From assembly GCA_027405735.1 (NCBI GenBank), contig JAPEHQ010000002.1:2492501-2556500 (forward strand): a DNA stretch of 64,000 bases, in the 5' to 3' direction. The position numbers and the translations under genes were made by a program. The notes under the pieces were generated by a model. That model was not told where the DNA came from and ran no database searches. It was given only the letters and a program-made list of their open reading frames with translations. The stretch comes from Mucor racemosus (Eukaryota; Mucoromycota; Mucoromycetes; Mucorales; Mucoraceae). This document shows, piece by piece, positions 1 through 64,000 of the stretch; the first letter of the stretch is position 1, and every line of letters begins with the position of its first letter.

Positions 1-444
1 TATATAACTATAAATGACGTGTGAACTTCCTTCTCTGATCAGGAATTAAAATATATACCAGGAGGCATTGTATAAATAACAGATGAAATGTATATATACA
101 GGAGGATCAATACAGTTATGTTGTAAATGATACATGCCATTTCTAGATGCGGTTACTTTGTACATCGTATCAAATCAGATGCTAGTGATTTTGAACGCAT
201 AATCTTCAATCATGCACACAAACATTACACTCACGTCAATTTTTGAGATTTTTTTTTTCACACTCCAAAAGAAATTGGGTCAGTTCATAATCAACGCAAT
301 CCATTTTGCTGATATACAACTGATATAAAAATGAGAAAATCTATCTATCATGTTGCAGTTAAATACAGTAATCAATATTTTATAATTAAAATACATTTTG
401 AACTAGTATGAATTCTTTAAATATATAGATTTGACAATGTCCTG
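1..444. other. AT-rich intergenic stretch
   Basis: No convincing coding region, RNA gene or repeat boundary is visible. Short ORFs here have no recognisable composition. Confidence 0.5.
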
Positions 445-1572
445 CTAAAATGCCCCGTTTTTGTTGCTCAATATTTCAACGAGAAAGCAAGCTGTGGGTC
501 GCACTACGGCCGAACTGTGCTGCACAAGATGATTTCGTTGTGCCCACCGAATATGGCTAAAAAGATAACAAGATGCAGATGGGCACAACAAAAGAAATTG
601 CACACGAGCACAACAGAAAGCCTGTATATCCAGTATTATAGATTCTGCCCACGTGCATAACATTAATCCCATGTGTGCATAATAGTAGAATTGCCCATAA
701 GCATATCATTATCCCTATTTATGCATAATAATAAAATCTGACCATGAGCATCGTGCCGTTCTCAAAACTCTATTGCATTTTCTACTGGAATGGGTTTTTA
801 AATTACATTTTCTTTTATTAATATAGATTATAGACAATACTACAATTTAATACGTTGTTGAAGTAGAGCAATACAGGCAACAGCCAATATATTTATGATC
901 ATCATCATTTGTAAATGTGTTTATAGCTATAATGTTTACAGCAACAATGGTTTTTGCTTGAGCATAAACTTAAATATATAACGCTTACTGCTTAAATTTA
1001 TATACAATCCAAATCTAAGATTATAGATGTTACTTTATCACACATAAAACATAAACAAATTAACCTTCTTTAAACTTATTATTTTAGTTTACGGTTATCA
1101 GTTGCAAAAAGATTTATTTTCAAGTATAGCTACGATCAAAACTATGGTTATTATACAATACATTAGATTATTCTTTTTTTTTTTTTTTGTGTTTCTATAT
1201 CATTTGAAATTTTATCACCACTTTTTTGGAACATGTCGTGGGTTTGTAACCAGTTCTAGCTTTTCATTGAGTAGATATAGGTAAATATCATTGCCTTCGA
1301 TTTGATCTGGTAATCAAGAAATACATCCAACAATACATTAGTAAATAATGATATTTGATCTTGGAATGCGGTTAAATGAAAATATCAGTCTCTAATATAG
1401 ACTGCTACCTATATTAAAAACATTAGTCCCTTATGTTAGCATGCGTATTCAGATAGAAAAAAATAATACCGACTTGATAGTCTGATATGATTTATCAAAC
1501 GATGAATATACTGTATCTTTGGACGAATATAAAAACAAAAAGAGAGAAACACACACTTAGAAAAGGATTTTC
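445..1572. repeat. R1 segmental repeat, copy 1
   Basis: This stretch matches about 41005-42745 in the same orientation. Shared landmarks are the GTGCTGCACAAGATGATTTC block (near 512 and 41028), the block around the word CATTAATCCC, and a T-run near 1173 and 42366. Copy 2 carries an extra piece of roughly 0.7 kb (about 41418-42095) that is absent here. In both copies R1 runs directly into the dynein-fragment region, so R1 plus that region moved as one segment. The short ORFs inside look like chance. Function unknown. Confidence 0.7.
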
Positions 1573-2797
1573 AAGGCTTTACATTATTTAGTGCAATTAA
1601 AACCTTGCTAAATTGCACATTTCAGCCAATGTAAAAGCAGCATTATTACAGCGCATCAACCCATAAACTAAACAAAATACAGTAGGCAATATCTAACTAT
1701 CATAGAAGCCTACATTTTTCTACCAGAAAAAACCGTTTGTCATATCATACATTCATTGAAAAGTTGCAAAAGCGAGCCCGTAGAGCGCTGCCGTAATTGA
1801 GCATAGCAAGATTGAACGGCTAAGTCTCTTATACTATGGTATATTTAAGTTTTAAATAAAAAAGCGTTTTTTTTTATAACTTTTCTTATATTTAACCACG
1901 TATGATCTGAAAATTCAGTTTTTGTAGCGGACATTTTCAGGGCTCATTTTATCCTTACCAACACTCATGATTTTGATCAAAAAACAGAAAAATCAAATTT
2001 TGATGCCAAAATCAACGTTTAAATATACTACATTGTGAGAGAAAATTGTGGCCATGGCTAATACACATCTTATAAAAACTTAATATTAAATGTTAATTAA
2101 TAAAAATTTGTACTTTTGTCCCAAAAACGGGTTTTTGGTTAAAGGATTTTCATGTAATATTTTGCAATAAAAAAGTTTGTTATTTTTTATTGAGCAAATA
2201 GAGCGCTAAAGTCTGTATATGTATATATTTTTTGTTTTTATAATTGGTGGTATAATTGACTCTAGATTTACAAAACTAGAAAAAAAATTTAAAAAATGTC
2301 AAAATTGATGATCTGGACAAGAATAATTTTCGAAATTAATATGCCGCTTATAAGCCTTGTAAGTCTTAAAAATAAGAGATTTTATAATACTTGAGAACTT
2401 TTTCAAGAATTTACAATGCTGTATCCACTTGATTCAAGCTTGTTACTGTAAATCTTTATACATGTTAATATTGCGTGGTAGTTTATTTGATAATGATATA
2501 TTCTTACGTTATAATTTTTGCGTTAGAGGTGTTTTACATTGAGTTTTATTAGTCTTACCTCTCCAATATCGTCATAAACATAAACATGGCCATCACTGGA
2601 AGGAACCTATTGCCGCCTTCATACCACCCTCTTTTTCCCAAGCCAATTTATTTAATGCTTTACAAGAACCAACATAAGTACTTACAAATGGCTCCTCGGT
2701 ATTTGAATTCAAATTCCATAAATCAAGTTGACTGGTTCCATCTACTACTACAGTAGTATCAAATGTATCATCAGCCCCCCTTATGATAAATGTCAAT
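1573..2797 (-). repeat. Left arm of a 1.2-kb inverted repeat (dynein-fragment region)
   Basis: The reverse complement of this stretch matches 4407-5633 with very few differences. One is a 3-base indel near the outer end. Positions pair with a constant sum (7203) across the dynein fragment, so the arms are collinear there. The arms are separated by about 1.6 kb. This arm continues into R1 on its outer side and lacks the LTR that bounds the other arm. Confidence 0.85.
2559..2797 (-). pseudogene. Dynein intermediate chain C-terminal exon fragment, copy 1
   Basis: The translated fragment contains LDLWNLN, then an ALNKLAW segment, then GHVYVYD. This is the order in the last WD40 repeats of cytoplasmic dynein intermediate chain, where family members read VDG..RLDLWNLNNDTE..., ALNR..W and IYDVGE. 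The exon looks bounded by a TTTTAG acceptor at 2798-2803 and a GTAAG donor at 2558, so intron edges are kept and the copy was made from DNA rather than spliced mRNA. A duplicated TTCC within the GSS codons shifts the frame, so it cannot encode the domain. The rest of the gene is absent. Confidence 0.75.
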
Positions 2798-2800
2798 CTA

Positions 2801-3096
2801 AAATCAGAAACATCCCACTGTCATTGTTATAAGCTATGAAAAGCTTGATTTTTAATAATACAGTAATTAAATAAAAACAAGATGATACTACTACTAGTAG
2901 CATTTGGTAAGTATTTAACGTCTACGTAAGTTTGCTAAAGTATGTTTAATGAGTCAAACATTTCAGTTTCATTTATGCAAAATCTTGCCTCATTCCTTAT
3001 ATAAATACTACAAGGAAATCATTACGTGATCCCTTGTAAATTTATCTGTCTTCTTACACCCCCTTTACTTTTATTTATTTACTAGTAAATATCTAA
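2801..3096. other. Spacer between the inverted arms, outer part
   Basis: AT-rich sequence that continues the putative intron upstream of the dynein exon on the minus strand. No gene seen. Confidence 0.4.
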
Positions 3097-3101
3097 ATTA
3101 C

Positions 3102-4406
3102 TGAGAGTTTATGGATACATACAATCTTATTTATAGAAAGAATAATAATAAAGACTAGTAACAACATTTATTATGGACAATGTAGGCTTTATTACTAGAA
3201 AAATTAATGGTAAAAGAAAGAACCAGGAGCTTCTAGGTCTTGGTTTAAAAGCTTATTTATAAGAATTGCATTTCAATATTTTAATATGAGTTAGAAATGG
3301 AATTGGCTGCTACAAAAAATAGCAATTAAACAAAAAAAGCGTTGCGAATACAATTATAACTCTTTGATATTTATTTAAGATATAAAGTAAAGCAAAGGTT
3401 TATGGATTACCATAGCCTTTGTGATATATATACTATTTTCTAATTCTATTAATAATACAGTAGTAAGTGCAGTAAATGACGATGTTACTTACTAAAATAA
3501 AAAAAATATAAAAATAAAAGCAGTAGAAATACAATTATAATCAGCTAAAGTTTTTATTACAAAAGATTTCTGAAGAGTTAAAATAATTGAAAGGTATGAG
3601 GGTATTTATAGTGATTTGGAGAACTTGGATACCATCAGACTTGAATGGATATATATTTAATAATCTTCCAGTTTTGAGTACATTGTTATTGATTTGATAT
3701 TTTAAGGGGTAAATTGTTTAGAGCATTGACCATAAGGGATTGTATGTCAAGTGTGACAATATCGACCTTTTGGGAAATGGTTGTTTTGTTTATTTTTGTT
3801 ATATCTATTTTATGTAACCTTGATTTTTAAGGGGTAATTTTTATATGCTTGAATCTTATTTATATTGATAGTGCAACTTCGATATAGATGAGTAGTTGAC
3901 TAAATTGATATCTTTGTTTATTATCATTATTGATTTGGATAGAATCCTGTTTTGATATATATGTCATTTGTGTAATTGATTGCGTCGTGATCAAGGGTGC
4001 TATCATCTACACGACATGTATGGTTCAAAAAAGGTATTTCATATTTTTAGCATGCGTTTGTTATTGTGTTCAATTGAAGCGTTTGTTTATTATTATTGTT
4101 GTTCACATTTCAAGAAGTGGCATCATATCTTATGAGCGACACTTGGAATTTAGGTTGTTTTATTTTTATCAAGCGTTTTTAGTATGTAATTCCACTGCAG
4201 TAAGATCTTGAAGCAAGATCTTCATGGTTTAGTTCCTAGTTTGGAAGTACCAGTGGTACAATTTGACATTTTAAAGTTTTGTGCGATTTAAAGTTATTAG
4301 ATCTTAGATGTTGACTAAGATCAATTGGGTTACTAAATAAACTTGGTATATGTAGTTTACTACATCGGCTTCAAAATTGGCTGTTTAATATCTTCGAAAA
4401 CCGATA
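3102..4406 (+). repeat. 5' LTR of the dynein-carrying element, interrupted
   Basis: The LTR halves are 3102-3308 and 4371-4406. Rejoined they match the other LTR copies at 5634-5876, 23874-24109 and, reversed, 43975-44210. The break repeats the bases GGCT on both sides. Confidence 0.75.
3309..4370. mobile_element. About 1.06-kb insertion splitting the 5' LTR
   Basis: This segment sits between GGCT copies at 3305-3308 and 4367-4370, which may be a 4-bp target duplication. Parts resemble the extra segment in R1 copy 2 (about 41418-42095), for example the ATACAATTATA word followed by GATTTCTGAAG-like sequence. Clear terminal inverted repeats and a convincing protein were not found; a 93-codon ORF at 3930-4211 looks random. 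The class is unknown. Confidence 0.45.
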
Positions 4407-4644
4407 TTGACATTTATCATAAGGGGGGCTGATGATACATTTGATACTACTGTAGTAGTAGATGGAACCAGTCAACTTGATTTATGGAATTTGAATTCAA
4501 ATACCGAGGAGCCATTTGTAAGTACTTATGTTGGTTCTTGTAAAGCATTAAATAAATTGGCTTGGGAAAAAGAGGGTGGTATGAAGGCGGCAATAGGTTC
4601 CTTCCAGTGATGGCCATGTTTATGTTTATGACGATATTGGAGAG
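4407..4644 (+). pseudogene. Dynein intermediate chain exon fragment, copy 2 (inside the LTR element)
   Basis: The translation of the first 67 codons is identical to copy 1, including the same TTCC duplication and frameshift. The fragment ends at a GTAAG donor at 4645. The identical lesion shows that the copies share a recent common source in which the fragment was already broken. Confidence 0.75.
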
Positions 4645-5633
4645 GTAAGACTAATAAAACTCAATGTAAAACACCTCTAACGCAAAAATTATAACGTAAG
4701 AATATATCATTATCAAATAAACTACCACGCAATATTAACATGTATAAAGATTTACAGTAACAAGCTTGAATCAAGTGGATACAGCATTGTAAATTCTTGA
4801 AAAAGTTCTCAAGTATTATAAAATCTCTTATTTTTAAGACTTACAAGGCTTATAAGCGGCATATTAATTTCGAAAATTATTCTTGTCCAGATCATCAATT
4901 TTGACATTTTTTAAATTTTTTTTCTAGTTTTGTAAATCTAGAGTCAATTATACCACCAATTATAAAAACAAAAAATATATACATATACAGACTTTAGCGC
5001 TCTATTTGCTCAATAAAAAATAACAAACTTTTTTATTGCAAAATATTACATGAAAATCCTTTAACCAAAAACCCGTTTTTGGGACAAAAGTACAAATTTT
5101 TATTAATTAACATTTAATATTAAGTTTTTATAAGATGTGTATTAGCCATGGCCACAATTTTCTCTCACAATGTAGTATATTTAAACGTTGATTTTGGCAT
5201 CAAAATTTGATTTTTCTGTTTTTTGATCAAAATCATGAGTGTTGGTAAGGATAAAATGAGCCCTGAAAATGTCCGCTACAAAAACTGAATTTTCAGATCA
5301 TACGTGGTTAAATATAAGAAAAGTTATAAAAAAAAACGCTTTTTTATTTAAAACTTAAATATACCATAGTATAAGAGACTTAGCCGTTCAATCTTGCTAT
5401 GCTCAATTACGGCAGCGCTCTACGGGCTCGCTTTTGCAACTTTTCAATGAATGTATGATATGACAAACGGTTTTTTCTGGTAGAAAAATGTAGGCTTCTA
5501 TGATAGTTAGATATTGCCTACTGTATTTTGTTTAGTTTATGGGTTGATGCGCTGTAATAATGCTGCTTTTACATTGGTTGAAATGTGCAATTTAGCAAGG
5601 TTTTAATTACACTAAATAATGTAGTAAAACCTT
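4407..5633 (+). repeat. Right arm of the 1.2-kb inverted repeat (internal region of the LTR element)
   Basis: This is the internal region of the LTR element and the reverse complement of 1573-2797. Downstream of the dynein exon it is about 1 kb of AT-rich sequence without a long reading frame. Confidence 0.85.
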
Positions 5634-5876
5634 TGAGAGTTTATGGATACATTATACATACAATCTTATTTACGGAAAGAATAATAATAAAGACTAGTAA
5701 CATTTATCATGGAGAACGTAGACTTTATTACTAAAAAAATTAATGGTAAAAGAAAGAACCAAGAGCTTCTAGGTCTTGGTTTAAAAGACTATTATATTTA
5801 TAAGAATTACATTTTAATATGAGTTAGAAATGGAATTGGCTTCAAAATTGGCTGTTTAATATTCTCGAAACCGACA
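5634..5876 (+). repeat. 3' LTR of the dynein-carrying element
   Basis: This 243-bp repeat runs TGAGAG...CCGACA and is followed at once by the ATTAC target duplication. Confidence 0.8.
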
Positions 5877-5881
5877 ATTAC

Positions 5882-7945
5882 AAATAAGAACACCAACCTT
5901 CATCAATCCAGTGATCACCAATTTATGATAACAATAATAATATCTATAAGCATATTATCCACCTTTGTTATTAGTCCAAAATTACAGATCATTACAATAT
6001 GCTTTTAAACCCGTTTAAAAATTCTGAAGCAACTCAACATCTTGGTCTTGTAATTTCTATCCATCAAAATGTTGCAATTTCCACAACACAATGAATGCAC
6101 CTTTTATCAATCTTGACCTCGACGATGTTACATTGGGTATGAGTTTTTTTGCCAGTTGTATTTTTCCTGGTTCATTAATATTCAATCATATTGAACGATG
6201 ATTTGTAACATTGCCAAAAAAAAAGAATAAATGCTTCAAGAGTTTTCTGCATATCAAATTATGCGATTTAGTATCAATGATTGCACTTAAAGTATGCTTT
6301 TTGAACCTATTGATGTTAATCAGAATAATTAGTAGCACTTTCATTCAAAGTAAGAAGCTTTGTTTTATACATTTACGTTCACCCATTCAAAAATGACATT
6401 GCATTTATTATCCGTTACATCAATCAACCAACTTTATTATGGTTCGGTATATTTGACAATTAAATGCCTAAATTACATTTGAGCCACCAGGTATGGCCAC
6501 AAAAATATCTCGTGCAGGTCGACGAAGAAGCATTATCACAATTTGGATCATTTTTTTGTGTTCATAGATCTGAGCTCTCTCACACATTTATAGACTTTTG
6601 CATGAACCATATCTCTATCTGTTCAATTTAGCTGAAACACATTGAACGCCAACATTGTACTTGATAAAACATCTTATTTTATTGCGTGTAATAAACACAA
6701 CTAATTTGATGCTAGTTTAGCATCAGCAGTTGAATCAGATAAATTTGAGATTAGACGACCCCTTTTGGTAATTTTACATCATACCATGAGCTGATAATGG
6801 ACCGTTATTATAAATACGCTAATCAGAGATAGTGAGTTAACTCTAATGGACGAACGAGGAGTTGATTAGCAGTATAAACGAAATATTAAAATTCAAATGT
6901 AGCAATTGAATGAGCAAGAAATGATAAACCATGTAAATTAGCATAATTAAATTGTTTCAAGAGTTTTGAACTGAATACGCCTTTAATTTTGACCTCCTAT
7001 AAAAATTGGTTTATTAGTTAAAGTCAATTAACAAGCTAATAAGTAATGATTATGGTGTATGTACCTTTGATAGTTGGTAGTGGTATACAAGACGACATCT
7101 CGTTTTTATCGTCTTGGCTGTTGGTCACTAAATAGAAACAAATATTTTTTAGAAACTAAATAAATTAACATGAGTTTATTCATTCATTCATTCATTCAAA
7201 TCAAGCCAATGCTATACATACTTTTATAATCACCAATTTTTCTGCAGGTAGATATTGACTTTAAACCAAAAAGCATTGATTATAACGTAGATGATGGGAC
7301 AGAATGACTAAGTCTTGGTGTTTTGGATGTTTTTTTTTTTATTATAAAAAATATTATAATGCGCCCTAACAAAAATTAGCAGTTAATCATCCATTTCCAA
7401 ATAAACAATAGGAAAAACACGTGCTGTAGTTGTACCTGCTACTTGATTTCCGTTTATAAAAAATATTGGTCTTTTTGTTGTAGTCTTAAATATAAATGAA
7501 AGAGCCGAGGAAAGTGTGGGGAAGGAAAAAGAAAAACGATTTTAAATCAGTTGATTTTGTGTGTTATAAACAGAAATTTACAAAGACATCAATACTTTTA
7601 GTGTTGTCAAACAGGTTGTTGTCGTTGTTCCCATTTGGTCTCCAAAAGAAGAACGTGGGCAGAACTCTTTCAAATCTCAGATTTCAAATTGATATATTTC
7701 GTCAATAAGGCAATTCTGTTGTATCAGAGTAACTCACATCTGCTTTAAATTATCAAATTATCTTCGTTATTAATTATATTATGACTGGTATTATACTTTA
7801 GTAAATTGACTAAAAAACCTTGATCTCGTTGCTCTGCTTATCTGGGCTGCCTGATCTACACAATTTTGTTATCCTACTACCCATCTGTGCAGATCATTAG
7901 GCCCATGGAAAGCATAGTTCGGCCGTAGTGACAATTTAAGTATAA
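5882..7945. other. Gene-poor AT-rich stretch
   Basis: No supported gene. Positions 6985-7080 match 45300-45400, next to the fourth dynein fragment, so at least part belongs to the same duplicated segment. A CATT microsatellite lies near 7177-7200. A short block near 7900-7935 is a reversed relic of R1. ORFs at 6211-6396 and 7496-7708 have no recognisable features. Confidence 0.5.
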
Positions 7946-7949
7946 TGGC

Positions 7950-9330
7950 CAAACATTGACCAAAAGTGGCCTAAAATTGATTGTAAAAAATCAAGCATCT
8001 AAATTAAGGCATTGATTTTTTGTATTTAAAAGATTGGATCAACTAAAAACTACTCTGCATTTTTTATTTCAGCAAAAACTATTAATTTTTTGTCGAGATA
8101 ATCAAAATAATGGGTCATATTATACTAGATTACCCTATGATAATTGGGCTCCAAAATTGATTTGAAAAAATGACTGAAAAATGATGATGAAAAAAGAAAA
8201 ATTGTTTAATAGCTCATGAACTGCAAAGTTGGAATAGCTTATTAAATGATTTTTGTACAGTTCTGGATGCTGTATCCATTTAAATAAAATTTAGACAATG
8301 TTTTACGCTTAATTTTTATGCAAAATGCAATTGAAGCTTTAGAGGACTTTTAAATATATATATTACTTTTTATAAGCATATTTTAAACATAAATAATGCA
8401 GATAATGCATAAAAAAATTATCTATCGACTGAGCTATTGCTAAACCTTCTATTTACATTTTTCGTAGAGAAAACAAGTTTTTTGTCAGTTTTTTTTTCAA
8501 ATTCAGAATTTGGGATGAGGGTATGCAGGGGAAAAATTAAAGCTAGAAACGAAAGTATCTCTTTGTACATATTTCTGATTATATCTCCACGAAAAATCAA
8601 TATTTTGAATAAAACTAAATTGAGTCCGAGAGAGCTTAACGAGCTTAATGACATAAATTAAAAAAAAAAAAATTCGTTCAATTTAATCAATATTTTGAAG
8701 CCTACTATAGAAATGCCAAAAAATGAAAAAAAAAATGAAAGTGCTCAGAATTTCTTCATACTGAAGCATGTTATAAATTACTTTAAAACAAGTAAGTTTT
8801 ATTATTAAAATTTGTTAGTATATCTTAATTTTTTTATAGAGATACGAAACATCAAAGTTTTTAATTTTAAACAGTGAAATCCGTGTAAAAATCTGAAACG
8901 TTAGCGCCGAAAAAGTTATATCAACTGCAAAAAATAGGATATTTCTGGATACTCGTTTTCAGATTAAATTCGAACATTTCAGGTACATTGACATATAATT
9001 TTTGTTTAGTATTATTTAGTGAAAAAAAAAAAAGTAGAGCAGGGATGAAAAGTGAGACCCAATTTCAAGGCAAAGACAGTGGATTTTACCTGTTTTTGAG
9101 TCTTCCGCGAGATATAAAATAAATTTAGGAACAGCTAGCATAATATGACAAATTTATCTGTTCTGTAGCGTCTAAGGTACATCCTAAATTCTGTATACAA
9201 AAATTGTGAGTGTTGGTGGATGTGTATCGGTAATATTTATGCAATAAATTTGAAGAAGTTCGTAAAACTAGCCCTCAAATAAATTTGATTTTACGATAAA
9301 TCATATACTTTTGATCATTATTTAAATGTT
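7950..9330 (+). repeat. Family B interspersed repeat, copy 1
   Basis: About 1.4 kb that recurs at about 31640-33300 (same strand), 39340-40960 and 60690-61870 (reversed), with a shorter relative in the palindrome arms and at 62155-62500. Landmarks in order are an ATTTTTTGTCGAGATAATC block, a TCAGAATTTGGGATGAGG block, a CCACGAAAAATCAATATTTT block and a GCAGGGATGAAAAGTG block. Copies are well diverged, yet one short reading frame with SPRKINIL and RELNE stays open in most of them. Ends were set by comparison and are approximate. Confidence 0.75.
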
Positions 9331-9777
9331 TAGTTTATCTATTGAGAGTTGTACTGATATATACTTAGATTATCTTCAAACAGATTCGCTATCTGAAAAT
9401 GTTCGTTAAAGGTCTAACTTTGACCTACTGGCTGTCCTGATCGTTTTTTTATGAGCTTGATAAAGACCATGTCATAGAGAAAAGTTTCCTGATGGGTTTA
9501 TGGATTCATGTGCAATGTTCAGAGCATAACATTCTCTTTCAATTTCATTAAACTTCATTGAATGTGTAATCAACGAGATGGCAATCGTAATTAACGAAAG
9601 GCTCAATGGTGCAAAAAAAAAAAGATTATGAATTATGACTCTAAGTAAGATTTATTGATAATATAAAATATTTGATAAAAGGGAAATGGGAAAGGATTGA
9701 AATTATTTACAGATTTCTAGTTCATAATAAGATATAAATGTTGTTTGTTATTACAGCAGTTGTAATTGAGTAATTAC
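9331..9777. other. Intergenic, downstream of the DEAD-box gene
   Basis: AT-rich sequence that includes the probable 3' UTR of the minus-strand helicase gene. No other feature seen. Confidence 0.4.
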
Positions 9778-11920
9778 TTAATCTTCACGACGAGTGAAGC
9801 TTGGGCGACGTTCAAAATTATCGCGAGACTTGAAACCATCATCACGGCTCTTGAAACCATCATCACGACTCTTGAAGCCACTGTCACGACGCTTGAAGCC
9901 ATTATCACGGCTACTATAGCTATCACGGCTCTTGTATCCACCATCACGGCTCTTGAAACCACTATCACGATCATCAGAACGTCTATTGCTGCTGAAGCTG
10001 TCACGACGGTTGAAGCTACCACGATCACTATCACGATCAAAGCTCTTGTTATCACGGAAATTGCTGCTACGGTTGAAGCTACGGTCATTATCACGGCTGA
10101 AACCACGATCATTACTACGGCTACCACGACTGAAACCACCACTACCACGGCTGTTGCCACGGCTGCTATTACCATCACTCAAACCAAGTTGAGACAAGAA
10201 ACGAGGGCTCAAATGAGGAACATCTGTCACACCAAGGCCTTCGAGGAATTTATTAGCTTCAGTTAATGCAGCAGAACGACGTTGACCTAACATAGGCATT
10301 CTTCCAGAGTAGTAACCCAAATAAGCAGTATAAACTTCTCTAACCATATCCTCATCCATGTTGGTCAAAGACTTGAGAGCTAATTCATTAGTTTCAGTAA
10401 TCTCTTGTTCAGTAAGACCAGCGGGCTCGAGGTTTTGAATGGGGAGATCAGAAACTTCCTTTTCCAAAAATGCCTTTTCAAAAGGTGCCAACAAAATGAT
10501 ACCTTCACCTTCACGACCAGCGCGACCGGTACGACCGAGACGATGAATGTATTGTTCGCGAGAAGAAGGTACACCAACTTGAAGAACAAGAGATACACCG
10601 GGGTAATCTACACCACGAGCAGAGACATCTGAGGTGAAAAGAATACTACTGTTCTTGGAGTTACGGAACTTGTCAGCAATACGAGAACGTTGATCTTGAC
10701 CCTTCTTGGAGTGAATCTCATAAACCATACGGTCAGGCATCAAACGCTTGAAAATGTTGGCATATACCATAGTGGCCTTGGTGGTGGGCAAAAAGACAAT
10801 AACCTTACCATTTTGAGCGGCTTCATGATTTTCAAGACAATCACGGATCAATGCACATTGGTTTTGATAAGGAGCAACGACAGCAGATTGCTTGACATTA
10901 ATGTTGGTATTTACATCATCCTTACCAACGGTATCAATCAAATCATAGTTGGGTGATAAAGCAAATTTACCCAAATTTTCACGAATTTCACGAGAGATGG
11001 TGGCAGAGTAAAGCATAGTTTGACGCTTTTCAGGGATTTGGTTCAAAATACGTTGTAATTCAGCCTTGAAACCCATATCCAACAATTGATCTGCCTCATC
11101 CAAAACAAGCACCTTCAAATTCTGACACATCTTCTTAAAGTTGTGTACAGAAGAAAGCATATCTTGCAAACGACCAGGTGTAGCAACTACAATATCACAA
11201 CGACGACGTTCCAAATTGAGGATTTGACGTCTCTTGGAATCACCACCGACCATACAATGAACCTTAAAAGGGTATGCACTTACTAATTTTTGAGCTTCAT
11301 CGGCGATTTGGTTAGCGAGCTCACGAGTAGGAGAAATAACCATGATGGAAGTGCCTTCAAAGTGCTTGAAATCTTGAGGAGTTTGTCCTTCGATGGCTGT
11401 TTCGATAGCAGCTGTCAAAAAAGCAAGAGTTTTACCTGTACCTGTCTTTGCTTTAACAAACATATCGGTCTTGTTGGGTAATTTAGAAAGAACAGCATCT
11501 TGAACAGCAGACATCTCTTCATACTTGAAGACTTGACGGATAGCTTTTTGTGTGTTGGGATGAATAGCTTCAATGGCATCAAATCTCTTTTTTTCAGGAA
11601 TAGGTTCAATGTGAGTCTCATCTTCGATAACCTCATCCTTAATGAGTTCAGCTACAGCAGTAGCAGGAGCAGTAGATTGTGTATGAAGGAAAGCATAAGG
11701 AGAGACCTTGAGAGAGTTTAATAATTGAGGACGAAGTTCTTGAGATCTAAGAAGAGGACGGACTAATACATGGCATGAGCATACTGTACGGACGATAAAA
11801 TGTATATTTAAACTTACTGGTATTAGGGGTAACTCTAGTGGCAATGCTTCTGGTTAAAGAAGTGAAAGCACGGGGGCCAGATAACTTGATGGCAGAGGGA
11901 ATCAAAACTTTACGAAACAT
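9778..11920 (-). CDS. MSS116: Mitochondrial DEAD-box ATP-dependent RNA helicase, Mss116 type
   Basis: Two exons, 11920-11818 and 11762-9778, join across a 55-nt GT-AG intron and give about 695 residues. The first exon begins MFRKVLIPSA and is rich in Arg, Ser and Thr with few acids, as in a mitochondrial presequence. Helicase motifs appear in order: AKTGTGKT (about 139-146), PTREL (about 179), TPGRL, DEAD (about 256-259), SAT (about 287), VIVFLPT, TSDVSARGVD and HRLGRTGR. The C-terminal 120 residues are rich in Arg, Gly, Ser, Asp and Phe, with repeats such as GFKSRD, a tail seen in RNA-annealing DEAD proteins. Yeast Mss116 and Neurospora CYT-19 help fold mitochondrial group I/II introns and act in translation. 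The symbol is by family resemblance; the substrates here are unknown. Confidence 0.9.
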
Positions 11921-13383
11921 TTGTTATATAAAGAAAAGATAAAATATAAAAAGATACCAGGGTACAGAATTAAGTTATCCCTTTATCCTCCTCTTTTTTT
12001 TTTTTTTTTTTTTTTTCTTCATTTACTCCAGTTCTATGGATAGCTTATGCTTGTCACAAAGAGAGGGATCCCTACCAAACTCAGTTAATTTTCACCTTGA
12101 AATCAACTATAAATCAGGTACATTAACCAGTTTTATCATATCAGTATTACTTCCTTATAGTGAATATAGAAATATCCGTTGATTAAATACATGCAATTCG
12201 ATCAAATGATGAGTTTCGGTGGATTTCCTGATTGAAATTTGAAGGACATTTGTGGCTATTTCAATGGAAAAGTTTTTTTTTTCATTTTCTTATCCAATAA
12301 AACTGCTCGAATCTGTGCGGAGTTGATGGATGTCAAAAAAGGGACGAAAACCTTATAATTAATCGATTGTGCTGCGTATTTTTATTGCCATTGAAATTTA
12401 GCTGGACGATAATGTTAAAGAGGCGATATCTTGTGATACAGGCACTTTAAACCATTGGTTTCTAAGTGAAAAATCATCCCCTCGCTTACTTTGATATATC
12501 TGTACATGATTTTAGAATTTTTTGGGATAAAAGTTAAATCTGAATTTTGGACCATTTTTCCCTTGCATCTATAAGGGGCTGGACGATGAAAATCGATTTT
12601 AGGGCTTTTTCAACCCAAAAACGGAAATTTTTACTATAGTATATGTAATACCAAAATGTTTCCAAGAGCTTGCTGCTGTGCATGATACTGTTGTATGTTT
12701 TGTTAATTATGCAAAAAATTTACTTTTGGCCCAAAAACCGTTTTTTCGTTTATTCGCAAAAAATCAGCGAAAAATTTACCAAACAGTCCAAAAGTAGTAT
12801 CATTATATTCAGCATCAGAGTTTCTATAGATAAGCTTAGAAAATAGTTTGATATTTACATAATAGAGTTTTTCAAAAAATAAGTAAAAGAGTTTTGTCTT
12901 GGCGAAACGATGGAAAATCAGACAGCTGAAGATTTGATGTTTAAACGCCGACATATATTGTTTCTTCTTATATTAAAAAGGTTATAAACGCATAATTGAA
13001 CGATACAATTGCAAAACAAAAAATGCAAATACAATCAAAATATACGAGTCAGTAATTAAGTCAAAACTCCAGTCTTTTAGAATTACTAGAGACTGTGCAA
13101 AAACTCTTTAAAAGTTGCATATATTTAGTTTGAGATTCAGTTGGAATTGCATTATCCAGTAGTAGTCTTTATCACAGAACTATGTGCTGCAAAACAGTTA
13201 GCACAAATAAAATTTACAGGTCATTGGAGCTTCTTTGTTGATAAAATTTCTTTAAAATTAATGTATATAATATATAAAAGAAAAAAGTGAAAAAAAACTA
13301 GGCAACGGCAAAAAAAAATGAGAAAGAGAGAGGTAACTAAACGTCAGGGAAAATGTATGTATATATTATAGAAAAGTGATTAA
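11921..13383. other. Intergenic between the helicase and U2AF genes
   Basis: Upstream of the helicase start lies a long T-run (about 11993-12016), which may be part of its promoter. Positions 12530-12760 have AT-rich repeat-like sequence with words such as CCCAAAAACGG and GGCCCAAAAACCG, similar in style to the dynein-region repeats. No gene supported; the ORF at 12703-12954 appears to be a chance frame. Confidence 0.4.
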
Positions 13384-15331
13384 CTAAAAGTTATCACTTA
13401 AATAATTTTCTTCGTCAATAAAAGTGGCAACAACAGTTCTATCAGCAAATTTACGACCTGCAAGTGAGCGTAAAGCTGCTAGTGTTTGTTGAGGATCATC
13501 ATATCTTACAAAGATCTAATCAAATATTTAAATGAGTAAGCAGCTTGTTTTTTATAAAAGACCAAATCTTACCAAACCACATCCAGGAACTGATGCATCT
13601 TTACTTGGTCTAGGGATCTTCATATCAACGATTGTACCAAACTTGGAACATTCTTCTGCAATGTCATCCCAGATATCTAATAATTCAATAACATATTAGT
13701 TAATTGTTAACTCCAAGTATATGCAAATGTGTCAAACCTTTATATTCCTCATCATCCTCTAATTCTTCGGGTGTAACCATATTCATTAATTGCAAAACAC
13801 GAGTAGCTTCATCTTCCTTTGCACTTGAAATGGGTAAATAATCTGCAACAGTAAGAGGTACTTGACCAGTAGCATATTCAGTAGGAAGTAAACCATGCTT
13901 AGCACCAACGCTAGCACGTTGAACAACCAATTTACGATCCCCTAATTCCATATTATTCAAACCTTGACAAGCTAAATCTGTAACATTAGGATCTGCATAT
14001 TCACAAAAGGCAAAACCCTTATTTGCTCCAGTCACTGGATCTTTAACTAAATTGAATGCACGTAATTCACCAAACGATTTTAATAATTCTACTACTTGAT
14101 CATCGTTCAAATATACAGGAAGACCACCAATGAAGATTTTGTTTGGTGTATCAGGTACATTAGTTGATACTAAACCTGGTAATTGATTTGGCATATCAGC
14201 ATATTCTCCATCAACAGGAGCTTGATAATCTTTAGGTCTACGAATCTTGAGTTGTTGTCCTTGGAACATGATACCGTCAAATGCCATGGCAGAAGTTGCT
14301 TGTTCAGGTGTTTGAAATTCAACAAAAGCGTAATTTTTATCATGGTTAATCTGAACAGCTAAAACAGGTGTTGTATCTGCTAAATGTAATTTTTCCATTG
14401 TTTCATTAAAGAAATCAGCCATAGGCTTTTCATCGATACCAAAAGGAATTTGACCAACATAAAGTCTCTTTGCTTGTCTAGCTAATGTAGCATTCAAGGC
14501 GACAGGACCAGCAGCACCCTGAGTAACGCGAATGCGAGATCCGTCGTGCATCATATGGTCTGAAGGAGGAGGAGGTTGGAAGGATTGAGGGGTACGAGTA
14601 CCAACAACTTGACCAGGCAAAGGAAAGAGACCAGTAGATTTAACTTGTTCAGCTGACATGCCTTCCATACCAGCAGGTGCCATATCCCAATTGTGAAGTT
14701 TTCTCTCTCTTTTACTCAAAGGAATAACATTTTCATCATCACGACGACGAGAACTAGGACTACGTCTTCTGCTAGAACGACGAGGAGGACTAGGACTTCT
14801 TCTACGTCTGCTGCTGCGGTAATCTCTATCATCCCTATTGCTTCTGCCATGATGACGGTCGCGAGGAGAACGTTCACGTCTGTCTCTTGACCTTCTACGT
14901 CTACTATCTCGGTTGTCGCGAGATCTATCATGGTAACGATCTCTGCTATGACGTCCATCTCTACTTCCTCTATCCATTTCTCCAGCACCACTACCACCAC
15001 CATTGCCGCCATCTCTTCTACGATAATCATCATTTCCTCCGTGATAACCCATCTCTTCGCCATAACGGCCTAAATAACTAGGGGGTTAGTGTTTAATGAA
15101 CAATGGAAATAGGTTAGTCAATTGTATTACCTTGGGATTCGTGGCCACCATAAGGATTTTCAGTAGAACCATGAAGTTCTTGACCTACAGAGTTTAAAAA
15201 TGAGCTAGCAAGATCTGCTGCTGATTGCTGTGGAGCAGCTATCAAATAATCATGTTAGAAATTATTGTATGAACACAATTACAAATGAATAAACATTTAC
15301 CGTTTGAGTCTCTGTTCCATCCATAAGACAT
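13384..15331 (-). CDS. Splicing factor U2AF large subunit (U2AF65)
   Basis: Five exons (15331-15301, 15238-15131, 15069-13738, 13676-13573, 13515-13384) give 568 residues. The N-terminal third has dense Arg-Ser and Arg-Asp dipeptides. A WD motif at about residue 174, followed by PAG, matches the segment by which U2AF65 binds the small subunit. RRM1 (about 248-330) contains KRLYVGQIP, and RRM2 (about 357-434) contains NKIFIGGLP and KGFAFCEY. The C-terminal UHM carries the RKF (R-X-F) loop. U2AF65 binds the polypyrimidine tract and recruits U2 snRNP to the branch site. One intron has the weak donor GTTTGA (13737). The first two small exons fit an in-frame N terminus, but the start lacks transcript evidence. 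Confidence 0.92.
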
Positions 15332-15865
15332 TTTCTATATAATTTAACAAATGATATATTTAAAAAATGAACTAGTTTATGTATTTAGAACGTTTCAAAG
15401 AATGTAACGCCTTGTTATGTTCAAATAGAAGAAGATAAAACACTATTCTTTCATGAGCCCTCATGTGTTTTTGGCAAATTTTTTTGAAATAGCTGGTAAC
15501 ATTGAAACCCAGGTTCTGAAAGACGAAAAAAGGTTCCATTCATATTTTATGTGTTGGTTAGTATCTTTTAAAAAGTTTTCATAAGGGATTCACTATATTA
15601 ACAGGCAAAAAACTTTACTTTAGTTTATTAATATAGACATTATAATTTACCAAGAAATTTTTTTTCACTTGATTCAAAGATTTTATATTCAAATTTATGA
15701 ATGTTTTATCAGTAGTTGGTCAATTTTTCTTTAAATATCAAACTCTTTCAAGAATTTTTATTGAAAATTCCCCTTATTTACAGATTCAAGTTTTATTTCA
15801 CATCATTAATAGAGAGGTTTTTATTTGAATTAGATTTTTTTTTTATTAATTTATATGGATTTATC
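15332..15865. other. Intergenic, U2AF promoter side and F-box 3' side
   Basis: Both neighbours lie on the minus strand. The stretch is AT-rich with T-runs and shows no further gene. Confidence 0.4.
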
Positions 15866-17884
15866 CTAATATATTATCTTTTTAATGTTTGACTGATTTC
15901 TACCAGCCTGTAACTCCAATTCATTTAACGACTTTACTTTGAACCATAAAACTGTCAATGCAAGTTCAGTATCAGATGCAAGATCTTCATAATGTGGTCC
16001 TGTAATACTCTGGAATAAATCACCAGTAACTGGATGTTTTTTTTCTGTTGCAAGGTAATGATTACTGGTTCTATCCTCTTTCTCAACAACAATGCAAACC
16101 ATTGGATTGACGAGTTTCTTATCATGGCGATGTGTAAAAATGTCAAATACTAACGATTCAAGACGTAAATTAGATAAATCATATACAAAAGTAGATATGT
16201 TACTATCGTTTGGTGCGTTTGGTTCATTAATATTAGCGCTTGGTTCTGACAAACAGTTGGTTAAACTAAGGCTTTTCAAATTGGGATGGTGTAAAGCAAT
16301 AGTATTTAATAGTTCTGAGTTGATAGTCATTCCTCTTATTGTCAAGCTGGACAATTTTGAATTTAATGCTGTACTTGAGTTGTAGTTGCAGCAAAAAGAT
16401 GATGGGTGTTGATGATGCATCAAAGAAGCATCATGCGAGAAATAAGCTACGGGAGAGCGCTCAAGCACAATGACTAGTTCTTGGAGGTTAGGGCATAAGC
16501 GAAGCACGAGGTCGATATTTGATGCTTGTTCATGGTTCTTTTGTGCTGTAATTATGATTCTAAGGCTTCGTAGAAGCTGCCCATATGAATTCAAATGAGA
16601 TATATAAGGCAAAGGCTGAGTTGATTCTACATGTCCCTCATCAAGCGAAGGATCAGGGACTGAGAAATCTCTAACAAATGTATAATTGATGCTCTGTCGT
16701 TGCTCTTTCTTTTGCTTGATTATTTCAATTTGCGTTCTTTCTGTTCGACCATGATGTACCTCAAAAACAGCATCTATAAAAATGTTTGGGTTGCTTTTAC
16801 TGATCGAACAAGGTAGGTAGAATGATTCCAAGAGATTTTCTATATAAGACTGATTATGGATATTGAAATATAAGTGCAAAGAATCGAGACCTTTAAGAAA
16901 TCTAATAAAATCATGTTTGAAAAATTGTGCTACTGACTCCAAATTGTTGATCTTTTCATCTTTCCATTGCTTCATTTGGTGATCATCGTTTTGATTTATC
17001 CTTAAACTGAACTTTTTAAGGCTTGTAAATCTTTGAATAATGTATTGTAATTGTTGTACTTCAAAGTTGTATATGTATATATCGAGTTCCTGCATAGAAG
17101 GATATTCTGGCCAGAAGTGGCGATCCTTTTCAACAGTTAAGGGGTGTTCAAAAAATGGGTGATCCAGTTGAAAGTTGAGTTTTTTCAAATGTGGGCTTGC
17201 TTCTAATAATTGTTGAAAATAAATCATGTAACGCCGACTACCGCTCTTGATTGACAAGCTTCTTAAAAGAGGGAAATCGGCTAAATAAGAGCATAAACTT
17301 CCAAAATTGTTATATATAGATGAGTCACAGGAGCAATGTATATCTAGTTCACTTATGGATGATCTGAATTGGTGCGCAACTTTATAAAAATACTCTTCTT
17401 CATAACATCGCTGCTTGCCGGTAGTATAAACTCTTCTAGGTCGGATCATGTTATCGTTCTGATGGTTCATTTCATAAATGTGCTTCCAATAAATTGAGTT
17501 GATGCTAAAAGTTAGTTCGTACAGATTAGGACATAGTTGCAGTAGTGTTTGCAGTTCTTGTTTTGACGATGGTGTTGTTCTTGTTCCCGAAATGAAACGA
17601 CCCCTTATTTGCTGCTGCCCATCGATCTGTATGCCTTTTACCTTGTAACCTATCGACAGATCTGGAATACTATCGATATATTGAGCCAATTTTGTAATGT
17701 CTCCACCATTATTGTTATTATCAATGTAGAAGCGGCGGTAATATATTTGACCTGCTGGATGAAACCATGTCTTGCAAACGCATAAACAAATGAATAAGGT
17801 CTCTTTTGGCAAATTTTCAAAGATTATAGTCAGTATCTCTGAGGGAAGAATGCCTACTTTAGGTTGCATTTTATGCTTGGACAA
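15866..17884 (-). CDS. F-box protein with leucine-rich region
   Basis: Single exon, 672 residues. An F-box lies at about residues 10-55 (LPSEILTIIFENLP, then VCKTWF). Behind it are irregular leucine-rich stretches with recurring phrases such as LCPNLYEL, SPHLKKLNF, LCPNLQEL and HHPNLKSLSL, typical of LRR-type substrate-binding regions. By family, the F-box binds Skp1 in an SCF ubiquitin ligase while the LRR part selects substrate. Such proteins are numerous in Mucoromycota and most are uncharacterised, so no substrate can be given. It is not a close copy of the F-box gene at 37286-39073. Confidence 0.85.
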   Translation of the reverse strand: MSKHKMQPKVGILPSEILTIIFENLPKETLFICLCVCKTWFHPAGQIYYRRFYIDNNNNGGDITKLAQYIDSIPDLSIGYKVKGIQIDGQQQIRGRFISGTRTTPSSKQELQTLLQLCPNLYELTFSINSIYWKHIYEMNHQNDNMIRPRRVYTTGKQRCYEEEYFYKVAHQFRSSISELDIHCSCDSSIYNNFGSLCSYLADFPLLRSLSIKSGSRRYMIYFQQLLEASPHLKKLNFQLDHPFFEHPLTVEKDRHFWPEYPSMQELDIYIYNFEVQQLQYIIQRFTSLKKFSLRINQNDDHQMKQWKDEKINNLESVAQFFKHDFIRFLKGLDSLHLYFNIHNQSYIENLLESFYLPCSISKSNPNIFIDAVFEVHHGRTERTQIEIIKQKKEQRQSINYTFVRDFSVPDPSLDEGHVESTQPLPYISHLNSYGQLLRSLRIIITAQKNHEQASNIDLVLRLCPNLQELVIVLERSPVAYFSHDASLMHHQHPSSFCCNYNSSTALNSKLSSLTIRGMTINSELLNTIALHHPNLKSLSLTNCLSEPSANINEPNAPNDSNISTFVYDLSNLRLESLVFDIFTHRHDKKLVNPMVCIVVEKEDRTSNHYLATEKKHPVTGDLFQSITGPHYEDLASDTELALTVLWFKVKSLNELELQAGRNQSNIKKIIY

Positions 17885-19706
17885 AATATTTATGAGATGA
17901 GAAAAAAGAGAAAGTGAGATGATTCAAGCTCGTCTTCTATGCATTGTCTTTTTTATGCGGTTTAGGTAACCTAAAATTTAAATTTTTGGCTTTTATTATA
18001 ATTTCTCGGGTTTCACAAGGTTTGGGCTATACTTTTCGTTACTGGGATAGTTTAAATTTATGCTTATAACAAAATGCTAAACGAATTCAAGCTATTTATA
18101 AACAATTTTTATGCTATAAAAAGCTGGTCAACAATGCTACGCGTTGTACAGCTCATGCTGTGGCAGGCCTGTTTTACTTAATTATAAAAAACTTTTCATC
18201 ATACTGTACCAATAGTTAGAATAATACTTAATGACAATGCAAAGTCAAGTTATTAAATAATTGTATCACTTTTTTTTGTATATTCTTGTTTTCCTCTTCT
18301 TTCATTCTATTGCCTTCCTCCTCTTCCTTCTTCTCTTTGGTCGTCCTTCTTCATCCTCTTTGTTTGGGTGCGCGTTATCCTTTTTTATTTAAATTATTGT
18401 ATTTATCTAATTTTAGCTGTGAAATACGACTATATGATTTTAAAAATAAAGTAATAATAGCTTATGCTGAAGGGCGGAATTGCGCTACTAACCATGGAGG
18501 ATATAAAATCACGTAACAACAAAGCAAATTTCGGAATATGTCATATGTCTATATGCAAAAATTATTAGCCGAATCAGTACGCCTTCATGTAAAGATTTGA
18601 ACAATAAATTGGATCCTTTCCTTATCTTAATTATTGAGTACTGTACATATACCATATACATGTAATATATAGAATTTACAGATGTTAACAAGTCGACCTT
18701 GTGCTTTGACAAGTAAAAAATCGGCTCGTTGATATTGTTCTATTACGAAACTGTCATTTCCAACATATATTGAAACCAGTAAGCAACGAGTAACACAACG
18801 CAGTATCCTTGCTATATACTATAAACGTAGTATATATCGATTCGTAATATATACATGATTACAAACATACTTATAAATACAGGAATTCTAATGCGTTTAC
18901 GTAGCTGTCAATCTAATGTTGTCAAACAAGAACTTTTGCAACTCCATAATTAGTTTATATGATTTATACTGTACCGTAAAAAAAAGGGTCAATAATGACA
19001 CTAAACTATTAAATACTTCGACTCGACATTTGGCTTCATTAAAATAAGGCGTAATATTCGTAGTTTGCACTTTACTATTGTTTGTTCCACCATCATATCA
19101 TATTATAAACAGATAATTTAGTCGGTTTTTTATATATGCTGTATATCAGTTAAAGAGCTGATAAGCTACCCCAATTATTCCTGTTATTAAAGAGTTTTTT
19201 AATGAGTGAATTTTCATGTATATATCATATATAATAAATTAGACATACCATATGTTTGTTATCAAACTGATCTAATTATTTCATGATAATTCCCAGGCAA
19301 ATAATGGTTTGAAAATTGCATAATACTTTCTATATAATATACAACGTGAAAAGTTTTGCATATATACACTAGCAGACAGTTCATAGATTTAGTGATATTA
19401 GTAAGTAGTCTCATATACTACCTTTATTTAAAACTGCTGCTTGAAAAATACTTTTGCCACATCACATCATGTTTGAAAAACACCAAGATTCCTGCTTTTC
19501 TAATTATCGATATCTCCACCAATTTTGAATATCCTTTTAACCAGAATACAACACGCTAAAAATGCTATCTTGGACATAAAAGTGCATTTTTGGGATCAAA
19601 AATGTAAAATTTGCAAAATAACTGATGGTTTTAATTAATCAAAAAACACCATTAAGCCTTCTTTTAATACGTTATATTTTTTTAACATTCATCTATTCGT
19701 TTGATT
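17885..19706. other. Gene-poor intergenic stretch
   Basis: AT-rich with pyrimidine-rich words near 18290-18350. The ORFs here are short and have no family resemblance. No RNA gene recognised. Confidence 0.4.
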
Positions 19707-19919
19707 TTAAGCTTTTACCAAATCAATTTCATTTGTATTAATCTGAATTTTTGATGGAGTAATGATATATACAACATCATTAATTTGGAAAATATCAATT
19801 CGACGAGAATCAGTATTATCGCTTGAGTCTGCTTTGAGTGTGTCAACAAGACCTACCACATCAAATCTACTTTCCATGCGATGTAAACACAGCTCAAGAG
19901 AAGTAAAAAAAAAAAGCAT
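19707..19919 (-). CDS. Small hypothetical ORF, possibly the end of a decayed gene
   Basis: This frame encodes 70 residues. After a low-complexity start (MLFFFT) its composition is protein-like: RMESRFDVVGLVDTLKADS, then IDIFQINDVVYIITP. This balanced composition differs from the surrounding AT-driven ORFs. I do not recognise the family. It may be the C-terminal exon or relic of a longer gene that is no longer visible upstream. Confidence 0.3.
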   Translation of the reverse strand: MLFFFTSLELCLHRMESRFDVVGLVDTLKADSSDNTDSRRIDIFQINDVVYIITPSKIQINTNEIDLVKA

Positions 19920-20929
19920 GCTTCAATTTTACACAATGAACATTGACTCATGGGAACTGAATTTTGAATCATTGCTACAGCTCATCATTCACTATACTTT
20001 TCTTTGTTACTTGAACTCCTTCATGCCTATATACATTGAAAACAATACCTTGTCTGGTTTTTCCCGCTTTTCTAGACGTTATTAAAACAAGTTCCATTTG
20101 TTTATTTTGGACTTACGCGAAATTAACTGTTTGCAAGTGAAATTTAAACAGGCTGTTTTCCTATTCAGTGCTTATTTGGGGTCACTTCAAAACTTAATTC
20201 CAAATCACAGGTTGATTTTGTATCAATTTTTTTTTAAAAAATTGAAACAATCTTTACAAATAAAGCGGAAAATACTTTATGAAGCGGGTGTTTCCAGTTT
20301 ACAATTTGCACAAGAACTCTTGGAGACTGAAATTTGAATCATTCGTGGCGGGTACCTATGCATAACTATCATTATAATTTAAGCTTATTGGACTAATGTT
20401 CATCAAGAACCAGTTCTTTCACTGCCCTCAATAATAATGGGTAAAAATAGCAGGTTATTAACTGTGATGTATGTCACCAAGTGCCTCATTTTATTACTTT
20501 GTAGTTGCTGATCAATGTAACAAATCTAGTAATTTGACAATATACATAATCAGAAACAACTGGGGAGTTTTTCAATATACTATTCTGTGGTAATGACTAT
20601 TATAAGGATAATCCCATGGCTCAACCAAGATGTATGATATGAAAAATACTTGATTAATTTATAATTTTTATTTTACTTTATCAATTATTCTATCAATCTT
20701 CTTTTACTTTTATTTAAATAAACGATCTTACCCAGTTTCAACAATTTGTGGTGAAAGCAAAGTACCCATCATCTCCTTTTGTTCCCGCCTTTAGCATAGC
20801 ATCGTCCGTGATGACAGCAGGATACCAACTGGTTTTCGTAATTTTTTCTATTATCGCTTATTTAGTACTGAGTCGATTCCCTTCAAATGTTAATACCGAC
20901 GTATAATACGCTTTATCTATGGTTAGTGG
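19920..20929. other. Gene-poor stretch with a possible coding relic
   Basis: The minus strand at about 20750-20850 can be read as YPAVITDDAMLKAGTKGDDG, which looks protein-like but is too short to assign. No complete gene, RNA or repeat was found. Confidence 0.3.
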
Positions 20930-21180
20930 TCGCAATCGAGCATTGCGAGCATAAGCAAGCGAGCGAGCCCTATGCTTGGGCTCGCTTGAATTGCGCTTTT
21001 TTCAGGGTATTACTTGCTTTGGCTTGCTTGATTAATTTTTTTTCAGCAATTTCCTGTCTGGCGCTCGATGAAAACATTGAAATCATGCTTGTATGCTTGC
21101 TTGAAATGCTTCAAATTGGAATAGGCTTGCTTGCATGTAAACCTGCTTGCGCTCGTTTGGGCTCGGTCATTTTGCGAGCG
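20930..21180. repeat. AAGC/GAGC-rich repeat at the left edge of the palindrome
   Basis: The stretch is dense in AAGCAAGCGAGC and its complement GCTTGGGCTCGC and is much more GC-rich than its surroundings. The same style of sequence lies at 23352-23605, 24682-24752 and 31389-31567. The end TTTTGCGAGCG is shared with the last two sites as an element terminus. Confidence 0.55.
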
Positions 21181-23391
21181 CTAGTTTTGGTAAAAGAGTA
21201 ATGTGCATAGATAGTAGAAAGTGATAATTATACAAGGAATGCTATCCTAGATTAGTTAGCTCATTCTTACAATAAGAATTACAATGCAACTCAAAAGGTT
21301 TACTATTATCTTAAAAGTTACGATAATAACCTGTGAACGTAATACAGAATTTGGAAAGAGGGTACACACATTATTTTTTTCGAGCAAAACCGAGGATATT
21401 CTTTTGTACACATTTTTGAGGACATCTCCACGAAAAATCAATATTTTGAAGAAATTTAAATTGGGGCCTAGAGAACTAAACGAGGTTGATGACGTGAATG
21501 TGAAAAAATTCTGCACAATTTAACGAATATTTTGGAATCTATTACGAAAATGTCAAAAAAATGGAATAAAAAAAAGATGTCCCGAGTTTTTTCAAACTCA
21601 GATATGTTAAAGAGAATTTTAAAACAAGTAAGTTTTATTATGAAAAAGTCTTTGGGTATCTTAATTTTTTGCAGAGATATTAAGGCTCAAAGTTTCAATT
21701 TTTCATATTTAAGCTGTAAAAACCAAAGTTGGAAGAAAAAATTATCGGTTTTTTCGAATTTATTCGACAGATGCTATAGTGATAGTCTGTAGACAATTAA
21801 TTGTTATTTGTAGCCCTTAAAAATCTGCATCAAATCAAACTAACTTTAATAAGAGGTTTTTATTATTTTGTTATGAAAATCGCTCAAAATCGCGATTTTT
21901 GGATGAGGGTTGGGGTCAAAAAACAAGAGTACACCTTCAAATCTTCATTACCCCTTGAAAAATTAATTTTTTTGAGAAAACTAAAAACAGATCTATATAT
22001 ATTGCTGCTTGCAATTATTTTTATGGAACTAACATTTTGTTTGATAATTTACTGGAAAATGATATTAATAATTTATACGTTTTTGGTGTGTTTTATGGGG
22101 TAAATTCTTTGAATTTTTATTTTGGCTCTATTTGTATCTAACAAATAATATGCCTATAATATAGATAAAAAACTTTTATTATAATTGCAAGTAATGTTTA
22201 CTTAATAAAATCAATAGGTATGCTTGTTTTTCTGATATTCCTATAATTTTTTGAACGGCTATATCTCCGCAAAAAAAATAGCTAAAAATATATGAATATC
22301 AGAAAAACAAGCATACCTATTGATTTTATTAAGTAAACATTACTTGCAATTATAATAAAAGTTTTTTATCTATATTATAGGCATATTATTTGTTAGATAC
22401 AAATAGAGCCAAAATAAAAATTCAAAGAATTTACCCCATAAAACACACCAAAAACGTATAAATTATTAATATCATTTTCCAGTAAATTATCAAACAAAAT
22501 GTTAGTTCCATAAAAATAATTGCAAGCAGCAATATATATAGATCTGTTTTTAGTTTTCTCAAAAAAATTAATTTTTCAAGGGGTAATGAAGATTTGAAGG
22601 TGTACTCTTGTTTTTTGACCCCAACCCTCATCCAAAAATCGCGATTTTGAGCGATTTTCATAACAAAATAATAAAAACCTCTTATTAAAGTTAGTTTGAT
22701 TTGATGCAGATTTTTAAGGGCTACAAATAACAATTAATTGTCTACAGACTATCACTATAGCATCTGTCGAATAAATTCGAAAAAACCGATAATTTTTTCT
22801 TCCAACTTTGGTTTTTACAGCTTAAATATGAAAAATTGAAACTTTGAGCCTTAATATCTCTGCAAAAAATTAAGATACCCAAAGACTTTTTCATAATAAA
22901 ACTTACTTGTTTTAAAATTCTCTTTAACATATCTGAGTTTGAAAAAACTCGGGACATCTTTTTTTTATTCCATTTTTTTGACATTTTCGTAATAGATTCC
23001 AAAATATTCGTTAAATTGTGCAGAATTTTTTCACATTCACGTCATCAACCTCGTTTAGTTCTCTAGGCCCCAATTTAAATTTCTTCAAAATATTGATTTT
23101 TCGTGGAGATGTCCTCAAAAATGTGTACAAAAGAATATCCTCGGTTTTGCTCGAAAAAAATAATGTGTGTACCCTCTTTCCAAATTCTGTATTACGTTCA
23201 CAGGTTATTATCGTAACTTTTAAGATAATAGTAAACCTTTTGAGTTGCATTGTAATTCTTATTGTAAGAATGAGCTAACTAATCTAGGATAGCATTCCTT
23301 GTATAATTATCACTTTCTACTATCTATGCACATTACTCTTTTACCAAAACTAGCGCTCGCAAAATGACCGAGCCCAAACGAGTGCAAGCAG
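21143..23391. repeat. Near-perfect palindrome, 1.1-kb arms with a 53-bp spacer
   Basis: Arm 21143-22240 is the reverse complement of 22294-23391. Positions pair with a constant sum of 44534, so no indel occurs in about 1.1 kb. ORFs in both arms (for example 21801-22103 and 22431-22733) translate identically. I saw one mismatch, near 21151/23383. The inner part of each arm resembles family B. A truncated arm lies at 62054-62500. The spacer is 22241-22293. Confidence 0.9.
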
Positions 23392-23605
23392 TTTCAGCAA
23401 ACATTTGCCGAGTCTAAAATATTGGGAAGTTACTCAAGCAAGCACAAGCCTAAGCAACGGCTCACCGAGCAGTTATATATCGAGCATTCTCAGTTTTGAA
23501 AGAAAGTAAGAAAACATAAATCAAGCAATTATCTAATTTTTCAAAACGTCAGGCAAGTCGAACACGAGCATATAAGCAAGCGAGCAAATCCGAGTGCAAG
23601 CACAA
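23352..23605. repeat. AAGC-rich element, uninterrupted copy
   Basis: This copy runs from TAGCGCTCGC to about CAAGCACAAAC. Its reverse complement is split into two pieces at 24682-24752 and 31389-31567, so it serves as the empty-site reference for the nested insertion there. Confidence 0.65.
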
Positions 23606-23873
23606 ACATAGTACTATATATTTTTAGCGTGATATTGTCATAGAACGGTAATTATCATTATAGCAAAAGTTTATTATTTGAATCACAAATTAAATGTCAA
23701 TCTCGCGTACATACAATTGGCATCCTATGCAACCATATCAAAGTGTATTATTCAAAGATACAACCAAGGAGCTTGTTGATAAACAAGTCTATAAGTTTTA
23801 ATATTCATGAAGAACCAATAACTTTGTCATTTACCAATGTACATAACAACTCAACACATTTAATCAACCTTTC

Positions 23874-24109
23874 TGAGAGTTTATGGATACATACAATCTT
23901 ATTTATAGATAGAAAGAATAATAATAAAGACTAGTAACATTTATCATGGAGAACGTAGGATTTATTACTAGAAAAACTAATGGTAAAAGAAAGAACCAAG
24001 AGCTTCTAGGTCTTGGTTTAAAAGATTATTTATAAGAATTACATTTCAATATGAGTTAGAAATGGAATTGGCTTCAAAATTGGCTGTTTAATATCCTCGA
24101 AAACCGACA
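23874..24109 (+). repeat. Solo LTR of the dynein-carrying family
   Basis: 236 bp, TGAGAG...CCGACA, matching the LTRs at 3102, 5634 and 43975. The flanks CTTTC and CTCTC differ by one base and may be a mutated 5-bp target duplication. Its solo state supports an LTR origin for this repeat. Confidence 0.7.
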
Positions 24110-24680
24110 CTCTCTAGATAATCATTGGTCAGCAACAATGATCCATTACTCTTAAATTTCCACTTCCTTTAGATTAGACAATTAATATAAATAGCAAAAG
24201 ATTTTCAATAGCCATGAAGATCTTTACCTTGTTTTAAAGAAAATAAGCAACATCTTATATATTATTTTATATGTGTTTTATCACACTTTGAACCAATATC
24301 ACGCTGAAAATATATAGTACTATGTTTGTGTTACGCCAGGAGATTATATCAATCCCAATGCTAAAATATGTACTAAATCATTTAATAAAAATAAAGGAAA
24401 ACTGTTATAAAATGAAAGAGCACACTAAAACTAAAGAACTTTATTATAAGATCGAAACATCTTCTTTTGTATTCACATTCTCTAATTATATGACCTGTTT
24501 AAATGAGTCTATTTATATATATACATATATCCAATCAAGTCTAGGTGACACACACTAGTTTCACACTTCTGTATAAACGGAGCTTCATAACATAATACAC
24601 AGCAATGTAGAACTTAACATATCAAACTGTGTCGTAATCTTAAACAAGGAATGTACCCAGATCTGTGGATGCAACAGTTT
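24110..24680. other. AT-rich stretch without a gene
   Basis: Contains one 78-codon ORF (24322-24558) with no recognisable features. Confidence 0.35.
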
Positions 24681-25170
24681 GCGCTTGCACTTGGATTTGC
24701 TCGCTTGTTTATATGCTCGTGTTCGACTTGCTTGACTTTTTGAAAAATTAGATAATGTGTTTAGGACATAGACTAGACTGGGTACATGTATTACTAGTAG
24801 AAGTGCTCAAAGGGTTATTTAGACATGATTCTTAGCATAGAATAATGAGTATGAGGTGATAATAATGTATGTCAATTTTATTTCATTTAGTTATGTTAAA
24901 TGTAGTCTATGATAAAATGGTGTAGCCTGAGATCCTGAAGTGAGCCAATCATGAACTCGTTCCTGGGAATGGAATTAAGCTATTCCATTTGTATAAACAT
25001 TCACTGTCTAAAGTTAATAATCAAGCATGAACATCCTATATACTTAACTTGGTCGTATCCTACTAAACCTGCTCTGGCCAATCTAGTATATCATCATGTT
25101 GTAATCAACTAGTTCCTCAAGACTATTATATCATTCTTCATACACGCTGTATTCTAGACTCTATATCCAC

Positions 25171-25415
25171 TGAAATGTCAAAACGGTCTTAAGAAATAAT
25201 CTTGCCAAAATATTACACTTTTTATTAACAATACATCCAGAGGATGTATTTATATACTTTTCATTATAACTATTACACAGAATTACTATCTAAGAACATT
25301 ACACCAATTTACTAAGACGCATGTGAATCAACGTGTACACCTGTTGATTTACTATAATACCGAATATTGACTGCGACCTTGAATGTGCGACCTAGGATAT
25401 GATATTGACATAACA
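25171..25415 (-). repeat. 3' LTR of the Ty3/gypsy element
   Basis: On the minus strand it reads TGTTATGTC...TTGACATTTCA, with TG and CA ends. It is identical by eye to the other LTR. Confidence 0.95.
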
Positions 25416-25720
25416 CCATCCCACACCAACATAAGCATTATGTGATAAAAGATAGTGATAGTTGTTGTAGTTTGTTGTAATTGTAATTTGTGTATAAGTT
25501 GGTTGACATAACGTGAAAAAAAGAAAAAATAAAAAAAATAAAAACGGCAATATTGTTGATATATGATAATGTACTTCTTGTTGATTGATCTTCGTTGTAC
25601 AATAATATAAACTTCAAATTTAGATATTCAGGGGCAACCATTAAAAACCTCACATTCCAAAAACCCAGTGGGATCAAAAAGGAAATGTTAAAAGGAAAAG
25701 GTATAGCCTTCATCTAACAT

Positions 25721-28700
25721 TTAAATCGTATCTTCTGCTAATAATCTTTCACGCTTCTTCTTGGACTTCTCCTCGCGTGTAGCAATCTTTCTTGTATTAA
25801 TTGATTTAGGAGCTTGCTTTCCCTTACCATTAGATTGCGTATTAGCATCTACTTTCGCCCAATAATGTTTAATAACATCAGGAGAATCAAATGATGCTGG
25901 TGGTTCCCAAGAATCATGATCTTCTGTGAAATTCTTCCATCTTACTAAATATTCGTAATTGGGTGGAGTACCTCTATGCTTTATAATAGCTTGTACTTCA
26001 TACACATCTGAGTTATCTTCCTTTGCATCATTCGTGCTGATCAACTTGATCTGTTGTGTAGGTACATCTCTAGCTAAGAATGTATCAGTTTTATCAGTAA
26101 GAATATAGCTTCCATTTTTAGTTATTCCATGTATATAAAATGGGCCTTCATAGTTAGGATCAGTTTTCCTATTCTTATTTTCTATATTCTTGATCATTAC
26201 AGTAGGTCCAATTGGATAAGGTTTCTCCAAGATTCTATGTCTCTTTCTAAAGTAACTACTATTCTTATCCTGTGTCTTTAGTATTTGGTCTCTAATTGCT
26301 GGAACAATAATTCTATCAATTAAATCGAGCTTCTTTTTAAATGCTTCCACATCGATTTCTCTTTCATGAAGTGTAGGTTTATCTCCTCGATAATCCTTAA
26401 ATTCATTAGGTGCTCTATGAAACATTACCATGAATGGCATCATCCCATGCAGTCTAGATCTATGTACATTTAAACTTAATGCTGTTCCATTAAGGTACAA
26501 ATCCCAATCTTTGCTACGACCTTCCAACATCTTCATAATTATTGTTTTTGCAGACTTTACTGCAGCTTCACAGCAACTATTACCTTGGGGCGTAAATGGT
26601 AAACTTGCTCTATTCTCAACCTCAGCATGTTTAAGTATCTTTTCAAGTAATTTATTATGGAATTCTGCACCTCGATCATGACCAACGATACGTGGGTAGC
26701 CGAACAATGAAAAGATAGATACCAATTCCTTTGCAACAGTAGTAGCTGATTTATCTGGAATTGCACGTAAGATAATAAATCTCGAGAATAGATCTAGCAC
26801 TACTAATATAAAATTATTTCCCCTTGGTGTAGTGCAATCAAATCCACCTAGATCAAATACAACATGATCCATTATCCCTTCAGGAGCTTCTTGCTTTGGT
26901 GGATGGTAGACATGCTTAGCTAAATTGAACTGTCTGCATTTATGGCAATTTGATATATATTTCGTAATATCTTCCCTTAAGCCTTTCCAATGCATATTCA
27001 AATCTTGGTGTATAACTTGCTCCATTGCATGAATACCGAAATGCCCAAGTAAATGTGTTTTTTCTAATATATTTTGTTTTTCTTCATCACTTGCAGGCGT
27101 TTCATAAACATCTAAATGACTAACGCAGAATAATAACTCTTCGTTCTTATTCTTCAATTTGTTTACATACGCTGTCAATTTAGCGTTGTTAAAAAGATCA
27201 GAGGTTTCCCTCGGAATGATTACTTTTGGTGATCCGGAGATAACGGAAGTATCGCATGCAATAAGGTTATCATGTGCTTCCTTAAGTTTATCTTTCCCCT
27301 TATTCACAACATGTAATTTCCTCTTTTTCTTTTCTTCTACTACATTATCTACTACATGTTTTCTCTTTCCTTTAACCTTTGTATCAATATCTTGTTTAAC
27401 TAAATTCTTTTCATTAACATGATTTTTAATTAAACGCTTATCACCACTCTCCACCAGCGTATTGTATGGCCAGAAAAGACGCGATAAGGTATCAGCCAAG
27501 ATATTGTTAATACCACTACAAAAGGTAATATCAAAATCCATTTCAAAAATTGTATCATAATAGTTCTCAACCATTCGATCCAATTTAGGTTGCGAATGTA
27601 GAAATAAAATACCACGATTATCCACAAAGAGATGGAATCGTCTTCCATACAACCATTGATGAAACTTTTTAAATGCATAGACAACTGCAGCTAATTCTCG
27701 TTTGGAACTTCCCCATCTTTGCTCTGATGGACTCAAACTGCGTGCAATAAAACCAAGATATTTTATTTTATTACCAATAACTTGATACATTGCAGCGCCA
27801 ATTGCATAGGCAGAACTATCTGTAACAACACAGATTGGATAATGTAAGTTAGGCACACTCAACACTGCTGAGCTGACTAATAATTCTTGCAATTGCTTCA
27901 TTAATTTAGTATGTTCTGGTGTCCATACTTTAGTAATCTCAGGTGCATTTCTCAATTTATCTAGTGGTGCTGTCAACATCGACAAGCGTGGCAAATTAGA
28001 ACGAAAAAAGTTAATCAATCCTAAACGTGAACTCAATTCACGGCTACTTTTAACGGTAGGTTCCCAATCCAAAACATTTGAAACCTTTCGAGGATCTAAT
28101 GCTAAACCCTCACTAGATAAGCAGAAACCCAATATATAAATGCTCTTTTGCGCAATATGCAATTTTTCAGTATTTATACGTAAGTTTGCTTTAGTCAAGC
28201 GATCGATAACGATTTTAACTAGTTCTGTATGCTTTTTCAGGTCGTTTTCAGTATGTATAGTGACATCATCTATAAAGTGAGTGGTAGTATCACTGATATC
28301 AGCAAACAAATTAGAAAGTATTTTTTGTGCGTGCGATGAGACCATAGTCAATCCGTACGGGCAGTGAGAGAAGGACCACGTCAATCCCTCCATATCAGTG
28401 AACGTCAAATACGATCTTGACGATCTGGATATTTTAAATGCATGGAAACATTGCGATAAGTCAATGACAGTATAGAGCGAATGCTTCGACATCTTACGAT
28501 GCAAATCACTTATCAAGGGCAATGGGAAACGTTCAAGTTTCTCAGGATCTAATGCATTATTTATCAAACGACAATCAATTACCACACGGTGCTCTTTTCC
28601 AGTGTATTCACCATCACTATTTTTCTTTCGTACAGTAAAAATTGGAGAATTATGAGGTGTATTAGGTTTTGCTCTTTTAATCACACCATTTTCTCGCCAT

Positions 28701-30931
28701 TTTTCAACTTGTTTTTGAATAACAGGTCGCAATGCTTCAGCAATTGGAAATTGTCTACGACATGTATTCGCAAGTGGAGTATCTTTCTTTATGGGCAATG
28801 TAATTTCACTACCAGGAATATTACAATATGCTTTAGGACTAATACTAGTATTTGCATCAATAAATGGTTGTAATTCGTTCATCATAATTTTACGTTCTTC
28901 TTCAGATCCATAAGGATCTTCATTTGGTTTATAAGGATTGGGTTCAATCTTTGGTATTTCATAACCAACACGATCTGACCAATCTGCTGCAATATTACCT
29001 AACGTAATACCAACTTTATACAATAAATCCATTCCAAATACACAATGGACATCGTCAAATAAATCAAAAACTTCAAATTTTGAATGAACAATTTTAGAAC
29101 CATAATTAATTATAAGCTCTTCTTCAGTTTGACCCTTACGATCTACTACACTGTTATTTTGTGCCAATTTAATAATACCATTTTTATTACAAATATTTAA
29201 ATTTAGAAAAGAAACTAATTGTGGTGAAATTGCACTAAACGTGCAACCAGTATCCAACAAAAACCAAGTGTTGACCTTGATGCCAGCGCTTGTTTCTAAA
29301 ATAACAGGTAAATAAAGAAGACCATTAGTATTCATATTATTATTAGGCATCTTCCTAAAATAATCACTATCAAATTGCTTACATTCACTATCGGTATCCA
29401 TTTGAGATACTTCTTTTCCCTTTTTCTTTGGGGCAGCAATAGTGGCCACAGCAAAATGTTGGTCACTTTCATCATCAGATGAATCATCAGTGTCTTCAGT
29501 AACACGAGAAGGAGTAGGCACGATAGACTTCTTCTTTTTCCCATGAACAGTGTTCTTGGTATTCTTCTTGCACACTGCTTTGTGCGCATACGTGAAGGGA
29601 GTAAATCCACAATCAAAGCATTTTGGTGTATCACCACCATTATTTGCTTTTTGTTTGGTATGGAATTTACCAGCTCTTCTTACTGGCTTTTTTGCAAAAC
29701 CATTGTATTGTTTACCAATACGATTACCAGCATTATGATTACCATTGTAACCACCACGAGAAGATGAACCATAATGGCCACCTTGTTGCTTCAACTGCCT
29801 AATTATTCTCTGGGTCAGTTCTTCTTCTTTTCTGTGCTTTTCCTCTCGGTAATAACTATCACGACGCAACAAATCGTAAACACTTCGAAGCTGAGAGATT
29901 GCATAATCCAAAGTATCCTTCTCTTTATCTCTCGATTGAGAAATATTCAATGATACAGGACTATACAAATCCACATCAAGACCCTTCAACAAATAATCAG
30001 TCAAACTAGTGTTCTCAGTAACACCAGCCAAGTCTTTCAACGTTGTAAACTTGTCGATATAGACTTCTAAGCTTTCACATTTCTCCAATTTCAAATTTTT
30101 CAATTTGTTGAGAGCAGCTTTCTTTTCCTCAGCCTCAGAAGGACTATACTTAGCCTTCAACTTGGACTTAAATTGACCCCAAGAAATACTAGGGTATCTC
30201 TCGATTACTTCACGAGTCCAAGAAGCCATCCCAGTCGACATTTTGGGCTTTATGATTCTTTTCCAGTTTGCTTCAACTGAAATTGAACGAGATTCCAATA
30301 CATCTTCGAACTGAGTCAAACATGCGTCCATACTTTGAAAAATGAATTTCTTGGTATTAAACTTATGTCCTTTCCATTGTAAAAATGGAGTGTCAGAAGG
30401 AACTAACGATGATTCACCCGTGGCAGTACCCATCATGGTACTTTCATCAAATAAAAGATCATAATTCTCTTTTACCAGTTTTAACTGACGTTTCAAGGCA
30501 CTTGCCTTTGAGGCTAGAGTACCATTATCAATATGCTTAATTGATAATGCAGTTGCATTATACAACTGAACTCGCAGTTGTTTGATTTCATTCAACAACT
30601 TCACTTGATGTTCCTTTCCTAGGAAAGTAACTTCTTGAACACCATGGTCAAGATCAAGTTCACTATCACTCATGATAGTATCATCATCCATAGAAAGAGC
30701 GTCATCGCTCAATTCCTTGGTAATACGAGCGTCTTCGCTACAAGTATTATAGTTATCATGCAGAGCATCATTGCTCAATGCATCATTTACATCTTGTCCC
30801 GAAGACAAAGATGAACCAAGATCAAAATCCATATCCAAAGATACAGATTGAGAAGTAGTACCAGTAGCAGGCTGACGAGCCTTGGTAGCAGAGGTACCAG
30901 TAGCTTGTTTAATAGTAGTGTTGTTGCTCAT
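25721..30931 (-). CDS. Gag-Pol polyprotein with C-terminal chromodomain
   Basis: A single frame of 1736 residues, consistent with an active element. The Gag-like N terminus (to about 430) ends in a basic tract and a Cys-rich motif, C438-X2-C441-X8-H450-X3-C454, which is wider than the usual CCHC knuckle. The protease has DTG at 560-562. Reverse transcriptase (about 720-910) has D824 in TVIDLSQ and FIDD at 886-889, where YxDD or FxDD is usual. RNase H follows with VVTDSS and KRELAAVV. Integrase has an HFGIH...CHKCRQ zinc motif and a D-D-E core (VFDLGG, HDRGAEF, SCCEAAVKSAK). A chromodomain near the C terminus (YEYLVRWKNF...SWEPP) probably guides integration to marked chromatin, as in chromoviruses. 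Gag and Pol are fused with no frameshift, so the Gag:Pol ratio must be set in another way. Confidence 0.95.
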   Translation of the reverse strand: MSNNTTIKQATGTSATKARQPATGTTSQSVSLDMDFDLGSSLSSGQDVNDALSNDALHDNYNTCSEDARITKELSDDALSMDDDTIMSDSELDLDHGVQEVTFLGKEHQVKLLNEIKQLRVQLYNATALSIKHIDNGTLASKASALKRQLKLVKENYDLLFDESTMMGTATGESSLVPSDTPFLQWKGHKFNTKKFIFQSMDACLTQFEDVLESRSISVEANWKRIIKPKMSTGMASWTREVIERYPSISWGQFKSKLKAKYSPSEAEEKKAALNKLKNLKLEKCESLEVYIDKFTTLKDLAGVTENTSLTDYLLKGLDVDLYSPVSLNISQSRDKEKDTLDYAISQLRSVYDLLRRDSYYREEKHRKEEELTQRIIRQLKQQGGHYGSSSRGGYNGNHNAGNRIGKQYNGFAKKPVRRAGKFHTKQKANNGGDTPKCFDCGFTPFTYAHKAVCKKNTKNTVHGKKKKSIVPTPSRVTEDTDDSSDDESDQHFAVATIAAPKKKGKEVSQMDTDSECKQFDSDYFRKMPNNNMNTNGLLYLPVILETSAGIKVNTWFLLDTGCTFSAISPQLVSFLNLNICNKNGIIKLAQNNSVVDRKGQTEEELIINYGSKIVHSKFEVFDLFDDVHCVFGMDLLYKVGITLGNIAADWSDRVGYEIPKIEPNPYKPNEDPYGSEEERKIMMNELQPFIDANTSISPKAYCNIPGSEITLPIKKDTPLANTCRRQFPIAEALRPVIQKQVEKWRENGVIKRAKPNTPHNSPIFTVRKKNSDGEYTGKEHRVVIDCRLINNALDPEKLERFPLPLISDLHRKMSKHSLYTVIDLSQCFHAFKISRSSRSYLTFTDMEGLTWSFSHCPYGLTMVSSHAQKILSNLFADISDTTTHFIDDVTIHTENDLKKHTELVKIVIDRLTKANLRINTEKLHIAQKSIYILGFCLSSEGLALDPRKVSNVLDWEPTVKSSRELSSRLGLINFFRSNLPRLSMLTAPLDKLRNAPEITKVWTPEHTKLMKQLQELLVSSAVLSVPNLHYPICVVTDSSAYAIGAAMYQVIGNKIKYLGFIARSLSPSEQRWGSSKRELAAVVYAFKKFHQWLYGRRFHLFVDNRGILFLHSQPKLDRMVENYYDTIFEMDFDITFCSGINNILADTLSRLFWPYNTLVESGDKRLIKNHVNEKNLVKQDIDTKVKGKRKHVVDNVVEEKKKRKLHVVNKGKDKLKEAHDNLIACDTSVISGSPKVIIPRETSDLFNNAKLTAYVNKLKNKNEELLFCVSHLDVYETPASDEEKQNILEKTHLLGHFGIHAMEQVIHQDLNMHWKGLREDITKYISNCHKCRQFNLAKHVYHPPKQEAPEGIMDHVVFDLGGFDCTTPRGNNFILVVLDLFSRFIILRAIPDKSATTVAKELVSIFSLFGYPRIVGHDRGAEFHNKLLEKILKHAEVENRASLPFTPQGNSCCEAAVKSAKTIIMKMLEGRSKDWDLYLNGTALSLNVHRSRLHGMMPFMVMFHRAPNEFKDYRGDKPTLHEREIDVEAFKKKLDLIDRIIVPAIRDQILKTQDKNSSYFRKRHRILEKPYPIGPTVMIKNIENKNRKTDPNYEGPFYIHGITKNGSYILTDKTDTFLARDVPTQQIKLISTNDAKEDNSDVYEVQAIIKHRGTPPNYEYLVRWKNFTEDHDSWEPPASFDSPDVIKHYWAKVDANTQSNGKGKQAPKSINTRKIATREEKSKKKRERLLAEDTI

Positions 30932-30996
30932 TTTAAAAAGTAAAATAGTATGAGTTGTTTAGAGTATAATAGAAGTTTTTAGGTAGATTAAAAAAA

Positions 30997-31241
30997 TGAA
31001 ATGTCAAAACGGTCTTAAGAAATAATCTTGCCAAAATATTACACTTTTTATTAACAATACATCCAGAGGATGTATTTATATACTTTTCATTATAACTATT
31101 ACACAGAATTACTATCTAAGAACATTACACCAATTTACTAAGACGCATGTGAATCAACGTGTACACCTGTTGATTTACTATAATACCGAATATTGACTGC
31201 GACCTTGAATGTGCGACCTAGGATATGATATTGACATAACA
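30997..31241 (-). repeat. 5' LTR of the Ty3/gypsy element
   Basis: 245 bp, the partner of 25171-25415. It lies 65 bp upstream of the Gag-Pol start on the minus strand. Promoter elements were not resolved. Confidence 0.95.
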
Positions 31242-31639
31242 TCCACGCTTCCAAAACATATAAACACCCTAAATCCTGATGTCGTTCGAGATGGATTCAT
31301 TATCTTTTTTACCTACAATATACTCAATAAATATATCTAGTTTTAACTTTATTTTCTAGTTATTCATTGTGTATATTTAACCATAATGATTGATTTATGT
31401 TTTCTTGCTTGCTTTCAAAACTGAGAGTGCAGTGTTCGATATACAACTGCTCGACGAGCCGTTGCTTAGGCTTGTGCTTGCTTGAGTATCTTTCAAATAT
31501 TTTAGACTCGGCAAATGCTTGCTAAAACTGCTTGCGCTCGCTTGGGCTCGATCATTTTGCGAACGCTATCTATGGCTATGGATGTCTGGTCTAAAATAAA
31601 TGTGTCAATGTACCAAAAAATAAAAGTCTATTCAGACCT

Positions 31640-33300
31640 AAATCTGATTGTAAAAAATTAAGCATGCAAATCGATGTGTTAATTTTTTGTATTTACAAGG
31701 TAGATCTAACTGAAAACTATTCCGCATTTTTTGTGTCAGGGAAAAATGATAATTTTTTGTCGAGATAATCAAAATAATAGTTTGCGTTACAGCTTACGGC
31801 CTGTGATAACTGGGTTCCAAAATTTATTCAACAAATCGATCAAAAAACAATCGAAAAAACAAATTCGTTTAATGGCTCATGAACTGCAATATAAGTTGAA
31901 CCAGCGCACTGAATGTTTTTTGTACAATTTTTAATCCTGCATCTAAATACACAAAATTAAAAAAATATTTCACATTAAATTATGCGTAAAATGCAATTGA
32001 AGTTTTTGAGGTTTTTTGAATATATTCTTCACTTTTTATAAGCATATTTTAAATATAAGTAGTAAATATAATGCGCAAAAAAATTATCTATCGACCGAGC
32101 CATTGCGGAGCCTTCTAGCTGCATTACTTATAGAGAAAAATGAGATTTTAGGCCATTTTTTTAAAAATTCAGAATTTGGGATGAGGGTATACAAGGGGAA
32201 AATTGAAGCTAGAATCAAGGATTAAGTATAAAAGACGAGCCGAGCCTAGGACGAGCTTGACCAAAGCTCGCCACAACGAGCCGAGCTTTGTATCACTCGA
32301 GCTCGAGCCGAGCTTTAATAAAAGCTCGTTTGACAAAGACGAGTTTTTGACTTTTTTTTAAAAAGCTCGTTTGAGAAAGACGAGCTTTTGACTTCTTTTC
32401 AAAAAGTTCAAATTTAAATAATAATTAGTAAATGCTATGACATTATTACTTTAGATAATTGTCAATTGACATTCATAAGTTTGCTTTACTTTAGATATTT
32501 GTCACTGGAAAGGTAAAATAAAGCTCGCATTGAGATGATGAGTTTTAGTCGCTGCATAAAAAAGCTCGTTTGGGGTAAACGAGCTCTAGTCACGCGCAAA
32601 AAAAAGCTCGTCGAGGTTGAACGAGCTTTTTTGTAAGCTCGTCTAACTTTAACGAGCCTTGAGAAAAGCTCGGCTGCATAAAAAAGGCTCGGCTCGTTTA
32701 ATATCACTATCAAGGATATCTCTTTATACACATTTTTGAGGATATCTCCACGAAAAATCAATATTTTAAAAAAAATTAAATTGGGTTCGAGAGAACCCAA
32801 CAAGCTTGATGACATGAATATAAAAAAAGCGTTACTCAATTTAACAAACATTTTGAAATCTACTACAAAAATGTCAAAAAAATGAAAAAAAAATAAAAAG
32901 TGCTCAGAATTTTTTTAAACTAATATATGTTATATAGCGCGTTAAAATAAGTAAGTTTTATTGTAAAAAATTGTTAGTGTATCTTAATTTTTCGTAGAGA
33001 TATGAAGCCTCAAAGTTTTAATTTTACGCAGTGAAATACGCGTAAACATCTGAAACATTAGCATTGAAAAAGGTATACCAACTGCAAAAAATAGGATATT
33101 TTTGAATACTCGTTTTCAGATTAAATTTAAACATCCCAGGTACGTTGGCATACAATTTTTTCTTGATGTTATTTAGTACAAAAAAAAGCTGAGCAGGGAT
33201 GAAAAGTGGGACCCAGTTTTCAAGGAAAAAGCAGTAAATTCTACCTATTTTTGAGTTTTTCGTGAGATTTAAAATAATTTTATGAACATGTAGCATAATA
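31640..33300 (+). repeat. Family B interspersed repeat, copy 2
   Basis: This matches 7950-9330 in order, apart from a 486-bp insertion at 32223-32708. The conserved CCACGAAAAATCAATATTTT block is at about 32748. The ORF at 32486-32851 on the minus strand is a shadow of the repeat and insertion. Confidence 0.75.
32223..32708. mobile_element. 486-bp MITE-like element rich in AGCTCG hairpins
   Basis: The flanks carry a 9-bp duplication, ATCAAGGAT, at 32214-32222 and 32709-32717. Comparison with the other family B copies shows the uninterrupted target. The ends are imperfect inverted repeats sharing ACGAGCCGAGCC after an AT-rich lead. Inside are several AAAAGCTCG...CGAGCTTTT pairs that can form hairpins. 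There is no coding capacity. A 9-bp duplication is typical of Mutator-like elements, but no transposase is present to confirm the class. Confidence 0.65.
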
Positions 33301-33755
33301 CGACCAATTAATATCTATTTCACCGTTATGAAGTTATATTCTAAGAAGTGTTTAGTACGGGGCACGCTCCGATTTTGAAAATTCCTAAGTTCGAAAATTA
33401 GTTTTTCGACAATTTATTTTTTGAAATTGTTACCTACAAGAATTACATCTAATCAATTTTAACTTATGGAGGCTGATTTTTCTGAAGATATAAAACATTA
33501 CAGAAATTCAATGGTTTATGTAACAAAAAAAAAAGTAGTAACAATTGTGTTGTATGATACTTGGAATTGAAAAAATAATCACTTTAAAAGCCATAAAAAT
33601 GGCATGTCTCAAAATACATACATGCCATCATCAACTGCTGAATTAACCTTTTCATGTATGTTTATACGTTCCATTACAATAGATCTTTTTTTTGTATTTG
33701 CAATTAAAAAATACATCTCTTTATTTATTTATTTTCAAACAAGCCTAAATAATGA
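33301..33755. other. AT-rich stretch without a gene
   Basis: Nothing recognisable apart from A/T runs. Confidence 0.35.
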
Positions 33756-34270
33756 ACTATAATGAAATTAAATTAGATGCATTTGAAATTTTGAAATATC
33801 CATACAATAAATACTCACGGTCGTCATCACTGTATTAGGCTTGTCGAAGTCTCGCACAACTGATGGTCTTCAGGTAAGCGTTCAGTGACACTTTTTGAAT
33901 TGTCATTTAAAAAAGTTATTTTAAAAGTTGAGCAGATCTTGACAATATAGCTTTTGGTGATCTCGTAAATGTCGATATTGAATGTTTCGAAGGTTGTATA
34001 GGACATGTGAATTTTCCGTAAGCTTTGAAACAATCCTTCATACTCATGGATAAGCTTAAATTCTTTTATGTAGCTTATTTGTTGATATATCTGGAGAAAA
34101 GTGTTCAAGTTCAATTCGAAATTGCCAAGGATAAGAGAGTCCAATTTCTTTTTGATTGAGGCGACAGTAGTTGGTAATAAGCTGACAGGCAGAAACCTGA
34201 GTTTCATATCGGTAAGGCATTGACAATGAGCGATAATAGAATCGAAATAGGCACCAAACTCGCTCATATT
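33756..34270 (-). pseudogene. Truncated F-box/LRR pseudogene
   Basis: The open part (33827-34267, 146 codons) aligns with the C-terminal third of the F-box protein at 37286-39073. Shared phrases are YFDSII.HCQCL, RISYI/QISYIKEF, MPYTNF/MSYTTF and SYIVKI. The frame closes before the conserved end, which is recognisable further downstream near 33756-33830 with degraded sequence. The F-box and the first two thirds are missing. It is a relic of a local duplication. Confidence 0.75.
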
Positions 34271-35326
34271 GCCTAACTGACTGCCTGATTGTTTAGCATG
34301 GATACGTGGCTAAGGATTCATGGATCCTTACAACATTAGTCCAGTAATAAGTTACACGCTTTAGGTAAAACTTTGGATTTTGTTTGATTTTTTTGTATTC
34401 GAAAAAAAAGAACTATGAATGCTCATGGGAAATGTCTGGATGAAATGATGACCAATATTTTTTAACACTTTTTTTTTGTTTCTCCATCAAAAATTGAGGT
34501 ATTTCACAAAAAATTAGATTTATATCTTCATTTTTCGTCGAGGCATTAAGCAGTAAAAATTTGGCTTCTAAAAAGTGGAAAAATGTACCGATATTAAAGA
34601 ATTGTTTCTAAATTATGGAGTATGATAAATACAAACCACTAAAGCTGAATTTAACTATGATATCTCAAGCATACTGCCGTATTTCTTATTTTGCATATTC
34701 ACAGTAAACGGCATTAATAATTTCGCTTAATTTCTCGCTATCCACATTTTTACATAGTGTAGGTAGTTGATGTGGGAATTTTAGTAGCTACCACCCCCAA
34801 CCCCTAGTTGTCAGAATTCAAAAGCGAAATTACATTGTGTTTCTTATGGTTTTCAAATATCCAATGATGGATTATAGTAAGAAGTATGTGATCTAGGAAA
34901 TGGTTTTTTAGAACGGTTTCAGCTTTAGATTCATGCAAAAAGTGCGTGGAATAATTCTTGAAAAAATGTGATTTAGATAATTTTAACAATTTTATGTTTA
35001 ATTCGAGATGTTTAGGGCTAAAAATTTCTGTATTTTTGCACTAATTCATCTGTCTGATCAACAAGAATTGAAAAAAAAAATATTGACATTCATTTTAGTT
35101 TGCATTTAATCGTCTGTTTTTGTGCCAGAGTATGTGACACAAACCGCTGCATAAATCTGTATTAACCTTTTGATGACTTTCAAATCAATGTAATATTACA
35201 TGAATCATATTATTTAGTTTTCAAGTATTTTTTATTTATTTACAGAAGAAAAATTTGTCATTTCTTAAAAACAATCTGAATGATTAAAAGTAACTGCGAA
35301 GTGTATAAATAGTGTTGTATAAATGA
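34271..35326. other. Intergenic between the F-box pseudogene and AOX
   Basis: AT-rich. No gene supported; the ORF at 34804-34989 looks random. The right end includes the probable AOX 3' UTR. Confidence 0.4.
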
Positions 35327-36298
35327 TTAAGCAAAGGAGGTTGGTGTAGTTCCGCGTTGGGCCATGTGCTTATCACGTTCTTCTTTCACCTCTGTAAGAA
35401 GATCTTCCTTTTTGAGAATAATACGGTCAGATAGGAAGTGATTGGCATCACGGTGAACAGCTTCGTCGGCTCTGACGGCAAGGACGGTATCACGTACAGT
35501 AGCTTTAGGATCTAAATTGTAATAATCGATAGCAACTTGAGGTGCAGGGCCATTAGGAAGTTTACCAGCGTCGATATCGTTAAGGAAATGAGTATAAGAG
35601 ATTACGGCTTCTTCCTCGAGATAACCACACATACGATGAGCAGTTTTTGGACTAAAGAGATACAATGTGAAATAAGCATTAAAGAAAACACCTTGAACAC
35701 CCAAGATCAATAAACGTTGAAAACTGGATGGTTGAAGACATTCTAACCAGAGGAACAAATGGAAACGTTCATTTTCAGCTTCATGAAGTAAATGTGAAAT
35801 CCAACCGCTATCTTGCTTCAAGCTACGAAGAGATTTCATGTGTCTCAAGATAGCACCTACCATTCCAGGCACTGCAGCGACGGTCTCAAGCATTACAGAA
35901 CGCATATAGTGATTATCACCAAAGTATGTGTCAGGTAAGGTACGCAAGGCCTTGACAAGATGAAAAGCAAACTTATCACTCATAGTACGAGGCACAAAAT
36001 GTTTACCTTTACCGAAATCAATTTGTTCCAAAGATTCAGTAGTTACTTTTTGTCCTTCAACGAACTCTTCACGCATTGGAATAGGTCTTGATTCCAGTAA
36101 TTCACGGAAAACGTCTTTTGGCATTGAATTGAATACATCAGACACTTTTTCCTTTACAGTTGCTTGATTTTGAATATTTGAGGTAGCAATTGATCTGCGA
36201 GCCATTGAAATAGCTGCAGCAGGCAATACAGTACGAGACATGACCAAAGGAGAAGCAGCCGTCTTTAAAAGTTGATGTGTTGTAACAGATCTAAGCAT
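35327..36298 (-). CDS. AOX: Mitochondrial alternative oxidase
   Basis: Single exon, 323 residues. The N terminus has an Arg/Ser/Ala-rich presequence (MARRSIATS near 32-40). The diiron ligands are in place: E138 in LET, E177 and H180 in ENERFH, a Glu in LEEEA (228-230), and E279 and H282 in RADEAVH. AOX takes electrons from ubiquinol to oxygen on the matrix side of the inner membrane, bypassing complexes III and IV without pumping protons. Compared with the common NERMHL, this protein has NERFHL. A stretch of A residues and purines lies just upstream of the start. Identification is firm; how it is regulated cannot be read from the sequence. Confidence 0.96.
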   Translation of the reverse strand: MLRSVTTHQLLKTAASPLVMSRTVLPAAAISMARRSIATSNIQNQATVKEKVSDVFNSMPKDVFRELLESRPIPMREEFVEGQKVTTESLEQIDFGKGKHFVPRTMSDKFAFHLVKALRTLPDTYFGDNHYMRSVMLETVAAVPGMVGAILRHMKSLRSLKQDSGWISHLLHEAENERFHLFLWLECLQPSSFQRLLILGVQGVFFNAYFTLYLFSPKTAHRMCGYLEEEAVISYTHFLNDIDAGKLPNGPAPQVAIDYYNLDPKATVRDTVLAVRADEAVHRDANHFLSDRIILKKEDLLTEVKEERDKHMAQRGTTPTSFA

Positions 36299-37285
36299 AT
36301 TGTTTTAATTGATAAAAAAAAAAGAGTAGGGATAATGTAAGTGAAGAGAAAAAAAAGAAAGAAATGACACAGATTATTGGATCTGTTTATATACCATATT
36401 TGCATGTCATTTCTCGGGGACCTTATACCTCCGAAGTAAAAATATCAATGCGGAGCACTTTCCGAAATGTCTCGATTATTCCCTTTTCGAAACCTGCCCT
36501 GTTTGCACAATAATGAAACATTATCTTTTTCATATGCAAATGGTCATCGTTGATATATTAGAAAGAGTCTAAATTTGAATACATTCAAAGAAAAATTGCA
36601 TTACTTTTGTTTTATTCTATCGTAAAAGAGTAGGGTCTATTCGGACGAAAATGGCTAAAATTATGACTCTTCCCTAGGAATGAAATTCTCGGTCAGCCAA
36701 TCATAGGATCGTAATGTATATCTATAAGGTATCACTTCTTTTACCATTTCTCCTGATACCATCGCTCCAGAACAGAGTATATCCAATCGAGCAATTCATT
36801 ACTAATACATATTTACTCCACAAATTTTATCCACTTTGGACCGTCTTTGAAACTTTATTTGATTTAAAAAGGTTGTAAACATGATGACATTTTTATTTCT
36901 TATAGGGAATAAGAATGACGATTAACTGGGGTTTATAAAGTATAAATTTGACGCTATATATTGTGTATATTGCTCTGTAAAAGACTGGAGTTGATTGCTG
37001 ATCTGATAGATAAAAGAATGCTGAATTTTAATAAGCAACAAAGGCAATGGTTGCATACCCCCCATGCATTCAATACTTCAAATGTTGAAAGTCATGTGTT
37101 TTTGGATCAGTAAAAGTGCAGCAAAATTATCTCAAATTCGGCTAAGCTTAGCTGTTTGATTACATATCCAAACGTCACCACTGTAAACAAAAATACTGTG
37201 ATTTTCAATAAATGAGAAAATGTTTATTAAAAAAAACTATAATTTACATTTTTATTGCCTCTTCAGGTCAATCATAAATAACCAA
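36299..37285. other. Intergenic, AOX promoter side
   Basis: About 1 kb upstream of AOX on the minus strand. There is a purine-rich block at 36310-36365. No other gene. Confidence 0.4.
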
Positions 37286-39073
37286 CTATAGTTTAATTGA
37301 ACCATGTGGACTCGCAAATTCCACCATACTCATACAATGAATACTCACAGTTGGCATCATTGTACTCCATTCCTCAAACTTTAGGTGTAAGTTGAGAACG
37401 TTCGGTAGGCATTTAACGCCACTTTTCAACGCAACTGAAAGAAAAGTAATTCCTGAAATTGACGAAATCTTCACAATGTAGCTTTCGATCTCATCATGCG
37501 CGATCTTGAGTGCTTTGAAATTTGTATACGGCATATCAATTTTCCTAATGTCCATAATTGAAGTTCCTTCTTCCTGGAAAATGGTAAAATTACTTATGTA
37601 GCTTATTCGTTGGGATATATGCAAAAGAGTGTTCGGACCGATTTCACAAAAACAAAGGAAAAGAGAGTTCAATTTAGCTCTGGTCGAGATGACAGTATTT
37701 GGCAGTGAGTTGAGTATCAAATAGCGAAGTTCCACATCAATAAGGCATTGACAATTAGTAATGATAGAATCAAAGTAGGTACTAAAGTTATTCATTTTTT
37801 GTTCGTCAGGAATTCCTCCCCCATCAATTTTGAGAGCTGAAAGTTTTGTTTCTGATGCAATAGCTTCGAATAAGCGCTGATAAGTTGCTTCTGATAATTC
37901 GTTGAGATCCATTTTATAGTTGAAATGACAGTAAGGCTTATTTTTCCCATCATGATTTGATTGTTTTGGTTTATAGATAGAGACTCCATATTCCGTAATT
38001 CCAGTATAAGTTGCTTCTATAGATATAGAACGAACGTGGAAAAACTTTGTTAAACTTGTGAATGAGTCCAACGTTAATTGAGGGGACATTGCGAATCTGT
38101 CAAGATTAAAGGATTCAGTTTGCGATAAGTATTGAAAAAAATCATGGAAAGCAATCTTGGAATTTTTGTCTTCTGCTGCTCTAGTACGGTTAAGCACCTC
38201 ATCTGTCGCATTTTCTATACGCAAACTCAGATTCTTTAAATTAGGAAACAAGAGCGTAATAAGTTGGATGTATTCAGTTAGAAATATTTGTAATTCTAGA
38301 GAAACCTTCTCGACTTGGGGTAGTGCATGGACATTGTTGCTGGGAAAATTGCTTGCAGCCAAATGACGATCGACTATGTAATATTCCGTCGATAAATAGA
38401 TACTTTTCAGAAAAGAAAGATGATTACCTTGAATAAACTTGCTTATTTCAAAAAGGGAGACATCATCTTTCATGGTGATTTCCAATTTTCTTAGATGAGT
38501 AAATCCTGCCAAACGATCCGCCAAAGGAAAAATGCCTCTTGTTGAAGGTTCCTCGAAACATTTTAAACATGTTATTGATTTTATTGACGCAAGCATAAGC
38601 TTATTATAATCTCTGATCTCTTGGTAGTAATTTAGACGTGATGGTGCATCCACTTCTTCTAAATTCTGCAAGTAGCCCTCCTGATGTAATTTTAACATGT
38701 GCGGAAAATAGTTCGCGGATGAATTGATTGTCTGCTTTACTATTTTTAAATTGGGACATAAACGCATGAAAGTAAGTAGATTGCTATGAATCTGCAAATG
38801 ATCTTCCTCGACAATTATTTCTTTGACTACATGCGCAATTGATTTGTTAGGTGATGCCAGTGTTCGTAATAAAAGTGATGCTTTTTGTGCGTCTTCAAAG
38901 TAACAAATCTTTTGATAAAGAAGTTCTTGGGCAACTTGACTCCAGTTTTTGCAAGTTAATTGTAGCTGATGTAACATCCTTTCGTGATCACTTAAATATT
39001 GGAATATCTGATGTAGAATTTCCTTTGGTGAATTTTCCCAAGACGCTTCCATGTGCATATAATGTATACTCAA
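37286..39073 (-). CDS. F-box protein with leucine-rich region
   Basis: Single exon, 595 residues. The F-box lies at about residues 12-55 (SPKEILHQIFQYLS, then LTCKNWSQVAQ). The rest is leucine-rich with phrases such as LCPNLKIV, HLRKLEI and LFPNLKNLSL. As an SCF subunit it would link a substrate to Skp1-Cullin, by family knowledge; the substrate is unknown. Two decayed relatives lie close by, at 33756-34270 and 46811-47660, so this looks like the surviving member of a local family. A nearby start at M6 (MHMEAS) is also possible. Confidence 0.85.
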   Translation of the reverse strand: MSIHYMHMEASWENSPKEILHQIFQYLSDHERMLHQLQLTCKNWSQVAQELLYQKICYFEDAQKASLLLRTLASPNKSIAHVVKEIIVEEDHLQIHSNLLTFMRLCPNLKIVKQTINSSANYFPHMLKLHQEGYLQNLEEVDAPSRLNYYQEIRDYNKLMLASIKSITCLKCFEEPSTRGIFPLADRLAGFTHLRKLEITMKDDVSLFEISKFIQGNHLSFLKSIYLSTEYYIVDRHLAASNFPSNNVHALPQVEKVSLELQIFLTEYIQLITLLFPNLKNLSLRIENATDEVLNRTRAAEDKNSKIAFHDFFQYLSQTESFNLDRFAMSPQLTLDSFTSLTKFFHVRSISIEATYTGITEYGVSIYKPKQSNHDGKNKPYCHFNYKMDLNELSEATYQRLFEAIASETKLSALKIDGGGIPDEQKMNNFSTYFDSIITNCQCLIDVELRYLILNSLPNTVISTRAKLNSLFLCFCEIGPNTLLHISQRISYISNFTIFQEEGTSIMDIRKIDMPYTNFKALKIAHDEIESYIVKISSISGITFLSVALKSGVKCLPNVLNLHLKFEEWSTMMPTVSIHCMSMVEFASPHGSIKL

Positions 39074-39477
39074 TTTTTATTATAAAATATATAAAATAAA
39101 GAGTTCTCTTTTCCAAATGAAGGAGTCCAAACCCACTAAAACCGCTTCAGGGGCTTTGACTGATTGATCTGCTCGACATTCTTCTATTTTGTAACTAGAG
39201 TGTAAAATAATTTATAAAGCTAATAATAATATATGCAAATACTTTTAACCTTTTCAAATTAAATACATTGTTATTTTATTTCGAACCATCATTCAATTAG
39301 GTAGAATAAATCCTTTGAATGCTAAGGTTTCGGATTTTGCATTTCGCTACTTAAAGTTGAAACTTGGAGCCTTAATATTTCAGCAAAACATTAAGCTACT
39401 TTATATTAACAATTTCTAATAATGAAACTTAATTGTTTTGAAGTGTTCTGTAACATATTTGAGTATAAAGAAATTTT

Positions 39478-40152
39478 TGTTTAGGGTATAGACTACACTG
39501 GGTACATGCATTACTAATAAAAGTGCACAAAGGATTATTTAGACATGATTCTTAGCATAGAGCGATGAGTATGAAGTTATAATGACGTATTGCACTTTAT
39601 TTCATTTAGTTATATTACATTTAGTTTATGATGGAATGGTGTAGCCTGAAATCCTGAAGTTGAGCCAATTATGAATTCGTTCCTGGAAATGGAATTCGGC
39701 TATTCCATTTGTATAAACATTCACCGTCTAAAATTAATCAAGCATGAATATTCTATATTATACTTAACTTGGTCGTATCCTACTAAACTTGCTCTGGTCA
39801 ATCTATTATATCATCGTGTTGTAATCAACTAGTTCCTCAAGGTCATGAAATCATTCATTCGTACACTCTGTATTAGTATTGGAGTCGAGCCTTTAGAGCT
39901 GTCAAGTTTTATTCGAGCTTTCCTCGAGCTCTCGAGTTTCAGGAGACTGAAAAACTCGACTCGACTCGTTGCCAACACTACTCTGTATTGTAGGCTCTAT
40001 ATCCGCGCTTCCAAAACATATAAATACCCTGAATCCTGATGTCTTTCGAGAAGGATCATTATCTTTTTTTTTTTTTTTTTACCTACAATATACTCAATAA
40101 ATATATCTAGTTTTAACTTTATTTTCTAGTTATTTATTGTGTATATTAAACA
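39478..40152. repeat. Solo LTR B (about 560 bp) with a 105-bp insertion
   Basis: It begins TGTTTAGG and ends TTAAACA, with the 5-bp duplication ATTTT at 39473-39477 and 40153-40157. It is the second copy of the family of solo LTR A. It lacks the Ty3/gypsy element, keeping the unoccupied site at about 40000-40010 (TATATCCGCGCTT). Confidence 0.8.
39875..39979. mobile_element. 105-bp MITE-like element in solo LTR B
   Basis: Flanked by ACTCTGTATT at 39865-39874 and 39980-39989. The ends are AGTATTGG and CCAACACT, an 8-bp inverted repeat with one mismatch. Inside are GAGTCGAG and GACTCGACTCG, so it can fold back. The paralogous site in solo LTR A (about 25147) is empty. A duplication of 9-10 bp again suggests a Mutator-type mechanism, by analogy only. 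Confidence 0.6.
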
Positions 40153-41004
40153 ATTTTGAACACTATTGTTTTTTTCAGTTTTTGTTACATTTCTGTAGTA
40201 GATTTCGATATATTCGTTAAATTGAACAGCAATTTTTTTATTTTTATTTCATCAACCTCATTGATCTCTCGTTGACCCAATTTATTTTCTCTTAGAATAT
40301 TGATTTTTCGCGGAGATATCCTCAAAAATGTGGACAAAGATATACCTCGTTTTTAGCTTCACTTTTTCCCCTGTATACCCTCATCCCAATTTCTGAATTT
40401 GAAAAAAAAATTGACAAAAATCCTGTTTTCTCTATGAAAAATGTAGCTATAATGTTCAGCAATAGCTCAGTCGATAGATAATTTTATTATACATCATTTC
40501 CATGACTTATATCTAAAATATACATATAAAAGTGACCTGTATAATCAGAAAACCTCCAAAATTTCAATTGCATTTTACGCAAAATTTAATGTGAGACATT
40601 TGCCTGAATTCTATTTAGATGGATGCAGGATTCAAAACTGTACAAAAGCCATTTAAGTTTCTAGGACTACTTATTTTGTCGTTCATGAGCCATTAAACGA
40701 ATTTGTTTTTTAATTATTTTTCGATTATTTTGTACAACAAATCGATTTTCGAACTCAGTGATTATAGATTCCAAGCTGTAGTTAGATTACTATTTTGATT
40801 TTCTTGATGGAAAACCAATCTTTTTTGTTGAAACAAAAAATGTAGAAAAGCTTAAAGTTAGATGTAACCTGTGAATACAATAATGATTACCTCAATTTTG
40901 GTGTTTAAAATTTACAATCAATTTTAGTAGGTCAATCATTGGTTAATTTTGTTAGGCCATTGTTGGACCAATGCATTTATATTCTAGTATCAAACCTTTT
41001 TGTT

Positions 41005-42745
41005 CTAGTACATATCACTGCGGTCGACCTGTGCTGCACAAGATGATTTCGTTGTGCCCAGGTGGGCTGCATACTATAGCCTGAGATGCTGTGCCCACTG
41101 AATATGGCTAAAAAGATAACAATATTCACATGGGCACAGCAAAAGAAACTGCACACGAGCACAACGCTAACCCTGTATGTGCAGAATTATATATTCTGTC
41201 CGTGTGCATAACATTAATCCCATGTATGCATAATGAGATGATCGTATGGGCACAAATTTGTTTGTACATGAGCATCGTGACGTTCTCAAAATTCCATTGC
41301 ATTTTTTTACTGGAATGGGTTTTTAAATTACATTTGTTTTTATTAATATAAATTATAGACAATACAATTCAATGCGTTGCTGATGTAGAGCAATACATGC
41401 AAGAACCAATATATTTACGCTTGCAATAAAATTGAAGTAATTTTATGAAAATGAAAAATAAAATAAAAAATAAAGGCGTTAATAAATACAATTATAGTCT
41501 TTCCACGGTTTTATTGTGATTCAAAGAAATCTGAAGAAAAAGAATGATATCTTCATAAAGTATGCTATATTTATAGGAATTGTAAAATAGTGGATGTTTG
41601 TGTGTTGATGCCTAATTGCCTATTTTACAGGTATTCAATCATAATGTCTTTTATTGACATTCTTTTATAAGATACTTGGTTGAGATTTTGATACTTTGTT
41701 TGATATGATAGAATATTATTAGATGGATGTTGATCTTTCAACATTCCAGTTATAATTTAAAATGCAACTGAGCTTATTTTTATGGATGTGATTCCTTATC
41801 TAGAATTACTGCAACTGCGATTTTATGAACAGGAGTTTTGGAATATATTATTAATGCAAAATAAGTACAGCTTTATATCATCGGTGTCGTGTTGTAGAAG
41901 GTTGTATTTTGATCAGGAATACTTTCTTTTACAGGCACCAGCAATATAGAGTTTCCTCGTTATGCTTATTGGGATCTGATTGGAACTCAGTCCTTATGGA
42001 GCGAGATTCAGGTACGAATCGAGATAAGTTATTTTTCTGAAATGACAATGGCGACTTTGGTCTATAAAAGGTGTCATTTCATTGCAACACTTATCATCGT
42101 TTGTAAATATGTTTATAGCTATAATGTCTGCAGGAACAATGATTTTTGCTCGAGCATAAACTTAAATATATAACTCTTACTGCTTAAATTTATATGCTAG
42201 TCAAATGTAATATTATATATGTTACTTTATCACACATAAAATTTAAACAAATTAACCTTATTTAAACTAACTATTTTAGTTTACAATTGTCAGCGGTAAA
42301 AAGATTTGTTTTCAAGTATACAATAGCTACGATCAAAACTATGGTTATTAGACAAAACATTAGATTTTTTTTTTTTTTTTTTTTTTGCTTCTATATCATT
42401 TGAAATTTTAATATTTTTCTGAAACATTTCGTGGGTTTGTAACTAGTTCTAACTTTTCATTAATTAGATATAAATATCATTGCCTTCGATTTGATTTGGT
42501 AATCAAGAAATACGTCCAACAATACAGTAGTAAATAATGATATCTGATCCTAAAATGCGGTTAAATGAAAATATCAGTCTCCAATATAACGACTGCTACC
42601 TATATTAAGAACATTAGTCCCTTATGATAGAATGCGTATTCAGATGAAAGAAAAGAATACCAGCTTGATAGTCTGATATCCCTTATCAAACGGTGAATAT
42701 ATCCTTGGAATATGAATACAAAAAGAGAGAAACAACACACGTATA
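41005..42745. repeat. R1 segmental repeat, copy 2
   Basis: Matches 445-1572. It contains an extra segment (about 41418-42095) that is absent from copy 1 and related to the insertion at 3309-4370. ORFs at 41126-41362 and 41130-41351 overlap on opposite strands and look like chance. Confidence 0.7.
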
Positions 42746-43974
42746 CAAGGATTTTCAAGGCTTTACATTATTTAGCGCAATTAAAACCCTGCTAAATTTC
42801 ACATTTCAACCAATGTAAAAATAGCATTACAGCGCTCAGCGCATCAACCCATAAACTAAACAAAATAGGCAATATCTGTTATCATGAAAACATACATTTT
42901 TTTACCAGAAAAACCGTCTGTGATATCATACATTCATTAAAAAATTGCAAAAGTGAGCCCGTAGAGCGACGCCATAATTGAGCGTAGCAAGATCGAACGG
43001 CTATATCCCTTATACTATAGTATATATCTCAGTTTTAAATAAAAATGCGTTTTTTTTCAACTTTTCTTATATTTAACCATGTATGGTCTGAAAATTCAGA
43101 CTTTGTAGCGGACATTTTTTTCGGGGCCCATTTTATCCTTACTAACACTCGTGATTTTGATCTAAAAACAGAAAAATCAGATTTTGATACCAAAAGCGAC
43201 GTTTAAATATACTACAATGTGAGAGAAAATTGTAGCCATAGCTAATACATATTTTATAAAAGCTTAATATTAAATATTTAGTAATGAAATTTTGTACTTT
43301 TGATCCAAAAACGATTTTTTAGTTAAAAGATTTCCATGTAATATTTCGCAATAAAAATATTTGGTATTTTTTATTCAGCAAATAGAGCGCTAAATTCTGT
43401 ATATGTGTATATTTTTTATCTTTATAATTGGTAGTATAATTAACTCTAGATTTGCAAAATCAGAAAAAAAAAATTTAAAAAATGTCAAAATTGATGATCT
43501 GGACAAGAATAATTTTTGAAATTAATATTCCGCTTATAAGCCTTGTAAATCTTAAAATTAAGAGATTTTATAATACTTGAGAATGTTTTCAAGAATTTAC
43601 GATGCTTTACCGACTTGATTCAAGCTTATTGCTGTAAATCTTTATACATGTTAATATTGTGCGGTAGTTTATTTGATGATAATATATTCTTACGTTATAA
43701 TTATTTTGTTAGAGATGATTTACATTGAGTTTTAGTCTTATTTCTCCAACATTATTATAAACATAAACATGGCCATCACTGGAACCTATTATTGCCGCCT
43801 TTTTATTACCCCCTTTGTCCCAAGCCAATTTATTCAATGCTTTACTAGAACCAACATAAGTACTTAAAAACGGCTCTTCGGTATTTGCATTCAAATTCCA
43901 TAAAATAAATTGAGTGGTTTCATCTACAGTAGTATCAAACGTGTCATTAGTCCCCCCCTTATGATAAATGTCAA
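42746..43974 (-). repeat. Dynein-fragment region, copy A
   Basis: Matches 1573-2797 and the reverse complement of 4407-5633, but with clearly more differences than those two have from each other. It joins an LTR at 43975 and R1 at its other end. Confidence 0.75.
43743..43974 (-). pseudogene. Dynein intermediate chain exon fragment, copy A
   Basis: Reads LNKLAW and then GSSDGHVYVY in frame, without the TTCC duplication of copies 1 and 2. It therefore shows the older form of the fragment. The splice donor has decayed (ATAAG in place of GTAAG), and the rest of the gene is absent. Confidence 0.7.
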
Positions 43975-44210
43975 TGTCGGTTTTCGAGGATATTAAACAG
44001 CCAATTTTGAAGCCAATTCCATTTCTAACTCATATTGAAATGTAATTTTTATAAATAGTCTTTTAAACCAAGACCTAGAAGCTCTTGGTTCTTTCTTTTA
44101 CCATTAGTTTTTCTAGTAATAAAGCGTACGTTCTCCATGATAAATGTTACTAGTCTTTATTATTATTCTTTCTATCTATAAATAAGATTGTATGTATCCA
44201 TAAACTCTCA
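43975..44210 (-). repeat. LTR of the dynein-carrying family between two internal copies
   Basis: 236 bp, reversed, CCGACA end at 43975 and TGAGAG start at 44210. It sits between region copies A and B, with the same two junctions as the complete element at 3102-5876. This gives an internal-LTR-internal tandem. Confidence 0.75.
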
Positions 44211-45294
44211 AAGGCTTTACAGTATCTAGCGCAATTAAAACCTTGCTAAAATGCTCATTTCAGTCAATGTAAAAGTAACATTACAGCGCATAAATCATGA
44301 ACCAAACAAAGTAAGCAATATCTGTTATTATCATAGAAGAAATATACATTTTCCTACTAGAAAAACCGTCTGTCATATCATACACTCATTAAAAAATTGC
44401 AAAAGCGAGCCCGTAGAGCGACGCCGTAATTGAGCATAGCAAGATGGAATGGCTAAGTCTCTTATACTATGGCGTTTCTAAGTTTTAAATAAAAAAGCGG
44501 TTTTTTTTATAACTTTTCTTATATTTAGCCACGTATGGTCTGAAAATTCAGACTTTGTAGCGGACATTTTCGGGGCCCATTTTATCCTTACCAACACTCA
44601 TGATTTGGATCAAAAAACAGAAAAATCAAATTTTGATACCAAAATCAACGTTTAAATATACTACATTGTGAGAGAAAATTGTAGCCATAGCTAATACACA
44701 CTTTATAAAAGCTTAATATTAAATGTTAAGTAATGAAATTTTGTACTTTTGATCCAAAAACGGTTTTTTAGTTAAAGGATTTCCATGTAATATTTTGCAA
44801 TAAAGAAGTTTGTTATTTTTTATTGAGCAAATAGAGCACTAAATTCTGCATATGTGTATATTTTTTGTTTTTATAATTGGTAGTATAATTGACTCTAGAT
44901 TTACAAAACTAGAAAAAAAAATTCAGAAAATGTCAAAATTGATGATCTGGACAAGAATAATTTTGAAATTAATATTCCGCTTATAAGCCTTGTAAATCTT
45001 AAAAATAAGAGATTTTATAATACTTGAGAACTTTTTCAGGGATTAATGATGCTTTACCCACTTGACTCAAGCTTATTACTATAAATCTTTATGCATGTTA
45101 ATATTTTGTGGTAGTTTATTTGATAATAATATATTCTTACGTTATAATTATTTCGTTAAAAGTGATTTACATTGAGTTTTAGTCTTACCCCTCCAATATC
45201 ATAAACATAAACATGGCCATCACTGGGATCTATTGCCACCTTTTTACCCTCCTCTTTGTCCCAAGCTAATTTATTCAACGCTTTACCAGGACAA
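44211..45294 (-). repeat. Dynein-fragment region, copy B (truncated)
   Basis: A fourth copy of the region, ending inside the dynein exon at about 45294, where sequence like that at 6985-7080 begins. Confidence 0.7.
45189..45294 (-). pseudogene. Dynein intermediate chain exon fragment, copy B
   Basis: Reads GKALNKLAWDKEEGKKVAI and then SDGHVYVYDIGG before a GTAAG donor. It is truncated at its 5' side. Confidence 0.65.
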
Positions 45295-46810
45295 ACTTAC
45301 TTTTGACCTATAAAAATTGATTTATTAGTAAAATCAATTATTAATATATAACAAGCTAACAAGTAATAATTATGGTGTACCTTTGATAGTTGGTAATTGC
45401 CAACGTGCCCCTTTCTTGCTGCGCATTTCTATTGAAAGCAATGTTAAATTTGTTCTCCATGAATATGGATTCAAGTAAGCCCTAACTTTGCAGATATTTA
45501 AAGTGTTATATTTGATGAATATATGCTTCAGGTTTCAGCTTCCACGGATCATTATTGTGCATTTGGTAAGTTTGAACAACAAGCTGCTTACCCGCAATTT
45601 ATACCTACCAAGGTCAGTAAACACGCTAATTCTCGCTGAATATGGTTTCAAATGAGCTCCCCTTGCAATGGAAGGTACATCTAGGTTTTATCTACAGAAT
45701 TACAAAAGGTTTAGCTTTCCCGAGTTGTTCTGAAGATGGAGAAATGGAGACGAACACTTTTTTCAATTATTTTATACGTGTTGTCTCAGATATTTTTCAA
45801 AAAATTTATAAAATCAAATAATGGTTCGAAATTGAATTTTAAAGTTGCACTTAATGCACAATGAATATAAAAATAACATATCTTAATTTCATTATCTAAC
45901 AGTTGTTTTTGAAGGAGCTGAGCACATATATTTGAGTAAAACTACCTCTTTTTCCACTTAAAAAAACAAATAAAACAACTGGAAAAAATGCTTGTGACCA
46001 ATGAATATTGACTCAAATGGGCTGAAAGTTTTAGAATATATACTACAGCTGCAATAGTATCCAGGATCAAATATTTTAGCATTTCATTAATTTGCTGGTA
46101 AATTGTATTATTGGGTTGATTTGTTATTATGATCTCACAAAGCTGTGAAGTTGGTAGAGTTATGTAATAGACAATAAAAGCACAATCATTAATTATAATT
46201 ATCAGTAAAATGTAGGATGCTTATTATATTAGTAATTATATGATTTATCGAAAGATAAACGTATGAAATTATTCAAATAAAAAAGTACCGTTTATTATGA
46301 GCTTATAGAAAGGGTTTGTATACTATATAATTGAATGAGTATATTAAATATGAATGGTAATGTAATTAGAACGAGCATATGGATATTGCGTGAATATACT
46401 GGAATCATAATTATATGCTTCAATAGTAGCATGATAATAGACGCATGGAATGTAGCATTGTTTGATTTGCGTGTTAAACATCATGGTTTGACAGATATCT
46501 AAATTAGTAATTCAGTAATTCCTACTTCCTAATTCTGATAGATGAATATATATAGATATATGCAATGTTTTGTAAAACCAAATGTGTATAATCAATTTGG
46601 ATTTGAAGGCATATATATTTTTAAAAACCATTTAAAATCGCAGAATTCGATTACATGCATGTCAGTTATTTGCATCTTATGATATATTTTATAAGATGGA
46701 TGGTATACATAAAAATGTTATATATATAAAGCTTTGCTCTGTTTCTTTTATTGAAAATACAGATTTTCATAGCTTTCTCAAGCCAACAGAAATAATTAGC
46801 TATAGTTTAA
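45295..46810. other. Gene-poor stretch, possible exon relics
   Basis: Positions 45300-45400 match 6985-7080. Positions 45420-45620 contain short protein-like frames (for example TDHYCAFGKFEQQAAYPQF at about 45547-45603) separated by intron-like sequence. They are too short to name. The remainder is AT-rich. Confidence 0.35.
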
Positions 46811-47660
46811 TCGAACCATGTAGACTCGGAAATGTTGAAATATGCATGCGATGAATTCTCACGATAGGTGTCGTTCGACTCAGTCTTTCAAATTCATAGT
46901 CCATGTAAAGATCTACAGGTACATGTTCGACGCCATTTTCGGAATCAACTGAAAGAAAAATAATTTATGAAATCAATCTGATTTTGACAACAAAAGCTTT
47001 GATATTATCATTTCTGATTGTCAATGTTTCAAAACTTGTATAGGGCATATCAGCATGTCCAATTACTTCAAATTGTTTAAAATCATTATGGGAAAGGATG
47101 AAAAAGATTAATATTGCTTAATTGTTGAGATATTTGAGAAAAAATGTTCAAGTTTAGTGCACATTTACCTAGCTCAAGAATGGCTCATTTCTTTTTGGTT
47201 GAGATGACAGCTAGTAATGCGTTGACTAGCACATGATCAAGTTTTCAGTAATGCGAGATATTAACAATTAATGATGTTAGATCAAAATAGGCACTAAAGT
47301 CGCTTATATCACAACCAACAAAAACCGCATCCTCATCAATTGTGAGACTAGAAAGTTCTGCTTCTAGTACAAAAGTTTGGACGTTGACGTATGAACTCAA
47401 GTAGAATGGTATGAATACGCAAATGATCGCTCTCAATATTTAGCACTTTGACTGCATTAGCAGTTGATTTATTGGACGATTTCAGGGTTTATATTAATAG
47501 TAATTTTTTTTTGTTGTTGTTGTTGTTGTTGGGCAAATTGACCCCAACTTTTTTGCAAGTTAATTATAATTCTTGTAGCGATTTTTTGCATGAATATTAA
47601 AAACTCTGGTGTAGAAACTCTTTAGGTAATCTTTCCAAGGAAACATCCATGTTTATATAC
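46811..47660 (-). pseudogene. F-box/LRR pseudogene with internal deletion
   Basis: The start near 47650 reads LPKEFLHQSF, then LTCK, matching the F-box of the 37286-39073 gene. The end near 46815 reads SLHGSIKL, matching its last residues (PHGSIKL). Between them only the C-terminal third is recognisable (DFSAYFDLTSLIVN, ISTKKK), so most of the middle leucine-rich part was lost. Several stops and frameshifts are present, plus a TTG microsatellite at about 47513-47531. Confidence 0.8.
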
Positions 47661-48531
47661 TTGATGTTTATTTTAGAAAAAGTATAATAAAAGAGTTTGC
47701 TTGATAATCTTGTGTCATTTCTATCTCTAAATGAAGGAGTTCAAACCTACAACGAAAATCGCATTAAATTCAGGCGCGTTGGTAAATTGATCTACTTGAT
47801 TTAGCTACATGTAGGCTGTCAATAAACCAAATATATTGGGCTTAGCGCTTTGAATGTTTGTTAAAAGTTAGCTAAATGTTTTTGAAATGCTTTTTATATT
47901 AAGAATATTGCTGACATTCGCATTTTTCAAACCGATTATAACTAGGAATTACAAATAAAATTATTCAATATCAATATCTATCAAAGCATATCTTTATAGT
48001 AACATTTTTTCTATATTCATACTTTGACTTTTTGAGCAACCAAGTACTAGTTTAGAACTTCAAGTGTTATATCAAAAATTGTAAACGAATTTCATTGGTG
48101 CCTGAAAATCTAAAAGACCTAGAACGTCAATAAAGTCAATTGAGAAACTACCCAACAAAAAAGAATATCGTTATTTACTTTCTCTTTTTCGGTTGACATG
48201 AGAAGAATCATCGGCTCTTTCTTATGGTCATGTCTTTTTTTTTTTTTGCATATAATCAACATTTATATACAGTCCTTTTGATATGTGATAATTCATTGCT
48301 TGTTGTCTGGGACGGGATTCAAAAACCACAAATGATGGGAGTTATACAATACTCTGTGTAGCAACAATAATGAAGGGAGAATATAATTACCATAAAATTG
48401 CCTTTTTTTTTCTTCTCTTTTTTTTAATATACAATTCTATTTTTATATTGTTTTGCCTATTTCAATCTTTTAACTCTCTCTCTCTTTCTCTCACTTTATA
48501 AGATATATATATAGTTATTTAAAAAGTTGAA
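47661..48531. other. Intergenic, upstream of the EF-hand gene
   Basis: Contains CT-rich tracts at about 48473-48495 just upstream of the start, common in fungal promoters. No other gene. Confidence 0.4.
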
Positions 48532-49276
48532 ATGGGACAAACAAAGAGTAGAGAACGTCAAGAAAATAACATTTTATCGAAAAAAACGCACTGTAAGTCT
48601 ATTTTCTTATAATACCCCTGATAAACATGAAGTAATAACAATATGAGCAGTTACGAAAAAAGAGATTCATGATCTCCGACATAAGGTAGACGCAACTATT
48701 CATTCGAATAATGCTAATATAACACAACAAGTATTCAAAGAGGTTGGTCTTTTATATAAAGTTTTCAGCGATATGTCTAACATTTATTATTGCGCTTGAT
48801 ATTAGACTGTAAAGAAATACGTTCCGTCAGTTTCTTCAAACGACGATGCCTTTTTGGAACAGTTGTATTCAGCATTTGATGTGGATAATAACAAGGCTAT
48901 TGATTTCAGTGAATTTGTTGACGGCCTCAGTATATTTATGAAGGGAAACCCAGAAGAAAAATTAACATGTAATGTTGTAAATAAATGTGTGGGAAAATCA
49001 AAGCTTTATATTTATTCATTTCCATACATATATAGTGTCGTTCAAATTGTATGATGTGAATAAGGATGGTTATTTGACAAATACAGAACTTGAAAGAGTC
49101 ATGTTGAAATTGGTAAAATTACAAAACATCAAGAAATGTATATAATAACAATGCTAATTAATTTATCAGTCGGGTACCTTTTCAAAAGAAGATCGAACAA
49201 CCGAAATCAAGGAAATGATTGAACACATGTTTAAAGACTTTGATGTTGATAATGATGGACGATTGGTAAAATCACA

Positions 49277-49309
<33 letters not shown>

Positions 49310-49752
49310 AATCATTAACCAAAAAAACCTGCCAAACATTATAGTCATTTGAAGAATATAAATTATCTGCAATGAAAGAACCTTTAATTGTTGATTTCTT
49401 GGAACAATTCTTAGCTGAACATCATATATCCAATTTCCCTCGAGCACCATCTCGTGCAGCTTCTATTCGGTCTTATATTTCAAATACCAACGGCAACAGA
49501 TCACCATCTTCTTCATCTAAATTATCTGTAAGATTATCACAAGCCGAGTTGCTGGAATATAGTCATCATCAACAACAACATCGATTGAGCAATAATAGTA
49601 GTGTACCTGCAAGTCCTACAGAAAGAAGACCACTGAGTCGTCCAACTAGTATGACTAGTTTGGATGCTGCATTAAACACCATGGAAATAGGTGATGGTGC
49701 TGCTGCAAAGAAACAACCCACATTATCAAGTATAACAACTAGTATTAAATAA
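48532..49752 (+). CDS. EF-hand calcium sensor, probably N-myristoylated
   Basis: Six exons (48532-48592, 48648-48742, 48806-48968, 49036-49112, 49170-49265, 49345-49752) give 299 residues. The start MGQTKSRE fits an N-myristoylation signal (G2, S6). Three full EF-hand loops are visible: 77-88 (DVDNNKAIDFSE), 113-124 (DVNKDGYLTNTE) and 157-168 (DVDNDGRLSFEE). The spacing resembles calcineurin B and neuronal calcium sensors, where a fourth, degenerate hand comes first. About 130 residues follow the last hand and are Ser/Pro-rich; calcineurin B lacks such a tail. The partner is therefore uncertain. One intron (49266-49344) holds a run of over 30 A. The second exon uses the acceptor GAG at 48645-48647, chosen because the next AG leads to a stop. 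Confidence 0.8.
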
Positions 49753-49871
49753 CTAATAATAATAATAATAATATCGTAATAACACCAAATAATAAAAACT
49801 TAAATAATTATGTATTCCTTGAGTGAAAATACTAAAACTGTGATATCATTGATCACATTTGAATGTGTGTA

Positions 49872-49909
<38 letters not shown>

Positions 49910-51119
49910 AAGTATCATTTTTTTGATTATAGATGGGCTTGTATTTTGTTTTTCGTTTTTTTTTTTGGAAATAGCTTGTGTAAACAACATATGCAGGCTT
50001 TCAATTAGTGTGGCTAAAAAGTCTCAATTATGCTTTTGACAATAACCTGCTACCAACAAAATATTCGTAATTTTAAATACCCTCAAAATCTGGTTTTTCA
50101 AGATACAAGCCATTTTTGTTATTATTTTCGACATTTTGGATATAAAAAAATTAAATATGTAAGCTATAGCATCTGTTAAATACGATAGCTTTAAATTACA
50201 ACTTAATTATACCTTAATTTGGGGTATTAAAACTCTTTGAAAATGAAAACTATGATTAAAAATCTCAATTAGCGGACATTGAACTTGTCAATTTCAGAAT
50301 GATTCATTTTTCATCCAATTTTCAAAATCGCATCTTCTCGCGAATATTACGAATCATTTTATTATACAAACACTGCTTTAAGCTATAATGTTTTCTATGT
50401 AAAATAATGCGCTATTTTTAATGGTGCCATTAAAAATTAAATTTAGCAAATACTTACAGAGTAAATAGCAAGAAACCTTGTTTTATATTTTTAGGGGAAA
50501 AGTCAAAATTTTGAATAATCAAATCTCAAAATAATACTTGGATATAATAAAGCGCGTTTTTAGAATTATTTTGAGCTTAGGAACACTATAGTAGAAAATG
50601 TCATTTTTGATGTCAAAAATTGAATTTAGTCCAATTTTGGATCTCGACCCTTACAACCATAAGGGAAAGGTCAGTGAAAAATCGATTTCAACTTTTTGAT
50701 TTTTAAATGTCTAAAAAGTGGTTTATAATGTATTATCAGGTCGTAGAAGACGATTGCATTGTTTTTTAGGCTGAAAATCCGCTTATTTCCAGAGATATTG
50801 TAGATTTAATATCGAAACTTGCTACATCTGAGCATATTTATGGCATACAAAACGACCTGTAATCGTTGGATTTACGTATTTTACCGACGATAATGCAGCA
50901 TTTAATCATGTGGCTGATTTTACATGTTGTATTTTGCTTTATTCAAAAGGCTTACAACGACATTTACAGCAAATTTAGTACATATTAAATATTAAATAAT
51001 CAATTACTAATACATTTTCAAATAGAAAACATATGGCACTGATAATAATAATGGCCCACAATTCACATAAGGCTATTCGATATATATCAGTTAGCACACC
51101 TCATTATTCAATGATTATT
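49753..51119. other. Gene-less AT-rich stretch
   Basis: Starts with the EF-hand 3' UTR and an A-run (about 49880-49907). The rest is AT-rich without a long frame or a repeat shared in this window. Confidence 0.4.
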
Positions 51120-52282
51120 TCGTTAGTGTAACACATACATTTGCGTCAAGATCATGGCATGCACGGCCTCAGCCTACGATATTCTGGTATATTATTTAAT
51201 TATATTTATCATGGAGCATTCATTTCAATTGCTGAATCATATTCGGGAATGCTTAACTTGTGGAAGAAGCTGCAAGTTGCATGTGCTGGGATTTAGTATA
51301 ACTTGATATTGTGTGGTTTCTGTAAATTGTTGAATATGACAAGCCAATACATTTGGTGTAACTTGGGTTGAGCTCTTTTATCAAATGGAGTCAGTATCGT
51401 AAAAATTCATGCAAATTCACCACTTAGTCAACATCCTACACCTGCTGGAGCACATATATTTCAATTGAATAATACACTTTTGCCTCATGAGGGTGATGAT
51501 TGGAGATCATTTTGTAGCATAGATTTTTCAAAAACACCTACAAAGGATTACTGTATCATGATGAACGCTAAAACAAACGATACGTCATGTTGTAAATTTG
51601 CAGGTGATTTACCATTTGGTAATTCAACCGATACAATGGTTTCTTACTTTCAGAATATATCGCTAGGAAATATGGAAGCAATACAGGGAGGATACTTGAA
51701 TACATTACAAACATTAGCATCTTATGTTACAGTGCGATGCTGATTGTCTGGGTAACAATAACACATGTGTGATACCTGTTACACCATCAATGTATGGTCA
51801 AAGAGTTTGTATATTTGCAGAGAAAGAGAGTAAAGAATATATCACATCTATATACGAAGGATATTTAAAAGACGTATTGGACAGTGGCAAGTTGAATTTG
51901 ATTTTTGATTTTGTTTATTTGTTTATTTACTTGTATTTACATAGTTCAAGTGAGTAATTTACATCCAAAACACCGTTATTTGTCTACACTTTTATCATAC
52001 CAATTTAATCTGCTTACCAGGTACACAAAAGAGGAAAAATACATGTAACATTTCCGACTAAATATTTATACATACACAGTTACATTGCAACATTTTCACT
52101 TGCATTGGCATTGTTGAATAATGTACCTACATTCAATTTCGATAGTGCATCCATTTTATGAAAATTATTGAATGCAGAAAAAAAAAAATAAGGTGTTTAC
52201 AGCAACTACTAGAATAATGTCAGGATTGGGTTTATTTGTCATTATTTGTAGCATATTCATGTTCTTTATACAAACTTTATAA
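51120..52282 (+). pseudogene. Site-2 protease (S2P, M50 metalloprotease) pseudogene
   Basis: Pieces of an S2P-like protein occur in order but in broken frames. DHGMHGLS at about 51151 stands where the zinc motif HExxH belongs. HGAFISI (about 51218) and LQVACAGI (about 51269) match PGAFVDL and LRIFCAGIWHN of the family. A Cys-rich part follows (51465-51743, then a frameshift into 51724-51957). SLALALLNNVPTFNFD (about 52097) stands for the usual LLN.VP..xxDG, and a final hydrophobic segment ends in a stop at 52280-52282. Active S2P cuts membrane-bound transcription factors such as SREBP in the Golgi. Here the zinc site is degraded and stops and frameshifts are present, so it is not functional. 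Confidence 0.6.
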
Positions 52283-52444
52283 TAAACGACATATACCCCC
52301 CCCCTCCTCCTCCTCTTTCTCCCTACTTTTACGCATGTTTACAGTTTAATTAAAGTCACATCAAAAGGTCAATCAACTCCTTTAAAATGGGTTCTAAATG
52401 CATTGAATATTGGTTTCTTTCCCTTTTACTTTACAAAACAAAAA

Positions 52445-53147
52445 ATGAATATATTTAGACTTGTAGCAGATGTTATGCATTTAGCATCTATTTTTATTTT
52501 ATTATTAAAAATAAGAAAGACAAAATCCTGCATTGGTAAGTGTGTTGTGTGTTTTGTAAATTGAAAAAAAAAAAAAGCTGACACTGCTCTATAAAGGCAT
52601 ATCGTTCAAAACTCAATTGCTATATTCAATTGTTTTCTTGACACGTTATTTGGATTTGGTTGTAAAGAGTGTATCAATCTACAATACAGTGATGAAAATA
52701 TTTTTCATCGCGTCGTCCCTTTACATTTTGTACCTGATGCGTTTCAAATACAATGCTACATATGATGCCGGATTAGATACTTTTAGAATTGAATATTTAC
52801 TTGTTGGTGCAGCCATACTTGGTTTATTATCTACTTATGTATATACAGTAACTGAGGTGCTTTGGAGCTTTTCGATCTGGCTGGAATCTGTTGCTATTCT
52901 ACCACAATTATTCATGTTACAAAGAACCGGAGAGGCGGAAACAATTACAACACATTATTTATTTGCTTTAGGTGCTTATAGAGGACTTTATTTGTTGAAT
53001 TGGGTTTATAGATATATTGATGAAGGACATATGGATTGGATTGCTTGGGTTGCAGGATTTATCCAAACAGCGTTGTATAGTGATTTCTTTTACATTTATT
53101 ATATGAAGGTTATCAAGGAAGGCCAAAAATTCGAATTACCAAAGTAA
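52445..53147 (+). CDS. ERD2: ER lumen protein-retaining receptor (KDEL/HDEL receptor)
   Basis: Two exons (52445-52535 and 52597-53147) give 213 residues, the usual size. The N terminus MNIFRLVADVMHLASI and the segment SFKTQLLY...TRYLDL are hallmark sequences. The middle and C-terminal parts have the family's WLESVAILPQLFMLQR, HYLFALGAYR and DFFYIYY segments. The protein has seven hydrophobic segments. It captures escaped ER residents bearing an HDEL-type tail in the Golgi and returns them by COPI vesicles. A decayed S2P pseudogene ends about 160 bp upstream, and the PKA regulatory subunit starts 146 bp downstream on the same strand. Confidence 0.96.
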
Positions 53148-53293
53148 GTGTATTTGATTGGAAATGTCTTACTCGTGTTTCTCATTCTCTGTTGCATGAT
53201 TAGAATGGTTTAAGAAGATAATAATAAATTGTCCGAGTAAATATCTTGTTTTTTTTTCTTTATCCATCTACCATTTTTGTTTTTCAAATAAAA

Positions 53294-54552
53294 ATGCCTG
53301 ACAATGTACATCCATTTTCTACAAAACCTGCATTGTCGCAGGAGTATCAGAATTTAATTCATGATTTGAATCAAGAAATTAATTTAAAGAATCCAGAAGA
53401 CACACTTCAATTTTGCTTTGATTTTTTTTTACAGAAATTGCTCGAAGAAAGATCTCAAAATAGAACACATCAAAATATATCGAATGATGTAGTTGGTGTT
53501 GGTGGTATAGGTCCTTATTCAAATGTACAAGAAACAAGTCAAATTCCTCCTCACCCTACTATTCATGAAGATGATGAAGATGAAGATATGGTTTCTGATA
53601 ATTTACCCAATTTCCAGAAAAATACAAGCTTTAGAAATCGTCGAGTTTCTGTCAGTGCAGAATCTTTGCAACCATCTCATAAATTGCAAAAAAAGAGAAT
53701 CCCAAAATCGCAAGAAGAGATGGATATGATTTCTAAATCTTTACAATGCCATTTCTTATACAAGACATTAGAAGAAGATCAACTACAGGATGTCATTGAT
53801 TGTATGGAAGAAAAAAAGTTTCATCAAGGTGATATTGTTATTGAACAAGGAGCAGTCGGCGACTTTTTCTATATTGTATCCAGCGGAACATTGGATTGCT
53901 TTATAGACAACGAATTAGTTACAAAGTATGAACGAGAGGGTAATTTTGGTGAATTGGCGTTAATGTATAATGCGCCTCGTGCTGCTACAATTAAAGCAAC
54001 TTCTGATGTTGTACTCTGGGCTTTGGATCGTGTATCGTTTCGCTCTATTTTAATGGATCATAATGCAAAGAAACGTACAATGCACGAAGAATTTTTGAGA
54101 GGTGTACCCTTGTTTCAATCTTTGGAATTGGCTGAAATACATAAAATTGCAGATGCTTTGGAGCCTGTCAGTTTCTATGATAATCAAGTCGTATTAAATC
54201 AGGGTGATGTAGGCGAGAATTTCTTTTTGATTGAACGTGGGAATGCTCTTTTTTATAAAACAGATGCTTCAGGCCAAGCTCAATTAGTAAATGAATTGAA
54301 ACAAGGAGATTACTTTGGAGGTAAAATTAACAGATAAGTTTTATCATGCTTTATCTTGTATTAATAATATGTTATATAGAACTTGCCTTGTTGACAGACA
54401 AGCCAAGAGCTGCTACTGTTGTTGCAAAAGGAGAATTGAAATGTGTTACGTTAGGAAAATCAGCGTTCATTCGTTTATTAGGTCCTGTCATGGACATTTT
54501 AAAACGTAATTCAGCAAATTACCATGCTATACTTCAAGAAGCAAGGTCTTAA
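53294..54552 (+). CDS. cAMP-dependent protein kinase regulatory subunit
   Basis: Two exons (53294-54320 and 54380-54552) give 399 residues. I chose M at 53294 (MPDNVHPFS) rather than the in-frame ATG at 53246, because the extra 16 residues are hydrophobic and unlike the family. The N-terminal dimerisation segment lies at about 15-60. The inhibitor site RRVSV is at about 116-120; its Ser makes it a type II-like, autophosphorylatable site. Two cAMP-binding domains follow, each with a phosphate-binding cassette: [15 protein letters not shown] (about 218-232) and [15 protein letters not shown] (across the intron). It holds the catalytic subunit inactive until cAMP binds. It ends 55 bp from the convergent NSRP1-like gene. 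Confidence 0.95.
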
Positions 54553-54607
54553 TATAATAATTACAATAATAATAATAATAGTAATAATATTAAAAATAAA
54601 AACAACT

Positions 54608-55726
54608 TTATTTCTCTGCTAATTTCTGTTTCTTTCTTGCTAAATAACGATCCCTCGCACTCATAGCAACATCTTCTGTTGTACGTTTTGCAGCAGCTTT
54701 TTCTTCAAATTCCTTTTTCTTTCTTTCCTCTTCTGCCTTTTCCTTTTGTTTAGCTTCCATCATTTGTTTCTCGACTTCCTTGCTTAGACGTTCGCGTTCA
54801 TCGCTGCTCTTGCCTTGCTTTCTTCTTGATTCATATTCTTCTACCTTCTTTCGCTTATATTCTTCATACTCATTCATGCGTTCCTTGATACGATCATCTG
54901 AGGAAGCCAATGAACCCAATGTACCAAATTTTGGTTTAACATTTAAACCAGCACCCAACAATTGTCTTTTGTCCACAATTTCATTATTATCATTAACCAT
55001 GACATCTTTGCCTTCTTTACTTGCTTTTGCAGCAAGTTTTAAATCATCATCTACTACCGTTGATTTGGATTCTGATTTTCTATTCTTGCTTTTATCTGCT
55101 ACAGCCTTCATTAAGGCTTGATGTTCTGCTTCTTTCCTCTCCAAAACTTGTTTATAAAATTGATCCATGCCTCTTGTTTTATCTGCTAATGATTCACGCT
55201 CTTTTTCTTCTCTTTCAATACGTTCTAATTCTTCTTTTTGCTTTTTAAATGCTTCTGTAACATAAACATCTTTATCGGCAAATTCATCTCCTTCGGCTTC
55301 TCTTTCTCTTGCTACTTTCTTTTCTTCTGCAAGCACACGATCTCTCTTTCTGATTTCTGCCATCTCTAATAATCCAGTGATATATTTCGCCTTTTTTGAA
55401 GAAGGTTTTACGGCTTCCTTTTTCTTGTTTTCAGCATCTTTAAGATCATCATAAACTGCGTCGTAATCAAAAATATTGGGATCTTCTTCTAATGCTTTAG
55501 CTTGTTCTTCAGCAATCTTTTTAGTCATTGTATTATAACTCGAAAGTTGTTTATTTACTTGAGCTTTTGCTTTTTGATTCTTTTTACTGTGATTTTGTTC
55601 CTCCTCCTCTTCTTCGTCTAATTCATCATCACTGGCATCACCAAATGCATTTGCGCGACGAAGCATTGGGTTAGCACCAGATGTTTTCTTTTTTTGAAGG
55701 TTTAAGCCAAATTTCATTTTTTGCAT
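54608..55726 (-). CDS. Nuclear speckle splicing regulatory protein 1-like (DUF2040)
   Basis: Single exon, 372 residues, highly charged. The family order is visible: an N-terminal FGLNLQKKK, an acidic DDELDEEEEEE stretch, NIFDYDAVYDDL (about 85), then KYITGLLEMAEIRKRDR with long Glu/Arg/Lys coiled coil and VYVTEAFKKQKEELE, and FYKQVLERKE. Animal NSRP1 affects alternative splicing and associates with nuclear speckles. In this fungus only the homology is seen, not the role. A second start at M4 is possible (MKFGLN). It is convergent with PKA-R and divergent from the S29 gene. Confidence 0.85.
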   Translation of the reverse strand: MQKMKFGLNLQKKKTSGANPMLRRANAFGDASDDELDEEEEEEQNHSKKNQKAKAQVNKQLSSYNTMTKKIAEEQAKALEEDPNIFDYDAVYDDLKDAENKKKEAVKPSSKKAKYITGLLEMAEIRKRDRVLAEEKKVAREREAEGDEFADKDVYVTEAFKKQKEELERIEREEKERESLADKTRGMDQFYKQVLERKEAEHQALMKAVADKSKNRKSESKSTVVDDDLKLAAKASKEGKDVMVNDNNEIVDKRQLLGAGLNVKPKFGTLGSLASSDDRIKERMNEYEEYKRKKVEEYESRRKQGKSSDERERLSKEVEKQMMEAKQKEKAEEERKKKEFEEKAAAKRTTEDVAMSARDRYLARKKQKLAEK

Positions 55727-55994
55727 TGTGAATTATAATATCAAAGAAAGATTTGTTTCGTTGTTGGGTTCAGAGACTTTCTTTTTAGTCTGTATGAAAA
55801 CTACGGGATTTCTCCTCCTTCTCCTTCTCCTTCCCCTCCCCGACAGAAATCCGGGCAAGCCAAAATATGAAAAAATTTTCTAATTGTTGTTGTTTTTCTT
55901 CTTTTTAGTCCCTTAACAAAACATTTGAAGCTTTTTTTCTTTCTTGCAGCAAGAAGAAAAAAAAAAGAAAATCGACGTTATATTATAAAGTAAA
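55727..55994. promoter_or_regulatory. Bidirectional promoter region, NSRP1-like and S29 genes
   Basis: The 268 bp between divergent starts holds a long pyrimidine tract (CTCCTCCTTCTCCTTCTCC at about 55816) and A/T runs next to the S29 start. Pyrimidine-rich tracts are common upstream of fungal ribosomal protein genes. No specific factor site was identified. Confidence 0.45.
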
Positions 55995-56305
55995 ATGGCC
56001 CACGCTAATGTTTGGAATTCTCACCCCAAGAGCTTCGGTAAAGGCTCTCGTCAATGGTAAGTTTTTTTTTTTTTTCAAATATTTTTGACAGGGCTAGTCA
56101 AAACTAATCACAACTATAGTCGTGTCTGCGCTCATCGTGCTGGTTTGATCCGCAAGTACAATTTGAATGTCTGTCGTCAATGTTTCCGTGAATATGCCAG
56201 TGACATTGGTTTCAACAAGGTATAAATTTTTTATCAAATGTTTTGCTTGACATGTATATTAATAACCCATTAAAAAAAAAAAAAAAAAAAAAATAGTACC
56301 GTTAA
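55995..56305 (+). CDS. RPS29: 40S ribosomal protein S29 (uS14)
   Basis: Three exons (55995-56056, 56120-56219, 56297-56305) encode 56 residues, the normal fungal length. Zinc ligands are C21, C24, C39 and C42. It shares MAH.NVW, SHP, GKGSRQCRVC and GLIRKY with yeast Rps29. The last exon is only nine bases, TACCGTTAA, encoding Tyr-Arg-stop and giving the C terminus GFNKYR where yeast has GFNKFR. Reading through the second donor would stop at once after Val and miss this conserved end. The protein binds the 18S rRNA head near the decoding site. The second intron ends in a long A-run before TAG. Confidence 0.93.
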
Positions 56306-58101
56306 ATTTCACTCTTAAAAAGACCATTTTGTCTATAATATTACAATAAAGTTTTCTTTTTTGGAACAAAAAAATTATCGAGAAAGATCTATATATTCTT
56401 GCGTTACCTGGTTTAAATTGGTATTTGTTACATTACTATTCCTGTCAAGATTAAATTGAGCTAGTTACTATTATTTTTTGAGCCGTTGTTACTGTTGAAA
56501 TTGAATATAAACCAAAATTGAATCATATATAGCTTTTTAGAACAGTTATAGAAACAAATATAAATAGAGAAATGATGCGACGGATAGAGTACAGATCATA
56601 GAACATTAATTTATCCCTAAAATGTGATATAATTGTGTTGGTAGATAAAGAAAATAGTAGGTGTTAAATAGACATTTGGCGACAGTTGTCCTGAGGCACT
56701 GTCAGCACTATCAATGCCACTAGTAAAACTTGAAAAGAAATATTGATTTTCTTTTGCCAGTCAATCCTGGTAAAAGTATGCCTTTCAATTTGATGTGATG
56801 ATCTTTCCGAGGATAAGCTTTTAGGTGAGCTTACGGAAAAAAGACAATTGATAAATGTGTTGTGTTATTAAAAGGTTGAAGATGTGTTTGCCTATGTGTA
56901 TATTGCCGACTTTCTTTACTCCAAACATGTAGCCACGGTTAGCGATCTCATTCTTTAGATATATCCAAGAATAATCAAACTTACCAACCCAGTCCATTCC
57001 AAGAGTATGGACATTTCCAGCGTCATTTTTTAGAAATGGATAGCTCAAGAAATTTGGTTAGAATAGCCTTGTTGAATCAAACGTTGTTCCTGAGTGTACT
57101 TCTTCCGCTTCTACTCATTTGTAGAAAGCTCAATATTTCTTGTTGACATAAGAAAATCACTTGCTTCCTGAAAATATTTTATACCTCACAAAAGACTCAA
57201 AAATACTGCTTTGTTGCTATATAATCGTCTATTTTATTTGCTTGAGGAGAAGAAGAAGCTAGACAGACTCTCTAAAGCACTCAATAACCTTTATGCGAAG
57301 CGTTGAGTTTTATGATTTACCGACGCCCGCGCCACTATTACCTCAGCAATGCAATAAATGATTCATAAATTACCTGTACTCAACCATGAGGCAAAGTTTC
57401 AACGACCCAGCTTTTTTTTTATTTATCTATCCTTTTTGGAAATCACGATAAAAGATGTGTATGCCTGCTTAATATAGCACATGCTAAACTTTGGCTATTA
57501 ATCTCTCGAGTAGTGACAACCCTACTTATTTGTGAGAAGCATTGATTCCAATAAACCCAATTCTAGTAATCTTTAGCGTAGTTTTTGGCGTATTTGGGTA
57601 AGCACATTAGCCCCTGGAATTGAAGCGAAAAGGAGCAGAAACATCAAGATTAACCTACGAAGATATTTGTTAAATTACTGTACTACTTGAATTCTTGTTT
57701 ATACTAAAAGATGCAATACATTTAATTCATAATGTCCTACACAATTTATGATATGGAATTGGGTAAGTCATTTATAATTTGGATCCTTTCAAATCCATAA
57801 GGGTTTTTGCGACATTTAACTAGACGTTGTTAATGACTACCTTGCAGTCCATCCTTTTGAATAAAATTATACCGACATCTATTTTTGAAAAAGAAGGACA
57901 CTCTTTTCTTTGAATTGTGCAACACTGATTTTTCAAAAAGTGCGACCTTCATAATAGCAAAAGGTGCACAAGTTTCTTTATTTCTCTTTCTCTTCTTCTT
58001 TTTTTTTTTTTTTTTTTTTATTGTTTTTTGCTAGGACAATCAAGTCCCTTCTTCCTCCTTCCTTTCCTTTACCTTCATTGTAGTTTCATAAATTAAATAA
58101 A
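56306..58101. other. Intergenic with a possible coding relic
   Basis: A minus-strand frame at 56821-57048 (75 codons; GNVHTLGMDWVGKFDYSW is protein-like) may be part of a decayed gene. Upstream on the same strand is a degraded, Lys/Gln-rich stretch (RKKYTQEQRLIQQGY, about 57067-57111). I do not recognise the family. The T-run at 57999-58019 and pyrimidine-rich sequence to 58080 probably belong to the Sho1 promoter. Confidence 0.35.
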
Positions 58102-58599
58102 ATGCAATTGAATACAACACATATCACAAAAAACCCAATTGTTCTAGTCTCGGTCCTCATGTCAGTGGTAAAATAAATTTTTCAGGCACAGATATGCACA
58201 CAAGTCTAAAAAAAAAAAACATTTAGGTAGGCTGGCTTATCACTTTTATTGGCGCTTGTATCATAGGCAGAGCTGGTTTACTCTGGTGGATCGTTATCTA
58301 TGAATTGCTTTTACTTGGTGGCATTTTTTTCAGTATTTTCAGACATGTTTTCCATCATTATCAAGTCGTGGTAAATCTAGAAAAATCATCAAGAAAATCT
58401 CTGATTTTTAAACACATTTATAGTTTTTAGTATTTTTAGGTATCAGTATCTCAATGTTAACAGGTACTATTGACGGATTGATGGGTTATTCTTCAGGTGG
58501 AAATCAAGCAGCAGGTGCAGGTGCCGTTATCTTGATTGTTATGCAGGTAAAAAAAAAAAGCTACAGAACTATTTAATTTTATTCATAAATCTAAATGAC

Positions 58600-58630
<31 letters not shown>

Positions 58631-59155
58631 TTCTGGGTCATTTTATTTGGCAGCACAGAAGAATCTTTGGTGTATCAATTCATTTACTCGGGATTTGTTT
58701 CTCCTGTATCACAAAATGTTGTAAATATTGGAATGCATGGTAGTAATGGTAGTCCTAAAGACAGAGAAAGCAAAATAGCTTTATCTTCACCAGAAGCAAT
58801 AAGTTATCATACTCATCAACAACAACCTTCAATTGCAAGTGTCCATCAACCTCACCATCAACAATCTCCTGTTTTAAATCCTCCTGTTCCAACTCCTGGT
58901 ATGGCACAACAACAACAACATATTTTAACCGCAATTGCTCTTCATCCTTGTAAGTTTAATATGCATATATGAATTATAATTTATTGATGCAAACCCCCCC
59001 CCCCTTTTATAGATACTGCAAATCCTGATGATCCAAATGAACTTAGTTTTGGAAAAGAAGAAGTTTTGGAGATCTTGAATAAAAGCGGCAATTGGTGGCA
59101 AGCAAAGAAACAAGATGGTACCGTTGGTATTGTACCTAGTAATTATGTATGTTGA
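58102..59155 (+). CDS. SHO1: Sho1-type osmosensor, four transmembrane segments and SH3 domain
   Basis: Five exons (58102-58167, 58227-58370, 58424-58546, 58628-58949, 59013-59155) give 265 residues. Four hydrophobic segments fill residues about 12-135, including [21 protein letters not shown] and [12 protein letters not shown], ending at [10 protein letters not shown] Gln/His/Pro-rich linker follows. The SH3 domain ([19 protein letters not shown]... [19 protein letters not shown]) ends at the C terminus. In ascomycetes Sho1 sits in the plasma membrane and its SH3 binds the MAPKK Pbs2 in the HOG pathway. The SH3 is split by the last intron. Intron 4 ends in an A-run instead of a pyrimidine tract, so its exact acceptor (58627) rests on the conserved FFW. 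Confidence 0.93.
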
Positions 59156-60066
59156 AGAAAGAAAGAAAGAAAAAGACCAATGTTCTACAAATTGCTAATT
59201 TTCTGTATTGTATATAGTTTGCACAATAATTTATTATAAACGTTGATCTGGCGGCAAAATAATATTACTAAACTCTCCTTAAACAAATATAATTAATGTT
59301 TCCTCCCTCTACTACATAGTACTGTATACATACTTGATTTTATATATATAATATAATATAATATAATATAAAAGCGAAGGTTGTAACCATAATCTTTTTT
59401 TTTTTTTTTTTACAGAATCCTATGTTTTGCTTTTAAATAATTTAAAACGTAGATGGAAAATATTCTTTTACACAGACTGTAAACTTTAATCATTGCATAT
59501 TTATAGATTTCTTGGTATTTCTTGCGTAAATGTGTAAAGTGAAATTTAGTAAATTAATCACTATTTAAATCAGCATGTGATAGCTTCTTTGATTAGAGTC
59601 TGGATCAACTGTTTTATCTGCTAATTTTTCTGTTTATGAGCTATACCTATACAAGGTGAGATGTCTTTTATTTTTATTCAAGATGTAACATCAATTGAAA
59701 TCCCCAGCCATTTTGAAATCCGAAGATGGTACATTTTAACTGTAAAATGAGGCGTAAATCCGCTTCAACAACAGAGAACAAAAATTGGGACATCGTGTTA
59801 CAAAAACTAAAAGTGGAATTTTAAAGCATTTAGTCGCTTCAAAAATTGAAGAAAAATTTATATTTTATACATGAGATTGTTCTCTCGTATTTTGGATACA
59901 CGATCATATTTTTTTTTCTTTCAATTGAACTATCGAAAACTATTTAATTCACCTTTTTAAAAAATGATAGTAATGTCAACAAGCCTGCATGAAATTGATT
60001 TCGCTGCCATTGACGGCATTCAAATATTTTAAGCTGTAAATATCAAAATCGAGCAGAAAAAAATGC

Positions 60067-60100
<34 letters not shown>

Positions 60101-60689
60101 TTTACGCAACAAAACATATAGCAACATGCTTTGGTGTATTAATTGTTATTTGTAACCCTTCAAATTTTAAATCAAATAATAGTATTTTTTAATTAACGTT
60201 TATGCCAAAATTCTTTGGAAATCCTTAAAAACTACTATTTCTGGATACAAAAGGAGGTCAAAAATTCGAGGTGCATTTTCTTAGTTTTTTTGTTCCATCA
60301 ATAGTCAACGTTTTTTAAAAAATTTAAAAATTCCGTATATTTATATCTAAGTACATTTACTTTGATTAGATTTGCAGCTTGCTTTATTCATTAGGTTAGA
60401 GAGTAATATGCAATTCAGATGTTTTTTGAGTGTTTTCTTGTTGACCTCAGTCTTGGGAAACCAGATTTAAATGTATAAGTTAATAATTAATGATTTAGTT
60501 GCGAAACATATCTACAAACAATTTTGATTGTGTTTACGACGAACAATTATTTAGGTATCTCTTCATCATTATTTTCAAGTTGACGCAAATACAATATAAT
60601 ATTAGAGTTTGAATTTTGAGTTTTCATAGTTTTCATAGTTTCCATTCTTTAAAATCGGAATGTGCTCTCTTTTCAAAAATAAACCTCAT
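59156..60689. other. Intergenic, downstream of SHO1
   Basis: Contains the SHO1 3' end, a TATAA repeat (about 59343-59371), a T-run (60069-60099) and AT-rich sequence. No gene supported. Confidence 0.4.
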
Positions 60690-61870
60690 ATTAAATTTTT
60701 TAAAGATATATCTTAGACATTGCTAAATAGATATAAACTAGTCGCATTATGCTAGCTATTCCTGAATTCATGCTATATCTCATGAAAGGCTCAAAAACAC
60801 GTAAAATCCACTACTTTTTCCTTGAAAACTGGGTTTCACTTTTCATCGCTGCTATATTTTTTTTTCACTAAATAACACCAAGAACAAATTATATGCCGAT
60901 GTACCTGAGATGTTCAACTTTAATCCAAAAACAAGTATCCAAAAATATCCTATTTTTTGCAGTTGGTATGGATTTTCAATGCTAATGTTTCATATTTTTA
61001 CGCGTATTTCACTGTGTAAAATTAAAACTTTGAGGCTTCATATCTCTAGAAATAATTAAGCTATACTAACATTTCTTAATAATAAAACTTACTTATTTTA
61101 AAACGCTCTATAACATATTTTAGTATAAAAAATTCTGAGTACTTTTATTTTTTTTTTCATTTTTTTTGGTATTTTTGCAGTAGATTTCAAAATATTCGCT
61201 AAATTGAGCAACGCATTTTTTACATTCATTTCATCCAGCTTGTTAAGCTCTCTCGGACCCAATTTAGTTTTTTTCAAAATATTGATTTTTCGTGGAGATA
61301 TCCTCAAAAATGTGTACAAAAAGATACCTTCATCTCTAGCTTCTATTTTTCCTTGTATACCCTCATCCTAAATTCTGAATCTGAAAAAAAATTGGACAAA
61401 AATCTCGTTTTCTCTAGAAAAAATTTAGCTAGAAAATTTTACAATAGCTCGATCAATAGATAATGTTTTTGCGCATCATCGCAATTATTTATATTTTAAA
61501 TATGCTTATAAAAAATGATGTGTATCTTCAAAAAACCTCCAAAATTTCGATTGTATTTTACGCAAAATTTAATGCGAAATATTTTTCTAATTTTTATTTA
61601 GATGTATGCAGAATTCAAAGCTGTACAAAAGCTATCTAATAGTCTAAGTCAATTTATTTTGCAGCTCGTGAGCCATTAAACAATTTTGCTTTTTGAATCA
61701 TTTTTCGTTCATTTCAACGAATAAATTTTGGAACCCCGTTATGATAGGCTTTAAACTATGATAAGAACCATTATTTTGATTTTTCTCGACGAAAAATTAA
61801 TATTTTTTGCTAAAACAAAAAATGCAGAGTAGCAATCGATTAGACCTATCTTGTGAATACAGAAATTAAG
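60690..61870 (-). repeat. Family B interspersed repeat, copy 4
   Basis: Reads on the minus strand and matches 7950-9330. Here the conserved frame is still open (61098-61319: RISPRKINILKKTKLGPRE). Confidence 0.75.
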
Positions 61871-62053
61871 CCCTGAATAATGAGTATTATATCAGAATCT
61901 AGATATAGCGCTACAGTAGTCGTATTATCAGGATATTGTTATTGTTACACCATTAATAGCTGTTGTATCGCTTGATAATCTTTTCTACATATACTCTCAT
62001 TCTCTACATTCAATAAAACCTCGCCTTTTACTCTTGTCTAATTCTTATTATTT

Positions 62054-62500
62054 AGTTTCGGTAAAAGAGTAATGTGCGTAGATAGTAGAAAGTGATAATT
62101 ATACAAGGAATGCTATCCCAGATTAGCTAGCTCATTTTTACAATAAGAATTACAATGCAACTCAAAAGGTTCATTATTATCTTAAAAGTTACTATAATAA
62201 CCTATGAACGTTACACAGAATTTGGAATGAGGGTATACACATTATTTTTTTTGAGCAAAACCGAGGATATTCTTTTGTGCACATTTTTGAGGACATCTCC
62301 ACGAAAAATCAATATTTTGAAGAAATTTAAATTGGGACCTAGAGAGCTCAACGAGGTTGATGATATGAATGTAAAAAAATTCTGCACAGTTTAACGAAAA
62401 TTTTGGAATCTATTACGAAAATGTCAAAAAAATGAAATAAAAAAAAAGATACCCAGATTTTTCAAACTCAGACATTTAAAGAGAATTTTAAAACAAGTTT
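62054..62500 (+). repeat. Truncated copy of the palindrome arm
   Basis: Matches 21185-21640 of the left palindrome arm, including the ORF at 62155-62394. It starts at GGTAAAAGAGTAATGTG, suggesting this is the original outer limit of the arm. It lacks the AAGC-rich edge and the inner half. Confidence 0.7.
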
Positions 62501-62953
62501 TTTCTAGTAGCTTCCTTAACTGTATCTACCACCTGATGGCTGGTAATCGTATTGTTGTATTCCACCTACTAGTATCATACGTTATCACCTTCTACAGTAT
62601 CAATACACCTTACAATCTATTGACTACGACATGTATTGAAGCGCAAGTCTTGATATCGGATATAAGAAACTCCTAGCGTACCAAGTTTAATCCAGTAATT
62701 ACCAAGAACAACGCTCGGGCTTCAATTATGATTGATCCATTTCATTCCATAGATTACTATCAAACAGATCTAATAATGGTTCAATAGTGCTTTAAATTAC
62801 ATCTCAGGATCTCAATGTCAAATCAATATAGAAGGCCATACTTTTATATCTAAATAAACAATATCTTGTTTTTATTATACAGTTGAAGAACTGATTCTTT
62901 ACTCATTATCTTATAATTGTATTCTTTTTTAAGTATTATTTATCAACCCTGAA
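62501..62953. other. Stretch without a gene
   Basis: Sequence between the arm fragment and the LINE relic. It may contain degraded LINE sequence, but I saw no clear motif. Confidence 0.3.
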
Positions 62954-64000
62954 AATATACGACACGTATTAAGATCAATATCAATGGCTGCTTCACTGAA
63001 GAAGTTCTCAAATTACGAGGCTTCAAGCAAGGTGATCCTATCTCGTGTATATGTTATGATCTTGCCTTTGAACCATTTTTACAAAGTATCCTGCAAGACC
63101 AAGACTTCAATGGTTACCAATTCATTCAAAACAACCCTTCAGGTGACCCTGCTAGCTTGACTACCAAAATTCTCTGCTATGCGGATGATGCTCTGGTATT
63201 TGCACACGATAAGCAAGACCTCCGCCTTTTGAAGTACTACATGGACCTGTTTTGCCATGCATCTAATGCTCGTTTTAACTATTCCAAGGTGGAAGCCTTC
63301 TCTCTCTGGTAGGAATACTCGTGGTTTCTGGAACCGCTCTCTGGCTGATGAATATCCATCATCTTTATTCCGCAGATGATGCCCAACCACTGAACTTATC
63401 TCGGGTTTCCCCTTATCCAAAGTGCTCCACAACACAATTATTTTGTCACTTCTCTTATTGCTACTCTGAAATGTACAGTTCAAACTCACTCTTTAGCTGT
63501 TCACTGTCGTTAACACCTTGATCTTATCAAAGTGCTGGTATGTTTTTAGGGTCACACCACTTACCCTCCATGACCTACAACAGATCACTTCCGTGGCTAT
63601 CCAGTATTTGAAACAGGGGATCTTTTCAGCTATACCGTGGAGCACATGGACTCTTCCTCGACACAAGGATGGCCTGGGTGAGCTAGATATTAAACTAACA
63701 ATATACTGCTTTGTACTTTCGCTGGGTTCAACCGGTTCTCCAAATGGACACCTCTACATCCCATTCTAATCCTCTCATGACCATGCTCTCATACCATATA
63801 ACCAATCACAACGGTGTTAAGCCTCCTCAACTTACTTTGCTCTTACCTTTGGCCCGCAAGCATCTTACGGGAGAGCGAAGAGTGACAACCATTGATATGT
63901 TATATAGAGCTATTTACATGTTGCCTAGAGATTATGACTCTGTTACCATCAATCATGCCACTGGTCTCAGTTTGACTCTCGCCACCATCCTGTACCGCCG
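62954..64000 (+). pseudogene. LINE-type reverse transcriptase relic, cut by the window edge
   Basis: The first readable part (62954-63309) has RGFKQGDPIS and CYADDAL, the RT signatures of LINE elements (YxDD here YADD). A stop follows at about 63310, and the rest continues in shifting frames. SGRNTRGFW and LISGFPLSKV appear, then ILSKCWYVFRV, the conserved TLPRHKDGLGELD segment, and a final part running beyond the window. Four or more frame breaks mean it cannot make a working protein. The upstream half (endonuclease and early RT) is missing. Confidence 0.85.

What the first reader, a model, noticed from the sequence alone, without database searches (positions are those of the whole stretch)
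3102..5876. LTR-bounded element whose internal region is a captured dynein intermediate chain exon
The element has direct 244-bp repeats, TG/CA ends and a 5-bp ATTAC target duplication, yet no gag or pol. Its internal region starts at the LTR edge with a WD40 exon of dynein intermediate chain in sense orientation. The exon still ends at a GTAAG donor, so capture was probably from DNA, not spliced mRNA. Gene capture by LTR elements is known in plants; I know of no described case with a dynein chain in this fungal group.
Basis: partly seen in the sequence, partly recalled or inferred. Interest (0 to 1): 0.75.

Follow-up and report, generated by a model that had tools for sequence, protein, structure and literature searches.

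The report
Chimeric LTR relic holding repeat DNA
In a Mucor-like fungus, an old jumping-gene remnant brackets a piece of a very common repeat that had itself earlier picked up part of a dynein motor gene, so the jumping gene probably did not take the exon straight from the gene.

Summary
The anatomy is real: two 243-bp LTRs (the left one split by nested insertions), TG/CA ends, ATTAC target duplication, no gag/pol, and inside a decayed dynein intermediate chain WD40 exon with its GTAAG donor. The reading changes. The 1.23-kb internal region is a fragment of an abundant, apparently non-coding dispersed repeat of at least 3.9 kb that carries the exon across the genome (41 copies piled up; 122 exon matches besides the gene). 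The repeat matches the genome's own gene at 84% and runs about 25 bp into its intron, so the repeat took the exon from DNA. The LTR|internal junction was found in three places, all within 240 kb of one contig; only the given locus is shown to be LTR-internal-LTR with a TSD. Best reading: one old chimeric insertion, perhaps a template switch at a 4-bp microhomology, later rearranged locally; a pure recombination origin is nearly as likely. The internal region was recently homogenised with the neighbouring inverted repeat copy (99.8% identical; the LTRs 93%). Nearby inverted copies of this repeat are near-identical elsewhere too; nearby direct copies are not.

The parts
3097..3101 (.). 5' copy of target site duplication ATTAC
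3102..3308 (+). left LTR, first part (TG start); 207 bp
3309..4370 (.). nested insertions in the left LTR, GGCT on both sides: a ~330-bp element (3306-3467 + 4201-4364) holding a further ~733-bp insertion (about 3468-4200)
   Evidence: C22:381478-381806 and C14:1321445-1321764 carry the two outer pieces joined; C5:2057088-2057816 carries the inner one
4371..4406 (+). left LTR, last part; ends CCGATA (CCGACA in other copies)
4407..5633 (+). internal region: piece of the abundant dynein-exon repeat (consensus from about 1555 to about 2757 of 3888), bounded by TTGAC and CCTT
4458..4644 (+). recognisable part of a decayed dynein intermediate chain WD40 exon (5' part missing or unrecognisable, +4 frameshift)
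4645..4649 (+). retained splice donor GTAAG; homology to the gene continues about 25 bp into the intron
5634..5876 (+). right LTR (CA end), 243 bp
5877..5881 (.). 3' copy of target site duplication ATTAC
5998..7467 (-). host copy of the dynein-exon repeat, first part (consensus 1-1416)
501..2947 (-). host copy of the dynein-exon repeat, second part (consensus 1409-3886, with short gaps)
1580..2797 (-). segment of the host repeat 99.84% identical in inverted orientation to 4406-5623 (2 mismatches in 1218): homogenisation partner
43975..44210 (-). LTR without TSD between two direct copies of the internal piece, junctions GCCTT|LTR|TTGAC
42091..43974 (-). internal piece and rightward continuation of the repeat after that LTR
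44211..45299 (-). internal piece before that LTR
23874..24109 (+). solo LTR of the same family, flanks CTTTC/CTCTC (4 of 5)

Best explanation
Three layers. (1) Shown: a dispersed, apparently non-coding repeat of at least 3.9 kb carries the WD40-coding exon of the cytoplasmic dynein intermediate chain gene together with a little of the following intron, at many places in the genome, so it took the exon from DNA. (2) Inferred: a family of LTR elements known here mainly as solo LTRs produced one chimeric copy in which the LTRs bracket a 1.23-kb piece of that repeat. The 5' junction lies in an ATTG shared by the LTR/internal boundary of a full-length relative (CCGACATTGTCC) and the repeat (TTTTAGATTGACAT), as a misplaced strand transfer during reverse transcription would leave; the 3' junction is exactly at the LTR start. 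The chimera integrated at ATTAC inside a copy of the same repeat. (3) Afterwards (inferred from the structures): homologous recombination in one 240-kb stretch made loci in which one LTR lies between two internal pieces, nested insertions hit the left LTR, and gene conversion with the host repeat's inverted copy homogenised nearly the whole internal region. The unit is a fossil; no coding function is proposed.
For: Repeat independent of the LTR: flanking sequence continues on both sides of the 1.2-kb unit in most copies listed; 124 exon matches, two of them the gene. DNA-level capture. LTR family real: 14 of 27 full-length LTRs have perfect 5-bp TSDs and 4 more have 4/5; L045 has two near-identical LTRs sharing outer TSD GAATA around 4.7 kb, longest ORF 89 aa. 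Unit insertion: ATTAC on both sides. Microhomology: read. Local spread: 3 of 3 LTR|internal and 4 of 4 internal|LTR junctions lie within C2:2344631-2583100. Conversion: internal vs host arm 99.84%, with shared private indels and all differences in the last 56 bp before the right LTR, while the LTRs differ by 7% and the median pair of units by 10.65%.
Against: No canonical primer binding site (TGG) or polypurine tract is visible at the internal edges, nor a TGG at the start of L045's internal region (by reading). Only one complete copy with a TSD is known. The two LTRs share only one derived site, so they could be two unrelated LTRs brought together. The clustering of all junctions on one contig fits recombination at least as well. 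The ATTG argument was made after the fact and rests on L045: its junction was found in 3 places, two of which read CACTG instead. Which arm overwrote the other is not settled: trees put the pair weakly (0.745) with the other LTR-linked copies of the window.
Confidence: 0.48

Rival explanations
1. Recombination composite: the LTR-internal-LTR arrangement was never one retrotransposed molecule. LTR-LTR ectopic recombination between solo LTRs sitting in different repeat copies made internal-LTR-internal; a circle or conversion tract carrying internal+LTR then recombined into a solo LTR that already had the ATTAC duplication.
For: The two other loci with both junctions are internal-LTR-internal without TSD. 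LTRs with mismatched flanks, as LTR-LTR recombination would leave, occur elsewhere (L046, L049, L062, L063). Near C2:2583085 the dynein-side flank CCTT precedes an LTR start, and an LTR end 0.24 kb on is followed by the L045-type internal sequence (the stretch between was not read). All junctions are on one contig.
Against: Needs more steps, and neither founder insertion was found (0 matches each with up to 3 mismatches). Does not by itself explain the ATTG microhomology.
Confidence: 0.4
2. Gene-capturing LTR element as first proposed: the LTR element took the exon directly from the dynein gene and the dispersed copies derive from it.
For: LTR, TSD and exon are all present.
Against: Of the 41 other unit copies piled up, two adjoin an LTR at these junctions, both at window 42091-45299; in most of the others homology continues past both places where the LTRs sit. 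The repeat has its own right end near consensus 3885 in 24 of 29 copies that reach it; 5 share some further sequence.
Confidence: 0.04
3. Assembly artefact: the inverted 1.2-kb copy, or the whole arrangement, is a foldback or mis-join.
For: Near-identical inverted arms can come from foldback reads; raw reads could not be seen.
Against: The identity stops at the left LTR edge and about 56 bp before the right LTR, not at an arbitrary point, and 38 kb away a second locus has the same junctions at ordinary divergence.
Confidence: 0.04
4. The 243-bp repeat is not an LTR but a short non-autonomous DNA element with TG/CA ends.
For: Most copies looked at are solitary.
Against: 5-bp TSDs, no terminal inverted repeat seen by eye, and L045: two same-orientation copies around 4.7 kb sharing one outer TSD.
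Confidence: 0.04

Closest known systems
TRIMs carrying gene fragments in plants (PMC4717578, passages read)
   Same: Short LTR element, no retrotransposon proteins, 5-bp TSD, host gene fragment inside.
   Different: Here about 1.71 kb without the nested insertions, above their 1,500-bp limit; the gene fragment comes second-hand from a dispersed repeat; one complete copy; a fungus.
Complex LTR elements sharing an LTR, by template switching or heterologous recombination (PMC1950507, abstract read)
   Same: One LTR shared between two internal pieces; the same two competing mechanisms.
   Different: The foreign partner here is a dispersed repeat with a host exon, not a second LTR element.
Transduplication of histone H3 by hAT transposons in fungi (PMC6710886 abstract; PMC3538342 passages)
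   Same: A housekeeping gene piece captured and amplified to many copies by a mobile element, the original kept.
   Different: Here a dynein intermediate chain exon in a Mucor-like fungus; the carrier repeat has no recognised transposase and its class is not settled.
Homogenisation of inverted-repeat arms (template switching in yeast, PMC8604942 abstract; palindrome gene conversion, e.g. PMC3723533, search listing only)
   Same: Inverted arms become identical while the surroundings diverge.
   Different: Here kilobase arms belonging to an old dispersed repeat, in a fungus, with nearby direct copies not homogenised.

Membership tests
LTR retrotransposon (non-autonomous) | Direct terminal repeats with TG...CA ends | tested here: met
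LTR retrotransposon (non-autonomous) | Target site duplication of 4-6 bp | tested here: met
   ATTAC; 14 of 27 full-length family LTRs with perfect 5-bp TSDs
LTR retrotransposon (non-autonomous) | Primer binding site and polypurine tract at the internal edges | tested here: not met
   By reading only: TTGACATTTATC after the left LTR has no TGG; GTAAAACCTT before the right LTR is not polypurine. L045 also lacks TGG at the start of its internal region.
LTR retrotransposon (non-autonomous) | More than one dispersed copy with this internal region and its own TSD | tested here: not met
   junction patterns (up to 3 mismatches) on one contig only, one copy shown with a TSD; at C2:2372793 the LTR is followed by GTATC but no LTR was seen in the 321 bases at the expected 5' distance
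TRIM (criteria of PMC4717578) | Element under 1,500 bp | tested here: not met
   about 1.71 kb without, 2.77 kb with the nested insertions
TRIM (criteria of PMC4717578) | No retrotransposon proteins; complete copy plus solo LTR with different TSDs | tested here: met
Gene capture (transduplication) by the dispersed repeat | Piece of an identifiable host gene inside a multi-copy repeat, the gene itself elsewhere | tested here: met
   (gene read in part, 2.2 kb)
Gene capture (transduplication) by the dispersed repeat | Carrier belongs to a known mobile element class | tested here: inconclusive
   longest stop-free stretch 84 aa in the 3,888-bp consensus, right end near 3885, left end not reached; target duplications of the repeat not determined

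The most novel reading that the evidence does not exclude
A non-autonomous LTR element in a Mucor-like fungus mobilised a piece of an unrelated dispersed repeat with a second-hand host exon by a misplaced strand transfer at a 4-bp microhomology, showing that LTR elements can re-transduce gene fragments that other repeats have already amplified.
Probability: 0.45. Interest if true: 0.45.

Novelty: new member of a known kind. Interest (0 to 1): 0.33.

Why it matters
It gives a likely fungal case of two-step gene capture: a dispersed repeat amplifies a dynein exon, and an LTR element later brackets a piece of it. It also shows how a single LTR/TSD locus can be misread as direct capture, because later conversion made its internal region look unlike its age. 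The wider observation, that nearby inverted copies of an old repeat are near-identical while nearby direct copies are not, would make inverted-repeat conversion measurable in an early-diverging fungus.

Tried and rejected
Splicing as the source of the left junction: an LTR followed by a GT donor and spliced to TTTTAG|ATTGAC would give CCGACAATTGAC; observed is CCGACATTGAC, one base short, so rejected (by reading). Founder insertions of the LTR at the two edges of the internal piece: searched as junction patterns, none found. A 12-codon deletion inside the exon, which I first read by eye, is not borne out by alignment: the exon's 5' part simply does not align clearly. PF11540 as a probe for the dynein gene found nothing here or in the control genomes, so it is uninformative. 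Rfam found nothing in the window at gathering scores. Literature: a search for dynein intermediate chain with transposable element, gene capture and fungi listed 15 of 40 papers, none of the 15 holding the dynein term; one on LTR elements and gene fragments in fungi listed 11 of 11; dynein intermediate chain with Mucor and repeat gave one unrelated paper. Only open-licence papers are held, so this does not show that nothing is in print.

Full report
What is in the sequence. The two direct repeats, TG/CA ends, ATTAC duplication and lack of gag/pol are confirmed. The right LTR is 5634-5876. The left LTR is in two parts, 3102-3308 and about 4371-4406, split at GGCT by about 1.06 kb of nested insertions: elsewhere in the genome the outer pieces of that insert (3306-3467 and 4201-4364) lie side by side, and the inner 0.73 kb occurs alone. 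The LTRs are 93.0% identical over 230 aligned columns and share one derived site.

The dynein part. A conceptual, frameshift-bridged peptide of the exon matches cytoplasmic dynein 1 intermediate chain 2 at E 3.1e-12. The genome's own gene was found on contig C4 with a typed animal-type probe (61% and 57% identity in two pieces) and 2.2 kb of it were read. The consensus of the repeat matches this gene at 83.7% over 209 bp, through the exon end and about 25 bp into the intron. Upstream of the TVDG codons the match fades, so the exon's first part is missing or unrecognisable, and homology begins some 50 bp inside the LTR edge. The window copy has a further +4 insertion with a TGA in frame.

The internal region is a piece of a much commoner repeat. 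Of 3,572 first-look candidates for the whole element 40 were scored, giving 52 matching places. In most of the copies lined up the flanks continue in register on both sides of the 1.2-kb unit (upstream ...CTGATTTTAG|ATTGAC, downstream AAGCCTT|GAAAATCC); exceptions include L013, L017, L018, L025, L026, L034 and L043, in which one side is changed or cut off. A pile-up of 41 copies gives a 3,888-bp consensus whose longest stop-free stretch is 84 aa. Of 29 copies that reach consensus 3885, 24 go on with unlike sequence and 5 share a further stretch; leftwards the repeat runs on beyond position 1. The typed dynein probe matched 124 places, two of them the gene. The given locus lies inside a copy of this repeat on the minus strand, 7467-5998 and 2947-501.

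The LTR family. Of 513 first-look candidates 40 were scored, all at 96% or more. A 5'-end pattern finds 125 places. Of 27 full-length LTRs in the held loci and window, 14 have perfect 5-bp TSDs and 4 have 4/5; the other 9 are the L045 pair (which shares an outer GAATA), two in L046, one each in L049, L062 and L063, and the two internal-LTR-internal loci. The two LTRs of the given unit, which do not align at full length, and one fragment in L052 were left out of that count. L045 is a 5,158-bp element with near-identical LTRs and no ORF above 89 aa; its LTR/internal junction occurs in 3 places.

LTR and dynein together. The LTR|internal junction occurs 3 times and the internal|LTR junction 4 times with up to 3 mismatches, all on C2 between 2,344,631 and 2,583,100. 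Besides the given unit, two loci have one LTR between two internal pieces, with the same junctions GCCTT|LTR|TTGAC and no TSD (window 42091-45299 and L069). The right-hand internal piece of L069 is closest, among copies held, to that of the window locus (91.9%). At C2:2372793 the LTR is followed by GTATC, near C2:2583085 by the L045-type internal sequence.

How it formed. The left junction reads CCGACATTGACAT in both other loci (CCGATATTGACAT here). In L045 the LTR continues CCGACATTGTCC; in the repeat the sequence is TTTTAGATTGACAT. The chimera switches within the shared ATTG. Together with the ATTAC duplication this favours one chimeric molecule that integrated, for instance by misplaced strand transfer during reverse transcription. 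Against it stand the lack of visible PBS and PPT, the clustering on one contig, and that the ATTG argument is after the fact and rests on few L045-type junctions, two of three reading CACTG. A composite made by LTR-LTR and internal-internal recombination is almost as good; its founder insertions were not found.

Later homogenisation. 4406-5623 and 1580-2797 differ at 2 of 1,218 positions and share private indels; the differences (5578, 5609, 5629 and a 3-bp gap) lie in the last 56 bp before the right LTR. Among 52 unit copies the median pairwise identity is 89.35%, and the only 6 pairs above 95% are all inverted neighbours. For stretches of this repeat of at least 500 bp within 15 kb, 7 of 7 inverted pairs are 99.7-99.97% identical and 9 of 9 direct pairs 84.6-91.5%; five of the inverted pairs lie within one held locus or the window, and the other two (L025/L026, L036/L037) are the only cross-locus pairs compared, taken because their scores were nearly equal. 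The 500-bp limit was set after seeing the data. Results the other way: shorter inverted pairs (L058 363 bp at 83%, pieces in L011 at 80-89%, L046 142 bp at 87%) and pairs tens of kb apart in the window are not homogenised; of other sequences, one inverted pair in the window (31640-32220 and 40345-40924) is only 75% identical, inverted pairs in L045 are 96% and 86%, and two direct pairs (L045, L048) are 88-89%. In one search three inverted neighbours have scores 0, 5 and 9 bits apart, one direct pair 52 bits. For L025/L026 the identity stops where each independently truncated copy ends, which fits conversion and not duplication; in L011 it runs beyond the repeat's end, which fits an inverted duplication. 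Direct pairs that recombine tend to be deleted, which may explain the asymmetry (inference). The direction of conversion here is open: trees put the pair with the other LTR-linked copies of the window, weakly (0.745; the 240-bp tree agrees, without support values shown).

Organism. The window's alternative oxidase is 89% identical to one of Mucor plumbeus and 100% to an unnamed record, so the genome is from a Mucor or close relative.

Papers. Abstracts read: PMC6710886, PMC1950507, PMC8604942. Passages read: PMC4717578, PMC3538342, PMC13317346. PMC3723533 was seen in a search listing only.

Noticed in passing
L011, L012, L024, L025/L026, L036/L037, L046 and window 1580-2797 / 4406-5623: Nearby inverted copies of the dynein-exon repeat are 99.7-99.97% identical (7 of 7 of at least 500 bp within 15 kb), nearby direct copies only 84.6-91.5% (9 of 9). 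Gene conversion, inverted duplication or, for some, assembly foldbacks.
   Followed up: partly
window 21128-23403: A near-perfect 2.3-kb palindrome (98.6% over 2,283 aligned bases), parts of which recur at 62053-62498.
   Followed up: no
window 25171-31245 (minus): An apparently intact LTR retrotransposon: 249-bp terminal repeats 99.6% identical and one 1,745-aa open frame that looks like gag-pol (judged by eye, not searched). Its LTRs did not match the 243-bp family in the window self-comparison.
   Followed up: no
G000 C16:608560, C15:51644, C23:252201, C1:6319000, C1:6106899: Five places carry 85-89 residues of the dynein exon region without stops (48-54% to the typed probe; the gene 57%), perhaps older or selected copies.
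   Followed up: no
L045:1543-6700 (C1): A 5.2-kb LTR element with near-identical LTRs, TSD GAATA and no ORF above 89 aa: a recent non-autonomous element of unknown partner. A related junction lies in an inverted pair at C2:2580544 and C2:2583311.
   Followed up: partly
proteins P0131, P0133, P0134, P0135, P0137: Short unnamed peptides from public assemblies look, by eye, like decayed dynein exons, some reading into the intron, so similar exon copies may exist in other fungi.
   Followed up: no
window 62953-63312: A fragment that looks like a LINE-type reverse transcriptase (judged by eye from the translation).
   Followed up: no
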